Shown here one piece after another: positions 1 through 58,106 of a stretch of 58,106 bases of DNA. The DNA lies in IMG/VR virus record IMGVR_UViG_3300030329_004093, positions 1 through 58,106 of that record. One strand, 5' to 3'. Every line of letters starts with the position of its first letter. Within the stretch, counting starts at the first letter, position 1. Source of the stretch: a virus. The notes beneath the pieces are model-generated. The model saw only the letters and a list, made by a program, of their open reading frames with translations, was not told the DNA's origin and ran no database searches. A program made the translations under genes and the position numbers.

Positions 1-99
1 TGAACAATCTACTGTTTTAATTACTTCGTTAAACACATCTTGTAATCTCTTATCACAAGTTGCTAATTTCTCTTTACTTCTTTTGCCAAACTTTGCCAT
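1..99 (-). CDS. M15-type peptidase (endolysin), N-terminal fragment
   Basis: Partial gene: 33 codons from an ATG at 97-99 run off the left edge with no stop. The start (MAKFGKRSKEKL, then a helix-like CDKRLQDVFNEV) matches how phage M15/VanY-like peptidoglycan endopeptidases of about 120-130 residues usually begin. A good Shine-Dalgarno, GGGAGAAAC, precedes the ATG. The zinc-binding core is not in the window, but a C-terminal fragment of the same family lies at the right edge (57986-58106). I infer one gene cut by the window ends. Such enzymes cleave peptide cross-links of peptidoglycan at lysis. The family call rests on resemblance of the ends only. Confidence 0.6.
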   Translation of the reverse strand, partial: MAKFGKRSKEKLATCDKRLQDVFNEVIKTVDCS

Positions 100-116
100 T
101 GTTTCTCCCTTTTTAT

Positions 117-1967
117 TTAAAATTTAAAGTGAGGAGTATCGTCAGATATAGAGCCAGTTCCTCTTACTGTTCCAGATAAATTAACACCTATCATTGTATT
201 AGTATGATAATGAATACCTCCTCCTAAATATTCCATGCTTGTTGATTGCCCAGAACCATTTGAAAATGCTGTTATAACCAATCCAGCGGTACTAGTAGGT
301 TGAACTATTGTATCTATAGTAATTTCACCAGATTGATTGTCGTCATATATAGTAACTCCTCCAAAAGTAATTGTGTCATTAGATGTAGAGTTTTGAGTGA
401 CATTTAACCACAGTCTAACTCTATATGGATGTCCAATAGCAACTATTCCACCGTCAGCTCCATACCATCTATATCTACTTGCATTTAACGCAGGCGTATA
501 ATTATATCTACCACTTGGTTGAGTTGCACTTATCCACATATCATTCGTTAAAACTCCTGGACTTGTTTGCCCAGAACCATCTCTTACAAATTTTCTATCA
601 TATTCATTTGACCCGTCATCATAAGTCCATCCATTAGTTGCTGTGCTATAAGGAGAAGTGTCATGAGTAGGGTCAGTATTATCAGTATCAGAATTATAAT
701 AATTAAGCCTACTATGTATAGAATCTGAATGTGAATAATTATTTTTATTTTGGTTCCTCCATTCCGATGCTGTGCCAGCTAGTAGTCCATCACAGCTCAA
801 AGGGTTTAAACCTCCCGTTATGGAATAATTAGCCATTCCATACATATAATTTTGAGAATATATAAATCTTATTTCATTACTACCAATTTTATCGAAATCC
901 TTATTATTGGCTCCAGTTATCCATTTTCCTCCTTTTGACCAATTACCTGAATCAGTTTCAGTGTCAGGATAAAGCCATTGACCTTCGTTGTCTCCAAAAT
1001 AAAAAGTAGAATCAATTCCTGTAGTATTTCTATAACTTGGCCAACTAATCCCAGTTCCATGAGACAGATACCATACAGCATTTCTGTCAACATTCCTGTA
1101 AGAAGTGCCAGGGTAATATGCACTGATACCAAAATGACTTATAGAGCCATAAAAAAATTCGCTTGCAGTACTTCCATCCATTTTTGCACCAATATAACTT
1201 TCTGTTTTATTAGCATGAAGTATTTTAGTATGAATTGCAAAATCAGTATCATTCTTTACATGGTAATAATATGTCATAAGGGTTTCTTCATCATCGGTCC
1301 ATTCTGACAATGGTTTACTTGGAGTCCATCCATCCCAACCTCCTGCATATCTGAAAGCACTATTTTCATTGGGATGATAATAACAGTCTTCATGGCCATT
1401 CTCTACATCTTGATGTCTAAGCCATCCTAATAATTTATTTGTATAAGTATTCCAGCACAGATAAACAAAATGCCATACACCTTCATTAACTGTACCTTTA
1501 AACGTTAAAACATCATGAGCATATGTACCAGCGCTGCTATTATGACAACCAATAAGCAGTTTTAATTTATTGCCTCCATTTTCAAAATATAACTTAAATA
1601 CACCTGAATTTACGCCAGTTATATTAGACCCATTGTGATATAATACTTGGGTGGTTCCTGCGGTATTATTGTGGCTAGTTTTTTTAAACCAGAGAGCCAC
1701 TTTTTTATGATGACCTTTATACTGCATTGTAGAAGCATTGTAATAATTCCAATTATGTGCAGTACTAGAAGGTTGTACAGTCCAATCAGAAGGCTGTCCA
1801 TCATTACAATACCATCTTAACTCATTAAAGGTAGAATACATTTTACAATAATCTCCATCACCAGATAAATTTAAACTAGTAATAGGAGGGTCAGGGTCTG
1901 GTTGCATTTGCCAATCTTCTCCATAATGACTATTTGAATATGATAATATAGCAGTTTTAGAAAACAT
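117..1967 (-). CDS. Large lectin-like (LamG/concanavalin-fold) fibre protein, copy 2
   Basis: 616 residues. Residues of about 80-180 look like a LamG/concanavalin A-like jelly roll: KKVALWFKK, then VFKLYFENGGNKLKLLIG, then GVWHFVYLCWN, the usual order of strands in such domains. The rest is rich in Tyr, Trp, Asn, Ser and Gly, typical of receptor-binding tail fibres or capsid fibres. Its ATG overlaps the stop of the upstream 183-residue gene, so the two are translationally coupled. The same pair occurs just upstream (4503-5042 with 2536-4503), which indicates a duplicated two-gene cassette. It probably binds surface glycans (inference). No enzymatic motif was seen. Confidence 0.6.
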   Translation of the reverse strand: MFSKTAILSYSNSHYGEDWQMQPDPDPPITSLNLSGDGDYCKMYSTFNELRWYCNDGQPSDWTVQPSSTAHNWNYYNASTMQYKGHHKKVALWFKKTSHNNTAGTTQVLYHNGSNITGVNSGVFKLYFENGGNKLKLLIGCHNSSAGTYAHDVLTFKGTVNEGVWHFVYLCWNTYTNKLLGWLRHQDVENGHEDCYYHPNENSAFRYAGGWDGWTPSKPLSEWTDDEETLMTYYYHVKNDTDFAIHTKILHANKTESYIGAKMDGSTASEFFYGSISHFGISAYYPGTSYRNVDRNAVWYLSHGTGISWPSYRNTTGIDSTFYFGDNEGQWLYPDTETDSGNWSKGGKWITGANNKDFDKIGSNEIRFIYSQNYMYGMANYSITGGLNPLSCDGLLAGTASEWRNQNKNNYSHSDSIHSRLNYYNSDTDNTDPTHDTSPYSTATNGWTYDDGSNEYDRKFVRDGSGQTSPGVLTNDMWISATQPSGRYNYTPALNASRYRWYGADGGIVAIGHPYRVRLWLNVTQNSTSNDTITFGGVTIYDDNQSGEITIDTIVQPTSTAGLVITAFSNGSGQSTSMEYLGGGIHYHTNTMIGVNLSGTVRGTGSISDDTPHFKF

Positions 1968-2518
1968 TAGTCTTTAATTACTCCAACTCTTATAGATAAA
2001 GTTGCTCCAGCATAACTATTTGTACTATTAGCCATAGCCCATACCCATAGACTTTTTGAATTAGGTTCAGCTTGAAGCATTAAACCACAATTAATTTTTT
2101 GTTGAATACATAATTTTCCCACATCAAAAGGACTAGTCATTTGAATTATTCCACATACACTTTCAGCATCAGCTCTTACAAAATTCGTCATACTACTAAC
2201 AGCGTCACTTAATTCTTCAGTATTATTACCATCTGGCATGTCACCTTTAGATTGAAATATTAGTGTTATTGGACCTTGAGCATTTGAACCATCTCCTGAA
2301 GCATCATCTGCATTATCAGTTGCTACAGTTATAACAGAATGCAATAATGCGGTTCCTCCATTTACTGATACACAATTTGGTATCTCAATTGGTAACATCA
2401 TTATATCGCCATCTGCATAATTAGCGTTATAAAGAGTGCCTTGTACTGTTATAATATCAGCATCCATTTTGTTTAGTTTTTCTTGGACTGTAAAGTCTTG
2501 TAATTTTGTTTCAGCCAC
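1967..2518 (-). CDS. Small virion protein of fibre cassette, copy 2
   Basis: 183 residues, paralogous to the product of 4503-5042. Both start MAxTxLQxxTxQEKLNxMDxD, both carry G-x-A-L-L-H-S near residue 55, a CG[IV][IV] followed by NCG segment near the end, and both finish R[IV]G[LV]IKD. Each copy sits directly upstream of a LamG-type fibre gene and overlaps its start. A role as fibre base, adaptor or decoration protein is inferred from this pairing. No named domain recognised. The start ATG follows AAGGAGG. Confidence 0.6.
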   Translation of the reverse strand: MAETKLQDFTVQEKLNKMDADIITVQGTLYNANYADGDIMMLPIEIPNCVSVNGGTALLHSVITVATDNADDASGDGSNAQGPITLIFQSKGDMPDGNNTEELSDAVSSMTNFVRADAESVCGIIQMTSPFDVGKLCIQQKINCGLMLQAEPNSKSLWVWAMANSTNSYAGATLSIRVGVIKD

Positions 2519-2535
2519 TTTTTTTACCTCCTTTA

Positions 2536-4503
2536 TTAATTATAAATTCTTGAATCAGGTTTATCATAAGCCCAAGAATTAGCTCCTGGGGTCGATATAT
2601 CTAAATTATTACCATAAGCAACAGAGTTTGGAGCAGCAACACAATTAATAACTTGCATTCCATGATTACCTCCAGAATCTGCTCCTCTATGTATTAACAA
2701 TACATTATGTGTTCTTTTTAATCTCAAATTATTTATTTCACAATATTTTCCACTTGTGCTACTTGTTAACTGCAAAACAATAAAAGCTTTAGCACCAGGA
2801 GCTTTAAAATCATATAACAATGAATGTCTAATTCCTTTTCCAATGTTTGCTACTTTATGGTCTACACTAGCGTCGTATGCAGCTGAAGTATTAATACATG
2901 CATTTAAATTAGAGTTTCCTCCTACAATATCAAAAGTTAATTCATATATATGTCCAGCAGTAGTATCAAAATCTATAGATACAATCCCTTGAGAATTTGC
3001 TCCATTTTCTAATCTTGCTCTTTTAGAAACTATAGTAAAAGCAGCGCTAAGGTCTGCTGTAAATTTATTAGTACCTACTAAATTAAAAGCACTTGCAGTA
3101 TGACAATCTAATATCTTATCATCTGATGACAAAACATCATGTAATGCAGTCTTTTGATTAGAGCTTAAAAAAGAATCCATTTCATCTAAAACAGGTTGTC
3201 TAACATATGTATTTGAAAACGAATGTATATTTGTAGTCCCAGTTGTAATTTCTAATACTTCCTTTAATTTTGCTCCATATAAAGAAAAATAACTAGTATC
3301 AGCAGTTGGTTGTGTAGAAAAGGTTGGAGATGTATATATTATAAAAACAATTCCCATCATTGTATGTGCATATTCTTTATTTACACCAGTAGCTATATCT
3401 TGACTTAACTCTCCAGGAGTAGATGAGCCTAAAAGTCCTCCCAAAGCCCTATAATATAAATTACCAATCTCGTCCCAATTAGAACCATTGCCTTTATCAT
3501 TTACATCCCAAGCACTATTATCTATACCATTATACGTTATTTCATCTTCAAATAAATCATATTCAGCTGCCCAATGGCTTAGGTCAGGGCTACCAAAAGT
3601 TGAGTCATAAGTCCAATCCTTATAATGACTTCCTTTTTTACATCTATCAATAAATATACATCCATCCCCAACTTTTAAGCTATTAAAATCAAAGTCATCA
3701 TCTCCAAGAGGAAAAGAACATAATACATGCGGTTGGTTAGGATTAATAGAACTATCTAAATTACTAGCAAGATAACCTTCTCTAGCAGATGGTTCTTTAT
3801 GGTCTGAACTAGCTTTATAAACTCCAAAATCTCTTATTGTTATATTTGCAAAATCTTGAGGAGCTCCATTTCCATATTTTCTAGCTCCTATAAATTGTAA
3901 TTGAGATAATTCTTCGTTAGTTCCACCATTTTCAAAGTTAAAATCATATGTAGTAGTTTTATATCCAGCTTCCGACATTCTAGGTATACTACCTTCATTA
4001 GGTACAAAATTATTTTTAGAACTATCTGATTTTTGAGCAATCCAAGAATAAATTCTATCTCCACTGGATGCTTGACCACGTATACTTACTTGTAAAAAAT
4101 ACCAAATATTAGTTTGAATAGTTTCATTTTCAGGTTCAGGTATTAAAGTTGTTGTTTCACTACCTAAGCCATATCCTGTATCTATTTTTAAATTACCACT
4201 ACTATCTACATATATATTTAATTGATGTTCTGCTTGATGGCCAATAGAAAATATTGTGCTATCTCCACTTAGTGCATTAAATCTAATCCAGCAAGAAATA
4301 GTAAAAACTTCATCTATAGACCATCCTCCTGATTGTGCGCTTGAAAGATATTTAGGTATATTTTTATTACATACGGTAATATATTGGTCAACACCATCTA
4401 ATTTTACAGAACTCCTATTAATACCTTGATAATCACTTTCATAATAATTACTTATCTTAGAACCTGAACTAAAAACTTTTGTTTTATATTGAGATTTGAA
4501 CAT
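2536..4503 (-). CDS. Large lectin-like (LamG) fibre protein, copy 1
   Basis: 655 residues. Residues of about 30-220 fit a LamG/concanavalin-like domain: VKLDGVDQYITV, FTISCWIRFNAL, STIFSIGHQ, LNIYVDSSGNLKIDTG and NIWYFLQVSIRG follow the classic strand order of this fold. The middle and C-terminal parts are Asn/Ser/Gly-rich and unrecognised. It probably forms a tail or head fibre that binds host glycans (inference). The start overlaps the stop of the 179-residue gene upstream. The downstream gene pair at 117-2518 is a diverged second copy of the same two-gene unit. Confidence 0.65.
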   Translation of the reverse strand: MFKSQYKTKVFSSGSKISNYYESDYQGINRSSVKLDGVDQYITVCNKNIPKYLSSAQSGGWSIDEVFTISCWIRFNALSGDSTIFSIGHQAEHQLNIYVDSSGNLKIDTGYGLGSETTTLIPEPENETIQTNIWYFLQVSIRGQASSGDRIYSWIAQKSDSSKNNFVPNEGSIPRMSEAGYKTTTYDFNFENGGTNEELSQLQFIGARKYGNGAPQDFANITIRDFGVYKASSDHKEPSAREGYLASNLDSSINPNQPHVLCSFPLGDDDFDFNSLKVGDGCIFIDRCKKGSHYKDWTYDSTFGSPDLSHWAAEYDLFEDEITYNGIDNSAWDVNDKGNGSNWDEIGNLYYRALGGLLGSSTPGELSQDIATGVNKEYAHTMMGIVFIIYTSPTFSTQPTADTSYFSLYGAKLKEVLEITTGTTNIHSFSNTYVRQPVLDEMDSFLSSNQKTALHDVLSSDDKILDCHTASAFNLVGTNKFTADLSAAFTIVSKRARLENGANSQGIVSIDFDTTAGHIYELTFDIVGGNSNLNACINTSAAYDASVDHKVANIGKGIRHSLLYDFKAPGAKAFIVLQLTSSTSGKYCEINNLRLKRTHNVLLIHRGADSGGNHGMQVINCVAAPNSVAYGNNLDISTPGANSWAYDKPDSRIYN

Positions 4504-5042
4504 TAGTCTTTTATTAATCCTATTCTAAATTTAGATAAACTTAGACCATAATTATCAGAGGATAGTGCTATACCCCACATATATACATCTCTACTGCCAG
4601 ATTCAGCTTTTAAAACTATACCACAATTAGCCTTATGAGATAAAGCAACCCTACCTAAATCTATTATATTATTCATATGAACAACACCGCAAGTATTGCT
4701 AAGTACGTCAGAAGTAATTGAAGCTGTAAGTAGAGAAGAACCAAGACCTATACCTGTCCCATCAGAACTAGAGGTAAATACTAATGAATAAGGATTTTGA
4801 ATCAATGCAGCGTCACTTAAATTTTCATTTGTATTGGAAAAAGTTAAACCTACTATGGAATGTAATAGAGCGCTACCTCCTTCAATAGGCACAGCATTCT
4901 CTATTTTAATAGGGTCGTTCCACATAAAAGTATTTGCTGTCGCAGAATTTGTAGTTGCCCCGCTAGTTACAAGTATGGTATCAACATCCATACTATTTAA
5001 TTTTTCTTGCATTGTCCTTTTCTGCAAGTCAGTTTTTGCCAT
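4503..5042 (-). CDS. Small virion protein of fibre cassette, copy 1
   Basis: 179 residues, the paralogue of 1967-2518, with the same N-terminal MAKTDLQKRTMQEKLNSMD-type motif, central ALLHS, CGVVHM/NCGIVLKAES segment and terminal GLIKD. It is followed without a gap by a LamG fibre gene. The shared ends and variable middle suggest a conserved fold that could anchor different fibres. No enzymatic motif was seen. The ATG follows an AGGAGGGT Shine-Dalgarno. A structural role is inferred from position among virion genes. Confidence 0.6.
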   Translation of the reverse strand: MAKTDLQKRTMQEKLNSMDVDTILVTSGATTNSATANTFMWNDPIKIENAVPIEGGSALLHSIVGLTFSNTNENLSDAALIQNPYSLVFTSSSDGTGIGLGSSLLTASITSDVLSNTCGVVHMNNIIDLGRVALSHKANCGIVLKAESGSRDVYMWGIALSSDNYGLSLSKFRIGLIKD

Positions 5043-5060
5043 ATTACCCTCCTATCCTAA

Positions 5061-5073
5061 GCACTGGCAGTGC
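5061..5073 (-). other. Small intergenic hairpin
   Basis: GCACT-GGC-AGTGC forms a 5-base-pair stem with a 3-base loop in the only gap between the neck genes and the first fibre cassette. There is no T-run, so it is not a classical terminator. It may mark an mRNA processing or attenuation point. Short enough to be chance. Confidence 0.3.
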
Positions 5074-5086
5074 GTGAATGGATTAG

Positions 5087-5494
5087 TTATCTTATTGCAT
5101 GAGAGCCAGGAGAAGTTATTCTTAAACCACTTATTCTTGAATTCTCCCATTTTTCTACCATTTTTCTAAATTCTCTCATTGCATATTCTTTTAATTTAAT
5201 TTCTCCTTCATCTTCAGCTAATTTAGCTTTTACATAATAAACTAAAGCTTTCTGAAGATAAACAGGTAAATCGAACTCATATGATTCATCTTCTATATCA
5301 CTATTTAAACTAATTGTATAAGTAATTTTTAAACCATCAGTTACAGATTCTTGTGGAGATTCCCAGGCACTTTTTACTACTCCAGGGCCATACTCTTTGC
5401 TAGCAACATTATTATTAAAACTAACGTTTTTTTGAACAATAGCAATTTTATTTCCTTCTAAGTAATAAGCATACTGTTTTACTGAATCTGCCAT
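5087..5494 (-). CDS. Neck/connector-type virion protein
   Basis: 135 residues. The second half (LPVYLQKALVYYVKAKLAE, then EYAMREFRKMVEKWENSR) is helical and resembles small proteins found next to head-tail connector genes in uncultured marine phages. The first half is mostly strand-like. It overlaps the 93-residue gene upstream by one base, and the two probably act together at the head-tail joint. The assignment rests on position and general resemblance, with no diagnostic motif. Confidence 0.45.
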   Translation of the reverse strand: MADSVKQYAYYLEGNKIAIVQKNVSFNNNVASKEYGPGVVKSAWESPQESVTDGLKITYTISLNSDIEDESYEFDLPVYLQKALVYYVKAKLAEDEGEIKLKEYAMREFRKMVEKWENSRISGLRITSPGSHAIR

Positions 5495-5775
5495 TATACA
5501 TCATCCTCATCTTTAATTGGTGGCTTATGAATCATTCTAGGTATGGTTCTGTATTCATCTTTAGCATTTAAATGGTTTTTAGCTGTTATATCAAGCATTT
5601 GAACCATATCGTTTGGCATAGAATAAAATCTTTTATCTTTAACTATATCAATACTAGTAACTTCAGTACTGACTTCAGTAAGCATATTAATTTCTTCTAA
5701 ACCATCTTTTACATAAGCTATAGCTTTTCCAGTTTCAACCATACCTATTCTTTCCATGAGTTCTTTTAATTTCAT
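5494..5775 (-). CDS. Small head-tail joining protein candidate
   Basis: 93 residues. A helical start (LKELMERIGMVETGKAIAYV) is followed by a segment, KRFYSMPNDMVQMLDI, seen in small connector-like proteins of uncultured phages, then KNHLNAKDEYRTIPR and an acidic tail. Start ATG follows AAGAAT. It lies between a very basic 97-residue protein and the 135-residue neck candidate. Function inferred from location only. Confidence 0.45.
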   Translation of the reverse strand: MKLKELMERIGMVETGKAIAYVKDGLEEINMLTEVSTEVTSIDIVKDKRFYSMPNDMVQMLDITAKNHLNAKDEYRTIPRMIHKPPIKDEDDV

Positions 5776-5777
5776 TC

Positions 5778-6071
5778 TTATGGTTTACCTTTCACAGGAA
5801 CCTTTCCAGCAACATTAGGCGAAGATATTTGCCCAGCCCCAGCTGGTTTACTTGGTTTACCCATTGATTTTGGTTTTTTACCTGTTTGTGCTTCAGTAGT
5901 TTGTCCTGGTCTACTGCCAGAACCTCTTTTACCAGTAGGTTTATCTAATTTACCTTTCATATCCTTACTGAATTTTGCCCAAGATGATGAAGCCTTAGCT
6001 TTACCACTACCACTTTTTCCTTTACCTTTCTTTTTGCTCCTTCTTCTTCTTTTTAAGCTTAATTTAGCCAT
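5778..6071 (-). CDS. Lys/Arg-rich low-complexity protein
   Basis: 97 residues, strongly basic: residues 1-25 are mostly K and R with Ser/Gly, and the rest is Pro/Gly/Lys/Ser. It is predicted to be disordered and could bind DNA or RNA inside the virion or neutralise packaged DNA (inference). It starts with an ATG preceded by AAAGGAGTATAAT and sits inside the virion operon. No family recognised. Confidence 0.5.
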   Translation of the reverse strand: MAKLSLKRRRRSKKKGKGKSGSGKAKASSSWAKFSKDMKGKLDKPTGKRGSGSRPGQTTEAQTGKKPKSMGKPSKPAGAGQISSPNVAGKVPVKGKP

Positions 6072-6090
6072 TATTATACTCCTTTTATTG

Positions 6091-6435
6091 TTATTTTCCT
6101 TTATAAACTAATAATTTCATTCTATTTCCAGTATTTGCAGTAATGTTTACATAATTAAAACATCCCCAAAACATATCGCCAGGAAATAAGCTTGTAGAAC
6201 CTAAATCATCTCCATTCAAACTTTGAGCGGTAAAGGTAATTACATCACTAGCTTGAACAGTAGGTAAAGCACCTACAGCTTTAATTGCAACAAAAATATA
6301 TTCTCCACTTTTATTCCCAGATTCTCCTATACTTGCTGTTACAGTAAGTTGTTCTACTCCTAAACCTCCTATAGCAAGATTACCTGCTTCTTCACCACTA
6401 TAATGTCTCAATCCTTTATGTTTATGAATACCCAT
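6091..6435 (-). CDS. Small virion protein, paralogue of the next gene upstream
   Basis: 114 residues. It shares with the product of 6438-6779 the pattern L-R-x-Y-[AS]-G near the N-terminus, N-x-A-[IL]-G, I-K-A-V-G, L-F-P-G-x-x-F and a final strand [IL]-T-A-N followed by LK/KLL-x-Y-[RK]-G. This indicates two tandem copies of a small, strand-rich virion protein, perhaps a decoration or neck-ring component. An N-terminal GIHKHKGLRHY segment is specific to this copy. No known family recognised. Confidence 0.5.
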   Translation of the reverse strand: MGIHKHKGLRHYSGEEAGNLAIGGLGVEQLTVTASIGESGNKSGEYIFVAIKAVGALPTVQASDVITFTAQSLNGDDLGSTSLFPGDMFWGCFNYVNITANTGNRMKLLVYKGK

Positions 6436-6437
6436 AA

Positions 6438-6779
6438 TTAACCCCTATAACATAAAATTTTTAAAGCATTTGTCGGAGCAGCTACAGTTCCAGCCCCATT
6501 AGCTGTTATTTGAACGCTACTAAATGGACCAAAAACTGAACCTCCAGGAAAAAGAACAGTAGTTATAGGTGTATCTCCTATTTTATTTATAGTAGTTACT
6601 TGAATATATGCAGTTGATACCAATGGATGTGTAACTATATTAGCAGCATCACCTACAGCTTTTATTAAAGTAAAATCACCTGTCTTTGTACTTGTACCTG
6701 TACATTCTACAAAACCAGCTTGCCCTAAAGCAACATTACTTATTACATCACCAGCATATTCTCTTAATCCAGAAAACAT
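6438..6779 (-). CDS. Small virion protein, tandem paralogue
   Basis: 113 residues, beginning MFSGLREYAGD and ending KILCYRG. The order of short motifs (LREYAG, NVALG, LIKAVG, LFPGGSVFGPF, VQITANG) matches the neighbouring 114-residue protein, so the two arose by tandem duplication. The single-base overlap with the upstream gene suggests coupled translation. The strand-rich composition suits a capsid or neck decoration fold (inference). Confidence 0.5.
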   Translation of the reverse strand: MFSGLREYAGDVISNVALGQAGFVECTGTSTKTGDFTLIKAVGDAANIVTHPLVSTAYIQVTTINKIGDTPITTVLFPGGSVFGPFSSVQITANGAGTVAAPTNALKILCYRG

Positions 6780-7267
6780 TAGCTACTTACTACTCCTATT
6801 ACGTCAGCGCTTATTATTTCAGCTCCTGCAGAAGAAGCTATTCCACCGCCTATATAATTTACGCTAGCACATCTTAAATCAGCTACAGTTACTCCATTTA
6901 ATTTTAAAACTAATATTTCTTTAGGACCAATAATTAAATTATTAGTATTAGCTCCTCCAGTACCATTATATAATGGATTATTTGAGCCAAAACTTAACAT
7001 TATACTTTCAGAAGTATTTTCTCCGCTAGAATTTTTACCAGTATGTTTTATGCAAATCCAACAAACTTGTTTGGCTGTAGTTAAATTAGTATTTAATTCT
7101 AAGTATTTATCAGATGTATTAAATAAAGTACTAGAATTGCCTATTGTTCCTTTTTTATAAACCCAAGCTTCATCCGAATTAATAACATAACTACAATTTC
7201 CTCCTAATTTTGTTTGTAATAAACCTGGTAAAACTTTTGCATTTGTACTTGATGTTGCATTTGCCAT
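6779..7267 (-). CDS. Virion protein of unknown function
   Basis: 162 residues, rich in Asn, Thr, Ser and Gly with alternating hydrophobics, consistent with an all-beta virion protein. The core segments ILVLKLNGVTVADLRCASVNYIG and QVCWICIKHTG are strands. It overlaps both neighbours by one base. Its end (GGGIASSAGAEIISADVIG) is like the ends of small decoration proteins in uncultured phages. No named family. Confidence 0.4.
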   Translation of the reverse strand: MANATSSTNAKVLPGLLQTKLGGNCSYVINSDEAWVYKKGTIGNSSTLFNTSDKYLELNTNLTTAKQVCWICIKHTGKNSSGENTSESIMLSFGSNNPLYNGTGGANTNNLIIGPKEILVLKLNGVTVADLRCASVNYIGGGIASSAGAEIISADVIGVVSS

Positions 7268-8349
7268 TATTCTTCTTCCTCATATCTTTCTTGTTCTTGT
7301 GGTTTCATAGCCTTTGGAGGTCTTCCAGGGCCTGGTTTTTTAGGTTGACCTAACATTAATGTTATTCCATCAGTATATTCTTTCATAAAAAATGAATAGT
7401 TATCTATATACCATTTATATGAAGTAAACTTTTCTTGCAATTCTTGTGAATATTGAGATATTTCATATTGATATTTATATAAATGACTTCTATATTCAGT
7501 TATTTCTTTTTGTAATTTAGAATCTGAATTTTTACTTACAACTTCTAAAGCTGATTTGAATATCTCAGAATCTCTTTCATATTGTTTTTCTGCCTGCTCA
7601 TTATTATCTTTTTGTATCTCCAGCTCTTTAGTAACTATATTTTCTAATTTTTCTGCCATATCAAAATCTTCTTTATTAATAGCCAATTTCATATTTGCTA
7701 TCTCTCCACTTACATTTACTTCCTTAGGAAGATAAAACGGAACATCTGGTAAAGATATATCAGTTTTTGAAAAAGAAGGAGCAATTGGAGCTATAGGAAC
7801 TTCTGGCATATTTTTTTGTATATCAGAAGCTTTAGCTAAACATGTCATTGCAGCAGAATAATACATAATTAAATGAGTATATTCGCTTGGGAAATTATCA
7901 AAAGTACTATCAGAAGAAGAATCAACATCGCTGTCATAAAATAATTGTGTTATTTCAGCTGATTCAGCTAAAGATGGAATTGGAGATACATATATCTTAT
8001 TATCTAAAATATAAAATGCAGGATTATAAGCACTTCTATAATTAAAACTTTCTGGATTATTTACCTCACTTCTTAATATAGCTGGTATTTGAGTGGCGGG
8101 TCTATTATAGTTACGATAATTTCTAAGCACTCCAAGAATTTTACCATTTAAAGATAGACCGTTACCATCTTGAAGTAATGATGTTGTTGTAAATTTAACA
8201 GCATCATCTGGTCTTAAATTAGTAATTTTATTTACAGTGCATGTAATAGCATCTTTAATAATACTATCTAATTCAACTTTACTAGGACTCGTAGATGCCC
8301 CAATGGATATTTGAGTCATCCCCTCAATTTGTGCTTGAAATGTTGCCAT
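7267..8349 (-). CDS. Head-tail adaptor-like protein with coiled-coil C-terminus
   Basis: 360 residues. The first ~185 residues have the layout of phage head-tail adaptor (ring) proteins: an N-terminal helix (LDSIIKDAITCTVNKI), strands with YNPAFYILDNKIYVSP, then the helical FPSEYTHLIMYYSAAMTCLAKA stretch typical of that family. Residues of about 210-330 are charged heptad-like helices (coiled coil). The C-terminus is Pro/Lys-rich, then acidic. Position downstream of the capsid genes supports a neck role. An unusual point is the long coiled coil added to a domain that is usually ~150-200 residues. Confidence 0.5.
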   Translation of the reverse strand: MATFQAQIEGMTQISIGASTSPSKVELDSIIKDAITCTVNKITNLRPDDAVKFTTTSLLQDGNGLSLNGKILGVLRNYRNYNRPATQIPAILRSEVNNPESFNYRSAYNPAFYILDNKIYVSPIPSLAESAEITQLFYDSDVDSSSDSTFDNFPSEYTHLIMYYSAAMTCLAKASDIQKNMPEVPIAPIAPSFSKTDISLPDVPFYLPKEVNVSGEIANMKLAINKEDFDMAEKLENIVTKELEIQKDNNEQAEKQYERDSEIFKSALEVVSKNSDSKLQKEITEYRSHLYKYQYEISQYSQELQEKFTSYKWYIDNYSFFMKEYTDGITLMLGQPKKPGPGRPPKAMKPQEQERYEEEE

Positions 8350-8825
8350 TATACACTAGCTACAAATATCTCTAAATCAACACTTGCTGTATCAGCTTGA
8401 GCATAGACATTTGTTAAATCAGCTAATTGCCCAGAACTTGCAGCTCCAGCTGTATTTGCATCAAATGTATCTACTACTCCACCTGATAAATCAGCATTGT
8501 ATACAAACGATTGACCAAAATCTAGTTTTACAGCAAATTCATCATTGCTTTCATTTTTAAAGAATAAAACTACATGATTAGCATTATCTTTATTTGTAAT
8601 TCTAATATATCTTATATTAGCTTCCAAGAAACTTCCTCTATCTGTTCCTGATGCAATAGCAGCAAATAATTCGTTTCTATCGGTAGTGCATGTAACTATA
8701 TGTTTAAATACTTCGTTTACATTAGAAACAGTAAAACTATTTGAAGCACCTTGTTGTGAACCATTTAAATTTACACTTTCTGTGACCGTTACAGTCAAAT
8801 CGGCATTTGAAATTGTACTTGCCAT
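8349..8825 (-). CDS. Virion protein of unknown function
   Basis: 158 residues, Thr/Ser/Asn-rich and predicted beta. Segments such as EANIRYIRITNKDNANHVVLFFKN and FAVKLDFGQSFVY are regular strands. It lies directly after the hairpin at 8861-8894, has its own AAAGGAGATTAAAT Shine-Dalgarno and overlaps the adaptor-like gene by one base. A capsid or neck component is likely from location. No family recognised. Confidence 0.45.
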   Translation of the reverse strand: MASTISNADLTVTVTESVNLNGSQQGASNSFTVSNVNEVFKHIVTCTTDRNELFAAIASGTDRGSFLEANIRYIRITNKDNANHVVLFFKNESNDEFAVKLDFGQSFVYNADLSGGVVDTFDANTAGAASSGQLADLTNVYAQADTASVDLEIFVASV

Positions 8826-8860
8826 TTATTTAATCTCCTTTAATTTTAAGTTAGAGTCTA

Positions 8861-8894
8861 CCCCCCTTTTTGGAGAAACAACCAAGAAGGAGGG
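8861..8894 (-). terminator. Strong hairpin after the capsid genes (attenuator or processing stem)
   Basis: On the minus strand CCCTCCTT pairs with AAGGGGGG (one T-G pair) and an inner TTGG pairs with CCAA around the loop TTGTTTCT. It is GC-rich in an AT-rich genome and lies between the capsid/decoration genes (8910-11379) and the neck genes. No T-run follows, so partial termination or 3'-end protection of the capsid mRNA is more likely than full termination (inference). Confidence 0.5.
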
Positions 8895-8909
8895 CAAACT
8901 CATTGTTAT

Positions 8910-9236
8910 TTAAGCATTAATACCAACTGCGACCCAGCCACTAGTAGTACCATCATCTACCCATGTAAATAGGCAAGCTTTAGTATTAGCTATAGCTACG
9001 CTTGATAATCCTATCATTGTTGCAGGTGTAACTGTTTTGTTTCCACCTCCTCCAGAATTAACAATAAGCGCCATTTGGCCATTATAAGAACCGTCTGCTA
9101 ATGTCATAGCTTGAGCTCCACTTCCAGTACAAAGAGTTGTACCTTCAACAGAACACGCTCCAGCAGTAGCTTGAGATTTTACAACTTGCCAATGAGGATG
9201 TACAGCAGGCTTACTAACCTTTGCTAATATTGCCAT
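8910..9236 (-). CDS. Capsid decoration-like protein
   Basis: 108 residues, Gly/Ala/Thr-rich and predicted beta, beginning MAILAKVSKPAVHPHWQV. Located second after the major capsid gene and preceded by a clear AAGGAGGTAG site. Small beta proteins here are often head decoration proteins, but there is no diagnostic motif. Four cysteine-containing positions (GACSVEGTTLC, KACLF) are unusual for the group. Confidence 0.4.
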   Translation of the reverse strand: MAILAKVSKPAVHPHWQVVKSQATAGACSVEGTTLCTGSGAQAMTLADGSYNGQMALIVNSGGGGNKTVTPATMIGLSSVAIANTKACLFTWVDDGTTSGWVAVGINA

Positions 9237-9247
9237 TACCTACCTCC

Positions 9248-9790
9248 TTACGCATTAGTTGCTGATGTTTTAACGAAAGTACATATTACGTCAACTGTGC
9301 CAGTAGCAACTAAATCATTATTTAAAGGTGTGAACCTAAAATGAACGTCTCTAGCACCAGCACTATATAAGTCTCCTACTACAGGACTTGCTTCAGAAGT
9401 TGCTGTGCCAAGACCTACAAAAGCATTAGCACCTTGACCTAAACCACCTGAAATCACCTCATAAGCAGCACCAGCTGTTAATGAAACAGAAGCTCCATCA
9501 ATTAATGCTTTAGCAGCAAGGATTTGAGCACCACCAGCAGCAGTACCCATACTAAAATCCAGGTCATCAGAACCACCACTATCAGAAGTTATTACGCTTT
9601 GAGGAGAAATTATAACACTTCTCAAAGTAGTTCCTGCAGGTTGAGCAACAGTACCATCTGAATTAGCTGCTGCAGTAGCAGTAATAGCTTTTGAAGTCTT
9701 AACTACAGTTTTTTCAAGAATAACATGATTACTTTTAATACTATCAATAAGTCCATCAGCTTTATTTTGTCCATACATTGGATTTGCCAT
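9248..9790 (-). CDS. Capsid-associated virion protein
   Basis: 180 residues, immediately downstream of the major capsid gene. The composition is Ala/Gly/Ser/Thr-rich with strands such as LRSVIISPQSV, VHFRFTPLN and VDVICTFVKT. The start follows AAGGAGGTAAACT, one of the strongest Shine-Dalgarno sites here, fitting a high-copy virion component. Probably a head decoration or stabilising protein by position. Family not recognised. Confidence 0.45.
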   Translation of the reverse strand: MANPMYGQNKADGLIDSIKSNHVILEKTVVKTSKAITATAAANSDGTVAQPAGTTLRSVIISPQSVITSDSGGSDDLDFSMGTAAGGAQILAAKALIDGASVSLTAGAAYEVISGGLGQGANAFVGLGTATSEASPVVGDLYSAGARDVHFRFTPLNNDLVATGTVDVICTFVKTSATNA

Positions 9791-9801
9791 AGTTTACCTC
9801 C

Positions 9802-11379
9802 TTACAGCCAGATAGCATGAGATTCAGGCATTGACCATTCCATCCCAGCTTCTGTTAAGATTAAGTCTACTCTTCTGTCGACCCCAGAGTTTTCAAGTGT
9901 TTGTACACCAACGTAGATTGAAGTATCTCTATCAAGACCATTTCCAACTAAAGGTCTATAAGCAACATTCTTCATATTAACACCAAGTATTTTAACATTT
10001 GTTCCATCTAAGTGGATATTTCTAGCAACATTCAAATCACCATAAGGTGTAGAGAAAGTACTAATATCAACGCCAAATACTTTTTTCTTACCAGTCATAG
10101 CTAAGTCAGCTCTAAATTGAGAAGAAACTTCAAGATTATTCTTAAAGTATCCACCTAATTTATGTAGCCAATTATATACAGCTGTATTTACGAAAAATAC
10201 ATTAGCATTTCCGTTGTTATATCTTGGGTCTAAGAAATTAGACATATCATCCAAGAAATCATCGGAAGTTTTAGTAGCTGTATCCAAACTAAATTGGTTA
10301 CCATAACTTGTAATGAAATCAACAGCACCTTGTGTTGTATTATAAGTTGCACTTTGTGAACCAAACAATAAAGAAGCCTCAATATCCCATTTATGTTCAA
10401 TTAGCTTTTCTTTCCAAATACGTGCCCACTCGTTACCTTCATATTTTAATGAAGTTGCGCGAGCTGTATTTGTCATAGCCATTGAAGTTTTCCAGATTTG
10501 AGTATTTCCATATTGAGTACTATATGGTTGGTCTTTCCATGTTTCGGGATAACCTTCACCTTCACCATGAGCAGAACCAACAACATAAGAACGATTAGCC
10601 TCTAGTTCACCTGAAATGCTTCTATCAGATACTTGCTCATCATCAGATGTAGCAGTTCCAACACCACCAGCAGAAGGTGTATCGTTATAGAATGATGCAT
10701 ATTCAGGAGCAGCACTATCAAACTTAACAATAGTTCCTGATAATTTAACACATTCTTTTGCTGAGCCACCACCAGCTACTTTTGATAAACTATCTACCAC
10801 ACTTTCTACTTTTAAAATGTGATATCCTGAAGTACCAGTTGATGTTGGTAGAGCTTTACCAGGTATTTTAACTAATTGACCAGGTAAAAAGAATGCTGGT
10901 CTTGTACCTGCGTCACCAACATCTATTTTAACACCTGCAGCATTGTTATTGTATATGTTTTGAATATTGCCTGATGATAGGTAATCTGTAGACATAAATA
11001 CAGAAACTTGGTCACCTACAGCAGCTATAGCTCCAGATGAGTCATCTTTAACGATTTCTGAATTATTAAATGTTTCTACACCATTAGCTACATGCCCTAT
11101 CACATAAGCATATCTTTTATGCCACGAATGCCTTTTTTCAGTAAATTTGAAAGTAGGGTCATTTGTGGGCTTTTTTCCAACTTTGTTTATGAAACGAAAA
11201 AATGGGTCTTGCGCAATTGCAAGTTCTGAAACTCTGTCACCAAACGCATACTTACGTCTTAAGTCACCAGTATTCGGATTATTCGTTGAATCACCAGCTC
11301 CTCTAGACAATACGCCTCCAGTGTCTAAGGCAGTTCCCGCACCCAATTCGCTCAATTGAACGTAATCATTTAAAGCCAT
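9802..11379 (-). CDS. Major capsid protein
   Basis: 525 residues. Called from order (terminase, portal, scaffold-like, this gene), length and sequence style: an N-terminal arm followed by FGDRVSELAIAQDPFFRFINKVGKKPT and FKFTEKRHSWHKR, a pattern I associate with capsid proteins of uncultured aquatic podoviruses. The C-terminal part has ATSLKYEGNEWARIWKEKLIEH, FLDPRYNNGN and a final VDLILTEAGMEW. It would form the icosahedral shell, probably with the HK97 fold (family knowledge, not visible directly). It has a strong AAAAAGGAGTTAG site before the ATG. Confidence 0.75.
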   Translation of the reverse strand: MALNDYVQLSELGAGTALDTGGVLSRGAGDSTNNPNTGDLRRKYAFGDRVSELAIAQDPFFRFINKVGKKPTNDPTFKFTEKRHSWHKRYAYVIGHVANGVETFNNSEIVKDDSSGAIAAVGDQVSVFMSTDYLSSGNIQNIYNNNAAGVKIDVGDAGTRPAFFLPGQLVKIPGKALPTSTGTSGYHILKVESVVDSLSKVAGGGSAKECVKLSGTIVKFDSAAPEYASFYNDTPSAGGVGTATSDDEQVSDRSISGELEANRSYVVGSAHGEGEGYPETWKDQPYSTQYGNTQIWKTSMAMTNTARATSLKYEGNEWARIWKEKLIEHKWDIEASLLFGSQSATYNTTQGAVDFITSYGNQFSLDTATKTSDDFLDDMSNFLDPRYNNGNANVFFVNTAVYNWLHKLGGYFKNNLEVSSQFRADLAMTGKKKVFGVDISTFSTPYGDLNVARNIHLDGTNVKILGVNMKNVAYRPLVGNGLDRDTSIYVGVQTLENSGVDRRVDLILTEAGMEWSMPESHAIWL

Positions 11380-11438
11380 TTCTAACTCCTTTTTGGGTTA
11401 TATTAAATTAATAGAGTTAAAAAGCTATAATTATAAAA

Positions 11439-12332
11439 TTAATCAGAACCTAATAACTCTTCTATATTTCCATCTGAATTAAGAAGTGTGTCAAATATTT
11501 CATCGCTAGGATTTTTAGAAACTTCTCCTGCGTTATTTGAAGCACCTTGGCTAGTAGGTATGTCTCTAACATTTTTCATTTGATTGAGCATATCTTGTTT
11601 AGTAGAATTAGCAACATTTTGTGCTGCTTGACCCTTGTTAATAATTAACCACATATCATCGAAATTCATGCCTTCATTTTGAAATTTACTCTGAGCTTTA
11701 GCAACAAAATCATTAAATTGCTCTTCAGATAAATTATTGTTTCGCATAAATTCAGCAGCTTGCTTATTTAAAGAATTTTTATATTCTTCCTCTGCATTCT
11801 GCCTTTCCATATTACTTAACATTTGGCCTGTTCTTTGTTGAACAATGTTATCTACCATACTATTAAAAACTTTTCTAGACTCTCCTTTTGAATTATTTAT
11901 CATATCATCTGCATCAAATTCAAAGTTTTCATCTAGATTAAGTTGCTTTTTAATATCATCAGATACTTCTCCACCTTTTTCAAAATAGTTTCTGACATGA
12001 TTTACTAAGCCATTATCTTTCTTCATTGCGTCTAACACAGGGACAAAAGGTTTCAACTCATTAAGTTGGGCTTTTAAATTCTGTGCTTCACGACTTGAAT
12101 CGCTATACCTCTTCCTCATATTCTCTAATTCAGAGTTCTGCGAGATGTCAGCCTTTGCCTCTACATTGCCAGCGTCCCTTGTGGGAGTTACTGATGTTTT
12201 AGCCTCTGGCGAATCACCCTCTGCAACCATTCCATTAACAGAATCGTCCAGAGCCGAAAAGAAATCATCACTATTGGAGCCAACTACATTATCTTGAACT
12301 GTACTTGGGTTACCTTGTGTATCATCTTTCAT
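11439..12332 (-). CDS. Scaffold-like capsid assembly protein
   Basis: 297 residues, acidic and largely helical or disordered, lying between portal and capsid genes where scaffolds are found. Residues of about 60-110 (SELENMRKRYSDSSREAQNL) are coiled-coil-like. The middle has RTGQMLSNMERQNAEEEYKN, and the C-terminus is acidic (IEELLGSD). Scaffold proteins nucleate procapsid assembly and leave or are degraded before packaging. The call is by position and composition. Confidence 0.6.
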   Translation of the reverse strand: MKDDTQGNPSTVQDNVVGSNSDDFFSALDDSVNGMVAEGDSPEAKTSVTPTRDAGNVEAKADISQNSELENMRKRYSDSSREAQNLKAQLNELKPFVPVLDAMKKDNGLVNHVRNYFEKGGEVSDDIKKQLNLDENFEFDADDMINNSKGESRKVFNSMVDNIVQQRTGQMLSNMERQNAEEEYKNSLNKQAAEFMRNNNLSEEQFNDFVAKAQSKFQNEGMNFDDMWLIINKGQAAQNVANSTKQDMLNQMKNVRDIPTSQGASNNAGEVSKNPSDEIFDTLLNSDGNIEELLGSD

Positions 12333-12365
12333 ATTATTTCTCCTTTATATTGCTTGTAATATATA

Positions 12366-14654
12366 TTAATTATTATTTAATTGCAAATTCTTTTCAAATT
12401 CTTTTTGTTTATCATCACTTCTTTTGATTTTATATTTAGAATCTTGGTCCATTGCATTCCTTAAATTTCTCTGCATTGCCTTGGTTTCAAGTTCATCTTT
12501 ATAAATAGAAGCTTTAGAATCTTGAACTTTTTTATTTACTTCAACATTACCTTGCATAATTTTATTTTTAATACCTGCTTGTACTAATTGTCTCTCTAAT
12601 GTTTCAATAGTACCAGCTTGGTCTTTAATTTTTTCTTCTTGAGAAGATAGTTGATTTTGAAGTTGCGAATACAGAGATTTTCTTTGAACAATTTTATCTT
12701 TATTTTTAATATCTGTTTCAGCAAGTACTGCTATATCATCTACAACATTAAGTTGCATCAATTGTTTTAATTCTTCTAGATAAGCCCATCTATTTACAGG
12801 TAAAGTAGAACCAGCAACTATTTTAACATCAAATTTAGACGATTCATAATCTCTCCATTTACCTACAGCTTCACCAAAATCATTATATATTGGAACATTG
12901 ATTTCAACTCTTTTATCTTCTTGTATTGCATTTGGTTGAACAATTCTAAATACTTTATGTGCGGTATATATAGCTTGAGAATATTGTTTAACTACTTCAC
13001 CTACTTGTCGTAATCCTGGTTCAATGCAATGTTTTAACCAATATTTAATTCTTCTAGTTCCGTATTCATCCATTGCTAGCATACCTTTGTAAGGCATATC
13101 TTTACTTGCTCCAGTATCTCCCATTTGAGATGAAAATATACCAGCTAAATATTCCATATCTTGTTTGCCAGTTTGTGTCAAACTAAAAAATGCATTATTT
13201 AACTGAAAAGGTTGGACAGGAGTAGGGGGATTATATCCCTGTCTCATTGGAAGCAAAGCTCCAGGAGCACTTGAATATTTTTCCCAATAATCTGTATCTA
13301 CACTACCTTCTTCGTACATCCACCTTAAAGAACTACCAAGAGATGCATTATGTATCATCAATTGGTGAGCTTTATTCATTTCCCGTTGTTTGCCTATTAA
13401 AGGGGATACAGCACTCATAGGAAATGGAGTACCTGTCCATTTATAATGAAACGGTATTATAGGATATTCAGTAATAGGTAACCATTTTTCATAAATAGTT
13501 TTATCTCCTATAACACAACATTGTTTAATCCTATTTTCATAAAATTTAATAGCATCTACTATTTTATTCTGCAAATCAGGATTTTTCATCATTATTTTAA
13601 ATTCTTTTTCAGATATAATTTTATTTTCAACCTTAGAAGCTTCTTCTTGTAATCTATTTTCAATTTCAATAGCGAAAGATTGTAATTGTTGTTCCATCAT
13701 TTCTTGTTCTTTTTGCAATTCAAGTTGCATTCTTTCTGGTAGCATTTCTCCTGCTTTAACAGCTGCTTCCATTTGAATTTTCTTTTCTTTCATAGATACA
13801 GCCATTTCTTGCTGCATTTTCTTAATTTGGATTTGAGCTTCTTGTTTTATTTTAGCTAAAGTTTTTGCATCTGGTGGTACTTGATAAAAAACATTCATAT
13901 AAGCTATTTTCTCTTTTTCATACAATTCAAAAAATTCAATTAATTCATTATCTTTATCTGACCATAATGAATTATTATTAATCATTTCTTTATATCCAAA
14001 ATCGTGTTGGTCTCCATCTATAGACTTTTCACTGTAATTTTCATATCTATTCTCATTAGAGGATGCTGCCATGATTGCTTTTTTGCTGTCAGGGAACAAT
14101 TGAACTAGGTGTCCTTTGGGGAGTATTTTTCGGATTAGAATATAGGCAGCATCTCTAAATAATATATCTCTTGATTTATTGTCTACAAATACATCGAATG
14201 GTTCTGGTTGCTGTATAACTACTTCTCCCATTCCTCTATCTGCATCATGGTCTACTGTAACCATTAAATAACCTAATGATTTAGTTACAGCATCATTAAC
14301 AGCATTTGAAAATAATGTATCGCCCTCAGAGTTGTGCCATATATAATCAGATATATCTGAAAATACAGAAGCAACATCACTATCACTACCTTCCGCTCCA
14401 ACAGCTTGCCATCTAGGTGTTTTTGCTGTTGCATAAAAATTTAACATTTCTACTACAGGTATAATTCTATTTATAGTAAAGGTTGGCATTCCTTGTTCTT
14501 CAAGTAAAGTTTTTTCTTCTTGACTTAATTGATTATCATTAGCAAAATCAAAACCTTTTTGGTTAATATACTCCCACTGAACTCTATTATTAGTTTTAGA
14601 ATATTCAAATATTTGCTTTACTTTTTCAGCTGTTTTATCTTTTCTTTTTGCCAT
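12366..14654 (-). CDS. Portal protein
   Basis: 762 residues, in the size range of P22-like and crAss-like portals. The N-terminal third has RIIPVVEMLNFYATAKTPRW and a region around DAVTKSLGYLMVTVDHD and EPFDVFVDN, which fits the portal wing. A long charged helical insertion with many Gln/Glu/Met (about residues 265-345) follows, then PIIPFHYKWTGTPFPMSAVS and KQREMNKAHQLMIHNAS, the classic stretch of podoviral portals. The C-terminal ~100 residues are coiled coil (barrel-like). It forms the dodecameric DNA channel and docks the terminase. Confidence 0.75.
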   Translation of the reverse strand: MAKRKDKTAEKVKQIFEYSKTNNRVQWEYINQKGFDFANDNQLSQEEKTLLEEQGMPTFTINRIIPVVEMLNFYATAKTPRWQAVGAEGSDSDVASVFSDISDYIWHNSEGDTLFSNAVNDAVTKSLGYLMVTVDHDADRGMGEVVIQQPEPFDVFVDNKSRDILFRDAAYILIRKILPKGHLVQLFPDSKKAIMAASSNENRYENYSEKSIDGDQHDFGYKEMINNNSLWSDKDNELIEFFELYEKEKIAYMNVFYQVPPDAKTLAKIKQEAQIQIKKMQQEMAVSMKEKKIQMEAAVKAGEMLPERMQLELQKEQEMMEQQLQSFAIEIENRLQEEASKVENKIISEKEFKIMMKNPDLQNKIVDAIKFYENRIKQCCVIGDKTIYEKWLPITEYPIIPFHYKWTGTPFPMSAVSPLIGKQREMNKAHQLMIHNASLGSSLRWMYEEGSVDTDYWEKYSSAPGALLPMRQGYNPPTPVQPFQLNNAFFSLTQTGKQDMEYLAGIFSSQMGDTGASKDMPYKGMLAMDEYGTRRIKYWLKHCIEPGLRQVGEVVKQYSQAIYTAHKVFRIVQPNAIQEDKRVEINVPIYNDFGEAVGKWRDYESSKFDVKIVAGSTLPVNRWAYLEELKQLMQLNVVDDIAVLAETDIKNKDKIVQRKSLYSQLQNQLSSQEEKIKDQAGTIETLERQLVQAGIKNKIMQGNVEVNKKVQDSKASIYKDELETKAMQRNLRNAMDQDSKYKIKRSDDKQKEFEKNLQLNNN

Positions 14655-14669
14655 TATATAACCTTTATT

Positions 14670-15005
14670 TTATTTGTATGGTTTCCAAAACTTATCTTTA
14701 GTTCCAATCATAGGCCAATCATCTGGAATTCTACCTTCACCTTTAGGAGTTCCTAAAACTTGAGCTATACCTTCATCTAATTGTTGTTTAATTAATCCAA
14801 GTTGAGTCATAGTTGCTTCTAAAGCACCAGGTAAAGGTTCAGCTTTTTGTTCTGGAGTTTGATGCAGTTTATGTCCTTCTGGATACTCAATATAACCAAG
14901 AGAATCTCTTTCTATTCCAGCATATTCGTCAACTCCTGGAAACTGATACTTTCTTTGTTGCTCTCTTTGACTTTGTTTTAATCTTTCTTTAATCCATTCC
15001 CACAT
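14670..15005 (-). CDS. Hypothetical protein between portal and large terminase
   Basis: 111 residues with a basic helical start (WIKERLKQSQREQQRKY), a Pro/Gly-rich middle and a final GRIPDDWPMIGTKDKFWKPYK. It is tightly packed between terL and portal genes, with AAGGAGAATAT before its ATG. No family recognised. An accessory role in packaging or head assembly is a guess from location. Confidence 0.45.
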   Translation of the reverse strand: MWEWIKERLKQSQREQQRKYQFPGVDEYAGIERDSLGYIEYPEGHKLHQTPEQKAEPLPGALEATMTQLGLIKQQLDEGIAQVLGTPKGEGRIPDDWPMIGTKDKFWKPYK

Positions 15006-15015
15006 AATATTCTCC

Positions 15016-16581
15016 TTAAGCTATGACCCAAGATTTGGCTTGAGGTCTATGTTTAAAAAATCTTTTATCTTTCTTTTCTTCATGAACACCTATAGGAGGA
15101 TTAGCATATTTACATGCATAAGCCAATGCATCTATAGTATCATCATGTCCCATACGAGGACCAAAAGTTGTTATTTCATGCTCTAAATCATAATCATTTT
15201 TCCTTAAATGAATCTGACCTATAGCAAATCTTTGTGCAAGTATCTCTTGTATTCTATCTCTTTTACTCATTCTTGTTCCAGGTTTTTCTTCTTTAAATCG
15301 AACTGTAAAATCATTTCTCCTTCTAGTTTCAGCTCTTAAAGTTTGAAATATAGGTTTACTCATAGTAGTATCTTCTACTACGTATAAACTGGGATGATAC
15401 ATTTTTGAATACTCAAACATATAGTCTACTATCCCTTTATTTCTTTCTCCTGGAATTCCAAGTACTGGAATACCTCTTTTTCTTATATAGTCAATAATAT
15501 AAATATTATTATCAGAATCAACTCCTATAATCATTATAACACTATAGTCTGCATCTCTTCTTTGACTATCTGTAGCTGGGTCTACCCCAGCAAAAATATT
15601 GACAGGTTTATGTTCTCCATCTATTACTATAAATGATATATCAGTTTCTTCATCATATTTATATTTACCCTCATGATACCTTATATGGTCTCTAGTAAAT
15701 ATAGAATCATCAGCAGACTGAACTTCCATCATATATTCTTGGTAAAATTTATATGGTTGACCTGAATCTGCGTAGAACTTCTTTTTACGCTCCATTTCTT
15801 TTTTACCGAACCAGCTATTCCATAGCATGGTCCCATCATCCATTATAGCTTTCTTAAGAACAACATCCCAAGAAAATTCTTCACCTTCCTTAACAGATTT
15901 CTCATAATTGACGATGAGATTATTAATGAAACTATCATAGTGAACAGGTGTACCATTAATTCTAAGCCTACCAGTAGCAGGTTCCAAAGCAGGGAACACA
16001 ACAGCAGTAATAAGGTTCGAGTTTTTTGCTCGTGCTTCTGGGGTAATGGTATTATTCTCGTCCTCAAAGTCATCAAGTATTACCAAATCATATCTTTTAT
16101 GCAGTTTTGCACCACCTCTAATACCTGAGATGTTTGATTTCGAAATAAGTTTACACCCATTTGTTGTCTCTACGTCTGTTTCTGTCCATTTTGTACCTTT
16201 TAAACTACCGAAATAATACAAAATTCTTTCATTAAATTCCAAATGATATTTAATATAATCCATATTACCAGTTGCAAGTTTAGCAGTTGCAGATACCCAT
16301 CCATAAAATAGTGGTTCTTTTGTAAAACAAAAAGATTGCAGTATATCACATTTAGTAAGAACTGTTTTTCCATGCCCTCTAGGTAGTATAATAGCTACCT
16401 GTCTTTTATCTTTATTTGTAATATTATCGGCAATTTCATAATGAAACGGAGGAGTTTCAGACCTGAGGAAGTCATCTTGCAGGAATAATTTTCCGAAAGC
16501 AATTAAATCCTTTGAGGCTAATTGAAGTGCCTCCTCCTGTTTCGATAATTGTTTAGGTGAGTATTTATTAATATTTGCCAC
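15016..16581 (-). CDS. terL: Terminase large subunit
   Basis: 521 residues. ATPase: Walker A LPRGHGKT at residues 66-73 and Walker B LVILDDFED at about 166-174. RNase H-like nuclease: acidic residues in AGVDPAT (D334), LYVVEDTTM (E403) and GHDDTIDA (D480-D484). This motor pumps DNA into the procapsid and cuts it. The start is a GTG at 16579-16581, inside the end of the small basic gene at 16568-16705, suggesting coupling. All catalytic motifs are present and the length is normal. Confidence 0.93.
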   Translation of the reverse strand: MANINKYSPKQLSKQEEALQLASKDLIAFGKLFLQDDFLRSETPPFHYEIADNITNKDKRQVAIILPRGHGKTVLTKCDILQSFCFTKEPLFYGWVSATAKLATGNMDYIKYHLEFNERILYYFGSLKGTKWTETDVETTNGCKLISKSNISGIRGGAKLHKRYDLVILDDFEDENNTITPEARAKNSNLITAVVFPALEPATGRLRINGTPVHYDSFINNLIVNYEKSVKEGEEFSWDVVLKKAIMDDGTMLWNSWFGKKEMERKKKFYADSGQPYKFYQEYMMEVQSADDSIFTRDHIRYHEGKYKYDEETDISFIVIDGEHKPVNIFAGVDPATDSQRRDADYSVIMIIGVDSDNNIYIIDYIRKRGIPVLGIPGERNKGIVDYMFEYSKMYHPSLYVVEDTTMSKPIFQTLRAETRRRNDFTVRFKEEKPGTRMSKRDRIQEILAQRFAIGQIHLRKNDYDLEHEITTFGPRMGHDDTIDALAYACKYANPPIGVHEEKKDKRFFKHRPQAKSWVIA

Positions 16582-16705
16582 GTTTCCTTGTTTTCGGCTT
16601 AGTGGATTTTTTGGTTATTCTCTTTCCTGTTCTCTTAGCATACGCTTTAGCTGCAGCTTTACCCTTCTTTGAATAGCTGAACTTTTTTCCTCCTACTTTC
16701 GGCAT
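16568..16705 (-). CDS. Short basic protein before terL
   Basis: 45 residues read directly from the sequence: it starts MPKVGGKKFSYSKKGKAAAK and ends TRKRGKY. Very Lys/Arg-rich. Its ATG shares a base with the stop of the upstream gene, and its end overlaps the terL start by 14 bases. Similar small KxGGKKF...GKAAAKAYAKK proteins are common in marine phage genomes. The function is unknown; DNA binding is plausible from charge. Confidence 0.6.
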   Translation of the reverse strand: MPKVGGKKFSYSKKGKAAAKAYAKRTGKRITKKSTKPKTRKRGKY

Positions 16706-16905
16706 TATACTTTCTCCTTCTTTGGTTCTAAGTCATCTAAAGTTATTATATCATCATAACTAATCATATTTTCCTCCTTTACATGTTTTTTATAACATTC
16801 TTCTATCTTAGGATTAGAATTTAATAATTTAATCCATTCCTCTAGTGGTATCTGTTCTGATAACCACATATCTAAATATTCCTTAGGTGTTACTTTATTT
16901 CCCAT
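16705..16905 (-). CDS. Hypothetical protein between terminase subunits
   Basis: 66 residues if it starts at the ATG at 16903-16905. A TTG at 16935 would add ten residues but lies deeper in the small-terminase gene. The sequence begins MGNKVTPKEYLDMWLSEQ, a helical and acidic stretch. Located between the terminase subunits and overlapping the first by 11 bases. No family recognised. Confidence 0.5.
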   Translation of the reverse strand: MGNKVTPKEYLDMWLSEQIPLEEWIKLLNSNPKIEECYKKHVKEENMISYDDIITLDDLEPKKEKV

Positions 16906-17620
16906 TAATTTTCTTAGGCCTTTCGGCAGCTTCAATCATATCATCTGTTAATCCTTGAAACTGAACTCCAGTAATCTGCTGAACCTTAGCTGAATTCTTA
17001 TCTTCTAAGTCAAGTATATCAGATAGTTTAAATAGAGCTTTAAGTTTAGTATCATCTTTCTCAGCAGTTTGAGCTACTATTTTAATATTTTCTAATACCA
17101 TTTTTTCACTTATTTCTAACTCTTCTAGTATAGGTTTTAATTCTTCTTTCACAGCAGTCTTAATCCTTTCTGTTTTAATTAAATTAACAGCTTTCATCCT
17201 AGCGTATCGTTTATTATTAGTAGGAAAAGCCTTAACATATGCATCCTCAGGGGATAAACCTTGTGATATATAAGTAACAAACAACTCCTCATTAGCTGTC
17301 ATATTCCTTCTGTTAGCTACTACTTGTTCAGGAGTAGAATTACCTCCAAACGAGTATATATTAGTTCTTCTATCTGTATCCATATAAGTATCTTTTGAGA
17401 CCGTAAAAGTACCAGTACATGTACCTATATAGGCCATATCTCCGTTCTTTCTAAGCATAGTACCTTTACGAAGTATCTGTATAATAGACTCATCATCTGC
17501 AAGTACCCAATCTCCTATATTGCCTTTTCTCCAGTCCTCTACGACTTTAATAGAAGGAGGTACTTCAGATAGAGTTTCATATACAATGTGATTAACTCTA
17601 TTTACCTTGTAAGTTCTCAC
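16895..17620 (-). CDS. terS: Terminase small subunit
   Basis: 241 residues. The part from about residue 105 on fits the small-terminase pattern: a helix-turn-helix start (TANEELFVTYISQGLSPEDA, Y-x-K-A-F-P), then AVNLIKTERIKTAVKEEL and ISEKMVLENIKIVAQTAEK. The first ~100 residues form a beta-rich N-terminal extension, which is unusual. It probably recognises the packaging site and regulates TerL. GTG start with GGAGAAT upstream, one base from the preceding stop. Position just before terL supports the call. Confidence 0.75.
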   Translation of the reverse strand: MRTYKVNRVNHIVYETLSEVPPSIKVVEDWRKGNIGDWVLADDESIIQILRKGTMLRKNGDMAYIGTCTGTFTVSKDTYMDTDRRTNIYSFGGNSTPEQVVANRRNMTANEELFVTYISQGLSPEDAYVKAFPTNNKRYARMKAVNLIKTERIKTAVKEELKPILEELEISEKMVLENIKIVAQTAEKDDTKLKALFKLSDILDLEDKNSAKVQQITGVQFQGLTDDMIEAAERPKKINGK

Positions 17621-17856
17621 TAAGATTCTCCAACTTCATATAAGTCACCTAATAGCTTTATATCTTCATCATCCCAATAATCAGCCAAATAATCAAAGTT
17701 AGAATCTAGTGGGAGTGCTTCTCCAACTTCATCTATAACCTCAACTATATATTCAACTGTATCACTATCAGGATTGACAGCTATTTCAAGTGTATATATA
17801 AGAGTACCTTTCTTTAGTTTCTTACGTTCTTTTTTAAGTTTATCTGATTTAATCAT
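17620..17856 (-). CDS. First gene of the late leftward operon, unknown
   Basis: 78 residues: a Lys-rich start (KLKKERKKLKKG), a strand pair (TLIYTLEIAV and TVEYIVEVIDEV) and an acidic tail. No Shine-Dalgarno lies before its ATG. Instead a promoter-like -10 ends five bases upstream, so the mRNA may be leaderless (see 17862-17890). No family recognised. As the first late gene it could have a regulatory role, but nothing in the sequence proves this. Confidence 0.5.
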   Translation of the reverse strand: MIKSDKLKKERKKLKKGTLIYTLEIAVNPDSDTVEYIVEVIDEVGEALPLDSNFDYLADYWDDEDIKLLGDLYEVGES

Positions 17857-17861
17857 GTAGT

Positions 17862-17890
17862 AATATAAGAAATGTGAATCAATTTCCCAA
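17862..17890 (-). promoter_or_regulatory. Sigma70-like promoter for late leftward genes
   Basis: On the minus strand TTGGGA (17885-17890) and TATATT (17862-17867) are separated by exactly 17 bases. Transcription would start at or within a base or two of the ATG at 17856, giving a leaderless message. The -35 box overlaps the inverted repeat at 17878-17901, which could serve as an operator. The same -10 hexamer and spacing recur at 49203-49231. Confidence 0.45.
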
Positions 17891-18267
17891 AAAAAATTGA
17901 TGAACTCGTATCAAAAGGGCGTAGGTTCCCCCTGATAAAAAAAATTAATTTTAAATTTCACTTAAGCCAGTACTCTAAGACCCATACCTAAGCTTATATT
18001 AAAACAATTTGTGGAACTATCGGGGACAAACCTGAACTCTATTTGAGGGGCTACCCAACTTCTGAACCTCGAAGCAGAACCATTGCAGGGGTACTTAAAG
18101 GCTGATAAATTATAAATATTACAACTTGTTCCGCATCAAATTTACTGTAGCTTAATTTAAAAACCAAATAAAAAAGGTTAACTTTCAAAAATTTGTACAA
18201 AATAATATACACACCAATTATACTTTTAAGGCCACCCAATTTCCCTTTTTTTATATGGGAATTGCGT

Positions 18268-18273
18268 TATAAT
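18268..18273 (+). promoter_or_regulatory. Candidate -10 box for early genes
   Basis: A perfect TATAAT lies 32 bases before the first rightward gene. No convincing -35 hexamer is found 16-18 bases upstream, where the sequence is T-rich. It could be a weak sigma70 promoter, an activator-dependent one, or a site read by the phage's own candidate virion RNA polymerase. Confidence 0.35.
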
Positions 18274-18304
18274 TCATTTCAATTAGGAATAGAAAGGACG
18301 ACAT

Positions 18305-18646
18305 ATGTCAGATTACATCGCACTTAAACTTGAGAAGAGAGAGTGGACTTCCAAGACAACAGGTGCTTCAGGTTCCACTTATTGCTTCAACAACCAGAAC
18401 AACTCTACTATTAATTTTGGTGGTCATAGCGTATCATTGAGCATACTTGACGGTACTACTCAACAAGCCAAAGAGCCAAAAGTATTTGGTTGGGTTAATG
18501 AGATGACTGATGCACAGTATGAGGCATTTATAGAAGAATATGGTGACACAGTATATATTCATACACCAACAAAAGAAATGATTACTCAACAAGAGTATGA
18601 TGAACTTGGAGTTGAAGAAACTGTACAACCAACAGCATCATTTTAG
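18305..18646 (+). CDS. First early protein, unknown
   Basis: 113 residues with a strong AGAAAGGACGAC site. The sequence has strands (YIALKLEKREW; VSLSILDG) and a FGWVNEMTDAQYEAFIEEYGDTVYIHTP segment. There is no recognisable domain, membrane segment or cysteine motif. As the first gene from the divergent region it is likely expressed immediately after infection and could be a host-takeover factor (inference from position). It ends with TAG, then runs into the large gene-free stretch. Confidence 0.6.
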   Translation: MSDYIALKLEKREWTSKTTGASGSTYCFNNQNNSTINFGGHSVSLSILDGTTQQAKEPKVFGWVNEMTDAQYEAFIEEYGDTVYIHTPTKEMITQQEYDELGVEETVQPTASF

Positions 18647-18699
18647 TTAGATGAGCCATACATTGTCATAGGTAGCAGGTGATAGAGTTACCGTTATGT

Positions 18700-19535
18700 A
18701 TCATCTTTGAGGGTTTAGATAGTGTATTTCCACGCTATCTATTCCCTCGCATACTCTACTATATATATAAATAAACAGCCCCTAAACAAGGGCATATTTA
18801 AAAGAATTAGATGTAAACAATTATGTGGTGGTATCGCATCGCATATAAAACACAAGGATAAGTGTAGTAATACATAAAAGTAGCAACATGTTACAGTGTT
18901 GTAGCGCCTGTAAAGGTCCAGAGATACAAGCCTTGTTCGTTAATGTCTCAAACTCAGTGCCTAACGGTGAGAGTGACAGATGTTAGTACCCAAGATGGTA
19001 ATTGGGTTGAGTGTGGTGACACACAATAGATTAAAAGGTAGGAGTTTAAGCTGAACTATGGTGGTAAGGCTGTTCTCCATTGTTAAGGTTGTATGTCTCG
19101 AGTGATTGAGATGTATATAATTATGCCTGAAACAAATTGTTTGATGATACCAGTCATTAAATAAAGGTATTGAGTGTAGTATTTATTGTCCCAAAAGGAT
19201 AGTAAGCTACTTGTTAAGCACTCGAACCAACTTGCCCGTTAATTAACTTAACTAAATAGCCTAATCGGCTAACAATTAAATGAATAACGATAAAAAACGT
19301 AAAAGACTTAACACGATTAGGAGCATAGGGCTCTAATACCTCACACATTGTGAATGAGGTGCATCAAAGACCACAAGTCGGAGATGTTTTGTGATGAAAG
19401 ACACTAGTAGTGGGTCGCTCCTGCTATCTGCGTTTATTAGTCGCTGAAATAACCTAATCGATAAGAGTGATAGTCTATAACTATTGAGCCTGTTGTGATA
19501 CTAGTGTGCAAACATTAGTGGATACGAGACAAACC
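18700..19535 (+). ncRNA. Large structured noncoding RNA candidate A
   Basis: 18647-19614 has no open frame worth calling and a less AT-rich texture than the genes around it. Clear stems include 18709-18748 (GAGGG/CCCTC with a 9-pair AGATAGTGT/ACGCTATCT core), GCCC/GGGC at 18778-18793, ACCCAA/TTGGGT at 18988-19007, TAGCC/GGCTA near 19257-19270, ACCTCA/TGAGGT at 19338-19360 and ACTAGTG/CATTAGT with loop TGCAAA at 19500-19519. Four elements recur in the same order in candidate B (21066-21960). Boundaries are approximate. GOLLD or ROOL-like giant RNA is the leading comparison. Confidence 0.55.
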
Positions 19536-19614
19536 CTCGGGAACTTAACTCAAAAGACACAACATTAAAGAGTATAATCTCAACTCTCAAATTTATTTAA
19601 AAGGAGGGAATGCA

Positions 19615-20046
19615 ATGTCAGATAAATGTATCATTTGTGATGTAGATGGCACTGTAGCACTAATGAATGGTAAAAGAACACCATTTGAATGGGATAAAGT
19701 GATGTTAGATGACCCTAATAATTGGGTTATATCATTAATAAGAGGATATTTATCATCAAATCCTGGTGTTAACCTGATATTCTTGTCAGGTAGAAGCGAA
19801 GAATGTTATGGACTAACAGATAAATGGCTTCAAGATTGGTTTGGAGATATTAAATATTCATTATTTATGAGACCACTAGACCAATTGTATGAACCAGATG
19901 CTAAAATTAAGTATGAATTGTATTATAAACATATCAGACCTAATTATAATGTACAATTTGTAGTCGATGACAGAAAACAAGTAGTTGAGATGTGGCGAAG
20001 AGTAGCAGGTCTACCAGTTGCTCAAGTTGCAGAAGGTAACTTTTAA
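19615..20046 (+). CDS. HAD-family phosphatase, polynucleotide 3'-phosphatase-like
   Basis: 143 residues. Motif I DVDGT at residues 9-13 (nucleophile D9, acid D11), motif II Ser58 in FLSGRSE, and motif IV DD at 118-119 in VVDDRKQVVEMWR, all in the right order for HAD phosphatases. This short form resembles the C-terminal 3'-phosphatase domain of T4 polynucleotide kinase, used in nucleic-acid end repair. The kinase half is absent. It sits between the giant RNA candidate A and a tRNA gene, so RNA end repair is an attractive but unproved role. AAAAGGAGGGAATGCA precedes the ATG. Confidence 0.75.
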   Translation: MSDKCIICDVDGTVALMNGKRTPFEWDKVMLDDPNNWVISLIRGYLSSNPGVNLIFLSGRSEECYGLTDKWLQDWFGDIKYSLFMRPLDQLYEPDAKIKYELYYKHIRPNYNVQFVVDDRKQVVEMWRRVAGLPVAQVAEGNF

Positions 20047-20062
20047 CTAACACGAGGTGAAG

Positions 20063-20188
20063 ATGATTAAATTCTTCAATAAAGACCCATTACATTTAAT
20101 ATCAATATATTTAAATATAGTACTAAATATGTTGTTAATAACAGGTATCATATGTTTATTTAAATGGTGTTGGTCTCTCGTGCTATAA
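20063..20188 (+). CDS. Small membrane protein
   Basis: 41 residues, read directly from the sequence: MIKFFNKDPLHLISIYLNIV and onward with LNMLLITGIICLF, one clear membrane helix, ending in CWSLVL. GAGGTGAAG precedes the ATG. The short basic N-terminus and central hydrophobic run suggest an inner-membrane early protein. No family recognised. Confidence 0.5.
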   Translation: MIKFFNKDPLHLISIYLNIVLNMLLITGIICLFKWCWSLVL

Positions 20189-20190
20189 AT

Positions 20191-20256
20191 ATTGTCTAAT
20201 GACAATGTTGTGGCTCGTAAGACAGAAAGGCTCGTTCTTAATTGAGTGGGCCTTTC
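20191..20256 (+). other. Paired hairpins between early genes
   Basis: ATTGTC-TAAT-GACAAT (20191-20206) is a perfect six-pair hairpin. Just after it AAAGGC pairs with GCCTTT (20227-20256) around an 18-base loop. There is no long T-run. They lie between the membrane protein and the zinc-ribbon protein and may attenuate or process the early mRNA. Confidence 0.35.
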
Positions 20257-20272
20257 AAACATAAGGAGGAAT

Positions 20273-20515
20273 ATGAAATTAAAAAGAAAATTTGAATCAT
20301 TAATCACTATTCACGGTGAGATATTAAACAGCAATTGCCCTGAATGTGATGGAGAAGGTGTATTTTTAGATGATTATACTAATGCAAGTGGTGGTGAAAT
20401 GATACCAAGACTATGTGGATATTGTGATGGTGATGGTGTTATTACTGAAGATAAGGTTGATGCTGTAAATTATGATAAAGAAGGACAACCTCATATAATT
20501 TATAAAAATAAATAA
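20273..20515 (+). CDS. Small zinc-ribbon (DnaJ-type CxxC) protein
   Basis: 80 residues from the ATG at 20273, chosen because AAGGAGGA sits seven bases upstream. A GTG at 20246 would extend it without a ribosome site. Two knuckles CPECDGEG and CGYCDGDG (CxxCxGxG type, as in DnaJ zinc domains) are separated by about 30 residues and would bind one zinc ion. Role unknown: protein-protein or nucleic-acid contact. Confidence 0.6.
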   Translation: MKLKRKFESLITIHGEILNSNCPECDGEGVFLDDYTNASGGEMIPRLCGYCDGDGVITEDKVDAVNYDKEGQPHIIYKNK

Positions 20516-20529
20516 AAGGAGTACGAGCT

Positions 20530-20985
20530 ATGGGTATGGATATAAGTGGTAAAAATCCTGTAAGTAAAACAGGTGATTATTTTAGAAATAATTGTTGGTG
20601 GTGGAGACCATTATGGAGTTATTGCTATCATGTAGCACCTGATTTAATAGATGAAGATACATATGTAGGTGGTGGCTATAATGATGGGTGTGGATTAGAT
20701 GCAAAAGGCGCTGCCAAATTAGCTGTCATATTAGAGACTAAAATAGCAGAAGGACATACTAAAATATGGAAAAAAGAAAGAGATTTATATCTTGATTCTT
20801 TAGAAGATGAGAATTGTGGTGTATGTAATAATAACAATAGAGGGCATAAGAAAAAGAAAGATTGCTTTGCTTGTAAAGGTAAAGGAACAAGAGATGCCTG
20901 GGAGAAATCTTATCCATTTGATGTAGAGAATGTAGAGAATTTTGCTAAATTTCTTATAGATAGTGGTGGATTTGAAATATGGTAA
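20530..20985 (+). CDS. Conserved phage protein with DnaJ-like zinc motif
   Basis: 151 residues. It starts MGMDISGKNPVSKTGDYFRN followed by NCWWWRPLW, a signature I recognise from a widespread uncharacterised phage family (MGxDxYGxxP...YFRxNxWxWRPL). Near residue 115 it carries CGVCNNNNRG and 15 residues later CFACKGKGT, a four-cysteine zinc site. The C-terminal helix NVENFAKFLIDSGGFEIW is typical of the family. Function unknown. It ends ten bases before the tRNA gene. Confidence 0.65.
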   Translation: MGMDISGKNPVSKTGDYFRNNCWWWRPLWSYCYHVAPDLIDEDTYVGGGYNDGCGLDAKGAAKLAVILETKIAEGHTKIWKKERDLYLDSLEDENCGVCNNNNRGHKKKKDCFACKGKGTRDAWEKSYPFDVENVENFAKFLIDSGGFEIW

Positions 20986-20994
20986 AGTAATTAT

Positions 20995-21065
20995 AGCGGA
21001 GGAGTGAAACGGTTCACGCTTGGCTCATAACCAAGAAATATTGGGTTCGACTCCCATCTCCGCAA
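20995..21065 (+). tRNA. tRNA with CAU anticodon, initiator-like acceptor end
   Basis: Cloverleaf read by eye: positions 2-7 GCGGAG pair with CTCCGC (21059... to 21063), D stem GTGA/TCAC, anticodon stem CTTGG/CCAAG (21019-21035) with loop CTCATAA and anticodon CAT at 21026-21028, T arm TTGGG-TTCGACT-CCCAT. The first base (A) does not pair with A72, and a 1-72 mismatch is the mark of bacterial initiator tRNA. However, the anticodon stem has only two of the three usual G-C pairs. The D loop is short and CCA is not encoded. It may be an initiator-like tRNA-fMet, elongator Met, or Ile2 (lysidine). Confidence 0.8.
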
Positions 21066-21960
21066 CAAAATTGAGTATGATTAGCGTCATACAAAATAGT
21101 TGTCAGGTGGACAAAATACTCACGACTGTTAAACATTGGTAGTCCTAGGATGCCATAGAGTACATCTCACGTATTGCCACAACTCCTGAAACAGGATGAA
21201 CTAACTACCTAGACGATTTATCGACTAAACTGTTAGCAGTCTTTAAGCACAGATATGTGTAAACCGCAGTTGATTCCTTCTTAGACTGGCTGTGGACTAG
21301 AATTATATAATTGAGAGTCAAGATATAAGCCTTGTTCAATATTACGAGATTAGTATATTGATGAAAAATGGTGTAGTGTACTTAATTGCCCACCTGTAAT
21401 GATGAAGTTGGGTCATGACCTGAATGCCAGTTGAGCATAGTATTTTCAACTCTGGTCATCAGATAAAGACTGGCAGCCATGCAATAAAACTAGACACGAG
21501 TGGCGGTCTAGCACGACTCTCATATTATTGAGAGCCAATAACTGGTCCTCCTCAAGAGCCACCTCCAACAAAGCTGAGGTGAGAGGGTAAATAAGTCCTT
21601 ATGAAGTACCTGAAAATGAACTGGTGAAGAAGGCAAAGGAATATGTGAGGCTCTCATACATTTGAGGGAGAGTATATATCGTAAGAATATACAACAATGT
21701 TAATAAGACCCAAGTTCACAGATATTATTAGCTTTGTGTTTCACTCCCTCAATAAACTTATAAACCGAGGGATAGGAGGGAGATATACCAGGTACAGAGG
21801 AAGCGCTACTTAGTAGCAAACCAGAAGTCGCTGTATATCGAGGAAAAAGTGTAGGTTTATATAAATTAGTTTGAGGGAGAGTAACGTGGATAGAGAGAAC
21901 TTAGGTTCTGTGAGGGGAGGGTGCAAATCCTTCGTGTAAAACTAATAAAATTGTATACAA
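21066..21960 (+). ncRNA. Large structured noncoding RNA candidate B
   Basis: About 900 bases without an open frame, directly after a tRNA and before a tRNA-like domain. Stems seen: TGCCAGT/ACTGGCA (21425-21475), CTAGAC/GTCTAG (21490-21511), CTCTCA/TGAGAG (21517-21534), CACCTC/GAGGTG (21560-21581), GTATAT/ATATAC (about 21672-21692), GATATAC/GTATATC enclosing CTAC-TTA-GTAG and AGCG/CGCT (21782-21839), AGAAC-TTAG-GTTCT (about 21896-21909) and GGAGGG/TCCTTC with loop TGCAAA (21916-21933). Four elements are shared with candidate A. Giant phage RNAs such as GOLLD and ROOL also occur beside tRNA genes. Confidence 0.55.
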
Positions 21961-21968
21961 CAGATAAA

Positions 21969-22027
21969 GCAGGTGAGCTTGGATAGCACTCATCGCGTTG
22001 AGGAGGGTTCGATTCCTTTAACCTGCT
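21969..22027 (+). tRNA. tRNA-like mini-domain (degenerate or truncated tRNA)
   Basis: A nine-pair stem AAAGCAGGT (21966-21974)/ACCTGCTTT (22021-22029) and a canonical T arm GAGGG-TTCGATT-CCTTT form the acceptor/T half of a tRNA. Only about 30 bases lie between them. These can fold either as a D-like arm (TGAG/CTCA around CTTGGATAGCA) or as an anticodon-like arm (CTCA/TGAG around TCGCGT), but not both, and no variable loop remains. It may be a decayed tRNA, or a tRNA-like processing or maturation signal for the large RNA just upstream. Confidence 0.4.
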
Positions 22028-22041
22028 TTATTGATTAAAGA

Positions 22042-22145
22042 ATTACAGGTAGTTGCCGTAATGAATCTAGAGTCCTGTAATAACAGAGATAGTTTAGAAA
22101 TAAACTGTAATGTCAATGAGGGTAGGTAGTCGGATACTTACCCTC
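22042..22145 (+). other. Structured leader before the next early gene
   Basis: Three successive hairpins: ATTACAGG/CCTGTAAT (22042-22049 and 22074-22081, eight pairs), AGTTTA-GAAA-TAAACT (22091-22106, a GNRA tetraloop) and GAGGGTA/TACCCTC (22118-22145). An AAAAGGAG ribosome site and the ATG at 22167 follow closely. They may end the ncRNA transcript or control translation of the next gene. Confidence 0.45.
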
Positions 22146-22166
22146 AAAATTTAAAAGGAGAGTCAC

Positions 22167-22469
22167 ATGATAAAGTTAAAAGATGTATTAGATTTTATCT
22201 TAGCAACTAAAGACAACGAAGTTCTTGTTGAAATAAATGATGCTGTTAAAGATAAATTTAAAACTAACTCCAGTTATCTTAAATGTAAGCTAATGCCTGG
22301 TGATAAAGTTAGAATAAATGGTAGTGGTAAAATAGAAAAAGGCACTATTATTAAAGTTAATAGAACAAGAGCTTTAGTTAAATGCTGGAATGAAGAAAAA
22401 CAATGGAATGTAAGATATAGCGTTCCATTTACAATGATAACAAGGGAGGCAAATGGCAAAGAAATATAA
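22167..22469 (+). CDS. Small early protein with SH3/KOW-like segment
   Basis: 100 residues. An N-terminal helix (LKDVLDFILATKDNEVLVEI) is followed by LMPGDKVRINGSGKIEKGTIIKVNRTRALVKC, the strand-turn pattern of an SH3-like or KOW fold often found in nucleic-acid or ribosome binders. AAAAGGAGAGTCAC precedes its ATG. It overlaps the next gene by 17 bases. Function unknown. Confidence 0.5.
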   Translation: MIKLKDVLDFILATKDNEVLVEINDAVKDKFKTNSSYLKCKLMPGDKVRINGSGKIEKGTIIKVNRTRALVKCWNEEKQWNVRYSVPFTMITREANGKEI

Positions 22470-22737
22470 TTTATTGAACCCAGAAGAAAGAACTGCTTAC
22501 TGGACTGAGTTTGTTAAAAAGAGATTAATAGGTAAGACTATTGTAGATGTAGAATATTTAACTAATAGTGAATGTAAAGATTTAGACTGGTATTGTAGAC
22601 CAGTAGCATTCAAATTAAATGATGGTTCTTGGGTATATTCTCAAAAAGATGATGAAGGTAATGATGGTGGTGCTTTATACTATCATCAAGAAGATGATTG
22701 TACAGTATTTCCTGTATTGGGAAGAGAGGATGGATAA
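22453..22737 (+). CDS. Hypothetical early protein
   Basis: 94 residues. A helix (ERTAYWTEFVKKRLIGKTIVD) is followed by strands (RPVAFKLNDGSWVYSQKDDEG) and an acidic end with TVFPVLGRED. The IVDVEYLTN...W..P..F.LNDGSW arrangement is typical of small conserved phage proteins of unknown role. GGGAGGCAA precedes the ATG. The stop shares a base with the next start. Confidence 0.5.
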   Translation: MAKKYNLLNPEERTAYWTEFVKKRLIGKTIVDVEYLTNSECKDLDWYCRPVAFKLNDGSWVYSQKDDEGNDGGALYYHQEDDCTVFPVLGREDG

Positions 22738-22907
22738 TGGTTACAGAAAATCAAATAAAAGACCAAATAGAAATAGCTATAACCAAAGCAGAACAAATGG
22801 AATATTGGGACGGAGAGCCTGATTTACAATATAATGATGGTTATATAAGAGCTTTGAGATGGGTTATAGGTAAAGCTTATTCACTTTATAATAAGGAGGA
22901 TATATAA
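22737..22907 (+). CDS. Hypothetical early protein
   Basis: 56 residues, starting at the ATG that overlaps the preceding stop (TAATG): MVTENQIKDQIEIAITKAEQ, then a short acidic turn and YNDGYIRALRWVIGKAYSLY. All-helical prediction. Coupled translation on both sides. No family recognised. Confidence 0.45.
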   Translation: MVTENQIKDQIEIAITKAEQMEYWDGEPDLQYNDGYIRALRWVIGKAYSLYNKEDI

Positions 22908-23077
22908 TGATAAATGAAGAACAATGGAATGAATATAGAGACGTACAAGATAGTGGTATGTTTAACATGTTCAGCCCAAGAGCAAGAGAAATGACATCTT
23001 TAACAAAAGATGAATGGATATATATCCTTAAAAATTATAATAAACTAAAAAAACAATATGAAGGAGACGAGTCGTGA
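22907..23077 (+). CDS. Hypothetical early protein
   Basis: 56 residues (begins MINEEQWNEYRDVQDSGMFN, ends in KKQYEGDES). The ATG shares a base with the upstream TAA and follows AAGGAGGATAT. Helical and charged; the MFNMFSPRAREMTSLTKDEW segment is like small phage proteins of unknown function. The stop overlaps a GTG start downstream (GTGA). Confidence 0.45.
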   Translation: MINEEQWNEYRDVQDSGMFNMFSPRAREMTSLTKDEWIYILKNYNKLKKQYEGDES

Positions 23078-23595
23078 AATCATTATCAAAGCAACAACGT
23101 GATTACTTTATTGATAGAATAAGAGGTGAAATAAATAAAGAAATATCAATACTAGAGCAAATACATGCAACTGGTATAGAAACAGTAGCTAATAAACAAT
23201 ACAAGTCTTATTTAAAAGAGACTGGCTTAGGTAAAATCTTTAAAGAATATGAAGCAGCTGAAACTAAATGGAATAAAGTAAGAGATAGAATGCAGACTAT
23301 ATGCAAAGCATTACATGAGAAGACTGAATATCCAGGTAAAGATAGTTATTTTCATGCACCATATGATAGTCAAGGTGTTGAAAAGTTCTTAAGAGAGATA
23401 TGCAATGCATTAGCAAGAGATAATTTCATTAATACTCCTAAAGGTAAAAGATTAAAAGAGCTGGAAGATAAAAGAACAGCTGCAATCGATACTGTTATGG
23501 GTATGACTGAAACTGAACCTCTTGTTCAAGCTCTTAATAAAATCTTTAAAGGCACTAATGTTCCTTTATTAGGAGGTAGCAATGGCCAAAAGTAA
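23074..23595 (+). CDS. Hypothetical helical early protein
   Basis: 173 residues from a GTG that overlaps the previous stop, with AAGGAGACGA seven bases upstream. Almost entirely charged helices (RDYFIDRIRGEINKEISILE; EAAETKWNKVRDRMQTIC), suggesting a coiled-coil dimer. No catalytic motif. Sits in the run of small genes leading to the replication block. Confidence 0.5.
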   Translation: MKSLSKQQRDYFIDRIRGEINKEISILEQIHATGIETVANKQYKSYLKETGLGKIFKEYEAAETKWNKVRDRMQTICKALHEKTEYPGKDSYFHAPYDSQGVEKFLREICNALARDNFINTPKGKRLKELEDKRTAAIDTVMGMTETEPLVQALNKIFKGTNVPLLGGSNGQK

Positions 23596-23752
23596 AATAA
23601 ATACTTGGGTAAGTTATCTTTGGAGAATGAATAAAGATGAAAGCGATGAAGTATTGTGCGAAATAAGAAACTTTTTATTTCAATTTAGAAACAATGCTCA
23701 AAAAGAATATTCATTAATTAAGGAGGATTCTAATGGCAAAGAAGATGAGTAA
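23582..23752 (+). CDS. Hypothetical early protein
   Basis: 56 residues read directly from the sequence: begins MAKSKINTWVSYLWRMNKDE and continues with EIRNFLFQFRNNAQKEY. The ATG follows TTAGGAGGTAGCA. It overlaps the next gene by 20 bases, and the Shine-Dalgarno of the next gene lies inside it. Helical; no family recognised. Confidence 0.4.
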   Translation: MAKSKINTWVSYLWRMNKDESDEVLCEIRNFLFQFRNNAQKEYSLIKEDSNGKEDE

Positions 23753-23972
23753 ACAAGAGAAAGTCTTAATGTATCTTCAAACTTATGGAAGTATTACTCC
23801 TCAGGATGCTTATGAGCTCTTTCAATCCATGCGATTGGGAGCTCTAATCCATAACTTGAGACATAACGAGCCTTATTATAATATAACATCTAAGTTAGAA
23901 GGTAAAGCTGGTTATGCAAGATACACACTTGAAGATGGAGTATATAAGGATTATGATTCGGATAATTCATAA
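23733..23972 (+). CDS. Winged helix-turn-helix protein
   Basis: 79 residues. KQEKVLMYLQTYGSITPQDA, then MRLGALIHNLR and YARYTLEDG give helix, turn, recognition helix and wing, as in the small phage proteins annotated as HTH domain. It may regulate the replication genes that follow or act as an accessory to the recombination ATPase. AAGGAGGATTCTA precedes its ATG. Acidic C-terminal DYDSDNS. Confidence 0.6.
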   Translation: MAKKMSKQEKVLMYLQTYGSITPQDAYELFQSMRLGALIHNLRHNEPYYNITSKLEGKAGYARYTLEDGVYKDYDSDNS

Positions 23973-23994
23973 TTTTAACGTAAATTACAAGGCT

Positions 23995-24016
23995 GTCAAA
24001 TAAAGGAGAATAAATG
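23995..24016 (+). repeat. Direct repeat, left copy, before permuted ATPase gene
   Basis: 22 bases ending with the ATG of the ATPase gene. They match 24752-24773, which ends with the ATG of the next gene, at 21 of 22 positions (A against G at the sixth base). The core is AAAGGAGAATAAATG. Copies at both borders of a circularly permuted gene are consistent with duplication, but part of the match is a shared ribosome site. Confidence 0.7.
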
Positions 24017-24760
24017 AAAACATTACTCATTGACCTTGAGAATGGATATAAATCTATCGGCGGTAAAGACACAATAGAAGAGAAATTTGGGTTACCATTA
24101 TTAAACTTCAATGACTTTACATCCTTTAGGAATTTTATAAGCCAGCTCTGGTCTCGTAAAATGATTGAAAAAGATGTTAAAGTAGGTAATATATCTATTC
24201 CACAGAAATCATACCAGATAACAGCAAAAGATGGTGTTGAGGTGGATTGTATGGTTATAGATACAGGTAGTGAAATGGCTAAGAAATATGCTAGAGAGTT
24301 AAAAGGTAAAGCTGAATCTTTACAACTTAAACAATGGGGTAAGCTTAAAGATACTCTTGATAATTTCTTTTCATTTACTAACGCTATACCTGCTAGTTTA
24401 ATAGTAAATTGCCATTCTAAAATGCAAGAAGACCATGAGAATGGTGTAGTTAGAGTTATGCCTTATATCGAAGGTTCTACTAAAGTAGATGTCGGTAAAT
24501 GGTTTGATTTTGTCTTTTATACAAAAGTTCATAAAAGTAAAGATGGCTCACGTAAATATATGTGGGTAACAGCTAGAGATGAACATTTTTGTCACGCTAA
24601 AGACAGAACACAGTTATTAGATACTGAAATACCTCAAGATTATGAGATAGTATTTAATGCTGTAAAGGAAAAAGGATGGGATACTGCTAAGGTTCTTATA
24701 ATAGGAGAACCAGGTAGTGGTAAAACATTGAGTTTGAAAACATTAACAAAAGTCAAGTAA
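24014..24760 (+). CDS. Circularly permuted Sak4-like P-loop ATPase
   Basis: 248 residues. It has all parts of the phage AAA_24/Sak4 RecA-like ATPase, but in rotated order: the strand usually just after the P-loop helix opens the protein (TLLIDLENGY, residues 3-12), then Walker B-like CMVIDT (79-84), a sensor strand LIVNCH (129-134) and AKDR (195-198). The Walker A GEPGSGKT (231-238) closes the protein ten residues before the stop. Joining the C-terminus (LKTLTKVK) to the N-terminus (MKTLLIDLENG) restores the canonical order. Sak4 proteins promote single-strand annealing or recombination with phage SSB; an SSB-like gene follows directly. Confidence 0.75.
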   Translation: MKTLLIDLENGYKSIGGKDTIEEKFGLPLLNFNDFTSFRNFISQLWSRKMIEKDVKVGNISIPQKSYQITAKDGVEVDCMVIDTGSEMAKKYARELKGKAESLQLKQWGKLKDTLDNFFSFTNAIPASLIVNCHSKMQEDHENGVVRVMPYIEGSTKVDVGKWFDFVFYTKVHKSKDGSRKYMWVTARDEHFCHAKDRTQLLDTEIPQDYEIVFNAVKEKGWDTAKVLIIGEPGSGKTLSLKTLTKVK

Positions 24761-24773
24761 AGGAGAATAAATG
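24752..24773 (+). repeat. Direct repeat, right copy, after permuted ATPase gene
   Basis: Right partner of 23995-24016. It covers the last codons of the ATPase gene, its stop, the Shine-Dalgarno and the start of the SSB-like gene. In addition TGAAAACATTA occurs at both 24015-24025 (gene start) and 24735-24745 (gene end), a microhomology at exactly the two places where the permuted fold was opened. Confidence 0.7.
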
Positions 24774-25289
24774 GCTATAACAGTAACTAAGTCAAGTGGT
24801 GGATATGATGAAGGTTGGAAAACTGTAACTATATCTAGCGCTGTAAAGGGTGATTTTAGTGGTTCTAAATATATAGACCTTTTCTTTGAAACTTATCCAG
24901 AAACTCTTAAATGTAGAATCTGGGAAGCTAGAAATAAAGATGGAGAGGAATTTTCTGTATCAAATATGGTAAGATATTCTAATCCAACTGTATTGGAAGA
25001 AATGGACAAAGATGGAACAACAGCTGCAAGTCTTGATGATTCGCCAACAGGTTTAAAAGGCAAATCTCTTCAAGTGTTATTCTATAAAAAGGATAATGGA
25101 TATTCTGATATATCTCAAAAAGTAGCTCCAGCTGAACCATTTCAAAACATAGTAGATAATTTTACCGAAGATAGAATATCTAGGATAAAACAATCTGCAG
25201 AGAAATATCAAGCTAACAGAAAGGTAGTATCTAATGGCGTAGAAACAACTGATTCAACATCAGATTCTACTAATGATATGCCTTGGTAA
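24771..25289 (+). CDS. SSB-like protein (DUF669-like)
   Basis: 172 residues. Strands (WKTVTISSAVKGDFSG, YIDLFFETYPETLKCRIWEA) suggest an OB-like core. The C-terminus is a Ser/Thr/Asp-rich tail ending NDMPW, comparable to the acidic, aromatic-ended tails of single-strand DNA-binding proteins (for example DDDIPF). It lies between the Sak4-like ATPase and the primase-helicase, the place where phages keep their SSB. It would coat single strands and recruit partners by its tail. The domain call is tentative. Confidence 0.55.
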   Translation: MAITVTKSSGGYDEGWKTVTISSAVKGDFSGSKYIDLFFETYPETLKCRIWEARNKDGEEFSVSNMVRYSNPTVLEEMDKDGTTAASLDDSPTGLKGKSLQVLFYKKDNGYSDISQKVAPAEPFQNIVDNFTEDRISRIKQSAEKYQANRKVVSNGVETTDSTSDSTNDMPW

Positions 25290-25299
25290 TAATAATTAA

Positions 25300-25360
25300 A
25301 GTAAAGGTAGTAGCTAACTTATACTGCTTTAAATGAGAGAACAAGAACTCAGCCTTTACT
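25300..25360 (+). other. Structured RNA element upstream of the primase-helicase gene
   Basis: AGTAAAGG (25300-25307) pairs with CCTTTACT (25353-25360), closing a 45-base interior that contains TGAG/CTCA (around AGAACAAGAA) and a short AGC/GCT stem. This gives a small multi-branched fold in the only sizeable gap of the replication block, 19 bases before the ATG. It could be a regulatory leader or small RNA. Confidence 0.45.
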
Positions 25361-25378
25361 CTAATAAGGAGAAATAAT

Positions 25379-27130
25379 ATGGTAAGAGAATTTGCATTCG
25401 GACTATCAAATAGGCATCACTTTTTTCCTAGCGATAATTCAGTAAAATGGGAAAATGTTGCTAAAGATACATTTCTATCCTTATATGGCTATGATGAAAC
25501 AGTAAAAGAATACTTCGATAAAAACAAAACACTATCAGGCTTTGATGGCAATATATATATGCCTAAAGAGTTTATGTTAGATGTGGACGGTTCTGAAATA
25601 AAAGAAGCTCAAGATAAAACTATTAAATTAGTTAGCATCTTAGATGATTTAAAAGTACCTTGCAATATTTATTTTAGTGGTAGAGGATTTCATATTGGAA
25701 TACCAGATACTGCTTTTAAATGGAGACCAGGTAAGAATTTACATCTTAGAGTTAAAGATGAGCTTGATAAAAGAGGAGTATACGAATACGCTGATGTTTC
25801 AGTAACTGATAAAACTAGAATAATTAGATTAAATAATACTTTAAATTGTAAATCTAGATTATGGAAGATTTATATAAAGAAAGAAGAGTTATATAATCTA
25901 AATGCTTTAGGGATATCAGCCTTAGCAAACAAACCAAGAATGATAAATATACCTCAATTACAATGTGAGCCAGTATTTGATGTAACTGAAAGGGAGATTA
26001 AAAAGCAAACTATCAAGTTTAAAGAAACTATAGGTAGTGAGCCAGACCCTATGTTATATCCATGCATACAAACAATGTTAGGTGGTTCTTCTTATGGAGG
26101 GAGACATGCAACAGCATTACGTTTAGGTGCTTGGCTTAGATGGAGGTATCCAGAGAATGTAGTAAGATTAATCATGGAAGACTGGCGTAAAAGGGTAAGT
26201 ACTTTAGAACATCCTTTTAAAGAAGATGAAATGAATAGACTTATTACTGATTGTTATAAAGGTCATGGAGGTAGTGGATATAGATATGGCTGCAATGATA
26301 AAATAATGGATAAACATTGTAATTCTACGTGTACTTTATTTAAAGCGAAAAAATCTCAAGGTGTCATGAGTGCTGAAGATATGGAAGAAAATTTAATAAG
26401 TTTTCTAAAAGGAGATACTAAACCTATAAATCTAGGTAGATTATATGGTAAAGACTTTCCTATATATCCTGGCGAATTAGTAGTAATCCAAGCTCCACCT
26501 AAATCTATGAAAACTATGTTAGTTCAAAACTGGGTTAATTCCCTTAAAAGACCTACATACTTTCTTGAAATGGAAATGTCTGCAAGACAAATGTGGCAAA
26601 GATTCATTCAAATAGAAGAAGGATGGAGTGAGGAGCAACTAAGAGAGCACTATGCTAATACTAATTATAAACTAGCTAATAAATTTAAATGGTTAAACAT
26701 GGATTATCAACCTTGTTTTGCTATTGAATTAGAAAAGCGGTTAAGTATATTGCCAGTTAAACCAGAAATTGTAGTTATAGACCATATGGGATTATTACTC
26801 TCTAAACATAGAGACCTTAATCTTAAAATGGAAGAAATATCTGGAGCATTAACTGAAGCTGCAATAAAGAATAATATAGTAGTTATAGCAATATGTGAGA
26901 TTACTAAGCAAGCAATGACTGAAGGTATGGGAATATCTTCTGTAAGAGGTTCATTTAGAATCGCTTACAATGCAAGTAAAATAATGTCTCTAACAACAGC
27001 TAAAGATACTGAAGGTAATGTTAATACTATGGTAATAAAGACTGAAGCTAATAGAGAAAGAGGTTCACTTGATGTATTGCTTAAAGTAAATGGTTTAAGG
27101 ATAGATACTAAAGGAGGTGAATATGCCTAA
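25379..27130 (+). CDS. AEP primase / PriL-like Fe-S / RecA-type helicase fusion
   Basis: 583 residues. Residues 60-160 carry archaeo-eukaryotic primase motifs: DVD (68-70), SGRGFH (100-105) and D139 followed by TRIIRLNNTLN. Residues 225-320 have YPCIQTML...GGRHATA...C305, C314, C318; with C229 this is a candidate four-cysteine iron-sulfur or zinc site like that of PriL-type domains. Residues 350-560 are a RecA/DnaB-type helicase core with a degenerate Walker A (APPKSMKT, 372-379) and Walker B IVVIDHMG (464-471). It primes and unwinds DNA at the fork. With no DNA polymerase seen, the AEP part might also extend primers (inference). Confidence 0.8.
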   Translation: MVREFAFGLSNRHHFFPSDNSVKWENVAKDTFLSLYGYDETVKEYFDKNKTLSGFDGNIYMPKEFMLDVDGSEIKEAQDKTIKLVSILDDLKVPCNIYFSGRGFHIGIPDTAFKWRPGKNLHLRVKDELDKRGVYEYADVSVTDKTRIIRLNNTLNCKSRLWKIYIKKEELYNLNALGISALANKPRMINIPQLQCEPVFDVTEREIKKQTIKFKETIGSEPDPMLYPCIQTMLGGSSYGGRHATALRLGAWLRWRYPENVVRLIMEDWRKRVSTLEHPFKEDEMNRLITDCYKGHGGSGYRYGCNDKIMDKHCNSTCTLFKAKKSQGVMSAEDMEENLISFLKGDTKPINLGRLYGKDFPIYPGELVVIQAPPKSMKTMLVQNWVNSLKRPTYFLEMEMSARQMWQRFIQIEEGWSEEQLREHYANTNYKLANKFKWLNMDYQPCFAIELEKRLSILPVKPEIVVIDHMGLLLSKHRDLNLKMEEISGALTEAAIKNNIVVIAICEITKQAMTEGMGISSVRGSFRIAYNASKIMSLTTAKDTEGNVNTMVIKTEANRERGSLDVLLKVNGLRIDTKGGEYA

Positions 27131-27611
27131 AAGAAGTCTAAACCAAATAAGTAGTGATATTATGTTAGTACAAAATAGTTTCGAGCTAACCGAGCAAGAA
27201 ATAGACGAGCAACTAGATATACTACATACTGAACTACATGAAAAAGAAAATGGAGTTTACTGGTTTTATAGGAATCTCGATAGTAAAATTGATTTAGCTA
27301 AAGAGTATAAAGAAAAAGCAGATGCAGTAATTAAAAAGCTTAAATATACTCAAGAAAAACTAAAGAAATTAGTATTAGAAGCTTATTCAGCTAGTAGTCA
27401 ACTCCCATCTCATGATGAGTTCAATCCTATTAAGATAATAGAAATGGGTAAAGTAGAGATAATAGATGAATCTAAAATACCAGATGAATATTATATTGAG
27501 AAGATTGAGACCAGATTAGATAAACGTAGAATACTTGAGGAATTAAAAGAAGGAGTAGAGATTCCTGGAGTAACATTAAGGAAAAACAAACATGTCAGGG
27601 GGTTAAAATGA
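27123..27611 (+). CDS. Siphovirus Gp157-like protein
   Basis: 162 residues from the ATG at 27123, preceded by AAGGAGGTG; a GTG at 27117 is inside that site and unlikely. The order of helix (SNEL-type TEQEIDEQLDILHTELHEKE), then LDSKIDLAKEYKEKADAVIKKLKYTQEKLKKLVLEAY, then a small strand domain with KVEIIDESKIPDEYYI and GVEIPGVTLRK, is the known layout of the Gp157 family. It is usually found beside phage recombination genes. Overlaps the helicase gene by eight bases. Confidence 0.7.
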   Translation: MPKRSLNQISSDIMLVQNSFELTEQEIDEQLDILHTELHEKENGVYWFYRNLDSKIDLAKEYKEKADAVIKKLKYTQEKLKKLVLEAYSASSQLPSHDEFNPIKIIEMGKVEIIDESKIPDEYYIEKIETRLDKRRILEELKEGVEIPGVTLRKNKHVRGLK

Positions 27612-28405
27612 TAAATCCTTATGGAGAAATAAGAAAAGTACCTTTAGATTATCAAGGTATTACATCTTCAGCTTATGCAGTACAAAGACAAGAGCTAAAA
27701 GATGAGAAACTTATGTGGAAAGAATGTGGAGTAGTTGGTAGTAACTATCTTCTTGTTCCTAACACAGAGGTAAGGGACCTTGCAAATGAAATAGCATCAG
27801 AATCTAACCATGAATGGGAGCCTATGAAAACTTTCTTTGATGGTAAAAGATTTATTTATTTCATGCAATCTAAGTCAGAGACTACTCAAATAAAAGAGGG
27901 TGATGATGTTGCTCTTGGTATGGGTTTCTGGAATAGTTATGACGGTTCTACAGCGTTACAATTTAGAACGTTTCTTGTAAGATTATTATGTACTAATGGT
28001 ATGATAACTAAAGACTTCATGAATTTAATGAGGTTTAAACATAATAATAAATCAGAAGGTTACGAGGACCAGATAATAAACGCTGCTAAAGTAGTTGACA
28101 ACTGTGGAGAGGATATTGAAACAGTTGCACAAAGGATGAGGAAAATGGTAGAAACTCCACTTAATTTAAATGAACTAGCTTATATGAGAAATCATGACTT
28201 AGCTCATTTACCTGTTACATTATGGGGTAAGATTAGTACACACTTTATGAATAAAGACCGTGAGAAAATCTTAAATAATGATGTAAGTATGTGGGATTTC
28301 TACAACGCATGTACGGATGTACTATGGCACGATGAGAAACCTACTATGGCCTCATTTGAGCATAATCAGATAATAACTGATAACTTGCTTCAAGCTATGG
28401 CTTAG
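27608..28405 (+). CDS. DUF932-like protein
   Basis: 265 residues. LVPNTEVRDLANEI, the strand pair around FFDGKRFIYFMQS, DDVALGMGFWNSYDGSTALQF and RLLCTNGMITKD follow the pattern of DUF932/phage-plasmid proteins (the SYDGSxAL...RxxCxNGM signature). Function is unknown; the family is common next to replication or recombination genes in phages and plasmids. Length is near the usual 250-350. The ATG overlaps the Gp157 stop. Confidence 0.75.
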   Translation: MINPYGEIRKVPLDYQGITSSAYAVQRQELKDEKLMWKECGVVGSNYLLVPNTEVRDLANEIASESNHEWEPMKTFFDGKRFIYFMQSKSETTQIKEGDDVALGMGFWNSYDGSTALQFRTFLVRLLCTNGMITKDFMNLMRFKHNNKSEGYEDQIINAAKVVDNCGEDIETVAQRMRKMVETPLNLNELAYMRNHDLAHLPVTLWGKISTHFMNKDREKILNNDVSMWDFYNACTDVLWHDEKPTMASFEHNQIITDNLLQAMA

Positions 28406-28418
28406 GAGGAACGCACCA

Positions 28419-28454
28419 AAAGGAGAGGGGGTACTCGTCCTACCTCCTCTCTTT
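28419..28454 (+). terminator. Long hairpin after the replication block
   Basis: AAAGGAGAGGGGGTA (28419-28433) pairs with TACCTCCTCTCTTT (28441-28454) with one bulged G and loop CTCGTCC. This is the most stable hairpin on the early strand by inspection. Only TTT and then AACTT follow, so termination would be partial, with the stem perhaps protecting the upstream mRNA. Confidence 0.55.
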
Positions 28455-28472
28455 AACTTAAAAGGAGATAAT

Positions 28473-28637
28473 ATGGCAAAAAAGAAAAAAAGTGAAATAG
28501 AAGAAATATATGAGGAATTAGATGAACATGCAGAAGCGTTAGAGATGTTCGCTGGTGATATTAATAAAATAGTACCTAAATTAGAAGCAATTGATGCTGC
28601 TATGAAAAGAATAATGAAAAGATTGGGGATGAGTTAA
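28473..28637 (+). CDS. Small helical protein
   Basis: 54 residues: a Lys run (MAKKKKSEIEEIYEELDEHA) then amphipathic helix to KRIMKRLGMS. AAAAGGAGATAAT precedes the ATG and the stop shares a base with the next start. Probably a short coiled coil. No family recognised. Confidence 0.45.
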   Translation: MAKKKKSEIEEIYEELDEHAEALEMFAGDINKIVPKLEAIDAAMKRIMKRLGMS

Positions 28638-28936
28638 TGAAAAAACCAACTATAAAAGAACTTAAAACAGAGATAGATAAAGAAAGAGAAAGACTTGATT
28701 TAACAGTAAGGCAACTTAATTTTAGCACAAGAATGTTAGATAGTATAGGTATTGCTTTTAGTAATTATGTTAAGTATAAAGGTGATGAGCAGAACTTTAA
28801 AGATTATTTGGAAAATAATAAAAACTTACATAAATTAAACAAGGAAGAGGATGAAGACAGAAAAAAAGGACATCTTGAAGGAATTAATACTGTATCAGAT
28901 AAGGAAGTACGGGAAGAAAGCTCTGGAAAAGAATAA
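28637..28936 (+). CDS. Hypothetical helical protein
   Basis: 99 residues with charged helices (IKELKTEIDKERERLDLTVR) and an acidic C-terminus with many Lys/Glu. Translationally coupled to the previous gene (TAATG). No known motif. Belongs to the run of small genes at the end of the rightward operon. Confidence 0.45.
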   Translation: MKKPTIKELKTEIDKERERLDLTVRQLNFSTRMLDSIGIAFSNYVKYKGDEQNFKDYLENNKNLHKLNKEEDEDRKKGHLEGINTVSDKEVREESSGKE

Positions 28937-28953
28937 TATTGATTGGAGAAAAT

Positions 28954-29187
28954 ATGTTCAAGAAATGTCCTAAATGTGGGTGGAGTATGCCTAAATATCT
29001 TGAAAACATAAGTTCACCTTATACTAAATATGAAATAGCATGGGCTTATACACCCACTGAAAATAAAGATAAATGGCATGCTTTAAAAAAAGCAAGAATA
29101 CGTGCAGAAATAGAGAAAAGGAGACTCGATGAATTGGAAATTTTGGAAAAAGAAACCAAAGCAACCAAAGGAATTAAAACCTTTTAA
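28954..29187 (+). CDS. Small CxxC protein
   Basis: 77 residues from the ATG at 28954, chosen because TTGGAG lies just upstream and an earlier non-ATG start has no ribosome site. It begins MFKKCPKCGWSMPKY, a single zinc-knuckle-like CPKCGW, followed by a helical charged tail. A second cysteine pair is missing, so zinc binding would need a dimer or another partner. Confidence 0.45.
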   Translation: MFKKCPKCGWSMPKYLENISSPYTKYEIAWAYTPTENKDKWHALKKARIRAEIEKRRLDELEILEKETKATKGIKTF

Positions 29188-29308
29188 AAAGAAAGATACT
29201 GTAGACATGAAATTAGCCAAGATTGTTGAAGAACAGAATCGGTTAAATATGAGAATGGATGGTATAGATAATGTTTTTAAAAGAATAAGAAACCGAATAG
29301 GAATATAA
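29129..29308 (+). CDS. Small basic protein
   Basis: 59 residues in an overlapping frame with the previous gene: MNWKFWKKKPKQPKELKPFK then a helix with VEEQNRLNMRMDGIDNVFKR. The Trp/Lys-rich start could contact membranes or nucleic acid. AGGAGACTCG precedes the ATG. The overlap with 28954-29187 is 59 bases, so it is less certain than its neighbours. Confidence 0.4.
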   Translation: MNWKFWKKKPKQPKELKPFKKKDTVDMKLAKIVEEQNRLNMRMDGIDNVFKRIRNRIGI

Positions 29309-29547
29309 TGAGTAATGTAAATGCACTTATAGAAAGAGCTGAAAATCTAGTTGAATTCGCAAGACATTCTAATGATAATGAGCTTGACATTGTAGTTAAA
29401 GAGATTGTAAATTTCGTACAAGAACAAAGATTAGAAATGCTGTCTGAAGTTCTACAATTAATTAAACAAAGAGGTCAATGTGAAGCCATCGTCAAGGAAA
29501 GGCAAGGGGAGGAGACTTCAAAACTTTCTAAAGGAAGAACTCTATAA
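29308..29547 (+). CDS. Hypothetical helical protein
   Basis: 79 residues; helices NALIERAENLVEFARHSNDN and LDIVVKEIVNFVQEQRLEML. The ATG shares a base with the upstream TAA. Its last 68 bases overlap the nuclease gene that starts with GTG at 29480. No family recognised. Confidence 0.45.
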   Translation: MSNVNALIERAENLVEFARHSNDNELDIVVKEIVNFVQEQRLEMLSEVLQLIKQRGQCEAIVKERQGEETSKLSKGRTL

Positions 29548-29824
29548 ATATTTCCCTTCATTAAGAGAAGGTGATATAAAAACTGCTGTGATGGGAGAGT
29601 CTGGTGAAGACATCATTCTCTCTCCAGCAGCCAGAGATTTAATACCATTTAGTTTTGAATGTAAGAATCAAGAAAGACTAAATATATGGGAATCTCTAAC
29701 TCAAGCCGAAGAAAATTCAAACAATTACACACCAGCTGTAGTATTTAAAAGAAATCGAACTAAAACATATATAACTCTTGAATTAGAAGAGTTTCTTAAA
29801 ATTATAGGAGAGCTAAATGAATAG
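29480..29824 (+). CDS. PD-(D/E)XK-type nuclease
   Basis: 114 residues. An N-terminal helix with GRRLQNFLKEELYKYFP is followed by the catalytic pattern ESGEDI (D44) and FSFECKNQ (E60, K62), then TQAEENSNNYTPAVVFKRN, the usual order of the PD-(D/E)XK core as in Holliday junction resolvase-like phage enzymes. It probably processes branched DNA from recombination or replication. GTG start, overlapping the previous gene; AGAGGT upstream is a modest ribosome site. Confidence 0.7.
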   Translation: MKPSSRKGKGRRLQNFLKEELYKYFPSLREGDIKTAVMGESGEDIILSPAARDLIPFSFECKNQERLNIWESLTQAEENSNNYTPAVVFKRNRTKTYITLELEEFLKIIGELNE

Positions 29825-30002
29825 AGAAAAAAGAATGGCAAAAGAATTTGAAAACAGTATTATTAAATGCGCTATTATTGATTTTTTAATAGAAGAAATA
29901 ATGCTAAAGGGTAGTTATGAAAAGCTTTCTTATTGGGATAAAACTGCTGTATCGAAATTAGTTGGTAAAAAACTTTATTTATTTGGAAGAGTTACTGCTT
30001 AA
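29817..30002 (+). CDS. Last rightward gene, unknown
   Basis: 61 residues: MNREKRMAKEFENSIIKCAI, then DFLIEEIMLKGSYEKLSYWD and VGKKLYLFGRVTA. Its ATG overlaps the nuclease stop (ATGA). Its TAA lies on the palindrome TTAA (29999-30002), which is also the stop of the converging 1199-residue gene. No family recognised. Confidence 0.45.
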   Translation: MNREKRMAKEFENSIIKCAIIDFLIEEIMLKGSYEKLSYWDKTAVSKLVGKKLYLFGRVTA

Positions 30003-33000
30003 TCTTCATCAATCAAACTCTGTAAAGCATCCTTAGATAAACCATGAGTTGTTGCACTTGGGAAAACTGGTCTTGCAATATCCATAAAACTATTAGCTGC
30101 TAACTCACCTCTTTCTAAAGCAATATGGAATATTAATAATAACCAATCCATTGTCCATGTTACTCCATATCCAAATGGTGCATTCATAACAAATTTTCTC
30201 ATAAATCTTGATGTTTCTTCCCACTCATCATCATCGTCATCAAAACCTGCTGCTGCTTGGATAGCAAATACTAAAATACTCGCTAATCCTTGAGCATACA
30301 TTGAAGGTAACCCTCTAATCATACCACCTAAACCTACTGCTCTAGCTGTATTTTTTATAACACTTAACATAGCTAGATTACCTAAAGGACCCCATATTAC
30401 TAAATCCATTAACGCTGCTGTTAAAACTCCAGTTGTCAGAAACTTATACATTTGAGCTACTTCTTTTTGAGCTATATTCATCTTATTATAATTATGTAAA
30501 CTCCAATAAGAATACTTGCCAGGAACTGCTCCTTTTTTAATTATTTTAGTAACTGCTTTGGCCCAAGGAAAGAATCCAGTTTTATGCAAATCAACAAGTC
30601 CCATTTGAGTTATAGCGGCGTTTTTTGTAACTCTCCAATCACGACCATTCTTTTGAAATCCCCAATAATTAAATTTTTGTAACCATTTACCTAAACTTCC
30701 ATAACCTGCAGCTCCCATATCAGTGCTAGATAAACCCATATTTGAATACTTAGATATTTTCCTGCCTATTTCCATAGCTTTAGATAGCTCTTCACCTTCT
30801 AATTCCCACATATGAACGCTACTATCTATATATCCTAATCTTTGAGCTTGTAGTACACCTACTATAAATGATATACTTCTAATCCAAGATTCACCTGCAG
30901 ACATAGTTAAATTAGCTGATTTATATATCTCACCCTTAGCTTTCCACCAAACAGATAATCCCTTATATATATTAGCAGGAGTTTTATATTTCCAATTAAA
31001 CATAGAAGCGAAATGATTAATCTCATATTCCTTAGTTAGTGCATATTCAACCCAAGTATTTAAAATTGCATCTAATTTTTTACTTATAATATTTTGTTTT
31101 CTTATTTTAATATCATCTTTAGCTAATATTTTATTAACTTCTAGATTATAAGCTGGTGAGTTTTTCATTATATCTTTAACAAGAGCTCTAAATTCTAATA
31201 AAGATAGTGTATTAACCATATCTTCTTTAGATACACCTTCTGTAGCTAGTTTAACTTTCTTCATTTGAGCAATTAATGCACTTTTACTCATATTGGAAAA
31301 CATTTCTTTTGTAGCTGGATGATTTAACATAGCAGCATATATCTTCTCAACACTATGATTATCCATATTAAATCCAACTTTATCATTAACAAGAGATTTG
31401 CTAAAGAAATCTTGGAAAGCAGCAACTCCAGATTTAGCTATAAACATAGCAACTTCTTCAGGATGTTGATTCATGTATTCCTGAGCATCTTGAACAGCAT
31501 TAAAATTCCAATCTTGAACTGTTTGCATAATAGCTACTTTATTGATTATAGCTGTGCTCATTCCTCCTAAAAATGTAGCACTAAGTACTTTATTAATTCT
31601 ATTAGATATTCTTTGTATATTATGAACATCCATTCCTAAGGCATTGGCTATTTTTTGGTCAGATATACCTAAAGGACCTTCAACAGTAGGTGAATTAAAT
31701 GGTACTTTATAGTAATTTATTATACCTTTTTGAACAGATTCACTTTTAGTAAGCAATAAAGCTTCTAGCATTTCAGCTGTTAGTTTATTCCTATTAATGG
31801 CAGCAAATGTTTCATTTAAATGTTCATAATAAACAGCTTTATCTACATTAAGATTACGTATATCAAATGCATTAGTAACTCTCTTTAAATGTTTATGATG
31901 CCTAACAAATGGCATTTCCTCGCCTCTTACCATATCTTCTGGGTATATACCATCTTTCATTTCACTTATATTTCTAGCTCTTTTTAACTGGCTTTGTGTG
32001 ATACTTAATTTTTCATTTACATATTCAAGTTCATTTCTAGGAGATTCAAATTTCGCACTAGAATAAGGTAAATTATTTTCTATAACTTTTATTATTTGGT
32101 TTCTTCTTTTTTTCCAGCCTGCTTCTTCTTTCTCTAATCCATCTATATAACTATCCCACATAAGTTTAAAGGTTTGATTGGGATACCTTATTGGAAAGTG
32201 ATTTCTTCTATATTCAGATTCATTTGCTTGATTTCTAAACATTTCAACTTTAGCAATATTGCCAAAAGTTTCTTTAAAAGTATTATATTTTTCCATATAA
32301 GATGTTTTATGCTTATCGTCTAAATATTTTATTCTATCTAATATTTTCTTCCTATCTTTAATTTTCCATTCTTCAAAAAATAAAGTAAAAACCTCACCTT
32401 CACTTAAATCAGGAAAATGTTTTCTTAATGCTGATTTCATTGCATCAACAGATTCTAAAAACTCTTTTCTTGAATGTTTATATAAAGCATCTTCAATTTT
32501 TCTCGCTTCCTTAGTCATACTTAAGAATGATTTTATTTGAGTTTTAGTAAAAGGTATATTAAAAGAACCGTTTCTAAAATCTTTCAAATCTACTGGGTCA
32601 CTAAATGCAAATATAGGCTTTTTAGTTCCTTCATAAAACTCACCTGTTGTACCCCAGTTTTTATTTGCTTTAAATTGGGTACCATCAAATTCAATTTCAC
32701 CTATCATGTATCTTATAAAGAACTCTATCATTTTTTGCTTTTTAGTTAGCATTTCTCCCTTAGGTAGTTTCCATTTTTTTATATTAAGAACCATATCTTC
32801 TAAATCTTTAAAAATATCAGACATACCTTTAAATTCAACTTTAACAGATTTACCTTTTATTCTTTTAGTAACTGTTCTTTTATACATGAAATTACCAATA
32901 TCATTTTCTACAGATTCATAGTATTTATCCATTTGTTGAGAAAACTTAAAATATGCTCCACTTCTTTCTTTTTTACCTAATTCTTTTGGAGTAGTCCATC

Positions 33001-33598
33001 TAACCATAAATTTACCAAAAGCTCCTTTAGCAAATGTATTCTCATCAACAAAATCTTCTTTAGCAGTAGCCCAATTCCATGCTTTTCTATATATAACTTT
33101 CAAGGTTCCTACAGGTTGTACTCTTAAAATTTGTTTTAATTGTTCTTCTTTACTTAATTTATCGAAATCTTTTTTCTCTAAACCACCTTTACCAAATAAA
33201 GATGACTCTATAGATTCACTGCTAGGGGCCCATGGAAGAGCGCTTTTTCCCTTTTTACCAGAAGGCATGTGTCTCCATAACTCTTCTTGTACCATATCTT
33301 TCATTAATGGATTAGCAATAAATAGAGTAGCTATTTTAAATGCAAGTAAATATCTTTCACCTTGAGTACCATATTGTTGGTTAATAAAATCTTCTATCTC
33401 ATTCTCTGGAATAACATCATATAAAAGCTCTTTTATAGCTTCTTCACTAGCGGTTTTAAAATGCTCATCTACTTGCTGAACAAGTTCTTTCATGCCTATT
33501 ACATCAGCTTCTGTTATAATAGCATCTTGTATAGCCTGTTCAATAACATCTAAATCATTATGACCATCTTTTACTATTTGACAATTACTTTTAGCCAC
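29999..33598 (-). CDS. Large internal virion (ejection) protein candidate
   Basis: 1199 residues. Mostly charged helix for the first ~800 residues. The C-terminal quarter has hydrophobic segments (GVLTAALMDLVIWGPLGNLA; GLASILVFAIQAAAGF) followed by the acidic run DDDDDEWEE, and several Trp-rich membrane-like stretches (YWGFQKNGRDWR). Such proteins in podoviruses are carried in the head and ejected to help DNA cross the envelope. It overlaps the 3743-residue gene by eight bases and is probably co-ejected with it. No enzymatic motif found. Confidence 0.55.
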   Translation of the reverse strand: MAKSNCQIVKDGHNDLDVIEQAIQDAIITEADVIGMKELVQQVDEHFKTASEEAIKELLYDVIPENEIEDFINQQYGTQGERYLLAFKIATLFIANPLMKDMVQEELWRHMPSGKKGKSALPWAPSSESIESSLFGKGGLEKKDFDKLSKEEQLKQILRVQPVGTLKVIYRKAWNWATAKEDFVDENTFAKGAFGKFMVRWTTPKELGKKERSGAYFKFSQQMDKYYESVENDIGNFMYKRTVTKRIKGKSVKVEFKGMSDIFKDLEDMVLNIKKWKLPKGEMLTKKQKMIEFFIRYMIGEIEFDGTQFKANKNWGTTGEFYEGTKKPIFAFSDPVDLKDFRNGSFNIPFTKTQIKSFLSMTKEARKIEDALYKHSRKEFLESVDAMKSALRKHFPDLSEGEVFTLFFEEWKIKDRKKILDRIKYLDDKHKTSYMEKYNTFKETFGNIAKVEMFRNQANESEYRRNHFPIRYPNQTFKLMWDSYIDGLEKEEAGWKKRRNQIIKVIENNLPYSSAKFESPRNELEYVNEKLSITQSQLKRARNISEMKDGIYPEDMVRGEEMPFVRHHKHLKRVTNAFDIRNLNVDKAVYYEHLNETFAAINRNKLTAEMLEALLLTKSESVQKGIINYYKVPFNSPTVEGPLGISDQKIANALGMDVHNIQRISNRINKVLSATFLGGMSTAIINKVAIMQTVQDWNFNAVQDAQEYMNQHPEEVAMFIAKSGVAAFQDFFSKSLVNDKVGFNMDNHSVEKIYAAMLNHPATKEMFSNMSKSALIAQMKKVKLATEGVSKEDMVNTLSLLEFRALVKDIMKNSPAYNLEVNKILAKDDIKIRKQNIISKKLDAILNTWVEYALTKEYEINHFASMFNWKYKTPANIYKGLSVWWKAKGEIYKSANLTMSAGESWIRSISFIVGVLQAQRLGYIDSSVHMWELEGEELSKAMEIGRKISKYSNMGLSSTDMGAAGYGSLGKWLQKFNYWGFQKNGRDWRVTKNAAITQMGLVDLHKTGFFPWAKAVTKIIKKGAVPGKYSYWSLHNYNKMNIAQKEVAQMYKFLTTGVLTAALMDLVIWGPLGNLAMLSVIKNTARAVGLGGMIRGLPSMYAQGLASILVFAIQAAAGFDDDDDEWEETSRFMRKFVMNAPFGYGVTWTMDWLLLIFHIALERGELAANSFMDIARPVFPSATTHGLSKDALQSLIDED

Positions 33599-36500
33599 AA
33601 ACTTCCTCTATATGTTTTTCAATCATTAAATCACCCACTCTATTAAATCTTTTTTCCATGTTCCTATTATTAGCAACTTCTTTATTATACAGCTCAGCAA
33701 ATTTACTCAATATTTTAGCATCTAACAATTGCTTTTCTGATTTAGACCTACTAGCTGGAGGTATATGAGTTCTTGTTTTAGTACCATCCCATCCTTCAAG
33801 GAAATGATATGTAGCAGCTACTTGAGCTACCCTTGATAATGCTTTAAAATCTTTATCAAAATTTGTTTTCCAAACTACAATTGGTTCATTTCTTTCCATA
33901 AAAGTAGGACTATCTGCTGATTTATCATTTGCATCTATAATACCTTTAAATCTACCCAACATATTTCTAGCATATAATTCACCTTTATCCCACTCAGATT
34001 TAGCCCAAGCACTCTTTTTACCCTGAACTAATCCTGATTTAGTATCCTCTAAAAATGCATCTCTTAAATATTGCTGCGCTATAGAAGGTAATAGGAAGTA
34101 TTCAACTGCTCTATCATGTGCATTTCTGTGTACATTATAATGCAATTTAATAGGACTACCATCAGAACCTATAATATTATATTTATTTTGCCATATTTCA
34201 TACTCTACATAAGGAGCAATAGCTATCTCTTCTATAGGAGTTAGTATGTTTGATTTAAAAGATACTCTTATATCTGGAGCAATACCTTTTATATAAGACT
34301 CTCTGTCTCTGGTATACTGATAGTAAGTAGAACTCTCATCTATTGTATCACTTAATCTTAACTTACCTTCTTCAAAATCAAATCCACTTCTAACTTTATT
34401 AGGAGTTTTCAAAAATTTCAAGTATGGTTTAAGCTTTTTAAATGCTGTTGCTGAGATAGTTTGACCTGCTTGAGGATGACCTTCTCCATATTTAAATAAT
34501 GAACGAGATAAACCATCATATGTATAGTTCCATTGTTGCAATAACATGTATTTAGCATTATCTACAGCAGCCTGAAGATATATCCTGAGTATTTTAGATA
34601 CCGTAAATGTTGGTATTTTACCATCTATTTTACCTACATTAAATTTAACCTTTTCATCTGGTTGCTTTAATTCAACTCTACCTACACCTGTTACGTTTAT
34701 ATGGTCAATTGTATTGACAAGTAATCCATATATAGATTGTATATTAACTATTTCACCTTGTTTATTATAGGTCATAGCTTCCATTAGCCTAAACCTATCA
34801 TCAGCCTTAGATAAATCTAATTGCCCTAATTTAGAATCAAATTCATTTAAATTAATACCACCTACCTCAAGTTCTTTAAAGAATTCAATAAAAGTATCTT
34901 CTATCTCTGATACAAATTTACCATCTGTATACTCATAAGGTAGCATTTCAAGTGATACCCAATCTCCATCATAATCTCCTTCAAGTCTTGCAAATACATC
35001 ATAAGGACTAAGCTCTATTAATCCACCTCTATTAAATAATCTTTTAATTCTAATTATCATAGCTCCACCAGCATGTGGTATAGGAGACCTAGCCATAAAC
35101 ATATTTACTGGATTTTCTGCAAGCCATTCATTTATTTCAGAAACATCTGTATCCTCAGCAACTTTCAAAGATATATTTTTAGCTGTTGCAAACTTAAGTA
35201 ACACTTGTTCTGCATTAGATTTCGAAAGCGCTGCTTCCCCTCTTTTTAAATCTCCTCTTAAATTAGGAGCTAAGTCAGCTTTAGTTCCTGGTTGTCTTTT
35301 AATCTTTAAGGTAGGAGTCATTTCTTTTGTTTGATATAAAACATTTAACATTGGTTCTAAATGCCATACAAAACCAAGTTTATTTAATTCTACTAGAGTA
35401 TTTCTAAATCCTATTTCATCATTTATATCTATTTTCTCAATTATATCAGATACTCTTTTAGATGCTGATTTAACAGTGGTGTCAGAGAAATCTCTATATA
35501 TACCAGCTATTTGAGCCTTAACATTAGATAGTATGTGATTTTTAAATGCACTTATTACTCTGGAGTCTGTTATGTGATTATACCACTGCATCATATGATT
35601 GCCAGTAACAGCATATTTTTCATCAGCATATTTAGTAAAACCTATCTCTCTTCCACTTACAGTAATACCTTTTTTACTAGTAGCTCCACCATACACCCAC
35701 TTAGCTTCATCTTGTGTTATAATCATATCCATACCTGCTGCTTCACCATCAACGAAGTTACCATTTTCATCTACTCTAGCAAGTAAAGTATCTCCCTCCC
35801 ATATCTCTATGCCCGATTCGGGCTGATAATGTTGGTGTTTAACTGCAACACCTTCCCCATCCCTATTCTTATATATAACAGTTTTAGCTTTAGCTTGTCC
35901 AGGTGTTAATCCATGATGTAATTCAAATGCTTCAAATAGTTGCCTAGCAGTAATACTACCACCATCTCCTATATAAAGATTGTCTACAGTCTCTACTAAT
36001 CTATATCCTTTGTTTGTTTTCTCTCTATATTTAAATACTAATTTTTCTTTATCTGCGATATACATATTAACATCAGTCATAGATGGGCTAATAGTCATAG
36101 GAGTAAAAGGTAGCTTTATTCTTTTACCTACAGTAGCAGCATCCATATCTAAATAATCAGGAAATATACTAGTCATAGCACTATGAACAGCTAATTCCTG
36201 AGCTGAATCAAATCCCATACTTTTATAATAAGCTTTATGATTATCAGTAACATCTACTATTAACAGCTTATCTGAATCACCTCTTGACATAACTATAGTT
36301 TTACTATGCTGAGTATAAAGCTCATCATTTAAAGTAGAAAGCTCATCTGCTGTAAAGAATCCATATCTAGACTTTTTATTCTGAAGAACATCTTTACCGC
36401 TTATAAAGGATATTAATCCACCACGAATACTCGTTAAATGTGTATACTTTTCATTATTATTAAGCTCAAATGGTGTTATTTTATCTGTAGAATTATTCTT

Positions 36501-39500
36501 TCCTCCAAGTTTGCTATCTGGTCCTTTTAATTCTATGCTCATTTCCTTAGCTACAGTACCTGCAAAATTACCTTCTGAATCAGTTATTACATCGTATTTT
36601 GTAATAATAGCATAAAAATTATCTCTAGCATTCATTTTACCACCTTCAGAATTGATAGTTAAACTGCTGAATAATCTATTAAACTTTTTAATTTGTTTTC
36701 TTGTCATACTAGGAGGGTAGCTTGCTCTTTTACCTATAATTTTAGAAACTTCTTTAACCCAAGTATCGAATTTATTCTCTATACTTAAATCTCTCATTAT
36801 ACTATAAGCTAGTTTATTTAATTGTTTAGCTACGTCAAAATCAACATGTACTCCAAACTCATCTCTATATGCAAAATCATTAGAACTTAAAGACCTTTCG
36901 TCACTTTCATTTTTATCTATTAAACCAGCCCAGCCTTCTCTATTTGCTCTCTCTATTTCAGTTAAAAAGCTAGATACTCCCATATCTATTTCTTCCTGAG
37001 GAACTAAAGTTTCTTGGGCTTTTCCAACAGCTGTATCTTTATAAGCTAATGAAGAATGCTTAGAGAACATAGTATCATACCAGAAAGAAAACTTAGAATG
37101 CAATTCAGGTGGTAACATGCTCATCATAGCATGTCTAAAATATTCAGGATGCACATAAAACTTTCTGGCTAATGCTTTATTTGTTTCATTCATCACTATA
37201 TTTAAATCTAACCATGCATTTTTAAATATTCTATTTATCTCTATATTTTTAGACAAATTAGGGTCTTCAATTTTCTGGTATCTTATCTGGTTATTAATTT
37301 TATTACTAAGTTGATTTAAATCTTTAGGAGTAGATGATTCGGCATCATGCTTTTCAATTACTTTCTGCATTCTAAACGTCTGATATGAAAGGACCCCTGG
37401 TATATTAAGGTATGTAATTTTCATAGTCTGACCTTTGCTCCAAGAAGGAGTGAGTATTTCATAATCAATCAAACCTTGTTTCTTCATATCTTTAACTATA
37501 ATATTTAAATCTTTTATAAATGGACCAGTTTTACCTTTTATCATAGGAAGCTCAATAGTCTCACCTGTTTCTTTTGATTCAACTTTCTTTATCTCTCTGT
37601 AATGCTTTAATACTAATTTTTGAGCTTCAGACCCTCTCCATAAAACTGCATTAGTTTTATTATTATGCTGTGGTTCATAATAAGCTTCATATAAATCTTT
37701 ACCAATCTCATCTTTTTGTGCATTACTTAAAAAATCAAATTTATCTACAATATTATTTACTATACTGCTTGCTTTTTCAACTCTAGACATTGTTTCTCCA
37801 CGACCATCTGGAAAACTTGCAGTTGAGAGATGTTCTCTGAATACATTCATCAAATAATTCCAAGCAGATTCATCAGCAGTATTGTAAAAGCTAAATGCTA
37901 AATCATTTCCTTGAATCATAAGATTAACTGCACCTAATCCAATATGTAATGATGGCTTTCCGTTTGCTGCTGAACGTTGTATTGAATTTAATATACGTAT
38001 TTTATTTAAACTTTTCTTTAAAGTGACTAAGTTTTTAGCAGGGCCTAATACGCCTGGAAGAATCTCATCTATCTGACTATCAATATTTTCTTTAGTAGCA
38101 TCTTCAGTTACAATATCTTTCATAATTTCAAGTGATTTATTTCTAAACTCAGTAATAGGTATAACTTGTCTTGTTAAATTACCTATCCTTTTTAAAAGTC
38201 GTTCTTGAAATATCATTCCAATAGAACCTGATAATTGCATTTTTCTTATAGATAAAAATTCATTAAAATCTTTGTCAAATTCATTATTCTCTTTTTCAAT
38301 CTCTTTAAAATGAACTAAGTTTTTAAATCTATTTCTTAAACCAAAAATAAAACCATAAAAACCTCTATCATTATCTCTGAATGTCTCTATTAGCTTTTTC
38401 TTAACAATACCTTTTTTTCCTTTTATAACAACATTCAAGCTATCCTCTAAAAGTATTTGTAATTCATAATTTACCTGATTTAATTTTATCTTAGGTATTT
38501 TAAACATTCGGCTTAATTCAATATCATTAATTTTCATTAAATCATTTTTAGAAGATATTCTATTTTTTAGAACTTGATTGTATTTAAAAATCTTTTCGTT
38601 AAGCCAATCTTCTATAGCAGAATCTTTTAAAGCTCCTTTATTTGACAGGATGAAATCAAAAGCATCAACCTCTTCTATATATCTTATATTTAAAAGATTA
38701 GAATAAAGTTCTTTAGGCGCTCTTCCAGTAACTATTTCATCTAATATTTCTAGAGACATCTTATTCAAGGTATGAGTTAATATTTTACTTGAATTAGGAG
38801 CAAAGTAATCAAACATTATATTACCAGCTTCTCTGTAACCTATATTCGTATTAGCTTGCTCAACAGAAACGAAGGATTTATTCCATATTATATCACTAAG
38901 TTTCTCCCAATTTAAATTTGAATACTCTTTAGTTAATGCATATATATATAATTTTTCAATTTCAGATATTCCAGATGATGATTTCATATACTTCTCTGAT
39001 GACGATGATGAATCAGATAAATATCTTTTTATATTTTCAGGAGAAAAATCTAATTTATCAACAGCATTTCCAAAATGTGATATATTTTTATTTAACCACT
39101 TTGTTTTAATAACAGACATTATCTTAACTTGACCATTCTCGCTATTAACTATATTATTTAAATGTTTAGATATTAAATTAATTGCATCATCAGTCCATGT
39201 AACCTCAAATACATTCAAACTTTGACCTGCAGGCAATCCGTTTAAAAGCTTACCGTACCAACCATATCCTAAAGATTTAACTACTTTTTCTTCTAATACT
39301 TCAATATCTTTTGTGATTAAATCTGTTTCACCAGTTAATCCAGTTTGCTTTTCTTCATTTCTTTTTTTTATATATTTATCTGGATTTTCAACATACTCAT
39401 AAATTTCATCTTTTATTATTTCATCATTAGCAGCTATAACATCAGTCTGATATTCATGAGCAATATCTGTATCTTCTATATCAGGAGGTAATGTCTGAAC

Positions 39501-42500
39501 TCTGTACCAACCAGCTGCATTAACAGCTCTATCCGTAGTCTCTGTATCTCCAAATTTTCCTAAATGTATATTATGACCTATGCCTTGACCACCATGTTTC
39601 TCATAAGTATCATAAGCTTTACCTGCAAAGAAATAAATCTTCTTGCTAGGTAATGGTCTTCCTATTTCTAATTCAATAGGCTCATAAAAGTTGTCTTCAT
39701 CTTCTTGCTCAATGTTTTGAGGGATGGTTAAATTAGAGCTTTCATATAATTCTACTGCTTCTGAAGTAAAAGCACTTTGAACTGTAACGTAATCTTGATG
39801 ATAGCTACTTTCAGCAGCATGTATATTATAATTTTTCCTCATAAATCTTGTATACATGTTAACCCATGCATCAAAAGATAAAGGATTATCATCGTTTACT
39901 ATTTCAGACCACTCTACAGTTCCTAAGCTTTCAATAAACTCATTAAATATTACTTGTTCTTGAGTCTTGATAGGCTTTTTACCTTTAAAAGAAGTTAATA
40001 ATTGAGAATAACTAATCTTAGTATCTTTAGTATTCAATTGCAATTGTTTTATTCTATCTACTACAGCATATTTAAAAGAAAGTTCTATTAATTTATATTG
40101 AACAGCATTGCTAACTTTACTTACCCACCCATCACCAAAAGCTACTGGAGATTGACCAGCTGCTTCGTCAGATGTAGGAGGTATTAAACCAACATCTTCT
40201 AATCTAGTAAATACTAATTGGTCTTGTAAATGATTCAAAGAAGATACTAAAAGCCTATTATCTCCATCTAATAAATCAGATTTTATTTGAGCTTTGTAGT
40301 TTTCTAAATGTTTAGATAGCTTTTTTTCACCCCATAGAGATTTAGGCAAACCTATTTGTTTTAATAATCTATCATGTATTTTCTTAGGAAGTTCTTTTAA
40401 CTGAGCTTGAGCTCTTCTATAAAGTTTTCTTTCTTTTGGTTTTAAGCTGCTTAAATCTTTACCGTATTTTCTTAATTTTTTTATACCATCTATAATCTTA
40501 TCAACTTCATCATTAGCTATATTCATATAAGCTGGAATAACTACTTTTGTATGATAATTATATTCAGCATTACCGTATTCTATAATATCATCTTCAAAGC
40601 TAATATCTGTATTTTCTCCAAATTCTTTTCTTAGTGATTCAAATTCTTTAGTATCCAGTATTAAACCTTGTTTAAGCAATTTATCATATTGAATTGCAGT
40701 AGTTACGCTGGTAGGTTTTAAATCATCTAATATAGTATACCTATTATCGTCAAGCATCATATCAACAACTTTACCTAAAGTCATATTATCTTTAGCAAAA
40801 TCATAGAAATCAACATCAAGATTGTATTTAGAGTTATCTCCGAATAAAAATCTCTTAACTAAATCTAAAAACCTTTTCCATGCATTTATAATACCAGACC
40901 ATTTACTATTTCTTTGCTGATAATCAGATAATTGTTTAGCTTTCTTAGCTGCTTCTCCAAAAGTCTCGGCTAAAACTTCTTCTATAAATCCATCACTACC
41001 CTCTTGAAGTTCAGGATATTCTTTTAAAACCCATGCATATAATTTCTTTCCTTCATCATCTTTAATAATATCTTTATATATATCTAAAACACTACCCTTA
41101 ACCTGTTTATTATTTAGTAATGCTCTAGCAATAACATGCCCTATCTCATGAAAAGGAGTACTCATAGTCATGTACTTAGGGTTTAACCAAATAGTATCTG
41201 TATCTGAATCATATGCACCTCTAAAATTATAGAGACTACTATTTCTTTCATTTTCAGGAACTAATTTAAATTGAATTGTTTTTGAAGTATCTACATCAAG
41301 TGCATCTTGTAATGGAGTTTTTGATATAGTTCTAGAGAATTTTTTATTTAAAATATCAATAGATTGTTGTATAAATACTTCTTTTTCTTCTTCAGCTAGC
41401 TTCTTAATATCTTCTTCAGATAGAACCTTTTGTTTTCGAGACTTTTCAGAAACAGGCAATTCTAGGCCTCTTTTTTTCAACTCAGCCTTAATAGAGGCTT
41501 TGTTCATTTTAGCGGCCATATTGCCCCTTTTTTGGCTTTCTAAAACAGAACCTTTAAAGGATTTCAGTAAATCTTCATCAGAAAGGTCTTCCCAACTAGC
41601 TTTTTCTTTAACCTTTTCTAAATAAAACTTAGAGTCAGTTTCATCACCAACTTCAGGAGTTTTTTGAGCACTTATCTTTTGTTTTACTTTTTTAGTAACC
41701 CTAGGTAATGGTAAACCTCTTTCTTTTAATTCAGTTCTTATAATAGGAATTTCCATATCTACTCCACCCTTAGCTTTTCTTTCAAGATATTCATCTTTAA
41801 GTTCTTGGTCTGAGTATTGTTTATATTTTCCTACATCTACTTCTGTTTTTATATCCTCTCCAACTTCTACAGTTTTTTCATCTAATAAATCTTCTCTTTC
41901 TATAACTGTATCAGGAGATATATCTTCTTCATCTTTTTCAATTAAATCTTCTTTAACAATCTTTTTACCATCAGGATTTACATCCATATCTTCTGCCTGT
42001 TCGCTTTCAGTAGGAACTTCTAATAAATTATCTATTTTACTAAACTCTTCAGCATAAACTTGCTCCCACATATTATCTTTCATAGCAGATAGTAAGTCAG
42101 ATTTTTTAACTCCAGCTCTATTTAAAATTTCAAATGCATTACCTGTTTCCTTTTTAGACTTTTCTAATATTTCTAATATCTTTTCAGGGCTTCTTTTATT
42201 ATCATCTAGATTGTCATAAAAGTCAAGTTCATCTCCATCCTCTAGCATATTAACAAACCCAGCTAATATATTAGCATCTTCATCTACATTCATAGTACCA
42301 TCTTCATTATAAGTAACAGTACTTTTTCTTCCAGCTTTTCTTTCATTAAAATCTGCATTTTTCTCAGCTTGTTTTTCTACGCTATTAATATTTAACTTTT
42401 CTTGTCTTTCAAAATTCCAAGCTTTTTGAGCAGTATCAAATGTAACACTATTAAGTAGATTTCCATTTGCTCCAATAATATCTACAATATATTTCTTACC

Positions 42501-44822
42501 TACTTTTTTTATTTCAGTTTTAGCGCCTATATAATCTTTAAATACTTCTGGCTTATTTTTATCTAAAAACTCAGAAGTAAATTGTCTTTCTAATTGTTTA
42601 ACTCTTTGATAAGATTCTTTAAATGTACTAAATGTTTCTCCAGTATCAAATTCTTCTACAGGTCCTTCAATTTTATTCCCATCTTTATCTAATTTATAAC
42701 TACCATCTTTATTTCTTTTAAATGTAGCTGAAGAATAAAATACATTATATGTATTATCTTCATTCTTTTTAGAGAATACCTTCAAGAATTTATTCTTATT
42801 ATTTAATTTGTTCCAATTATCTAATCTATCTTTAATAGTCCCTGTATATAAAGCAGACGCTCCACCTAAAGCACCACCCATAGAAAGTCCACCCCAAGCA
42901 GTTTCAGCTAAAGTATTCCAATTAAATTCATCTCTAAATCCTTCTTTTTTATATCCACCAGGACCTATAGTAGCGAAGAATATTTGAGAAACATATTGAG
43001 ACATTTCCTCAGCTGCATTACCTCCCATAGATAAAAACATTTTAGTTAGAACATTTGAGTTTGTGGCATCCCATCTTCCTAATTTTCCAACAATAGGTAA
43101 TTTTCTAGTTTCTTTTATAAGGTAATTAATAGAACTTCTATTGGCTCCCTTACGCATTAAATCCTTACCACCAAAACCCCATATTTTACCTATACCATCT
43201 AATAGAGATTTTTCTAACATATATGTAACACCTGTAGAAAACATTAAACTAGTACTAGCTATTTTAAATGCATCAGATGGATTCATTCCTTTTTTCATAA
43301 CATTTTTACCACTTACAATATAATTATCATTTTTATATTGCTCTATCATGCTATCTATTATATAAGGCTCATAACCTTTTTCATATAATTCATCTTTATA
43401 TTCATTTAGTTCTCCATTCATAATATCAAGATTTATAAATTCAGGTGCTGTTTGATAGGTAATTGCTTCTCTAGCCATAGATTCCATTTCCATACTAGTT
43501 AAGTAAGCAGCTCCTGCTCTAGTACTTTTTGTAAGTCCAGTTACAGCAATGGCTTGAAAAGCACTTGTAAGAGCTCCATAAGTACCTGCCCATAATCTTT
43601 TCCATCCAGTACCATCTCCAGCCATTACATCTCTTATAAAATTTTCACTTTTATTATATTCATTCCATTTGTCTAAAGCTTGATAATGAGGGTCATTATG
43701 TAATTTATTTTCTATATTCTCACCTATCTCTTTATAGAGCTTATCCATTTTCTCATTATAAGTTTTATCCTTAATATTTCTTTCCCAATTATGATATGGT
43801 AAAGTATATCTCAAATCATTAGTCATATCTACCCTATCCTTTAAAGGCAAGTGACCGAAATCTGTCTCTGCAATTATTTTAGCATAACCATATTCTGCAG
43901 ATTTCACAACAGCTTCAACTAAACTTGCATCAGGTATAGGTTCTCCATTTTTAAGAGATTCATTGTATTCATATACTTTATTAGCCATAATCAACCAATC
44001 TTCTCCTAACGGATAAAGAGGATGAGATGTATCTGAAAGAATATCATTAAATTTATCGCTATGTAAAATTTGGGCTTGTTCGTTAATATTTGCTAAAGCA
44101 TCTGTAAGATTAAAATCTTTATCTATATTTTTTCTTTTATGCATCATAGAATCAATTTGAGCTTGATTCTTACCTTTCATATTTACTTCATCTGATTCAG
44201 CTTTAAAAGAACCAGTATACTTATCAGGAAAGTAATCAAATAAACTTGTTTGCATTTTATATTTACTATATTCACTATCTTCCCAGAAAAATGCATCCTT
44301 AAAGGTATTTTTAAAGTTATCCCAACTATAAAAAGGGCTTAGTTTTTTTCGTTCTTCATCAGGAAGGTCCCTTAATTGGTCAACTGTTAATCCAGTTTCA
44401 CTATGCTTATATCCTTGCCATTTACTTTCACCTCCAAATAATGTATAAACTCTATCAATAGGTTTAACAAATGGCTTAGTATATTTATCTACCATTCCCC
44501 ATATAGTAGGAGATACGTGAGTTTCTAGAGTAGACCTATCTTCAGAAAAAGGATTTATAACTTGAGGAGCTTTGAATAACATTTCTTTAGGCATTTCAAG
44601 AGCTGTTTTTGTTTGACCTTTAAGAACATCCATACTATATTCAGGTTCATCTAAAACTTCATCCCATCCACCTAAATTATCCATTAATTCTGGTTGATAG
44701 TCTTTAAAGTAATCGATTAATTCTAAATCGGATAATCCTTGATACTCTGGGTTAGGATAATATAGTCTAATTAAGCCAGCTATTTCGGAAAGATTTAAAC
44801 TTTCTTCACGTCCATATGACAT
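33591..44822 (-). CDS. Giant polyvalent ejected protein with zincin and candidate virion RNA polymerase
   Basis: 3743 residues, about 19% of the window. Residues of about 1000-1125 hold two copies of a short repeat (LSDxxLxxxx...IKxELKxRGLxLP). Residues 1225-1229 are HEIGH, with a distal EEVLAETFGEA that could give the third zinc ligand, as in polyvalent-protein metallopeptidases. Residues 3243-3250 MARSPIPH, then IELSP and 3283-3287 DYDGD, mirror the RAPTLH...LHP...DFDGD layout of RNA polymerase beta-prime and the DxDGD of single-chain two-barrel polymerases (YonO, QDE-1, crAss-like virion enzyme). AVDNAK at 3419-3424 may mark the bridge-helix region. Likely packaged, ejected and active in early transcription (inference). 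Confidence 0.75.
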   Translation of the reverse strand: MSYGREESLNLSEIAGLIRLYYPNPEYQGLSDLELIDYFKDYQPELMDNLGGWDEVLDEPEYSMDVLKGQTKTALEMPKEMLFKAPQVINPFSEDRSTLETHVSPTIWGMVDKYTKPFVKPIDRVYTLFGGESKWQGYKHSETGLTVDQLRDLPDEERKKLSPFYSWDNFKNTFKDAFFWEDSEYSKYKMQTSLFDYFPDKYTGSFKAESDEVNMKGKNQAQIDSMMHKRKNIDKDFNLTDALANINEQAQILHSDKFNDILSDTSHPLYPLGEDWLIMANKVYEYNESLKNGEPIPDASLVEAVVKSAEYGYAKIIAETDFGHLPLKDRVDMTNDLRYTLPYHNWERNIKDKTYNEKMDKLYKEIGENIENKLHNDPHYQALDKWNEYNKSENFIRDVMAGDGTGWKRLWAGTYGALTSAFQAIAVTGLTKSTRAGAAYLTSMEMESMAREAITYQTAPEFINLDIMNGELNEYKDELYEKGYEPYIIDSMIEQYKNDNYIVSGKNVMKKGMNPSDAFKIASTSLMFSTGVTYMLEKSLLDGIGKIWGFGGKDLMRKGANRSSINYLIKETRKLPIVGKLGRWDATNSNVLTKMFLSMGGNAAEEMSQYVSQIFFATIGPGGYKKEGFRDEFNWNTLAETAWGGLSMGGALGGASALYTGTIKDRLDNWNKLNNKNKFLKVFSKKNEDNTYNVFYSSATFKRNKDGSYKLDKDGNKIEGPVEEFDTGETFSTFKESYQRVKQLERQFTSEFLDKNKPEVFKDYIGAKTEIKKVGKKYIVDIIGANGNLLNSVTFDTAQKAWNFERQEKLNINSVEKQAEKNADFNERKAGRKSTVTYNEDGTMNVDEDANILAGFVNMLEDGDELDFYDNLDDNKRSPEKILEILEKSKKETGNAFEILNRAGVKKSDLLSAMKDNMWEQVYAEEFSKIDNLLEVPTESEQAEDMDVNPDGKKIVKEDLIEKDEEDISPDTVIEREDLLDEKTVEVGEDIKTEVDVGKYKQYSDQELKDEYLERKAKGGVDMEIPIIRTELKERGLPLPRVTKKVKQKISAQKTPEVGDETDSKFYLEKVKEKASWEDLSDEDLLKSFKGSVLESQKRGNMAAKMNKASIKAELKKRGLELPVSEKSRKQKVLSEEDIKKLAEEEKEVFIQQSIDILNKKFSRTISKTPLQDALDVDTSKTIQFKLVPENERNSSLYNFRGAYDSDTDTIWLNPKYMTMSTPFHEIGHVIARALLNNKQVKGSVLDIYKDIIKDDEGKKLYAWVLKEYPELQEGSDGFIEEVLAETFGEAAKKAKQLSDYQQRNSKWSGIINAWKRFLDLVKRFLFGDNSKYNLDVDFYDFAKDNMTLGKVVDMMLDDNRYTILDDLKPTSVTTAIQYDKLLKQGLILDTKEFESLRKEFGENTDISFEDDIIEYGNAEYNYHTKVVIPAYMNIANDEVDKIIDGIKKLRKYGKDLSSLKPKERKLYRRAQAQLKELPKKIHDRLLKQIGLPKSLWGEKKLSKHLENYKAQIKSDLLDGDNRLLVSSLNHLQDQLVFTRLEDVGLIPPTSDEAAGQSPVAFGDGWVSKVSNAVQYKLIELSFKYAVVDRIKQLQLNTKDTKISYSQLLTSFKGKKPIKTQEQVIFNEFIESLGTVEWSEIVNDDNPLSFDAWVNMYTRFMRKNYNIHAAESSYHQDYVTVQSAFTSEAVELYESSNLTIPQNIEQEDEDNFYEPIELEIGRPLPSKKIYFFAGKAYDTYEKHGGQGIGHNIHLGKFGDTETTDRAVNAAGWYRVQTLPPDIEDTDIAHEYQTDVIAANDEIIKDEIYEYVENPDKYIKKRNEEKQTGLTGETDLITKDIEVLEEKVVKSLGYGWYGKLLNGLPAGQSLNVFEVTWTDDAINLISKHLNNIVNSENGQVKIMSVIKTKWLNKNISHFGNAVDKLDFSPENIKRYLSDSSSSSEKYMKSSSGISEIEKLYIYALTKEYSNLNWEKLSDIIWNKSFVSVEQANTNIGYREAGNIMFDYFAPNSSKILTHTLNKMSLEILDEIVTGRAPKELYSNLLNIRYIEEVDAFDFILSNKGALKDSAIEDWLNEKIFKYNQVLKNRISSKNDLMKINDIELSRMFKIPKIKLNQVNYELQILLEDSLNVVIKGKKGIVKKKLIETFRDNDRGFYGFIFGLRNRFKNLVHFKEIEKENNEFDKDFNEFLSIRKMQLSGSIGMIFQERLLKRIGNLTRQVIPITEFRNKSLEIMKDIVTEDATKENIDSQIDEILPGVLGPAKNLVTLKKSLNKIRILNSIQRSAANGKPSLHIGLGAVNLMIQGNDLAFSFYNTADESAWNYLMNVFREHLSTASFPDGRGETMSRVEKASSIVNNIVDKFDFLSNAQKDEIGKDLYEAYYEPQHNNKTNAVLWRGSEAQKLVLKHYREIKKVESKETGETIELPMIKGKTGPFIKDLNIIVKDMKKQGLIDYEILTPSWSKGQTMKITYLNIPGVLSYQTFRMQKVIEKHDAESSTPKDLNQLSNKINNQIRYQKIEDPNLSKNIEINRIFKNAWLDLNIVMNETNKALARKFYVHPEYFRHAMMSMLPPELHSKFSFWYDTMFSKHSSLAYKDTAVGKAQETLVPQEEIDMGVSSFLTEIERANREGWAGLIDKNESDERSLSSNDFAYRDEFGVHVDFDVAKQLNKLAYSIMRDLSIENKFDTWVKEVSKIIGKRASYPPSMTRKQIKKFNRLFSSLTINSEGGKMNARDNFYAIITKYDVITDSEGNFAGTVAKEMSIELKGPDSKLGGKNNSTDKITPFELNNNEKYTHLTSIRGGLISFISGKDVLQNKKSRYGFFTADELSTLNDELYTQHSKTIVMSRGDSDKLLIVDVTDNHKAYYKSMGFDSAQELAVHSAMTSIFPDYLDMDAATVGKRIKLPFTPMTISPSMTDVNMYIADKEKLVFKYREKTNKGYRLVETVDNLYIGDGGSITARQLFEAFELHHGLTPGQAKAKTVIYKNRDGEGVAVKHQHYQPESGIEIWEGDTLLARVDENGNFVDGEAAGMDMIITQDEAKWVYGGATSKKGITVSGREIGFTKYADEKYAVTGNHMMQWYNHITDSRVISAFKNHILSNVKAQIAGIYRDFSDTTVKSASKRVSDIIEKIDINDEIGFRNTLVELNKLGFVWHLEPMLNVLYQTKEMTPTLKIKRQPGTKADLAPNLRGDLKRGEAALSKSNAEQVLLKFATAKNISLKVAEDTDVSEINEWLAENPVNMFMARSPIPHAGGAMIIRIKRLFNRGGLIELSPYDVFARLEGDYDGDWVSLEMLPYEYTDGKFVSEIEDTFIEFFKELEVGGINLNEFDSKLGQLDLSKADDRFRLMEAMTYNKQGEIVNIQSIYGLLVNTIDHINVTGVGRVELKQPDEKVKFNVGKIDGKIPTFTVSKILRIYLQAAVDNAKYMLLQQWNYTYDGLSRSLFKYGEGHPQAGQTISATAFKKLKPYLKFLKTPNKVRSGFDFEEGKLRLSDTIDESSTYYQYTRDRESYIKGIAPDIRVSFKSNILTPIEEIAIAPYVEYEIWQNKYNIIGSDGSPIKLHYNVHRNAHDRAVEYFLLPSIAQQYLRDAFLEDTKSGLVQGKKSAWAKSEWDKGELYARNMLGRFKGIIDANDKSADSPTFMERNEPIVVWKTNFDKDFKALSRVAQVAATYHFLEGWDGTKTRTHIPPASRSKSEKQLLDAKILSKFAELYNKEVANNRNMEKRFNRVGDLMIEKHIEEVCG

Positions 44823-44823
44823 A

Positions 44824-46392
44824 TTACTTACCTGAATTGATTAAATGTATGAGTTCTTTGAATTTCGGGTCTATTTTAGTTGAGTCTGATTGTTGTACAA
44901 GTTTCATTAGTTGTTCCATTAATTCGTTGTTTGATGAAGTTTTACCAGGATTTGCTATTATCATATTTTGATAATCACTTGCTTCATCTGTAGTTATATT
45001 ACCTTGTTTAAGCATACCAGCAACAAACATCATATCTTTTTTTTGTTCTTCACTTAACCAACCACCACTATCTATAGCATTTTCTTGTAAATCTTTAGCA
45101 AATTCTAAATCCCTTTTAAGCATAGCTTTATGAGTAGCATTAAGGCTTGTAGCTGTTAGTGCTGCTTCATCTACATACCATTTTCCAATAGGGTCACCCT
45201 CTTTATTTTTATTTGTATTTTTAATAAGAGCTCCTTCTTTACCTTTTTTTCCTATCCAAAATTCAACAGGGTCTCTATTTACGGAACTATAATCATCGCC
45301 ATACCATTGGTCACTATTTTTTTGCCACTCATTCATTAAGGGTTTATCCCACCAATGGTCAGAGGCATGACTAGTCATAACTTGTATATTTTTACCAAGC
45401 TTATCGTATAAAGCCCATTTTTGTTGTTGATTTTTTTCAAGATTATAGCCCATTTCTTTAAAACTTTGTATTTTAAGGCCAGATATATCGGAATAACCTT
45501 TTTTCCTTACCCTTTCAGCAACAAGATTATAATCACTTGTATTGTAGTTACCAATTCTTTGCTTATATAAATTGTTTTGAGCAGTTTCATCTAATTTTAT
45601 TTCATTAAATTTAGCTATATTAGCATCATCTGTAGGTAGATAAGTTCCTGGGTCAATACCTCTAGCCATTAATTCTTGATTGGTATATTCTATTTTAGAG
45701 CCATATCTTCCTATTTTAGCATCTTTTCCTTGAGGAGTTTTAAATGCAGTAGCCAGATAATTATCTACCCATATTTTTTTACCTTCATTAAGAGGGTCAT
45801 CAACTTCTTTTTTAAATACATTTCTATATTCAGGATTATCAATCATTGCTTCTAAATCCATTATATCTACTACATTCTTAATACCTTGTTCTGTACCAGC
45901 TTTAGCATAATAATTAGGAAGTTTATCTATTTCTCCTGTCATATTATTAAGAACACCCATTATTTCTCTATTCTTTTCAGATGCTTTTCTTACAGTATCA
46001 AAGTAATCATACTTATCATTTAAATCATTAGCTTGATAAAAATAACCATTTTTTAATTCAACATTATAATCTTCCATTAAAGCTTCAGCATCTCTAGTAG
46101 TATGTTTTCCATCAGAAGATATATTATTCTTTAATTCAGTTTCGGTTAATCCATATAAGTTTAATTTATACAAACTTTGATGTATATCTTTTAGTCCTTG
46201 AGTATATTCATTCATTACCAATTGCTGTTCTTGACTATACTCTCTGTCTAAATTTTTACTTAATTGTTGAAGTTCGAAATGATTTTGTTGTTGATTTTCA
46301 GCAGCTTGATACTTTTCCTCTAAATCATCCTGTCTCCAGATGCCTGTAGTTATAGTTTCAATAAGATTTAATGCATTAGTTAAACTAGACAT
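44824..46392 (-). CDS. Virion protein of the ejection module
   Basis: 522 residues, rich in Gln, Asn, Lys and Asp and almost wholly helical (DDLEEKYQAAENQQQNHFEL; YSQEQQLVMNEYTQGLKDIH). The gene ends one base before the giant polymerase-like gene and overlaps the previous gene by eight bases. By analogy with podoviral internal core proteins it may be a DNA-ejection or cargo-packing protein. No family recognised. Confidence 0.45.
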   Translation of the reverse strand: MSSLTNALNLIETITTGIWRQDDLEEKYQAAENQQQNHFELQQLSKNLDREYSQEQQLVMNEYTQGLKDIHQSLYKLNLYGLTETELKNNISSDGKHTTRDAEALMEDYNVELKNGYFYQANDLNDKYDYFDTVRKASEKNREIMGVLNNMTGEIDKLPNYYAKAGTEQGIKNVVDIMDLEAMIDNPEYRNVFKKEVDDPLNEGKKIWVDNYLATAFKTPQGKDAKIGRYGSKIEYTNQELMARGIDPGTYLPTDDANIAKFNEIKLDETAQNNLYKQRIGNYNTSDYNLVAERVRKKGYSDISGLKIQSFKEMGYNLEKNQQQKWALYDKLGKNIQVMTSHASDHWWDKPLMNEWQKNSDQWYGDDYSSVNRDPVEFWIGKKGKEGALIKNTNKNKEGDPIGKWYVDEAALTATSLNATHKAMLKRDLEFAKDLQENAIDSGGWLSEEQKKDMMFVAGMLKQGNITTDEASDYQNMIIANPGKTSSNNELMEQLMKLVQQSDSTKIDPKFKELIHLINSGK

Positions 46393-47866
46393 TATTGCCT
46401 TGTAAATATGACGCTACATCTGAATGTTTTATATTTCCTAACCAATCTTGGAACTGTTTAAACTTATCAATCTCAGTAAGACCTGCTGTAAATGGTGCAT
46501 AAGCTTGAGGGTAAGGGTCGCCAGTTGGCTTAGAACCTCCTGGCTTAATATCTTGTCTATATTCATCATAATACCCTGGCATATATTCATCAGTATCACC
46601 TCCTATAAATATGTCAGACTCACCAAACTTTTTACCTCTATAGCCTATATCACCTGTGCCTGGAGTCTCTGTTCTACCAGCAATATGCTCTCCAAATTTT
46701 TTATGCTCATCATATAAATCACTCATCATATTGTCCATTTGTGTATAAGCTTGACTAGCTCCACTTGTCATACTTTCCAATCCCTCACCAACATCTTCAC
46801 CAGCTTCAGTTAATATTTTTTGTGCATCACCTCTCTCATCTTCAATTCTTGATAATTCTCCTTGATATAAATCTTCTATATCTCTTTTTTCTAAAACAAT
46901 ATCTCTTAGAGTTTTATCTGAAACTGCTTGTTCTTGAAGAACTCTTTCCGCTGCAGGCGCAGAATAAGCCATTCCAGTTCTAGCTATATTAGCTTGTTGT
47001 TGTTCTATGTCACTAGGAAGTCCTCCGATAATTTCTTTTCTAGCTAAAGTTTGAAGATAATCAGCTTTTTCTTTATCCTGCTCTGCTGTAATTTCTTGTT
47101 CATCAAGGTCAGTAAGTGTATCATGATAATCCGTCTCTGCTTGAGCATAGTCATCCATTAAGTTGCCTGCTGTACCTAAATCTGTTTTTAAAATTAATGG
47201 GTCACCGCTTGAACCTGCAAATTGAGATAAACTACCTCCAGCTAAAGTCTCTAGCATTGTACGTACTTGTTGATTGATAGCACTTAAAGGTTCAAATACT
47301 GCCCCTATATCTCCAGCACCTCCAATTGTTTGTGAAATAGGGTCTGATAAAGCTGTTCTTAAATATGGTTTATAATAACCTTCTGCAAATCCTTCTGAAT
47401 ATTTTTGCATTCTCTCTTTCATGTCATCACCCTTAGGATATGTAGCGTCATTTTGGAGAGCATTACCACGATGTTTAGTATCACTTGAATATATTCTAGA
47501 GCCATCTAATTTTGTACTCCAAGGAACTGTAGGTCTACCTGTAACCCATCCTGATTCAGGAGGTGTAGGAAATTCACCAATCTCATGAGGAATATTTTTT
47601 CCTTCTGGACTAAATCCCTGATAACCTCCCAGACCACCAGCATAAGGTATTTGCTTAGGAAAACCAAAATCATAATCTTTAAGTTTAAATGCAGTTCTTC
47701 CAATATCTGTTGCACCACTACCAAAATCATAACTATGAGATTTGCCAGTAAAAAATTCTTTACATTCATCTATAGGTCCGTTATATTCACGAGAATCAGA
47801 AGAAACCTCAACCAATTTTCCTTTATTATCATCCCATTTAAAATTTACTTCTGTATATATCTTCAT
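46385..47866 (-). CDS. Virion-associated protein, unknown
   Basis: 493 residues. The start (MKIYTEVNFKWDDNKGKLVE) is one I associate with structural genes of uncultured aquatic phages. The first ~130 residues are strand-like and Gly/Pro-rich. Residues 230-380 are long helices (QAETDYHDTLTDLDEQEITAE; LYQGELSRIEDERGDAQKIL) predicted as coiled coil, and the tail is Gly/Pro/Tyr-rich. Tail-tip or ejection protein are both possible. Confidence 0.45.
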   Translation of the reverse strand: MKIYTEVNFKWDDNKGKLVEVSSDSREYNGPIDECKEFFTGKSHSYDFGSGATDIGRTAFKLKDYDFGFPKQIPYAGGLGGYQGFSPEGKNIPHEIGEFPTPPESGWVTGRPTVPWSTKLDGSRIYSSDTKHRGNALQNDATYPKGDDMKERMQKYSEGFAEGYYKPYLRTALSDPISQTIGGAGDIGAVFEPLSAINQQVRTMLETLAGGSLSQFAGSSGDPLILKTDLGTAGNLMDDYAQAETDYHDTLTDLDEQEITAEQDKEKADYLQTLARKEIIGGLPSDIEQQQANIARTGMAYSAPAAERVLQEQAVSDKTLRDIVLEKRDIEDLYQGELSRIEDERGDAQKILTEAGEDVGEGLESMTSGASQAYTQMDNMMSDLYDEHKKFGEHIAGRTETPGTGDIGYRGKKFGESDIFIGGDTDEYMPGYYDEYRQDIKPGGSKPTGDPYPQAYAPFTAGLTEIDKFKQFQDWLGNIKHSDVASYLQGNNV

Positions 47867-47880
47867 AAAAATCCTTTCTT

Positions 47881-49167
47881 TTATCCTATCCTTTTAAAAG
47901 GAACGTCTATTTTATTATAATCTACCATTTCATAGCCAGTATTGTGAACTGACGTAGCCCAAGGTACATCCTTAGATAAAACTCCTAAATATCTACCTTC
48001 TAAGCCCTTATAATCAAAACTATAAACAGGTATACCAGATTTAGATTTACCTTTATATTCAATATTTTCTTTTAATCTAACATCACTAAATATTTTACCT
48101 AAAAATGTATGAGGTTTAGCTAAGCCTCCTAATAAATTTAATGCCATCATAGCCCACCCAACAGGAGTCATGCCTTTAAGTAATCCTCCTGGAGCATTTG
48201 CTAAATTATGAAATAAACCTTTTTTTGTAGGATTTAAAGTTTTAGCTAAACCTTTACCCCAATATTTAGGATTTGATTGAAACCCTAATTGTTGAGCGAA
48301 TCCACCTTTCCCTACATTGCCCATCTCCTTAGCATATTTTAATGCTTTAATTGCTGGAAATACTGGTTTTGTATCAGAAGCAACATTAGAAGCATTAGGT
48401 CCAAGTCTACTAGTAGCACCAACTTCACTATATTTAAGAGGAATATCAGTCGATATTGATGCTAAACTATCAGAAACCTTCACACCTTTAGGGTCAAATG
48501 TTTTATATCCTTCAACTAAAGCTTTCTCATAAGCATTTTGTCCTATATCAGCTGTTACTTTATCTGTAACTTTTTTACCCTTAGGTTTAAATATTTTTTT
48601 AAGTCTTTTTCCAAAATTTTTAAAAGGAGTTTTTTTAGGATGTAAACCAGGAAGTAATTCGCTTCTTAAAGACATAGGTTGACCAGTAGACTCTAAATAT
48701 TTATCCATAATTTCTGGAGTCCAATGTGTATGAGCAAATTTAGCCCCTTTTGACTTTTGATTAATCCAAGGCATATAACGTGACATTTGCTTTCTATGTG
48801 CATCTGTTATTGGAGTTAATGCCTCTCCTTTATTCCAACCTAATGTGAGAGCTTCATTTATTTTCATTTGCTCTTCAAATGGTTTAAAAGTTGATTTAAC
48901 TTTACCACCCCACGCACCAGATGGTTTATCATGCATTAATATAGAAGTTGATGCACCTGTGCCTTTATCTCTATCTATTATTAATTTAGGGTCAGCTTCT
49001 AAACGTTTAGCTGCTTGTATAGTGTCTCTTCTTCTATCTTCTGCTATCTCTATTACACTCTTTAATACTTCTAAATTATCACCACTAGTATCGCTTTTAG
49101 GAGTAATAGCTTTTTCAGGGGTTGTATATTTTTGATATCTATAAGGTCTGATAGTTACTAAAGACAC
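47881..49167 (-). CDS. Virion protein with C-terminal S74-type chaperone domain
   Basis: 428 residues. The last ~65 residues (SDVRLKENIEYKGKSKSGIP, YSFDYKG, YLGVLSKDV, VDYNKIDV) are a clear peptidase S74/endosialidase intramolecular chaperone-like domain, with the SDxRLKxNI signature that helps trimeric fibres fold and may then be cut off. The N-terminal part includes KLIIDRDKGTG and Lys-rich segments, with a hydrophobic stretch near VGWAMMALNLLGGLA. The domain usually ends tail fibres; here the body is not fibre-like, so it could serve another tail protein. Preceded by AAGGAGAAT. Confidence 0.65.
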   Translation of the reverse strand: MSLVTIRPYRYQKYTTPEKAITPKSDTSGDNLEVLKSVIEIAEDRRRDTIQAAKRLEADPKLIIDRDKGTGASTSILMHDKPSGAWGGKVKSTFKPFEEQMKINEALTLGWNKGEALTPITDAHRKQMSRYMPWINQKSKGAKFAHTHWTPEIMDKYLESTGQPMSLRSELLPGLHPKKTPFKNFGKRLKKIFKPKGKKVTDKVTADIGQNAYEKALVEGYKTFDPKGVKVSDSLASISTDIPLKYSEVGATSRLGPNASNVASDTKPVFPAIKALKYAKEMGNVGKGGFAQQLGFQSNPKYWGKGLAKTLNPTKKGLFHNLANAPGGLLKGMTPVGWAMMALNLLGGLAKPHTFLGKIFSDVRLKENIEYKGKSKSGIPVYSFDYKGLEGRYLGVLSKDVPWATSVHNTGYEMVDYNKIDVPFKRIG

Positions 49168-49202
49168 GATATTCTCCTTATTGTATTAAAATAATTCATT
49201 GT

Positions 49203-49231
49203 AATATAAAATACTCTCTTTATATATACAA
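49203..49231 (-). promoter_or_regulatory. Sigma70-like promoter for the ejection module
   Basis: In the 67-base gap between 47881-49167 and 49235-50524, the minus strand has TTGTAT (49226-49231) and TATATT (49203-49208) with a 17-base spacer. It would drive the S74 protein, two virion proteins and the giant polymerase-like gene. The -10 is identical to that at 17862-17867. Confidence 0.45.
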
Positions 49232-49234
49232 CAT

Positions 49235-50524
49235 TTAAATTGTAAATTCTACGGTTAAACTTCCTTTTATATTTTTTGTACCAACACCACTAGTATATCT
49301 AAATACTAAAAACAATGCATCTCCTGCATTTATTACATGGTTTATATCACTCACATTTAAAATTTGCTTCCATGTTGAAGCAGTTACTGAACCAAGATTA
49401 TATGCAGACCCTATTCTTGCTGCTGTAGAAGCTGCTGCATTACCGTTATTAATAACTACATCCCATAATTCAGCACTATAACTAGCAGTACTATCTACAG
49501 CTCCTACCCATCTTATATTATTTATAGTTGAATTTGTAGTCGGCACAAAAATAGCTTTTTCTGCTATACCATAACCACTCCCTAAATCCCAATCAGAAGC
49601 TGATAAAGAACCTGTAGTTCCTAAATCTGTTCCACCAGCATGCCAATTACTATTAGTAAGCCTACTTGATACTTCTTTTGTTAAATAATGCTTATTAGCA
49701 CTTATATCTGCTCTAAGCTCATCAGGAGTTCTATGTTTTATATAACCTCTAGTAGTATTATCTGTTACTAAAATCTTATTACCAGACACGCCTGAAGGTA
49801 TAGTTCCTACTTGAAGCCATCCTCCAGAAGTAATAGCAAGCCTTATTGCGCTATCAGCAGAAGATGGAGTTAAGTCAGATAATTTTCCAGCTATACCAGC
49901 ACCGCCTCCACCACTTCCTGTCTTCTGCATTAGTTTAAATTTATTTTCGGATGTATCTAATCCAAGAACCCAAGCAACTGTTGAAAAAGTTTCTGGATGA
50001 ACTGTTCCAAAGCTACTAAATTGGTCCCATTTATCAGTACCTGTATCAGCATCTTTATGTGTAAAAAACCTCATATGAGCATGTCCTGTATTTTCAATAA
50101 GAAAAGTAGGGTCTTTAGACTCATCATCAGTCATACTCACTTTGTCATCTCTTTTGAAAAAAGCTGGTGTTTTTAAATCTGCATTATTATCTTTATCTAT
50201 AGAAATTAAATGCTCTACTTTTTTTCCTTTATAAATCTTAGTTTTATTATCTTTATCTAAACTTATTTCACCAGCTTTACTTGGTTTTCTACCAACAGGT
50301 AAATATACAGGCTCTTGTCGTTCACTCCTTTTTGAAGTATATAAAGACATTCTACTACCATACCAATTTTCACCCCATTTGTAAAAAAAGAATAAACCTC
50401 TTCCAGGTACATGTCTTATAGTAAAATCACCATCCCTACCTTCTCTATTAGCAGGAATTCCTTCACCTCTTGTAATAAGTTTTTGTTTTAATCTTAATTC
50501 AGCTTTTAAATTTCTAGTCTTCAT
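49235..50524 (-). CDS. Tail fibre-like / receptor-binding protein
   Basis: 429 residues. EGRDGDFTIRHVPGRGLFFFY followed by WGENWYGSRM is a segment I recognise from fibre-like proteins of marine phages. The middle has TAFFKRDDK-type repeats of short strands, a Gly-rich hinge (GSGGGGAGIAGKLSDLTPSS) and a C-terminal jelly-roll-like domain (SYSAELWDVVINNGN; DALFLVFRYTSG) that could bind carbohydrate. It overlaps the 146-residue gene by 11 bases. Confidence 0.5.
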   Translation of the reverse strand: MKTRNLKAELRLKQKLITRGEGIPANREGRDGDFTIRHVPGRGLFFFYKWGENWYGSRMSLYTSKRSERQEPVYLPVGRKPSKAGEISLDKDNKTKIYKGKKVEHLISIDKDNNADLKTPAFFKRDDKVSMTDDESKDPTFLIENTGHAHMRFFTHKDADTGTDKWDQFSSFGTVHPETFSTVAWVLGLDTSENKFKLMQKTGSGGGGAGIAGKLSDLTPSSADSAIRLAITSGGWLQVGTIPSGVSGNKILVTDNTTRGYIKHRTPDELRADISANKHYLTKEVSSRLTNSNWHAGGTDLGTTGSLSASDWDLGSGYGIAEKAIFVPTTNSTINNIRWVGAVDSTASYSAELWDVVINNGNAAASTAARIGSAYNLGSVTASTWKQILNVSDINHVINAGDALFLVFRYTSGVGTKNIKGSLTVEFTI

Positions 50525-50954
50525 CGTGTTTATTTGTAGAAATATCTCTTCTAGTTACATATTCTAACCCAAAGTCATTTATAAATAAATTACCTGGCCA
50601 TACAGGAGAAAAAAACTTTAATTGAGCATCTTTTACTGATAAATTTAAATCAGATAAATCTACTTTATAATAATATGCACCTCCAGAAGTTCCTTGTCTA
50701 ACAAGGTCAGAATTAGTCATAGAAAAAAGAGGAATAGAGTTTTCTCCAATTATACAAGATACACTTAAATAAAAATCATTTGATTCTAATACTCCATATT
50801 CATCATATATTTGAGGACCATAAAAAACATTAACATAAGCTCCTGTAATTCTTTTCTCACTATTTACAACACCTAAATCTGTAAGCTTTGTGATAAACTT
50901 CCAGTGTGTACTTACAGGTTTTGAATTCCATATTTTAGCAGATACAACCTTCAT
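50514..50954 (-). CDS. Small virion protein beside the fibre gene
   Basis: 146 residues, strand-rich (AYVNVFYGPQIYDEYG; FYLSVSCIIGENSIPLF; YYKVDLSDLNLSVKDAQLKF). Overlaps the very large tail protein gene upstream (four bases) and the fibre gene downstream. It may be a carbohydrate-binding or fibre-attachment module. No family recognised. Confidence 0.4.
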   Translation of the reverse strand: MKVVSAKIWNSKPVSTHWKFITKLTDLGVVNSEKRITGAYVNVFYGPQIYDEYGVLESNDFYLSVSCIIGENSIPLFSMTNSDLVRQGTSGGAYYYKVDLSDLNLSVKDAQLKFFSPVWPGNLFINDFGLEYVTRRDISTNKHDED

Positions 50955-53900
50955 CTTGTTTCCTTAGTCCCATCTAAATGATTCGGGCTTCTGTGACCAG
51001 TATTAGTAATAAACAAAGGAGTACTTGATTCTACACCAGCACTAATAACATTAGTCATATTATTACCATATCCATTATTAATTCTTTTTTCTCCATATGT
51101 CCAGTTTTTTGTATTTAAACTATAAATCATAACATTACCACCTATCATCGAAGAACCCGATAATACATTAGATGCTTCAAAATCTTGTCCAACAATGCAT
51201 TCCATTGAGCTAGAATTATATATTACAAAAACTTCAGTATCTTCACCTGCTCTTTCGAAGATATTTTTCCAATGATTAAATATACTGCTATCAAGCCTAC
51301 CAGTATTATCTGCTCCTGTAATTTTTCTTTCTTTTTCATCATCGTCACCTGAATAATGTAAATTATTTACTTTATCTCCATCATATAAATAAGCTCCATT
51401 TTTATTTACCCAAAATAAACCTTCTTCAGTTTCTACTACATGATGTTTACTAGATATTCCTTTATATTTATGTCTTTCTTCAACAAAGAATTCAGAAGGA
51501 ATTCCAGAAGATATATTAAGTATATACATTATATTCTTTTTAAACTGAACAACTTTATCACCTATACTCATTAAAGATACAATTTCATCACCATCAGATA
51601 TATCTAAGTCTAATACTCCATAAGGATAAGGGAATGTATCTAATTGGTTAGCTGGACTTAATACTACTCTATCATTAAAATAATCATAACTACCATCTAT
51701 TCTTTTTACTGCAATATTTCCTACAAAACTTCTTCTGCCTGCTATACAATGAGTTTTATATCTTATATCTGTTGTATAGTTTTTAGTAGGAGAAAATCCA
51801 TTTGTTTTTTCAAAACTATCTATTTTAGGCATAGTATAAAAATCTATTGCTCTTGTTGAATCACTTGGTGTGCCATCTTGATTTTGAATATATGCAATAG
51901 TTGAATTTCCAGAACCTTTTAATTTCCATTTATAGACTTGACCGAGTCCAGTATCAAATCCTGGAGTAAATACTTCATTAGCTTTATTAAATCCAGAATC
52001 CCAAGTTACTTTACCTAAACTCCAAAATGTTTCATGCCCTTCTTCAGAGCTAGTATAATAGATATGTATTCCTTTTACATTTCTATTGAAAATATAATCA
52101 TCTCCACCATTATTAGTTGGTTTAACTGCTATTTGAATGCGAAGATGATGGCCATCTTCAACTCCAAGTGTATCTCCAAATTCCATAACATTACCACTAC
52201 CTGAAGTTTGAAAAGTATGAGCTGGTATACTTTCTCCATCATCTTGGAAAATAGCTGCAGCATAAAATATACAATCGCCAATCCAATCTATTCCATCACC
52301 ATCATCTACTTTAGTAAATTGAACACCCATATTTGCTACATCATTATAACTACTTGCAGTAAAAAAGTAATCAATATCTGAAGTGTAAGTACGCAAACCA
52401 TTGTATCTATTTTGTGCGGTTTGACTATCATCATAAGTGAATATCCAATCTCTCGTATTGTCTTCAAGATAATATCCAGTTTTAGTTAAATGTCCAGTTG
52501 GGTCCCAAATATCCCATTGAGATGCTAAATCAGCTAAAGTATCCCATCCAAAAAACCCACTACGTAAATTGTCATAATATTTTAACTTGTAATTAGGATT
52601 ATTAAGAGCGAAATTACTTTCACATAATCTTAATTCACTTCCTTCATTCCAAAAAACAGGTTTTGTATTTTCACCAGACTCATAATACCATGGCAAAGAA
52701 TCTTCATATCCAGTTTTCCACATACCTTGGTGTTTGCTATATAAATTTACATATACTCTATAATTAGTCATGCCTGAGTCATAACCATTATCAGATGAAC
52801 TAACAGCTACTTCACTATTAGTTAGTAATAATGTTATTTCTTCAGAAATTCCTTGAACCACCTCTCTAGAACTATCTGGATTATCATTAAGGTCTACTAT
52901 AACTTCAAATTGAGAATTTTGACCAGCTGCGTCTGATGTAATCTCTATATAAGTATTTGGATTTGAATGAGTAGCTGTTATTCCCGTATAATGGTCATTT
53001 ATATAATCTTTAATAGCTGGTAAATCTATAGTCCAAGTATTGTTTAATCTATATTCATTTCCTGACTGAAATAACGGATGAGATGTTAATCCCTGAGTAC
53101 CACTTCCATAAATAACACCACTACCTGCAGTATTTCCATTTTTAATTATTATATTAAATAAATCTCCAGAGTATTCAACTCCTAGAAAATCTAATTTCCA
53201 TTTGTCTTTTGTAGTAGAAACACCACCACTCATTAATCTGCTTTGTCTATTAAAAAATCCTGAACCATAATCTCTATACTTAGCATTTTCCCAATCATCT
53301 TTCATTGTCTCTGTTATTTCTCCAGTATTTTCTGGACACCAATGAACCCACTCATTACCATCTTCACTTATTGGATGATAACCATATTTATGTATAATAG
53401 AACCAGCTGCATGAGAAGCTGCAGTCGTATTGCTTCCTGTAGATTCATCATATTGAGCTCTTCTTACTTCTAAATAAAATCCTCTTGATAAACTATCATT
53501 ATTTAATATAAGTGGATATACATGATTTAAAATTTGATGGTCATAATTAATACCATGTACTGGTCCTTGCTTATCAACTACTAAAAATACTTCACTATTT
53601 ATTTTAAACTTTTCTCCTACTCTAGTTCTAAGCCAAAATTCTTTAGTTATACATAAAGCTCCATCTGATACTCCTCCATTCGCGTAATTGGAAAACGGTG
53701 TATATACAAATAATTTTTTAACAGAGGCAGTAAGAGCGTCAGCTGCAACAGTATTGCTAGGCCAATAGGCCCTCCAATTAATTGTTTGAGATGCATATGG
53801 TCCTTGAGTAATTACTCCCTCCTCCGATGTATTATCTCCCGCACTTTCTACATCGTATCCATAATAATTATCTACAACTCTTTCTACAGCTCTAGTAACT

Positions 53901-56227
53901 CCCCATACTTTTCCAGTATCTGTTCCCCAATAATCATCAGAATAATAATTTCTACTATCAACTGCTGTGCCATCAGTATACCACTGTTTACCAAGCATTG
54001 GAAACCAAGTTCTTTCTGGTACAAGTAAATCATTACCACTTCCAGAAGCATTTTTTAAATTTGCTCCAGTACAATGAACAGTTAATTGTTTTCCATTTAA
54101 ACTACCCATATCAAATTCTTGACTTCTTATAATCAAATAATCATTAATATAATTAGTAAAATGCTTTATTTCATTATAGCCTTGTTCGGGGTCACCATAT
54201 ACTTTTTCATAATCAAAATTAGCAAAATAAGCTTCATACTTATCTGTAGAATCACTACCAGGATAATCATTAATTGCTTTACATATATGCATTAATAAAG
54301 ATAATTTAACTAATTTAGCTGAGCTTCTTTCCCAAAGACTTTTAGAAGGAATAAAATTTTCATTATTATTATCTACATACCAATCACACATTTCTTTAAA
54401 ATTAGCTAAATGAGGTTGAGGAAAATTAATTTCAGATGTTATTTTATAAGGAACGTCGCCTTCTGGACCTGCATCACCATTTTGACTATCGTGAGTTCCT
54501 GGATATGTATATAAGGCTCCTGATGCAGGATATCGATAATCTTGAGTATCTTGCCATAAATCAGAATCATAAGGTTTTCTATTTTTGTTAATATGTTTTC
54601 TTGAAACGTATTTATGATTTTTTCGTAAGTTACCTCCATCATTATTAAATCCTGAAAACATATGAAATCCTATTGCACTTCTAGCAAATGGTGAATTGCT
54701 GTAACCATGTACAAACCTACTGTCATTCCATACAGCATAATCTACAGCATAATGACTATCTTTTGTTTCATACCAATCAACTCCTTGCGCAGATTTAACT
54801 AAATATTCTCCACCAACATCTGGATTACTTCCAGTTGAATTTCCTCCTCTGTGGTCAAAAAATGTAAAATAATAAGGACTAGGATTTTCTTGCCAAAAAT
54901 ATCTAACTATAGGTTCTCCAATAGCCCCTTCTCCATTTAGTCCAGCATTATATCCCCAGATTGGCTTTTTATCATGGGAAGGACCAGGTAAATCTTGCCC
55001 TATATTATTTAACATTATTAAACTACCAGTTGTAGACTGACATGGAGCATTATGTCCTCTAGCTACAAAAAAATCCCATTCAACTTCATCTGCAAAATAA
55101 CGACTTAAATTTGGAACAGAAGAATTTTGATAAAATGATGTACTATTATCTGCAATATACATATCCTTACCGAAATAAGTATGTGGTCTTCTTTGTCCAC
55201 CAGCTCCAGATAACCCAGTATATAATTCCTCCATTATAGTTTCTGCATCAATATCTGTAGAAGGTGAATGAAGATTTGCGTCAGCCCAATTATCGCCTTG
55301 ATAGTCTGGCATTGTATAGTCATGCCAATCTACATTAGTTCCACAAGGATAAACACCAAATATTTTTTCCTTAAAAGTATAAGCTATATGAACATAATAT
55401 GGAGAATCCCAAGGATATGGATAAGGAGTAAAGTAACCTCCTGTTATACCTGCTTTCATACTATATACTGGAGAGCCTTGATAATTCATTTGATGTCCAG
55501 GCCATAATCCTATTTGACCATCATGTGCTGGAAAATTATAATCGTATCCATCACTTGGTGTTGGGTCACTTGAATTAGACATAGGTATAGTAGAATATAC
55601 ATTGTTAATAGGACCAGATTCCCCATCAGGTGTTTGTGGAGGTTGAGTACAATAATTCCACCAGGTAAAGTCTCTAAATTTATCAATACCATCAGCATCT
55701 CCTGTTCCTCCAGTTAATCTAAATCCATTAGCTAAACTCCCTTCTCTTACAATAAGAGGGTCCATTATAGCAACACCGTTGACTTTAAGTTGTATTTTTA
55801 ATTGACCAGATTTTATAGTCTGACTTTTTTTATGCAAGTTTCCATCAACTGCTTTAGATACATCTTTATCATCTTTAAATAACCATAAAAGACTTAAAGG
55901 GTCAAAAGCTACATGACAAGGTTCTCCTGGAGTATAATACTCTTCATGATTAACTCTAATTCTAGCATGTTGAGCGCCACCAGGAGTAAATGTATAATCA
56001 GAAAAAAAACTTGCTAATCCTTCTCCTGGAATAATGTCTCCATATATACTAGTTTCTGGGACAAAGTTTTCATTCTTTTCAGCTATACCTAAAGTTTTTA
56101 AAACACCTAATTGGTCTACAGCAATATTTTCTAAATGCTGAAATTCATTAGAATTAATATCTTTAGGATTTGAATAATTACTTAATCCTCCTGAAAAGTC
56201 ATTAAATTTCCATATTTCTTTAGCCAT
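50951..56227 (-). CDS. Very large tail protein, nozzle/stabilisation-like ends
   Basis: 1758 residues. The N-terminus (WKFNDFSGGLSNYSNPKDIN, NEFQHLENIAV) and C-terminal third (DEIVSLMSIGDKVVQFKKN, MYILNIS, then GLFWVNKNGAYLYDGDKV) follow the beta-propeller signatures of podoviral tail nozzle or stabilisation proteins such as T7 gp12 and P22 gp10 (general resemblance). Between them is an insertion of over 1000 residues rich in Tyr, Trp, Asp and Gly, much longer than in those families, which may add surface domains for host binding. It starts the leftward tail block after the lysis genes. Confidence 0.5.
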   Translation of the reverse strand: MAKEIWKFNDFSGGLSNYSNPKDINSNEFQHLENIAVDQLGVLKTLGIAEKNENFVPETSIYGDIIPGEGLASFFSDYTFTPGGAQHARIRVNHEEYYTPGEPCHVAFDPLSLLWLFKDDKDVSKAVDGNLHKKSQTIKSGQLKIQLKVNGVAIMDPLIVREGSLANGFRLTGGTGDADGIDKFRDFTWWNYCTQPPQTPDGESGPINNVYSTIPMSNSSDPTPSDGYDYNFPAHDGQIGLWPGHQMNYQGSPVYSMKAGITGGYFTPYPYPWDSPYYVHIAYTFKEKIFGVYPCGTNVDWHDYTMPDYQGDNWADANLHSPSTDIDAETIMEELYTGLSGAGGQRRPHTYFGKDMYIADNSTSFYQNSSVPNLSRYFADEVEWDFFVARGHNAPCQSTTGSLIMLNNIGQDLPGPSHDKKPIWGYNAGLNGEGAIGEPIVRYFWQENPSPYYFTFFDHRGGNSTGSNPDVGGEYLVKSAQGVDWYETKDSHYAVDYAVWNDSRFVHGYSNSPFARSAIGFHMFSGFNNDGGNLRKNHKYVSRKHINKNRKPYDSDLWQDTQDYRYPASGALYTYPGTHDSQNGDAGPEGDVPYKITSEINFPQPHLANFKEMCDWYVDNNNENFIPSKSLWERSSAKLVKLSLLMHICKAINDYPGSDSTDKYEAYFANFDYEKVYGDPEQGYNEIKHFTNYINDYLIIRSQEFDMGSLNGKQLTVHCTGANLKNASGSGNDLLVPERTWFPMLGKQWYTDGTAVDSRNYYSDDYWGTDTGKVWGVTRAVERVVDNYYGYDVESAGDNTSEEGVITQGPYASQTINWRAYWPSNTVAADALTASVKKLFVYTPFSNYANGGVSDGALCITKEFWLRTRVGEKFKINSEVFLVVDKQGPVHGINYDHQILNHVYPLILNNDSLSRGFYLEVRRAQYDESTGSNTTAASHAAGSIIHKYGYHPISEDGNEWVHWCPENTGEITETMKDDWENAKYRDYGSGFFNRQSRLMSGGVSTTKDKWKLDFLGVEYSGDLFNIIIKNGNTAGSGVIYGSGTQGLTSHPLFQSGNEYRLNNTWTIDLPAIKDYINDHYTGITATHSNPNTYIEITSDAAGQNSQFEVIVDLNDNPDSSREVVQGISEEITLLLTNSEVAVSSSDNGYDSGMTNYRVYVNLYSKHQGMWKTGYEDSLPWYYESGENTKPVFWNEGSELRLCESNFALNNPNYKLKYYDNLRSGFFGWDTLADLASQWDIWDPTGHLTKTGYYLEDNTRDWIFTYDDSQTAQNRYNGLRTYTSDIDYFFTASSYNDVANMGVQFTKVDDGDGIDWIGDCIFYAAAIFQDDGESIPAHTFQTSGSGNVMEFGDTLGVEDGHHLRIQIAVKPTNNGGDDYIFNRNVKGIHIYYTSSEEGHETFWSLGKVTWDSGFNKANEVFTPGFDTGLGQVYKWKLKGSGNSTIAYIQNQDGTPSDSTRAIDFYTMPKIDSFEKTNGFSPTKNYTTDIRYKTHCIAGRRSFVGNIAVKRIDGSYDYFNDRVVLSPANQLDTFPYPYGVLDLDISDGDEIVSLMSIGDKVVQFKKNIMYILNISSGIPSEFFVEERHKYKGISSKHHVVETEEGLFWVNKNGAYLYDGDKVNNLHYSGDDDEKERKITGADNTGRLDSSIFNHWKNIFERAGEDTEVFVIYNSSSMECIVGQDFEASNVLSGSSMIGGNVMIYSLNTKNWTYGEKRINNGYGNNMTNVISAGVESSTPLFITNTGHRSPNHLDGTKETR

Positions 56228-56374
56228 TTATTTTTTTATTTTATCCAATATAGGTTTTAATACCATATCGAAAATCAAATCATCTTTTTTAGATGGACTT
56301 AATTTTATACCTTTTTCAAGCACATATAATGCTAATAAAAAATATTCCCAATTTGATGTAATTAATTCTATCAT
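56228..56374 (-). CDS. Small protein of the lysis cassette
   Basis: 48 residues, read directly from the sequence: MIELITSNWEYFLLALYVLE then a Lys-rich tail ending DKIKK. Its ATG overlaps the upstream stop (ATGA), which supports that it is real. One short hydrophobic helix. It could be a holin partner or membrane anchor. No family recognised. Confidence 0.45.
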   Translation of the reverse strand: MIELITSNWEYFLLALYVLEKGIKLSPSKKDDLIFDMVLKPILDKIKK

Positions 56375-56661
56375 TTTCTAATCTCCCTTTTTTCTATTTT
56401 ATTTATTCTTTTTTCAAGTTTTCTATAATCACCTTTGGTAAATACAGGAGGATGAGAGTCTGCTTTAAGTATAGCTACATTCTTCTCAAGTTCTTCTATA
56501 TATCTACCTTGTCTATTTACTACTTTTCTTAATTGCTTTACTTGTATATCAAGCTCATTAGGTTCTTCAACATATTTTTGTATGTTTTTAACAACCTTCT
56601 CTTTTAACACTTGTTTAGCAATATTTCCAAGTATTTTTTTACCTATTATTTTTCCTATCAT
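56371..56661 (-). CDS. Coiled-coil protein of the lysis cassette
   Basis: 96 residues. The start is amphipathic and basic (MIGKIIGKKILGNIAKQVLK). Residues 35-70 are a heptad-like coil (LDIQVKQLRKVVNRQGRYIE; ELEKNVAILKAD), and the end is a second short coil. Overlaps the 48-residue gene. Location next to small membrane proteins suggests a spanin-like or lysis-timing role, but this is a guess. Confidence 0.4.
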   Translation of the reverse strand: MIGKIIGKKILGNIAKQVLKEKVVKNIQKYVEEPNELDIQVKQLRKVVNRQGRYIEELEKNVAILKADSHPPVFTKGDYRKLEKRINKIEKREIRK

Positions 56662-56670
56662 AATATCTCC

Positions 56671-56847
56671 TTAAAGGTTTTTTATTTTAGCATATAAAGT
56701 CATAGAACCTATAACTATTCCAATCCCTAAAGATATAAAAGTTAATACAGGATTCAAAACTTTTAAAACACCAATTAATGTAGATAAAAAGCTTGTTCCA
56801 ATACCTATTTCAGGATTACTAGCTAAAACTTTTAAAGTATCTTTCAT
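56671..56847 (-). CDS. Holin-like small membrane protein
   Basis: 58 residues, read directly from the sequence: MKDTLKVLASNPEIGIGTSF, then two hydrophobic stretches (SFLSTLIGVLKVLNPVLTF and ISLGIGIVIGSMTLYA) and a basic tail IKNL. Its ATG overlaps the upstream stop. Size, two membrane spans and neighbourhood to an endolysin fit a class II holin. Confidence 0.5.
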   Translation of the reverse strand: MKDTLKVLASNPEIGIGTSFLSTLIGVLKVLNPVLTFISLGIGIVIGSMTLYAKIKNL

Positions 56848-57209
56848 TTTCTCTCCTTACAATCATCCCATTTTTTCAAGTCTAGCATTGGTAAAGGCTT
56901 TTCTATCATATGGTCTTTTAATTTATCATTTTGTATTGCAACTTTATTTCCACCTTTAATAAAAGGTTTACCATTAGTGCAACCTACTTCATATACGAAT
57001 AATATCGTTTTCCAAAATCCTACTCTAACTACTCTTGCTGGTCTATCATCAAATATAATTACATCATCTGTATTTAAATCATCACCAGCAAAGACTTTAA
57101 TAGCCTCAATGGTAGATTCAATTGTCTTTCTTCCAATTAAGAACACAAAAGCTAATACAGCCATCCAACCATATTGTCCAATTAAATTCTCTATTGCTTC
57201 TTGTTCCAT
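56844..57209 (-). CDS. Membrane protein with MscS-like beta domain
   Basis: 121 residues. One membrane helix (GWMAVLAFVFLIGRKTIEST), then a stretch ordered like the MscS channel's last pore helix and beta domain: DDLNTDDVIIFDDRPARVVRVGFW, then ILFVYEVG, and NKVAIQNDKLKDHMI, comparable to the (V)xIPNSxL end of that domain. The whole protein is far shorter than MscS. It might form a pore at lysis or alter host membrane tension responses (inference). Holin-like genes are its neighbours. Confidence 0.5.
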   Translation of the reverse strand: MEQEAIENLIGQYGWMAVLAFVFLIGRKTIESTIEAIKVFAGDDLNTDDVIIFDDRPARVVRVGFWKTILFVYEVGCTNGKPFIKGGNKVAIQNDKLKDHMIEKPLPMLDLKKWDDCKERK

Positions 57210-57218
57210 AAATCTCCA

Positions 57219-57986
57219 TTATTTATTTCCGTCTATTAACTGCCCCCATACTGTTGCTTTACCATCTATTATCTGCACAACATCTACAGTGAATTTACCT
57301 TTATCGTAAAAATCAATTATTGCAAATGCATGAGCCCAATTAATTTTTCTATGTCCAAGCCATTCATTAGCTTCATCAGACATATCTTTTAAACAACCTA
57401 TACTCCAAGCTCCTTTAGGTCCATCAATATGTGTAGCAGTCATATGCTGTAAATCATGCCAATGCCCATACATTATATTACCACCTAATTTTCTTAAATG
57501 ATTAGCTGTATGATATTGACCACCATAATGATGACCATGATAAAAATTCATTTTACCGACCTTTAAGTACTCACCCATAGGATAGTACTTATAACCTCTT
57601 TTATCAAGTTTAAGAGCGTTTTTTGCTAAGTATTGAGGTAAATAAGGATGCTCTTCTACTAATAAGTTAAGCCAATTCTCATGATTTCCCTCACAAAAAT
57701 ATTTTTCTTTACAATTTACTTTATCAAGAGATTCGTCAATAATATCCATACCTGCATTAACATTTTTAATATCTCTATCATAAGTATCTATTAAATATTC
57801 TAAAGGAGGTTTTGTTTTACCTCTCCACTTATGTTTAGAAAAAGCTTCCCATTCTCCTGTATCACCTAAATCAATATATATATTAGGCTCTACCAATTCT
57901 ATTGCTTTGCAGACTGCTTTAATAGCTGGGATGTCTGCATGAGGAAAATGTTTATCTGGTGTAACTACTGCTCTTTTCTTAAGCAT
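57219..57986 (-). CDS. Calcineurin-like metallophosphoesterase
   Basis: 255 residues. Metal ligands in family order: D11 (PDKHFPH, D-x-H-type), D42 (LGD, 40-42), GNHE (100-103), H150/H152 (HGHH) and GHWH (174-177). These proteins hydrolyse phosphodiesters with two metals; phage members are often close to lysis or DNA metabolism genes. Its ATG overlaps the stop of the M15 peptidase (TAATG), linking it to the lysis operon. Substrate unknown. Confidence 0.85.
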   Translation of the reverse strand: MLKKRAVVTPDKHFPHADIPAIKAVCKAIELVEPNIYIDLGDTGEWEAFSKHKWRGKTKPPLEYLIDTYDRDIKNVNAGMDIIDESLDKVNCKEKYFCEGNHENWLNLLVEEHPYLPQYLAKNALKLDKRGYKYYPMGEYLKVGKMNFYHGHHYGGQYHTANHLRKLGGNIMYGHWHDLQHMTATHIDGPKGAWSIGCLKDMSDEANEWLGHRKINWAHAFAIIDFYDKGKFTVDVVQIIDGKATVWGQLIDGNK

Positions 57987-58106
57987 TAATCCACCAACTC
58001 AAAATGAGGAAAATCATCAAACTTATTGTCATCTACCTCAAAGTTCATATTCCAGTCTCCTCCCCAGCGAAGAGTAATACCCATCCTATTAGCCACCCCA
58101 AGGACA
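57986..58106 (-). CDS. M15-type peptidase (endolysin), C-terminal fragment
   Basis: Partial: the gene enters from the right edge and ends at the TAA at 57986-57988. The 39 codons seen give GVANRMGITLRWGGDWNMN, then FDDFPHFELVD. WGGDW followed by PHFEL is the C-terminal signature of M15/VanY endopeptidases, with the His of PHFEL as zinc ligand. The N-terminal fragment of the same family is at 1-99. Direct joining would shift the frame and lack ~50-80 residues, so some DNA is missing between the ends. Confidence 0.75.
   Translation of the reverse strand, partial: VLGVANRMGITLRWGGDWNMNFEVDDNKFDDFPHFELVD

Follow-up and report, generated by a model that had tools for sequence, protein, structure and literature searches.

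Phages that package an RNA polymerase can begin transcription without the host enzyme. The use of a packaged two-barrel polymerase is best known from crAss-like phages and has also been described for jumbo phages and P23-45. In the crAss-like Cellulophaga phage phi14:2, gp66 (PDB 6VR4) holds two barrels and a DxDxD motif in a single chain, and its gene, among the last of the late block, is followed by that of a large companion, gp65. The Thermus phage P23-45, which has a very long tail, fuses a two-barrel virion RNA polymerase to the tape measure in gp96, a protein of 5002 aa (PMC10770324). The N4 virion RNA polymerase, gp50, is a packaged chain of ∼3500 aa that is ejected with two further proteins (PMC12633501).

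We analyzed a 58,106-base viral contig (the window, in its full length) from an uncultivated, probably marine phage, in which a 3743-aa protein carries a predicted polymerase at its C-terminal end. Like gp66, this polymerase would hold both barrels and a DxDxD motif in one chain; gp66 is its best fold match, the two have an xxVDNAK-type element in common, and both genes close a late block with a large companion downstream. However, the two have no significant single-sequence similarity, gp66 reads DFDID where the window reads DYDGD, its polymerase lies inside 2180 aa, and the TerL, portal, and major capsid protein (MCP) families of phi14:2 differ from those of the 58-kb window phage. The closest local motif is that of P23-45 gp96 (RNPVMGHGGALLQARV...DFDGD), also in a giant chain; there, the polymerase is N-terminal, whereas in the window it is C-terminal and the gene order looks short-tailed. 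N4 gp50 resembles the window protein in its size and in having an HExxH motif domain, but it has a T7-like single-subunit fold, whereas the fold matches of the window polymerase are two-barrel enzymes and not a T7-like palm, and its HExxH follows the polymerase instead of preceding it. QDE-1 and YonO likewise carry both barrels and DxDGD in one chain; they are stand-alone enzymes, in contrast to a polymerase inside a giant late phage protein.

The initial annotation had suggested that this locus extends the packaging strategy to another lineage and to an even larger chain. The lineage does differ from crAss-like phages, but the strategy was already known outside them (P23-45, N4), and the chain is not a record, given the two-barrel polymerase in the 5002-residue P23-45 protein (PMC10770324). 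What is new is the different lineage and the domain architecture; the protein is neither the first giant virion-type RNA polymerase outside crAss-like phages nor the longest.

The giant late protein and its relatives

The giant gene is a single unbroken open reading frame with an ATG start at the end of a late minus-strand block. The features discussed here are as follows.

9802-17620, minus strand: packaging and head module with TerS, TerL, portal, and major head protein (PHROGs 51, 38, 156, 1328)
29999-33598, minus strand: companion protein, 1199 aa, directly downstream of the giant, with one weak hydrophobic segment near the C terminus
33591-44822, minus strand: giant late protein with predicted C-terminal RNA polymerase, 3743 aa; open frames of relatives, 2500-3790 aa
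33594-37190, minus strand: putative RNA polymerase module, residues 2545-3743 (the part modeled with AlphaFold2 and compared with Foldseek)
34557-34589, minus strand: LRIYLQAAVDN, residues 3412-3422, with Q3417, A3418, and D3421 invariant; HHalign counterpart of NAFVDNAK in phi14:2 gp66
34938-35120, minus strand: predicted beta-prime-like catalytic barrel core (DPBB-A), residues 3235-3295, with R3245, P3247, E3281, D3283, D3285, and D3287 invariant
34962-34976, minus strand: DYDGD, residues 3283-3287, predicted Mg-binding triad
35073-35090, minus strand: RSPIPH, residues 3245-3250, with R and P invariant
35628-36125, minus strand: predicted beta-like barrel region (DPBB-B), residues ∼2900-3065, placed by residues invariant in 29 sequences, boundaries approximate
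40923-41270, minus strand: zincin-like domain, residues ∼1185-1300, with HEIGH at 1225-1229 and E1282
44824-56227, minus strand: upstream late block of 522-, 493-, 428-, 429-, 146-, and 1758-aa proteins

The motif series RSPIPH...IELSP...DYDGD, which had first drawn attention to the protein, is present as described, with IELSP ending at P3273. An RxP followed after 20-44 residues by DxDGD also arose in 54 cases when the 3743 residues were shuffled 20,000 times. By composition alone, the pair is thus uncommon, possible, and moderately improbable, and we therefore built the case on conservation and fold.

Short exact peptides, used as a first search for relatives, gave no match, and a degenerate nucleotide pattern representing the barrel motif picked out seven loci in viral contigs, only one with the motif in frame (a 518-aa frame). 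Relatives were reached through the terminase, and at least 598 TerL relatives in IMG/VR, a public viral collection, mark the lineage that this locus adds. Searching 30 TerL-bearing contigs for the C-terminal region gave nine matches in open frames of 1500-3790 aa, and a search with the resulting alignment gave 33 loci, some sharing a contig; these are giant frames except where the end of the fetched stretch cuts them. The final alignment holds the window and 28 divergent relatives, with 20-50% identity to the window over ∼1100 aa. A tblastn search of INPHARED with the polymerase region and with that of a sister phage gave no match, and no cultured relative was found there.

Only 27 columns of the 29-sequence alignment are invariant: D2953, G2954, K2980, Y2984, K2995, H2996, D3038, E3039, and K3041 in DPBB-B, together with R2901, G2971, G3057, G3061, Q3079, G3179, N3231, L3234, R3245, P3247, E3281, D3283, D3285, D3287, Q3417, A3418, D3421, and S3497. 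The DxDxD triad and the preceding RxP are thus kept in 29/29 sequences. DPBB-B comprises KRIKLPFTP, YIGDGGS, K2980, K2995-H2996, and DEAK3041, and K2980 and K2995 (also K3041) lie downstream of the invariant D2953-G2954; the lysine set expected of a second barrel is therefore in place. The x of DxDGD varies among Y, F, M, N, G, S, Q, and A, and one sub-branch has DxDHD, so the conserved feature in these sequences is the Asp triad rather than “DGD.” Judged from the alignment, this conservation rules out a chance origin of the motifs.

A profile search of further contigs from the TerL set gave weak matches to sister phages. Their giants of 2871-3028 aa have R.P...EGDYDID or EGDYDVD at the equivalent position, DADFDLD occurs in a further giant (3133 aa), and RDYDGD or RDFDGD in two others. 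Seven sister giants aligned with the window family in HHalign at 97% probability (E 6e-11), and TerL of the two sisters tested is 69-71% identical to that of the window.

Fold and distant homology of the polymerase region

Single-sequence searches with the giant against Pfam, PHROGs, and the PDB found nothing significant, and a PDB profile search with the 29-sequence alignment found no RNA polymerase match, so a fold comparison was needed. AlphaFold2, run without templates on residues 2545-3743, gave a model with a pLDDT of 82 and a pTM of 0.79. In a Foldseek search of the PDB, the first ten matches were all single-chain two-barrel RNA polymerases. The top match was phi14:2 gp66 (6vr4; E 8.8e-10); QDE-1 entries scored 4.9e-8 to 1.5e-6 and the P23-45 (gp64) and P74-26 polymerases ∼1e-4, and bacterial beta-prime came next (4e-4 and weaker). 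Global TM-scores of the model against solved single-chain polymerases were low, about 0.2-0.45; in the model, therefore, only the core is common to the known enzymes and the periphery is not. The best two matches in BFVD were the unnamed viral proteins A0A516LSI3 (33% identity, TM 0.81) and A0A516LUR1 (28%, TM 0.74), which are clear members of the window polymerase family already in databases; below them came other viral proteins without names and numerous proteins of crAss-like phages.

Profile–profile alignment with 35 crAss-like polymerases scored 40.2, whereas the highest of 60 column-shuffled controls reached 25.8. It was in register at the active site (GYRIPN...SDFDID over RSPIPH...GDYDGD), and the region near LQAAVDN aligned with NAFVDNAK of phi14:2 gp66. 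The HHalign probability was only 7-9%, low in absolute terms, as is to be expected given that known homologues, the crAss-like polymerases and YonO, scored only 19.1 by the same method. The alignment with P23-45 gp96 scored 31.0 (shuffled maximum 21.4 in 40 shuffles) and covered the catalytic motif, with RNPVMGHGGA...DFDGD opposite RSPIPHAGGA...DYDGD. YonO was undetectable from the window family by HHalign. On these profiles, the link to the gp66 family is one of distant homology, not membership.

By predicted fold and active-site residues, residues ∼2545-3743 are a single-chain two-barrel RNA polymerase, which bears out the initial annotation: the top PDB fold matches of the model, two-barrel polymerases, argue for barrels near residue 3285, and both the catalytic residues and the lysines K2980 and K2995 are invariant in the 29 sequences. 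Fold and active site are supported at the level of prediction and conservation.

Lineage, genome context, and rival readings

TerL (15016-16581), portal, and MCP of the window match PHROGs 38, 156, and 1328 and those of phi14:2 match 6681, 6547, and 11589, and neither BLAST nor phmmer found a significantly similar pair between the proteins of the two phages. By these tests, therefore, the phage is not crAss-like, in line with the earlier impression of its terminase and portal, and a very deep kinship with crAss-like phages is possible. Nearest cultured TerLs are ∼25-28% identical to that of the window. We considered a distant crAss-like phage on account of the alike gene order (TerL, portal, MCP, phosphoesterase, RNA polymerase, companion) and rejected it, as the marker families differ; phosphoesterase PHROG 221 is the sole PHROG common to the window and phi14:2 among these markers. 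One relative, a 3699-aa frame with the motif LEADGDGD, comes from a contig of 13 kb that was placed in the bin of a Flavobacteriales MAG (TMED123) and hints weakly at a host in the Bacteroidota.

Early-type genes for polynucleotide kinase, Sak4, primase/DnaB, Gam-like, and RusA proteins occupy the plus strand at 18.3-30.0 kb (18305-30002). The minus strand at the other contig end carries a metallophosphoesterase, the 1758-aa protein, several more, the giant, and the companion; the 428-aa protein matches virion structural and DNA ejection PHROGs. Companion homologues stand directly downstream of the polymerase gene in six relatives and measure ∼1000-1200 aa in close relatives. In relatives, the positions of the phosphoesterase (on the TerL strand), TerL, and the companion fit a single late block on a circularly permuted map, and the window may be arranged likewise. 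Neither Pfam nor PHROGs gave a tape measure match in the giant. The window proteins scanned, a set that leaves out some small ORFs, included no T7-like RNA polymerase or sigma factor, and a repeat search for an early promoter motif gave nothing convincing.

We propose, with a probability of roughly 0.78, the following explanation. Residues ∼2545-3743 would make up a two-barrel RNA polymerase that is DNA-dependent and contained in a single chain; the Mg-binding triad D3283/D3285/D3287 would come from one double-psi barrel and the lysines K2980 and K2995 from the other. Synthesized late, the giant would enter the head and be ejected together with the 1199-aa companion and the DNA, and the polymerase would then transcribe the plus-strand early genes, either ahead of the host enzyme or in its place. 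Catalysis, DNA template, packaging, ejection, promoter use, and the early-gene role are modeled on phi14:2, P23-45, and N4 (PMC10770324, PMC7886860, PMC12633501), and gene position together with this analogy suggests packaging in the virion. In close relatives, too, a polymerase is part of a late protein of equally giant size, and for this reason the phage probably starts infection by injecting its own polymerase along with the DNA.

A genuine two-barrel polymerase might instead stay out of the particle and, as with YonO or P23-45 gp64, be made in the infected cell, where it would transcribe genes of the middle or late phase. Two-barrel polymerases with a non-virion function do exist in phages (PMC10770324, PMC5467207), and the location of the giant in the particle is itself a deduction. 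However, the gene lies in a late structural block beside ejection-type genes and not in the early plus-strand operon, and >2500 extra residues are fused to the polymerase, as in packaged enzymes, whereas YonO (840 aa) and gp64 (616 aa) are compact; we regard an unpackaged enzyme as unlikely.

Less probable still is an inactive polymerase fold retained as a structural or DNA-binding ejection protein. The very fast divergence (polymerase ∼31% against TerL 87-89% identity) and the change from DxDGD to DxDHD in one branch would suit such a protein, but all 29 sequences, however divergent, keep the three Asp residues, the arginine of RxP, and the lysines of the second barrel, which points to selection on catalysis. 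We give similarly little credence to a two-barrel enzyme of other activity, that is, an RNA-dependent RNA polymerase, a primase, or a PolD-like DNA polymerase. The fold match ranked second, QDE-1, is an RNA/DNA-dependent RNA polymerase; the best, however, is the DNA-dependent gp66, PolD is absent among the top fold matches listed, the phage encodes its own DnaB/primase-like protein, and an RNA-dependent RNA polymerase would have no obvious use in a dsDNA phage.

The polymerase diverges very fast. In three relatives (G001, G002, and G033), TerL is 87-89% and the phosphoesterase 84-85% identical to the window, but the polymerase region only 30-31% and the companion 27-29%. The polymerase and companion genes thus either evolve exceptionally fast or are exchanged between phages, and since the polymerase diverges at a far higher rate than the remaining genome, an arms race or exchange between phages may be the cause. 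The polymerases of crAss-like phages have likewise been reported to be unusually divergent (PMC7886860). The window polymerase, which sequence searches of Pfam, PHROGs, and the PDB miss because of its divergence, offers fresh sequence diversity for questions of the origin, tail passage, and promoter recognition of such enzymes. We lean toward the broader view that a large uncultivated lineage, whose packaging and head proteins are unrelated to those of Crassvirales, produces and ejects a two-barrel RNA polymerase in a modular giant with an optional DNA-binding or helicase module, a zincin, and a C-terminal polymerase.

Accessory modules and RNA elements

HExxH and a downstream Glu are common to 16 aligned sequences, with H1225, E1226, H1229, and E1282 of the window invariant. 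The model of the zincin-like region has a pLDDT of 81-93 over most of its length and is confident only at about 1180-1300; the best PDB fold matches include HExxH zincins and are weak (E ≥ 0.3). Most close members carry this domain, and HExxH is absent from members of the DxDHD branch and from the sisters examined. HExxH domains beside unrelated polymerases (N4 and the window) may hint at a common need during ejection. HExxH motifs also occur in phi14:2 g065, a crAss-like polymerase-associated protein, and in tail protein g070 (L116, L262). Two relatives (L110:3132-13832 and L108:377-11731) have an FtsK-gamma DNA-binding domain (E 5.5e-25 and 3.3e-20) in the giant, immediately ahead of the HExxH domain, and in another (L112:722-9727), a PIF1/RecD-like helicase (AAA_30, E 3.3e-26) is fused into the giant polymerase protein.

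The early region also holds RNA elements. A GOLLD RNA (Rfam RF02032; 192.7 bits, E 6e-54, full model length) lies at 19166-19586 on the plus strand in a part of the early operon that has no ORFs and is also found in the related phage contigs G031 and G027. A second ORF-free stretch of 1.1 kb follows tRNA-Met at 21068-22166 (plus strand); nothing in Rfam matched it. Over the first ∼250 nt, identity is 81-83% between phages that share only ∼31% in their polymerases, and shorter blocks recur in many relatives in varying order. Folding a consensus of five sequences gives 57 pairs, of which 11 show changes on both sides; the stretch is a candidate new large structured RNA. At ∼21860-22030 (plus strand), where ARAGORN made no call, two tRNA-like stretches can be seen by eye, with matching ends TTAGTTT/AAACTAA and AGCAGGT/ACCTGCT and T-loop-like GGGTGCAAATCC and GGGTTCGATTCC.
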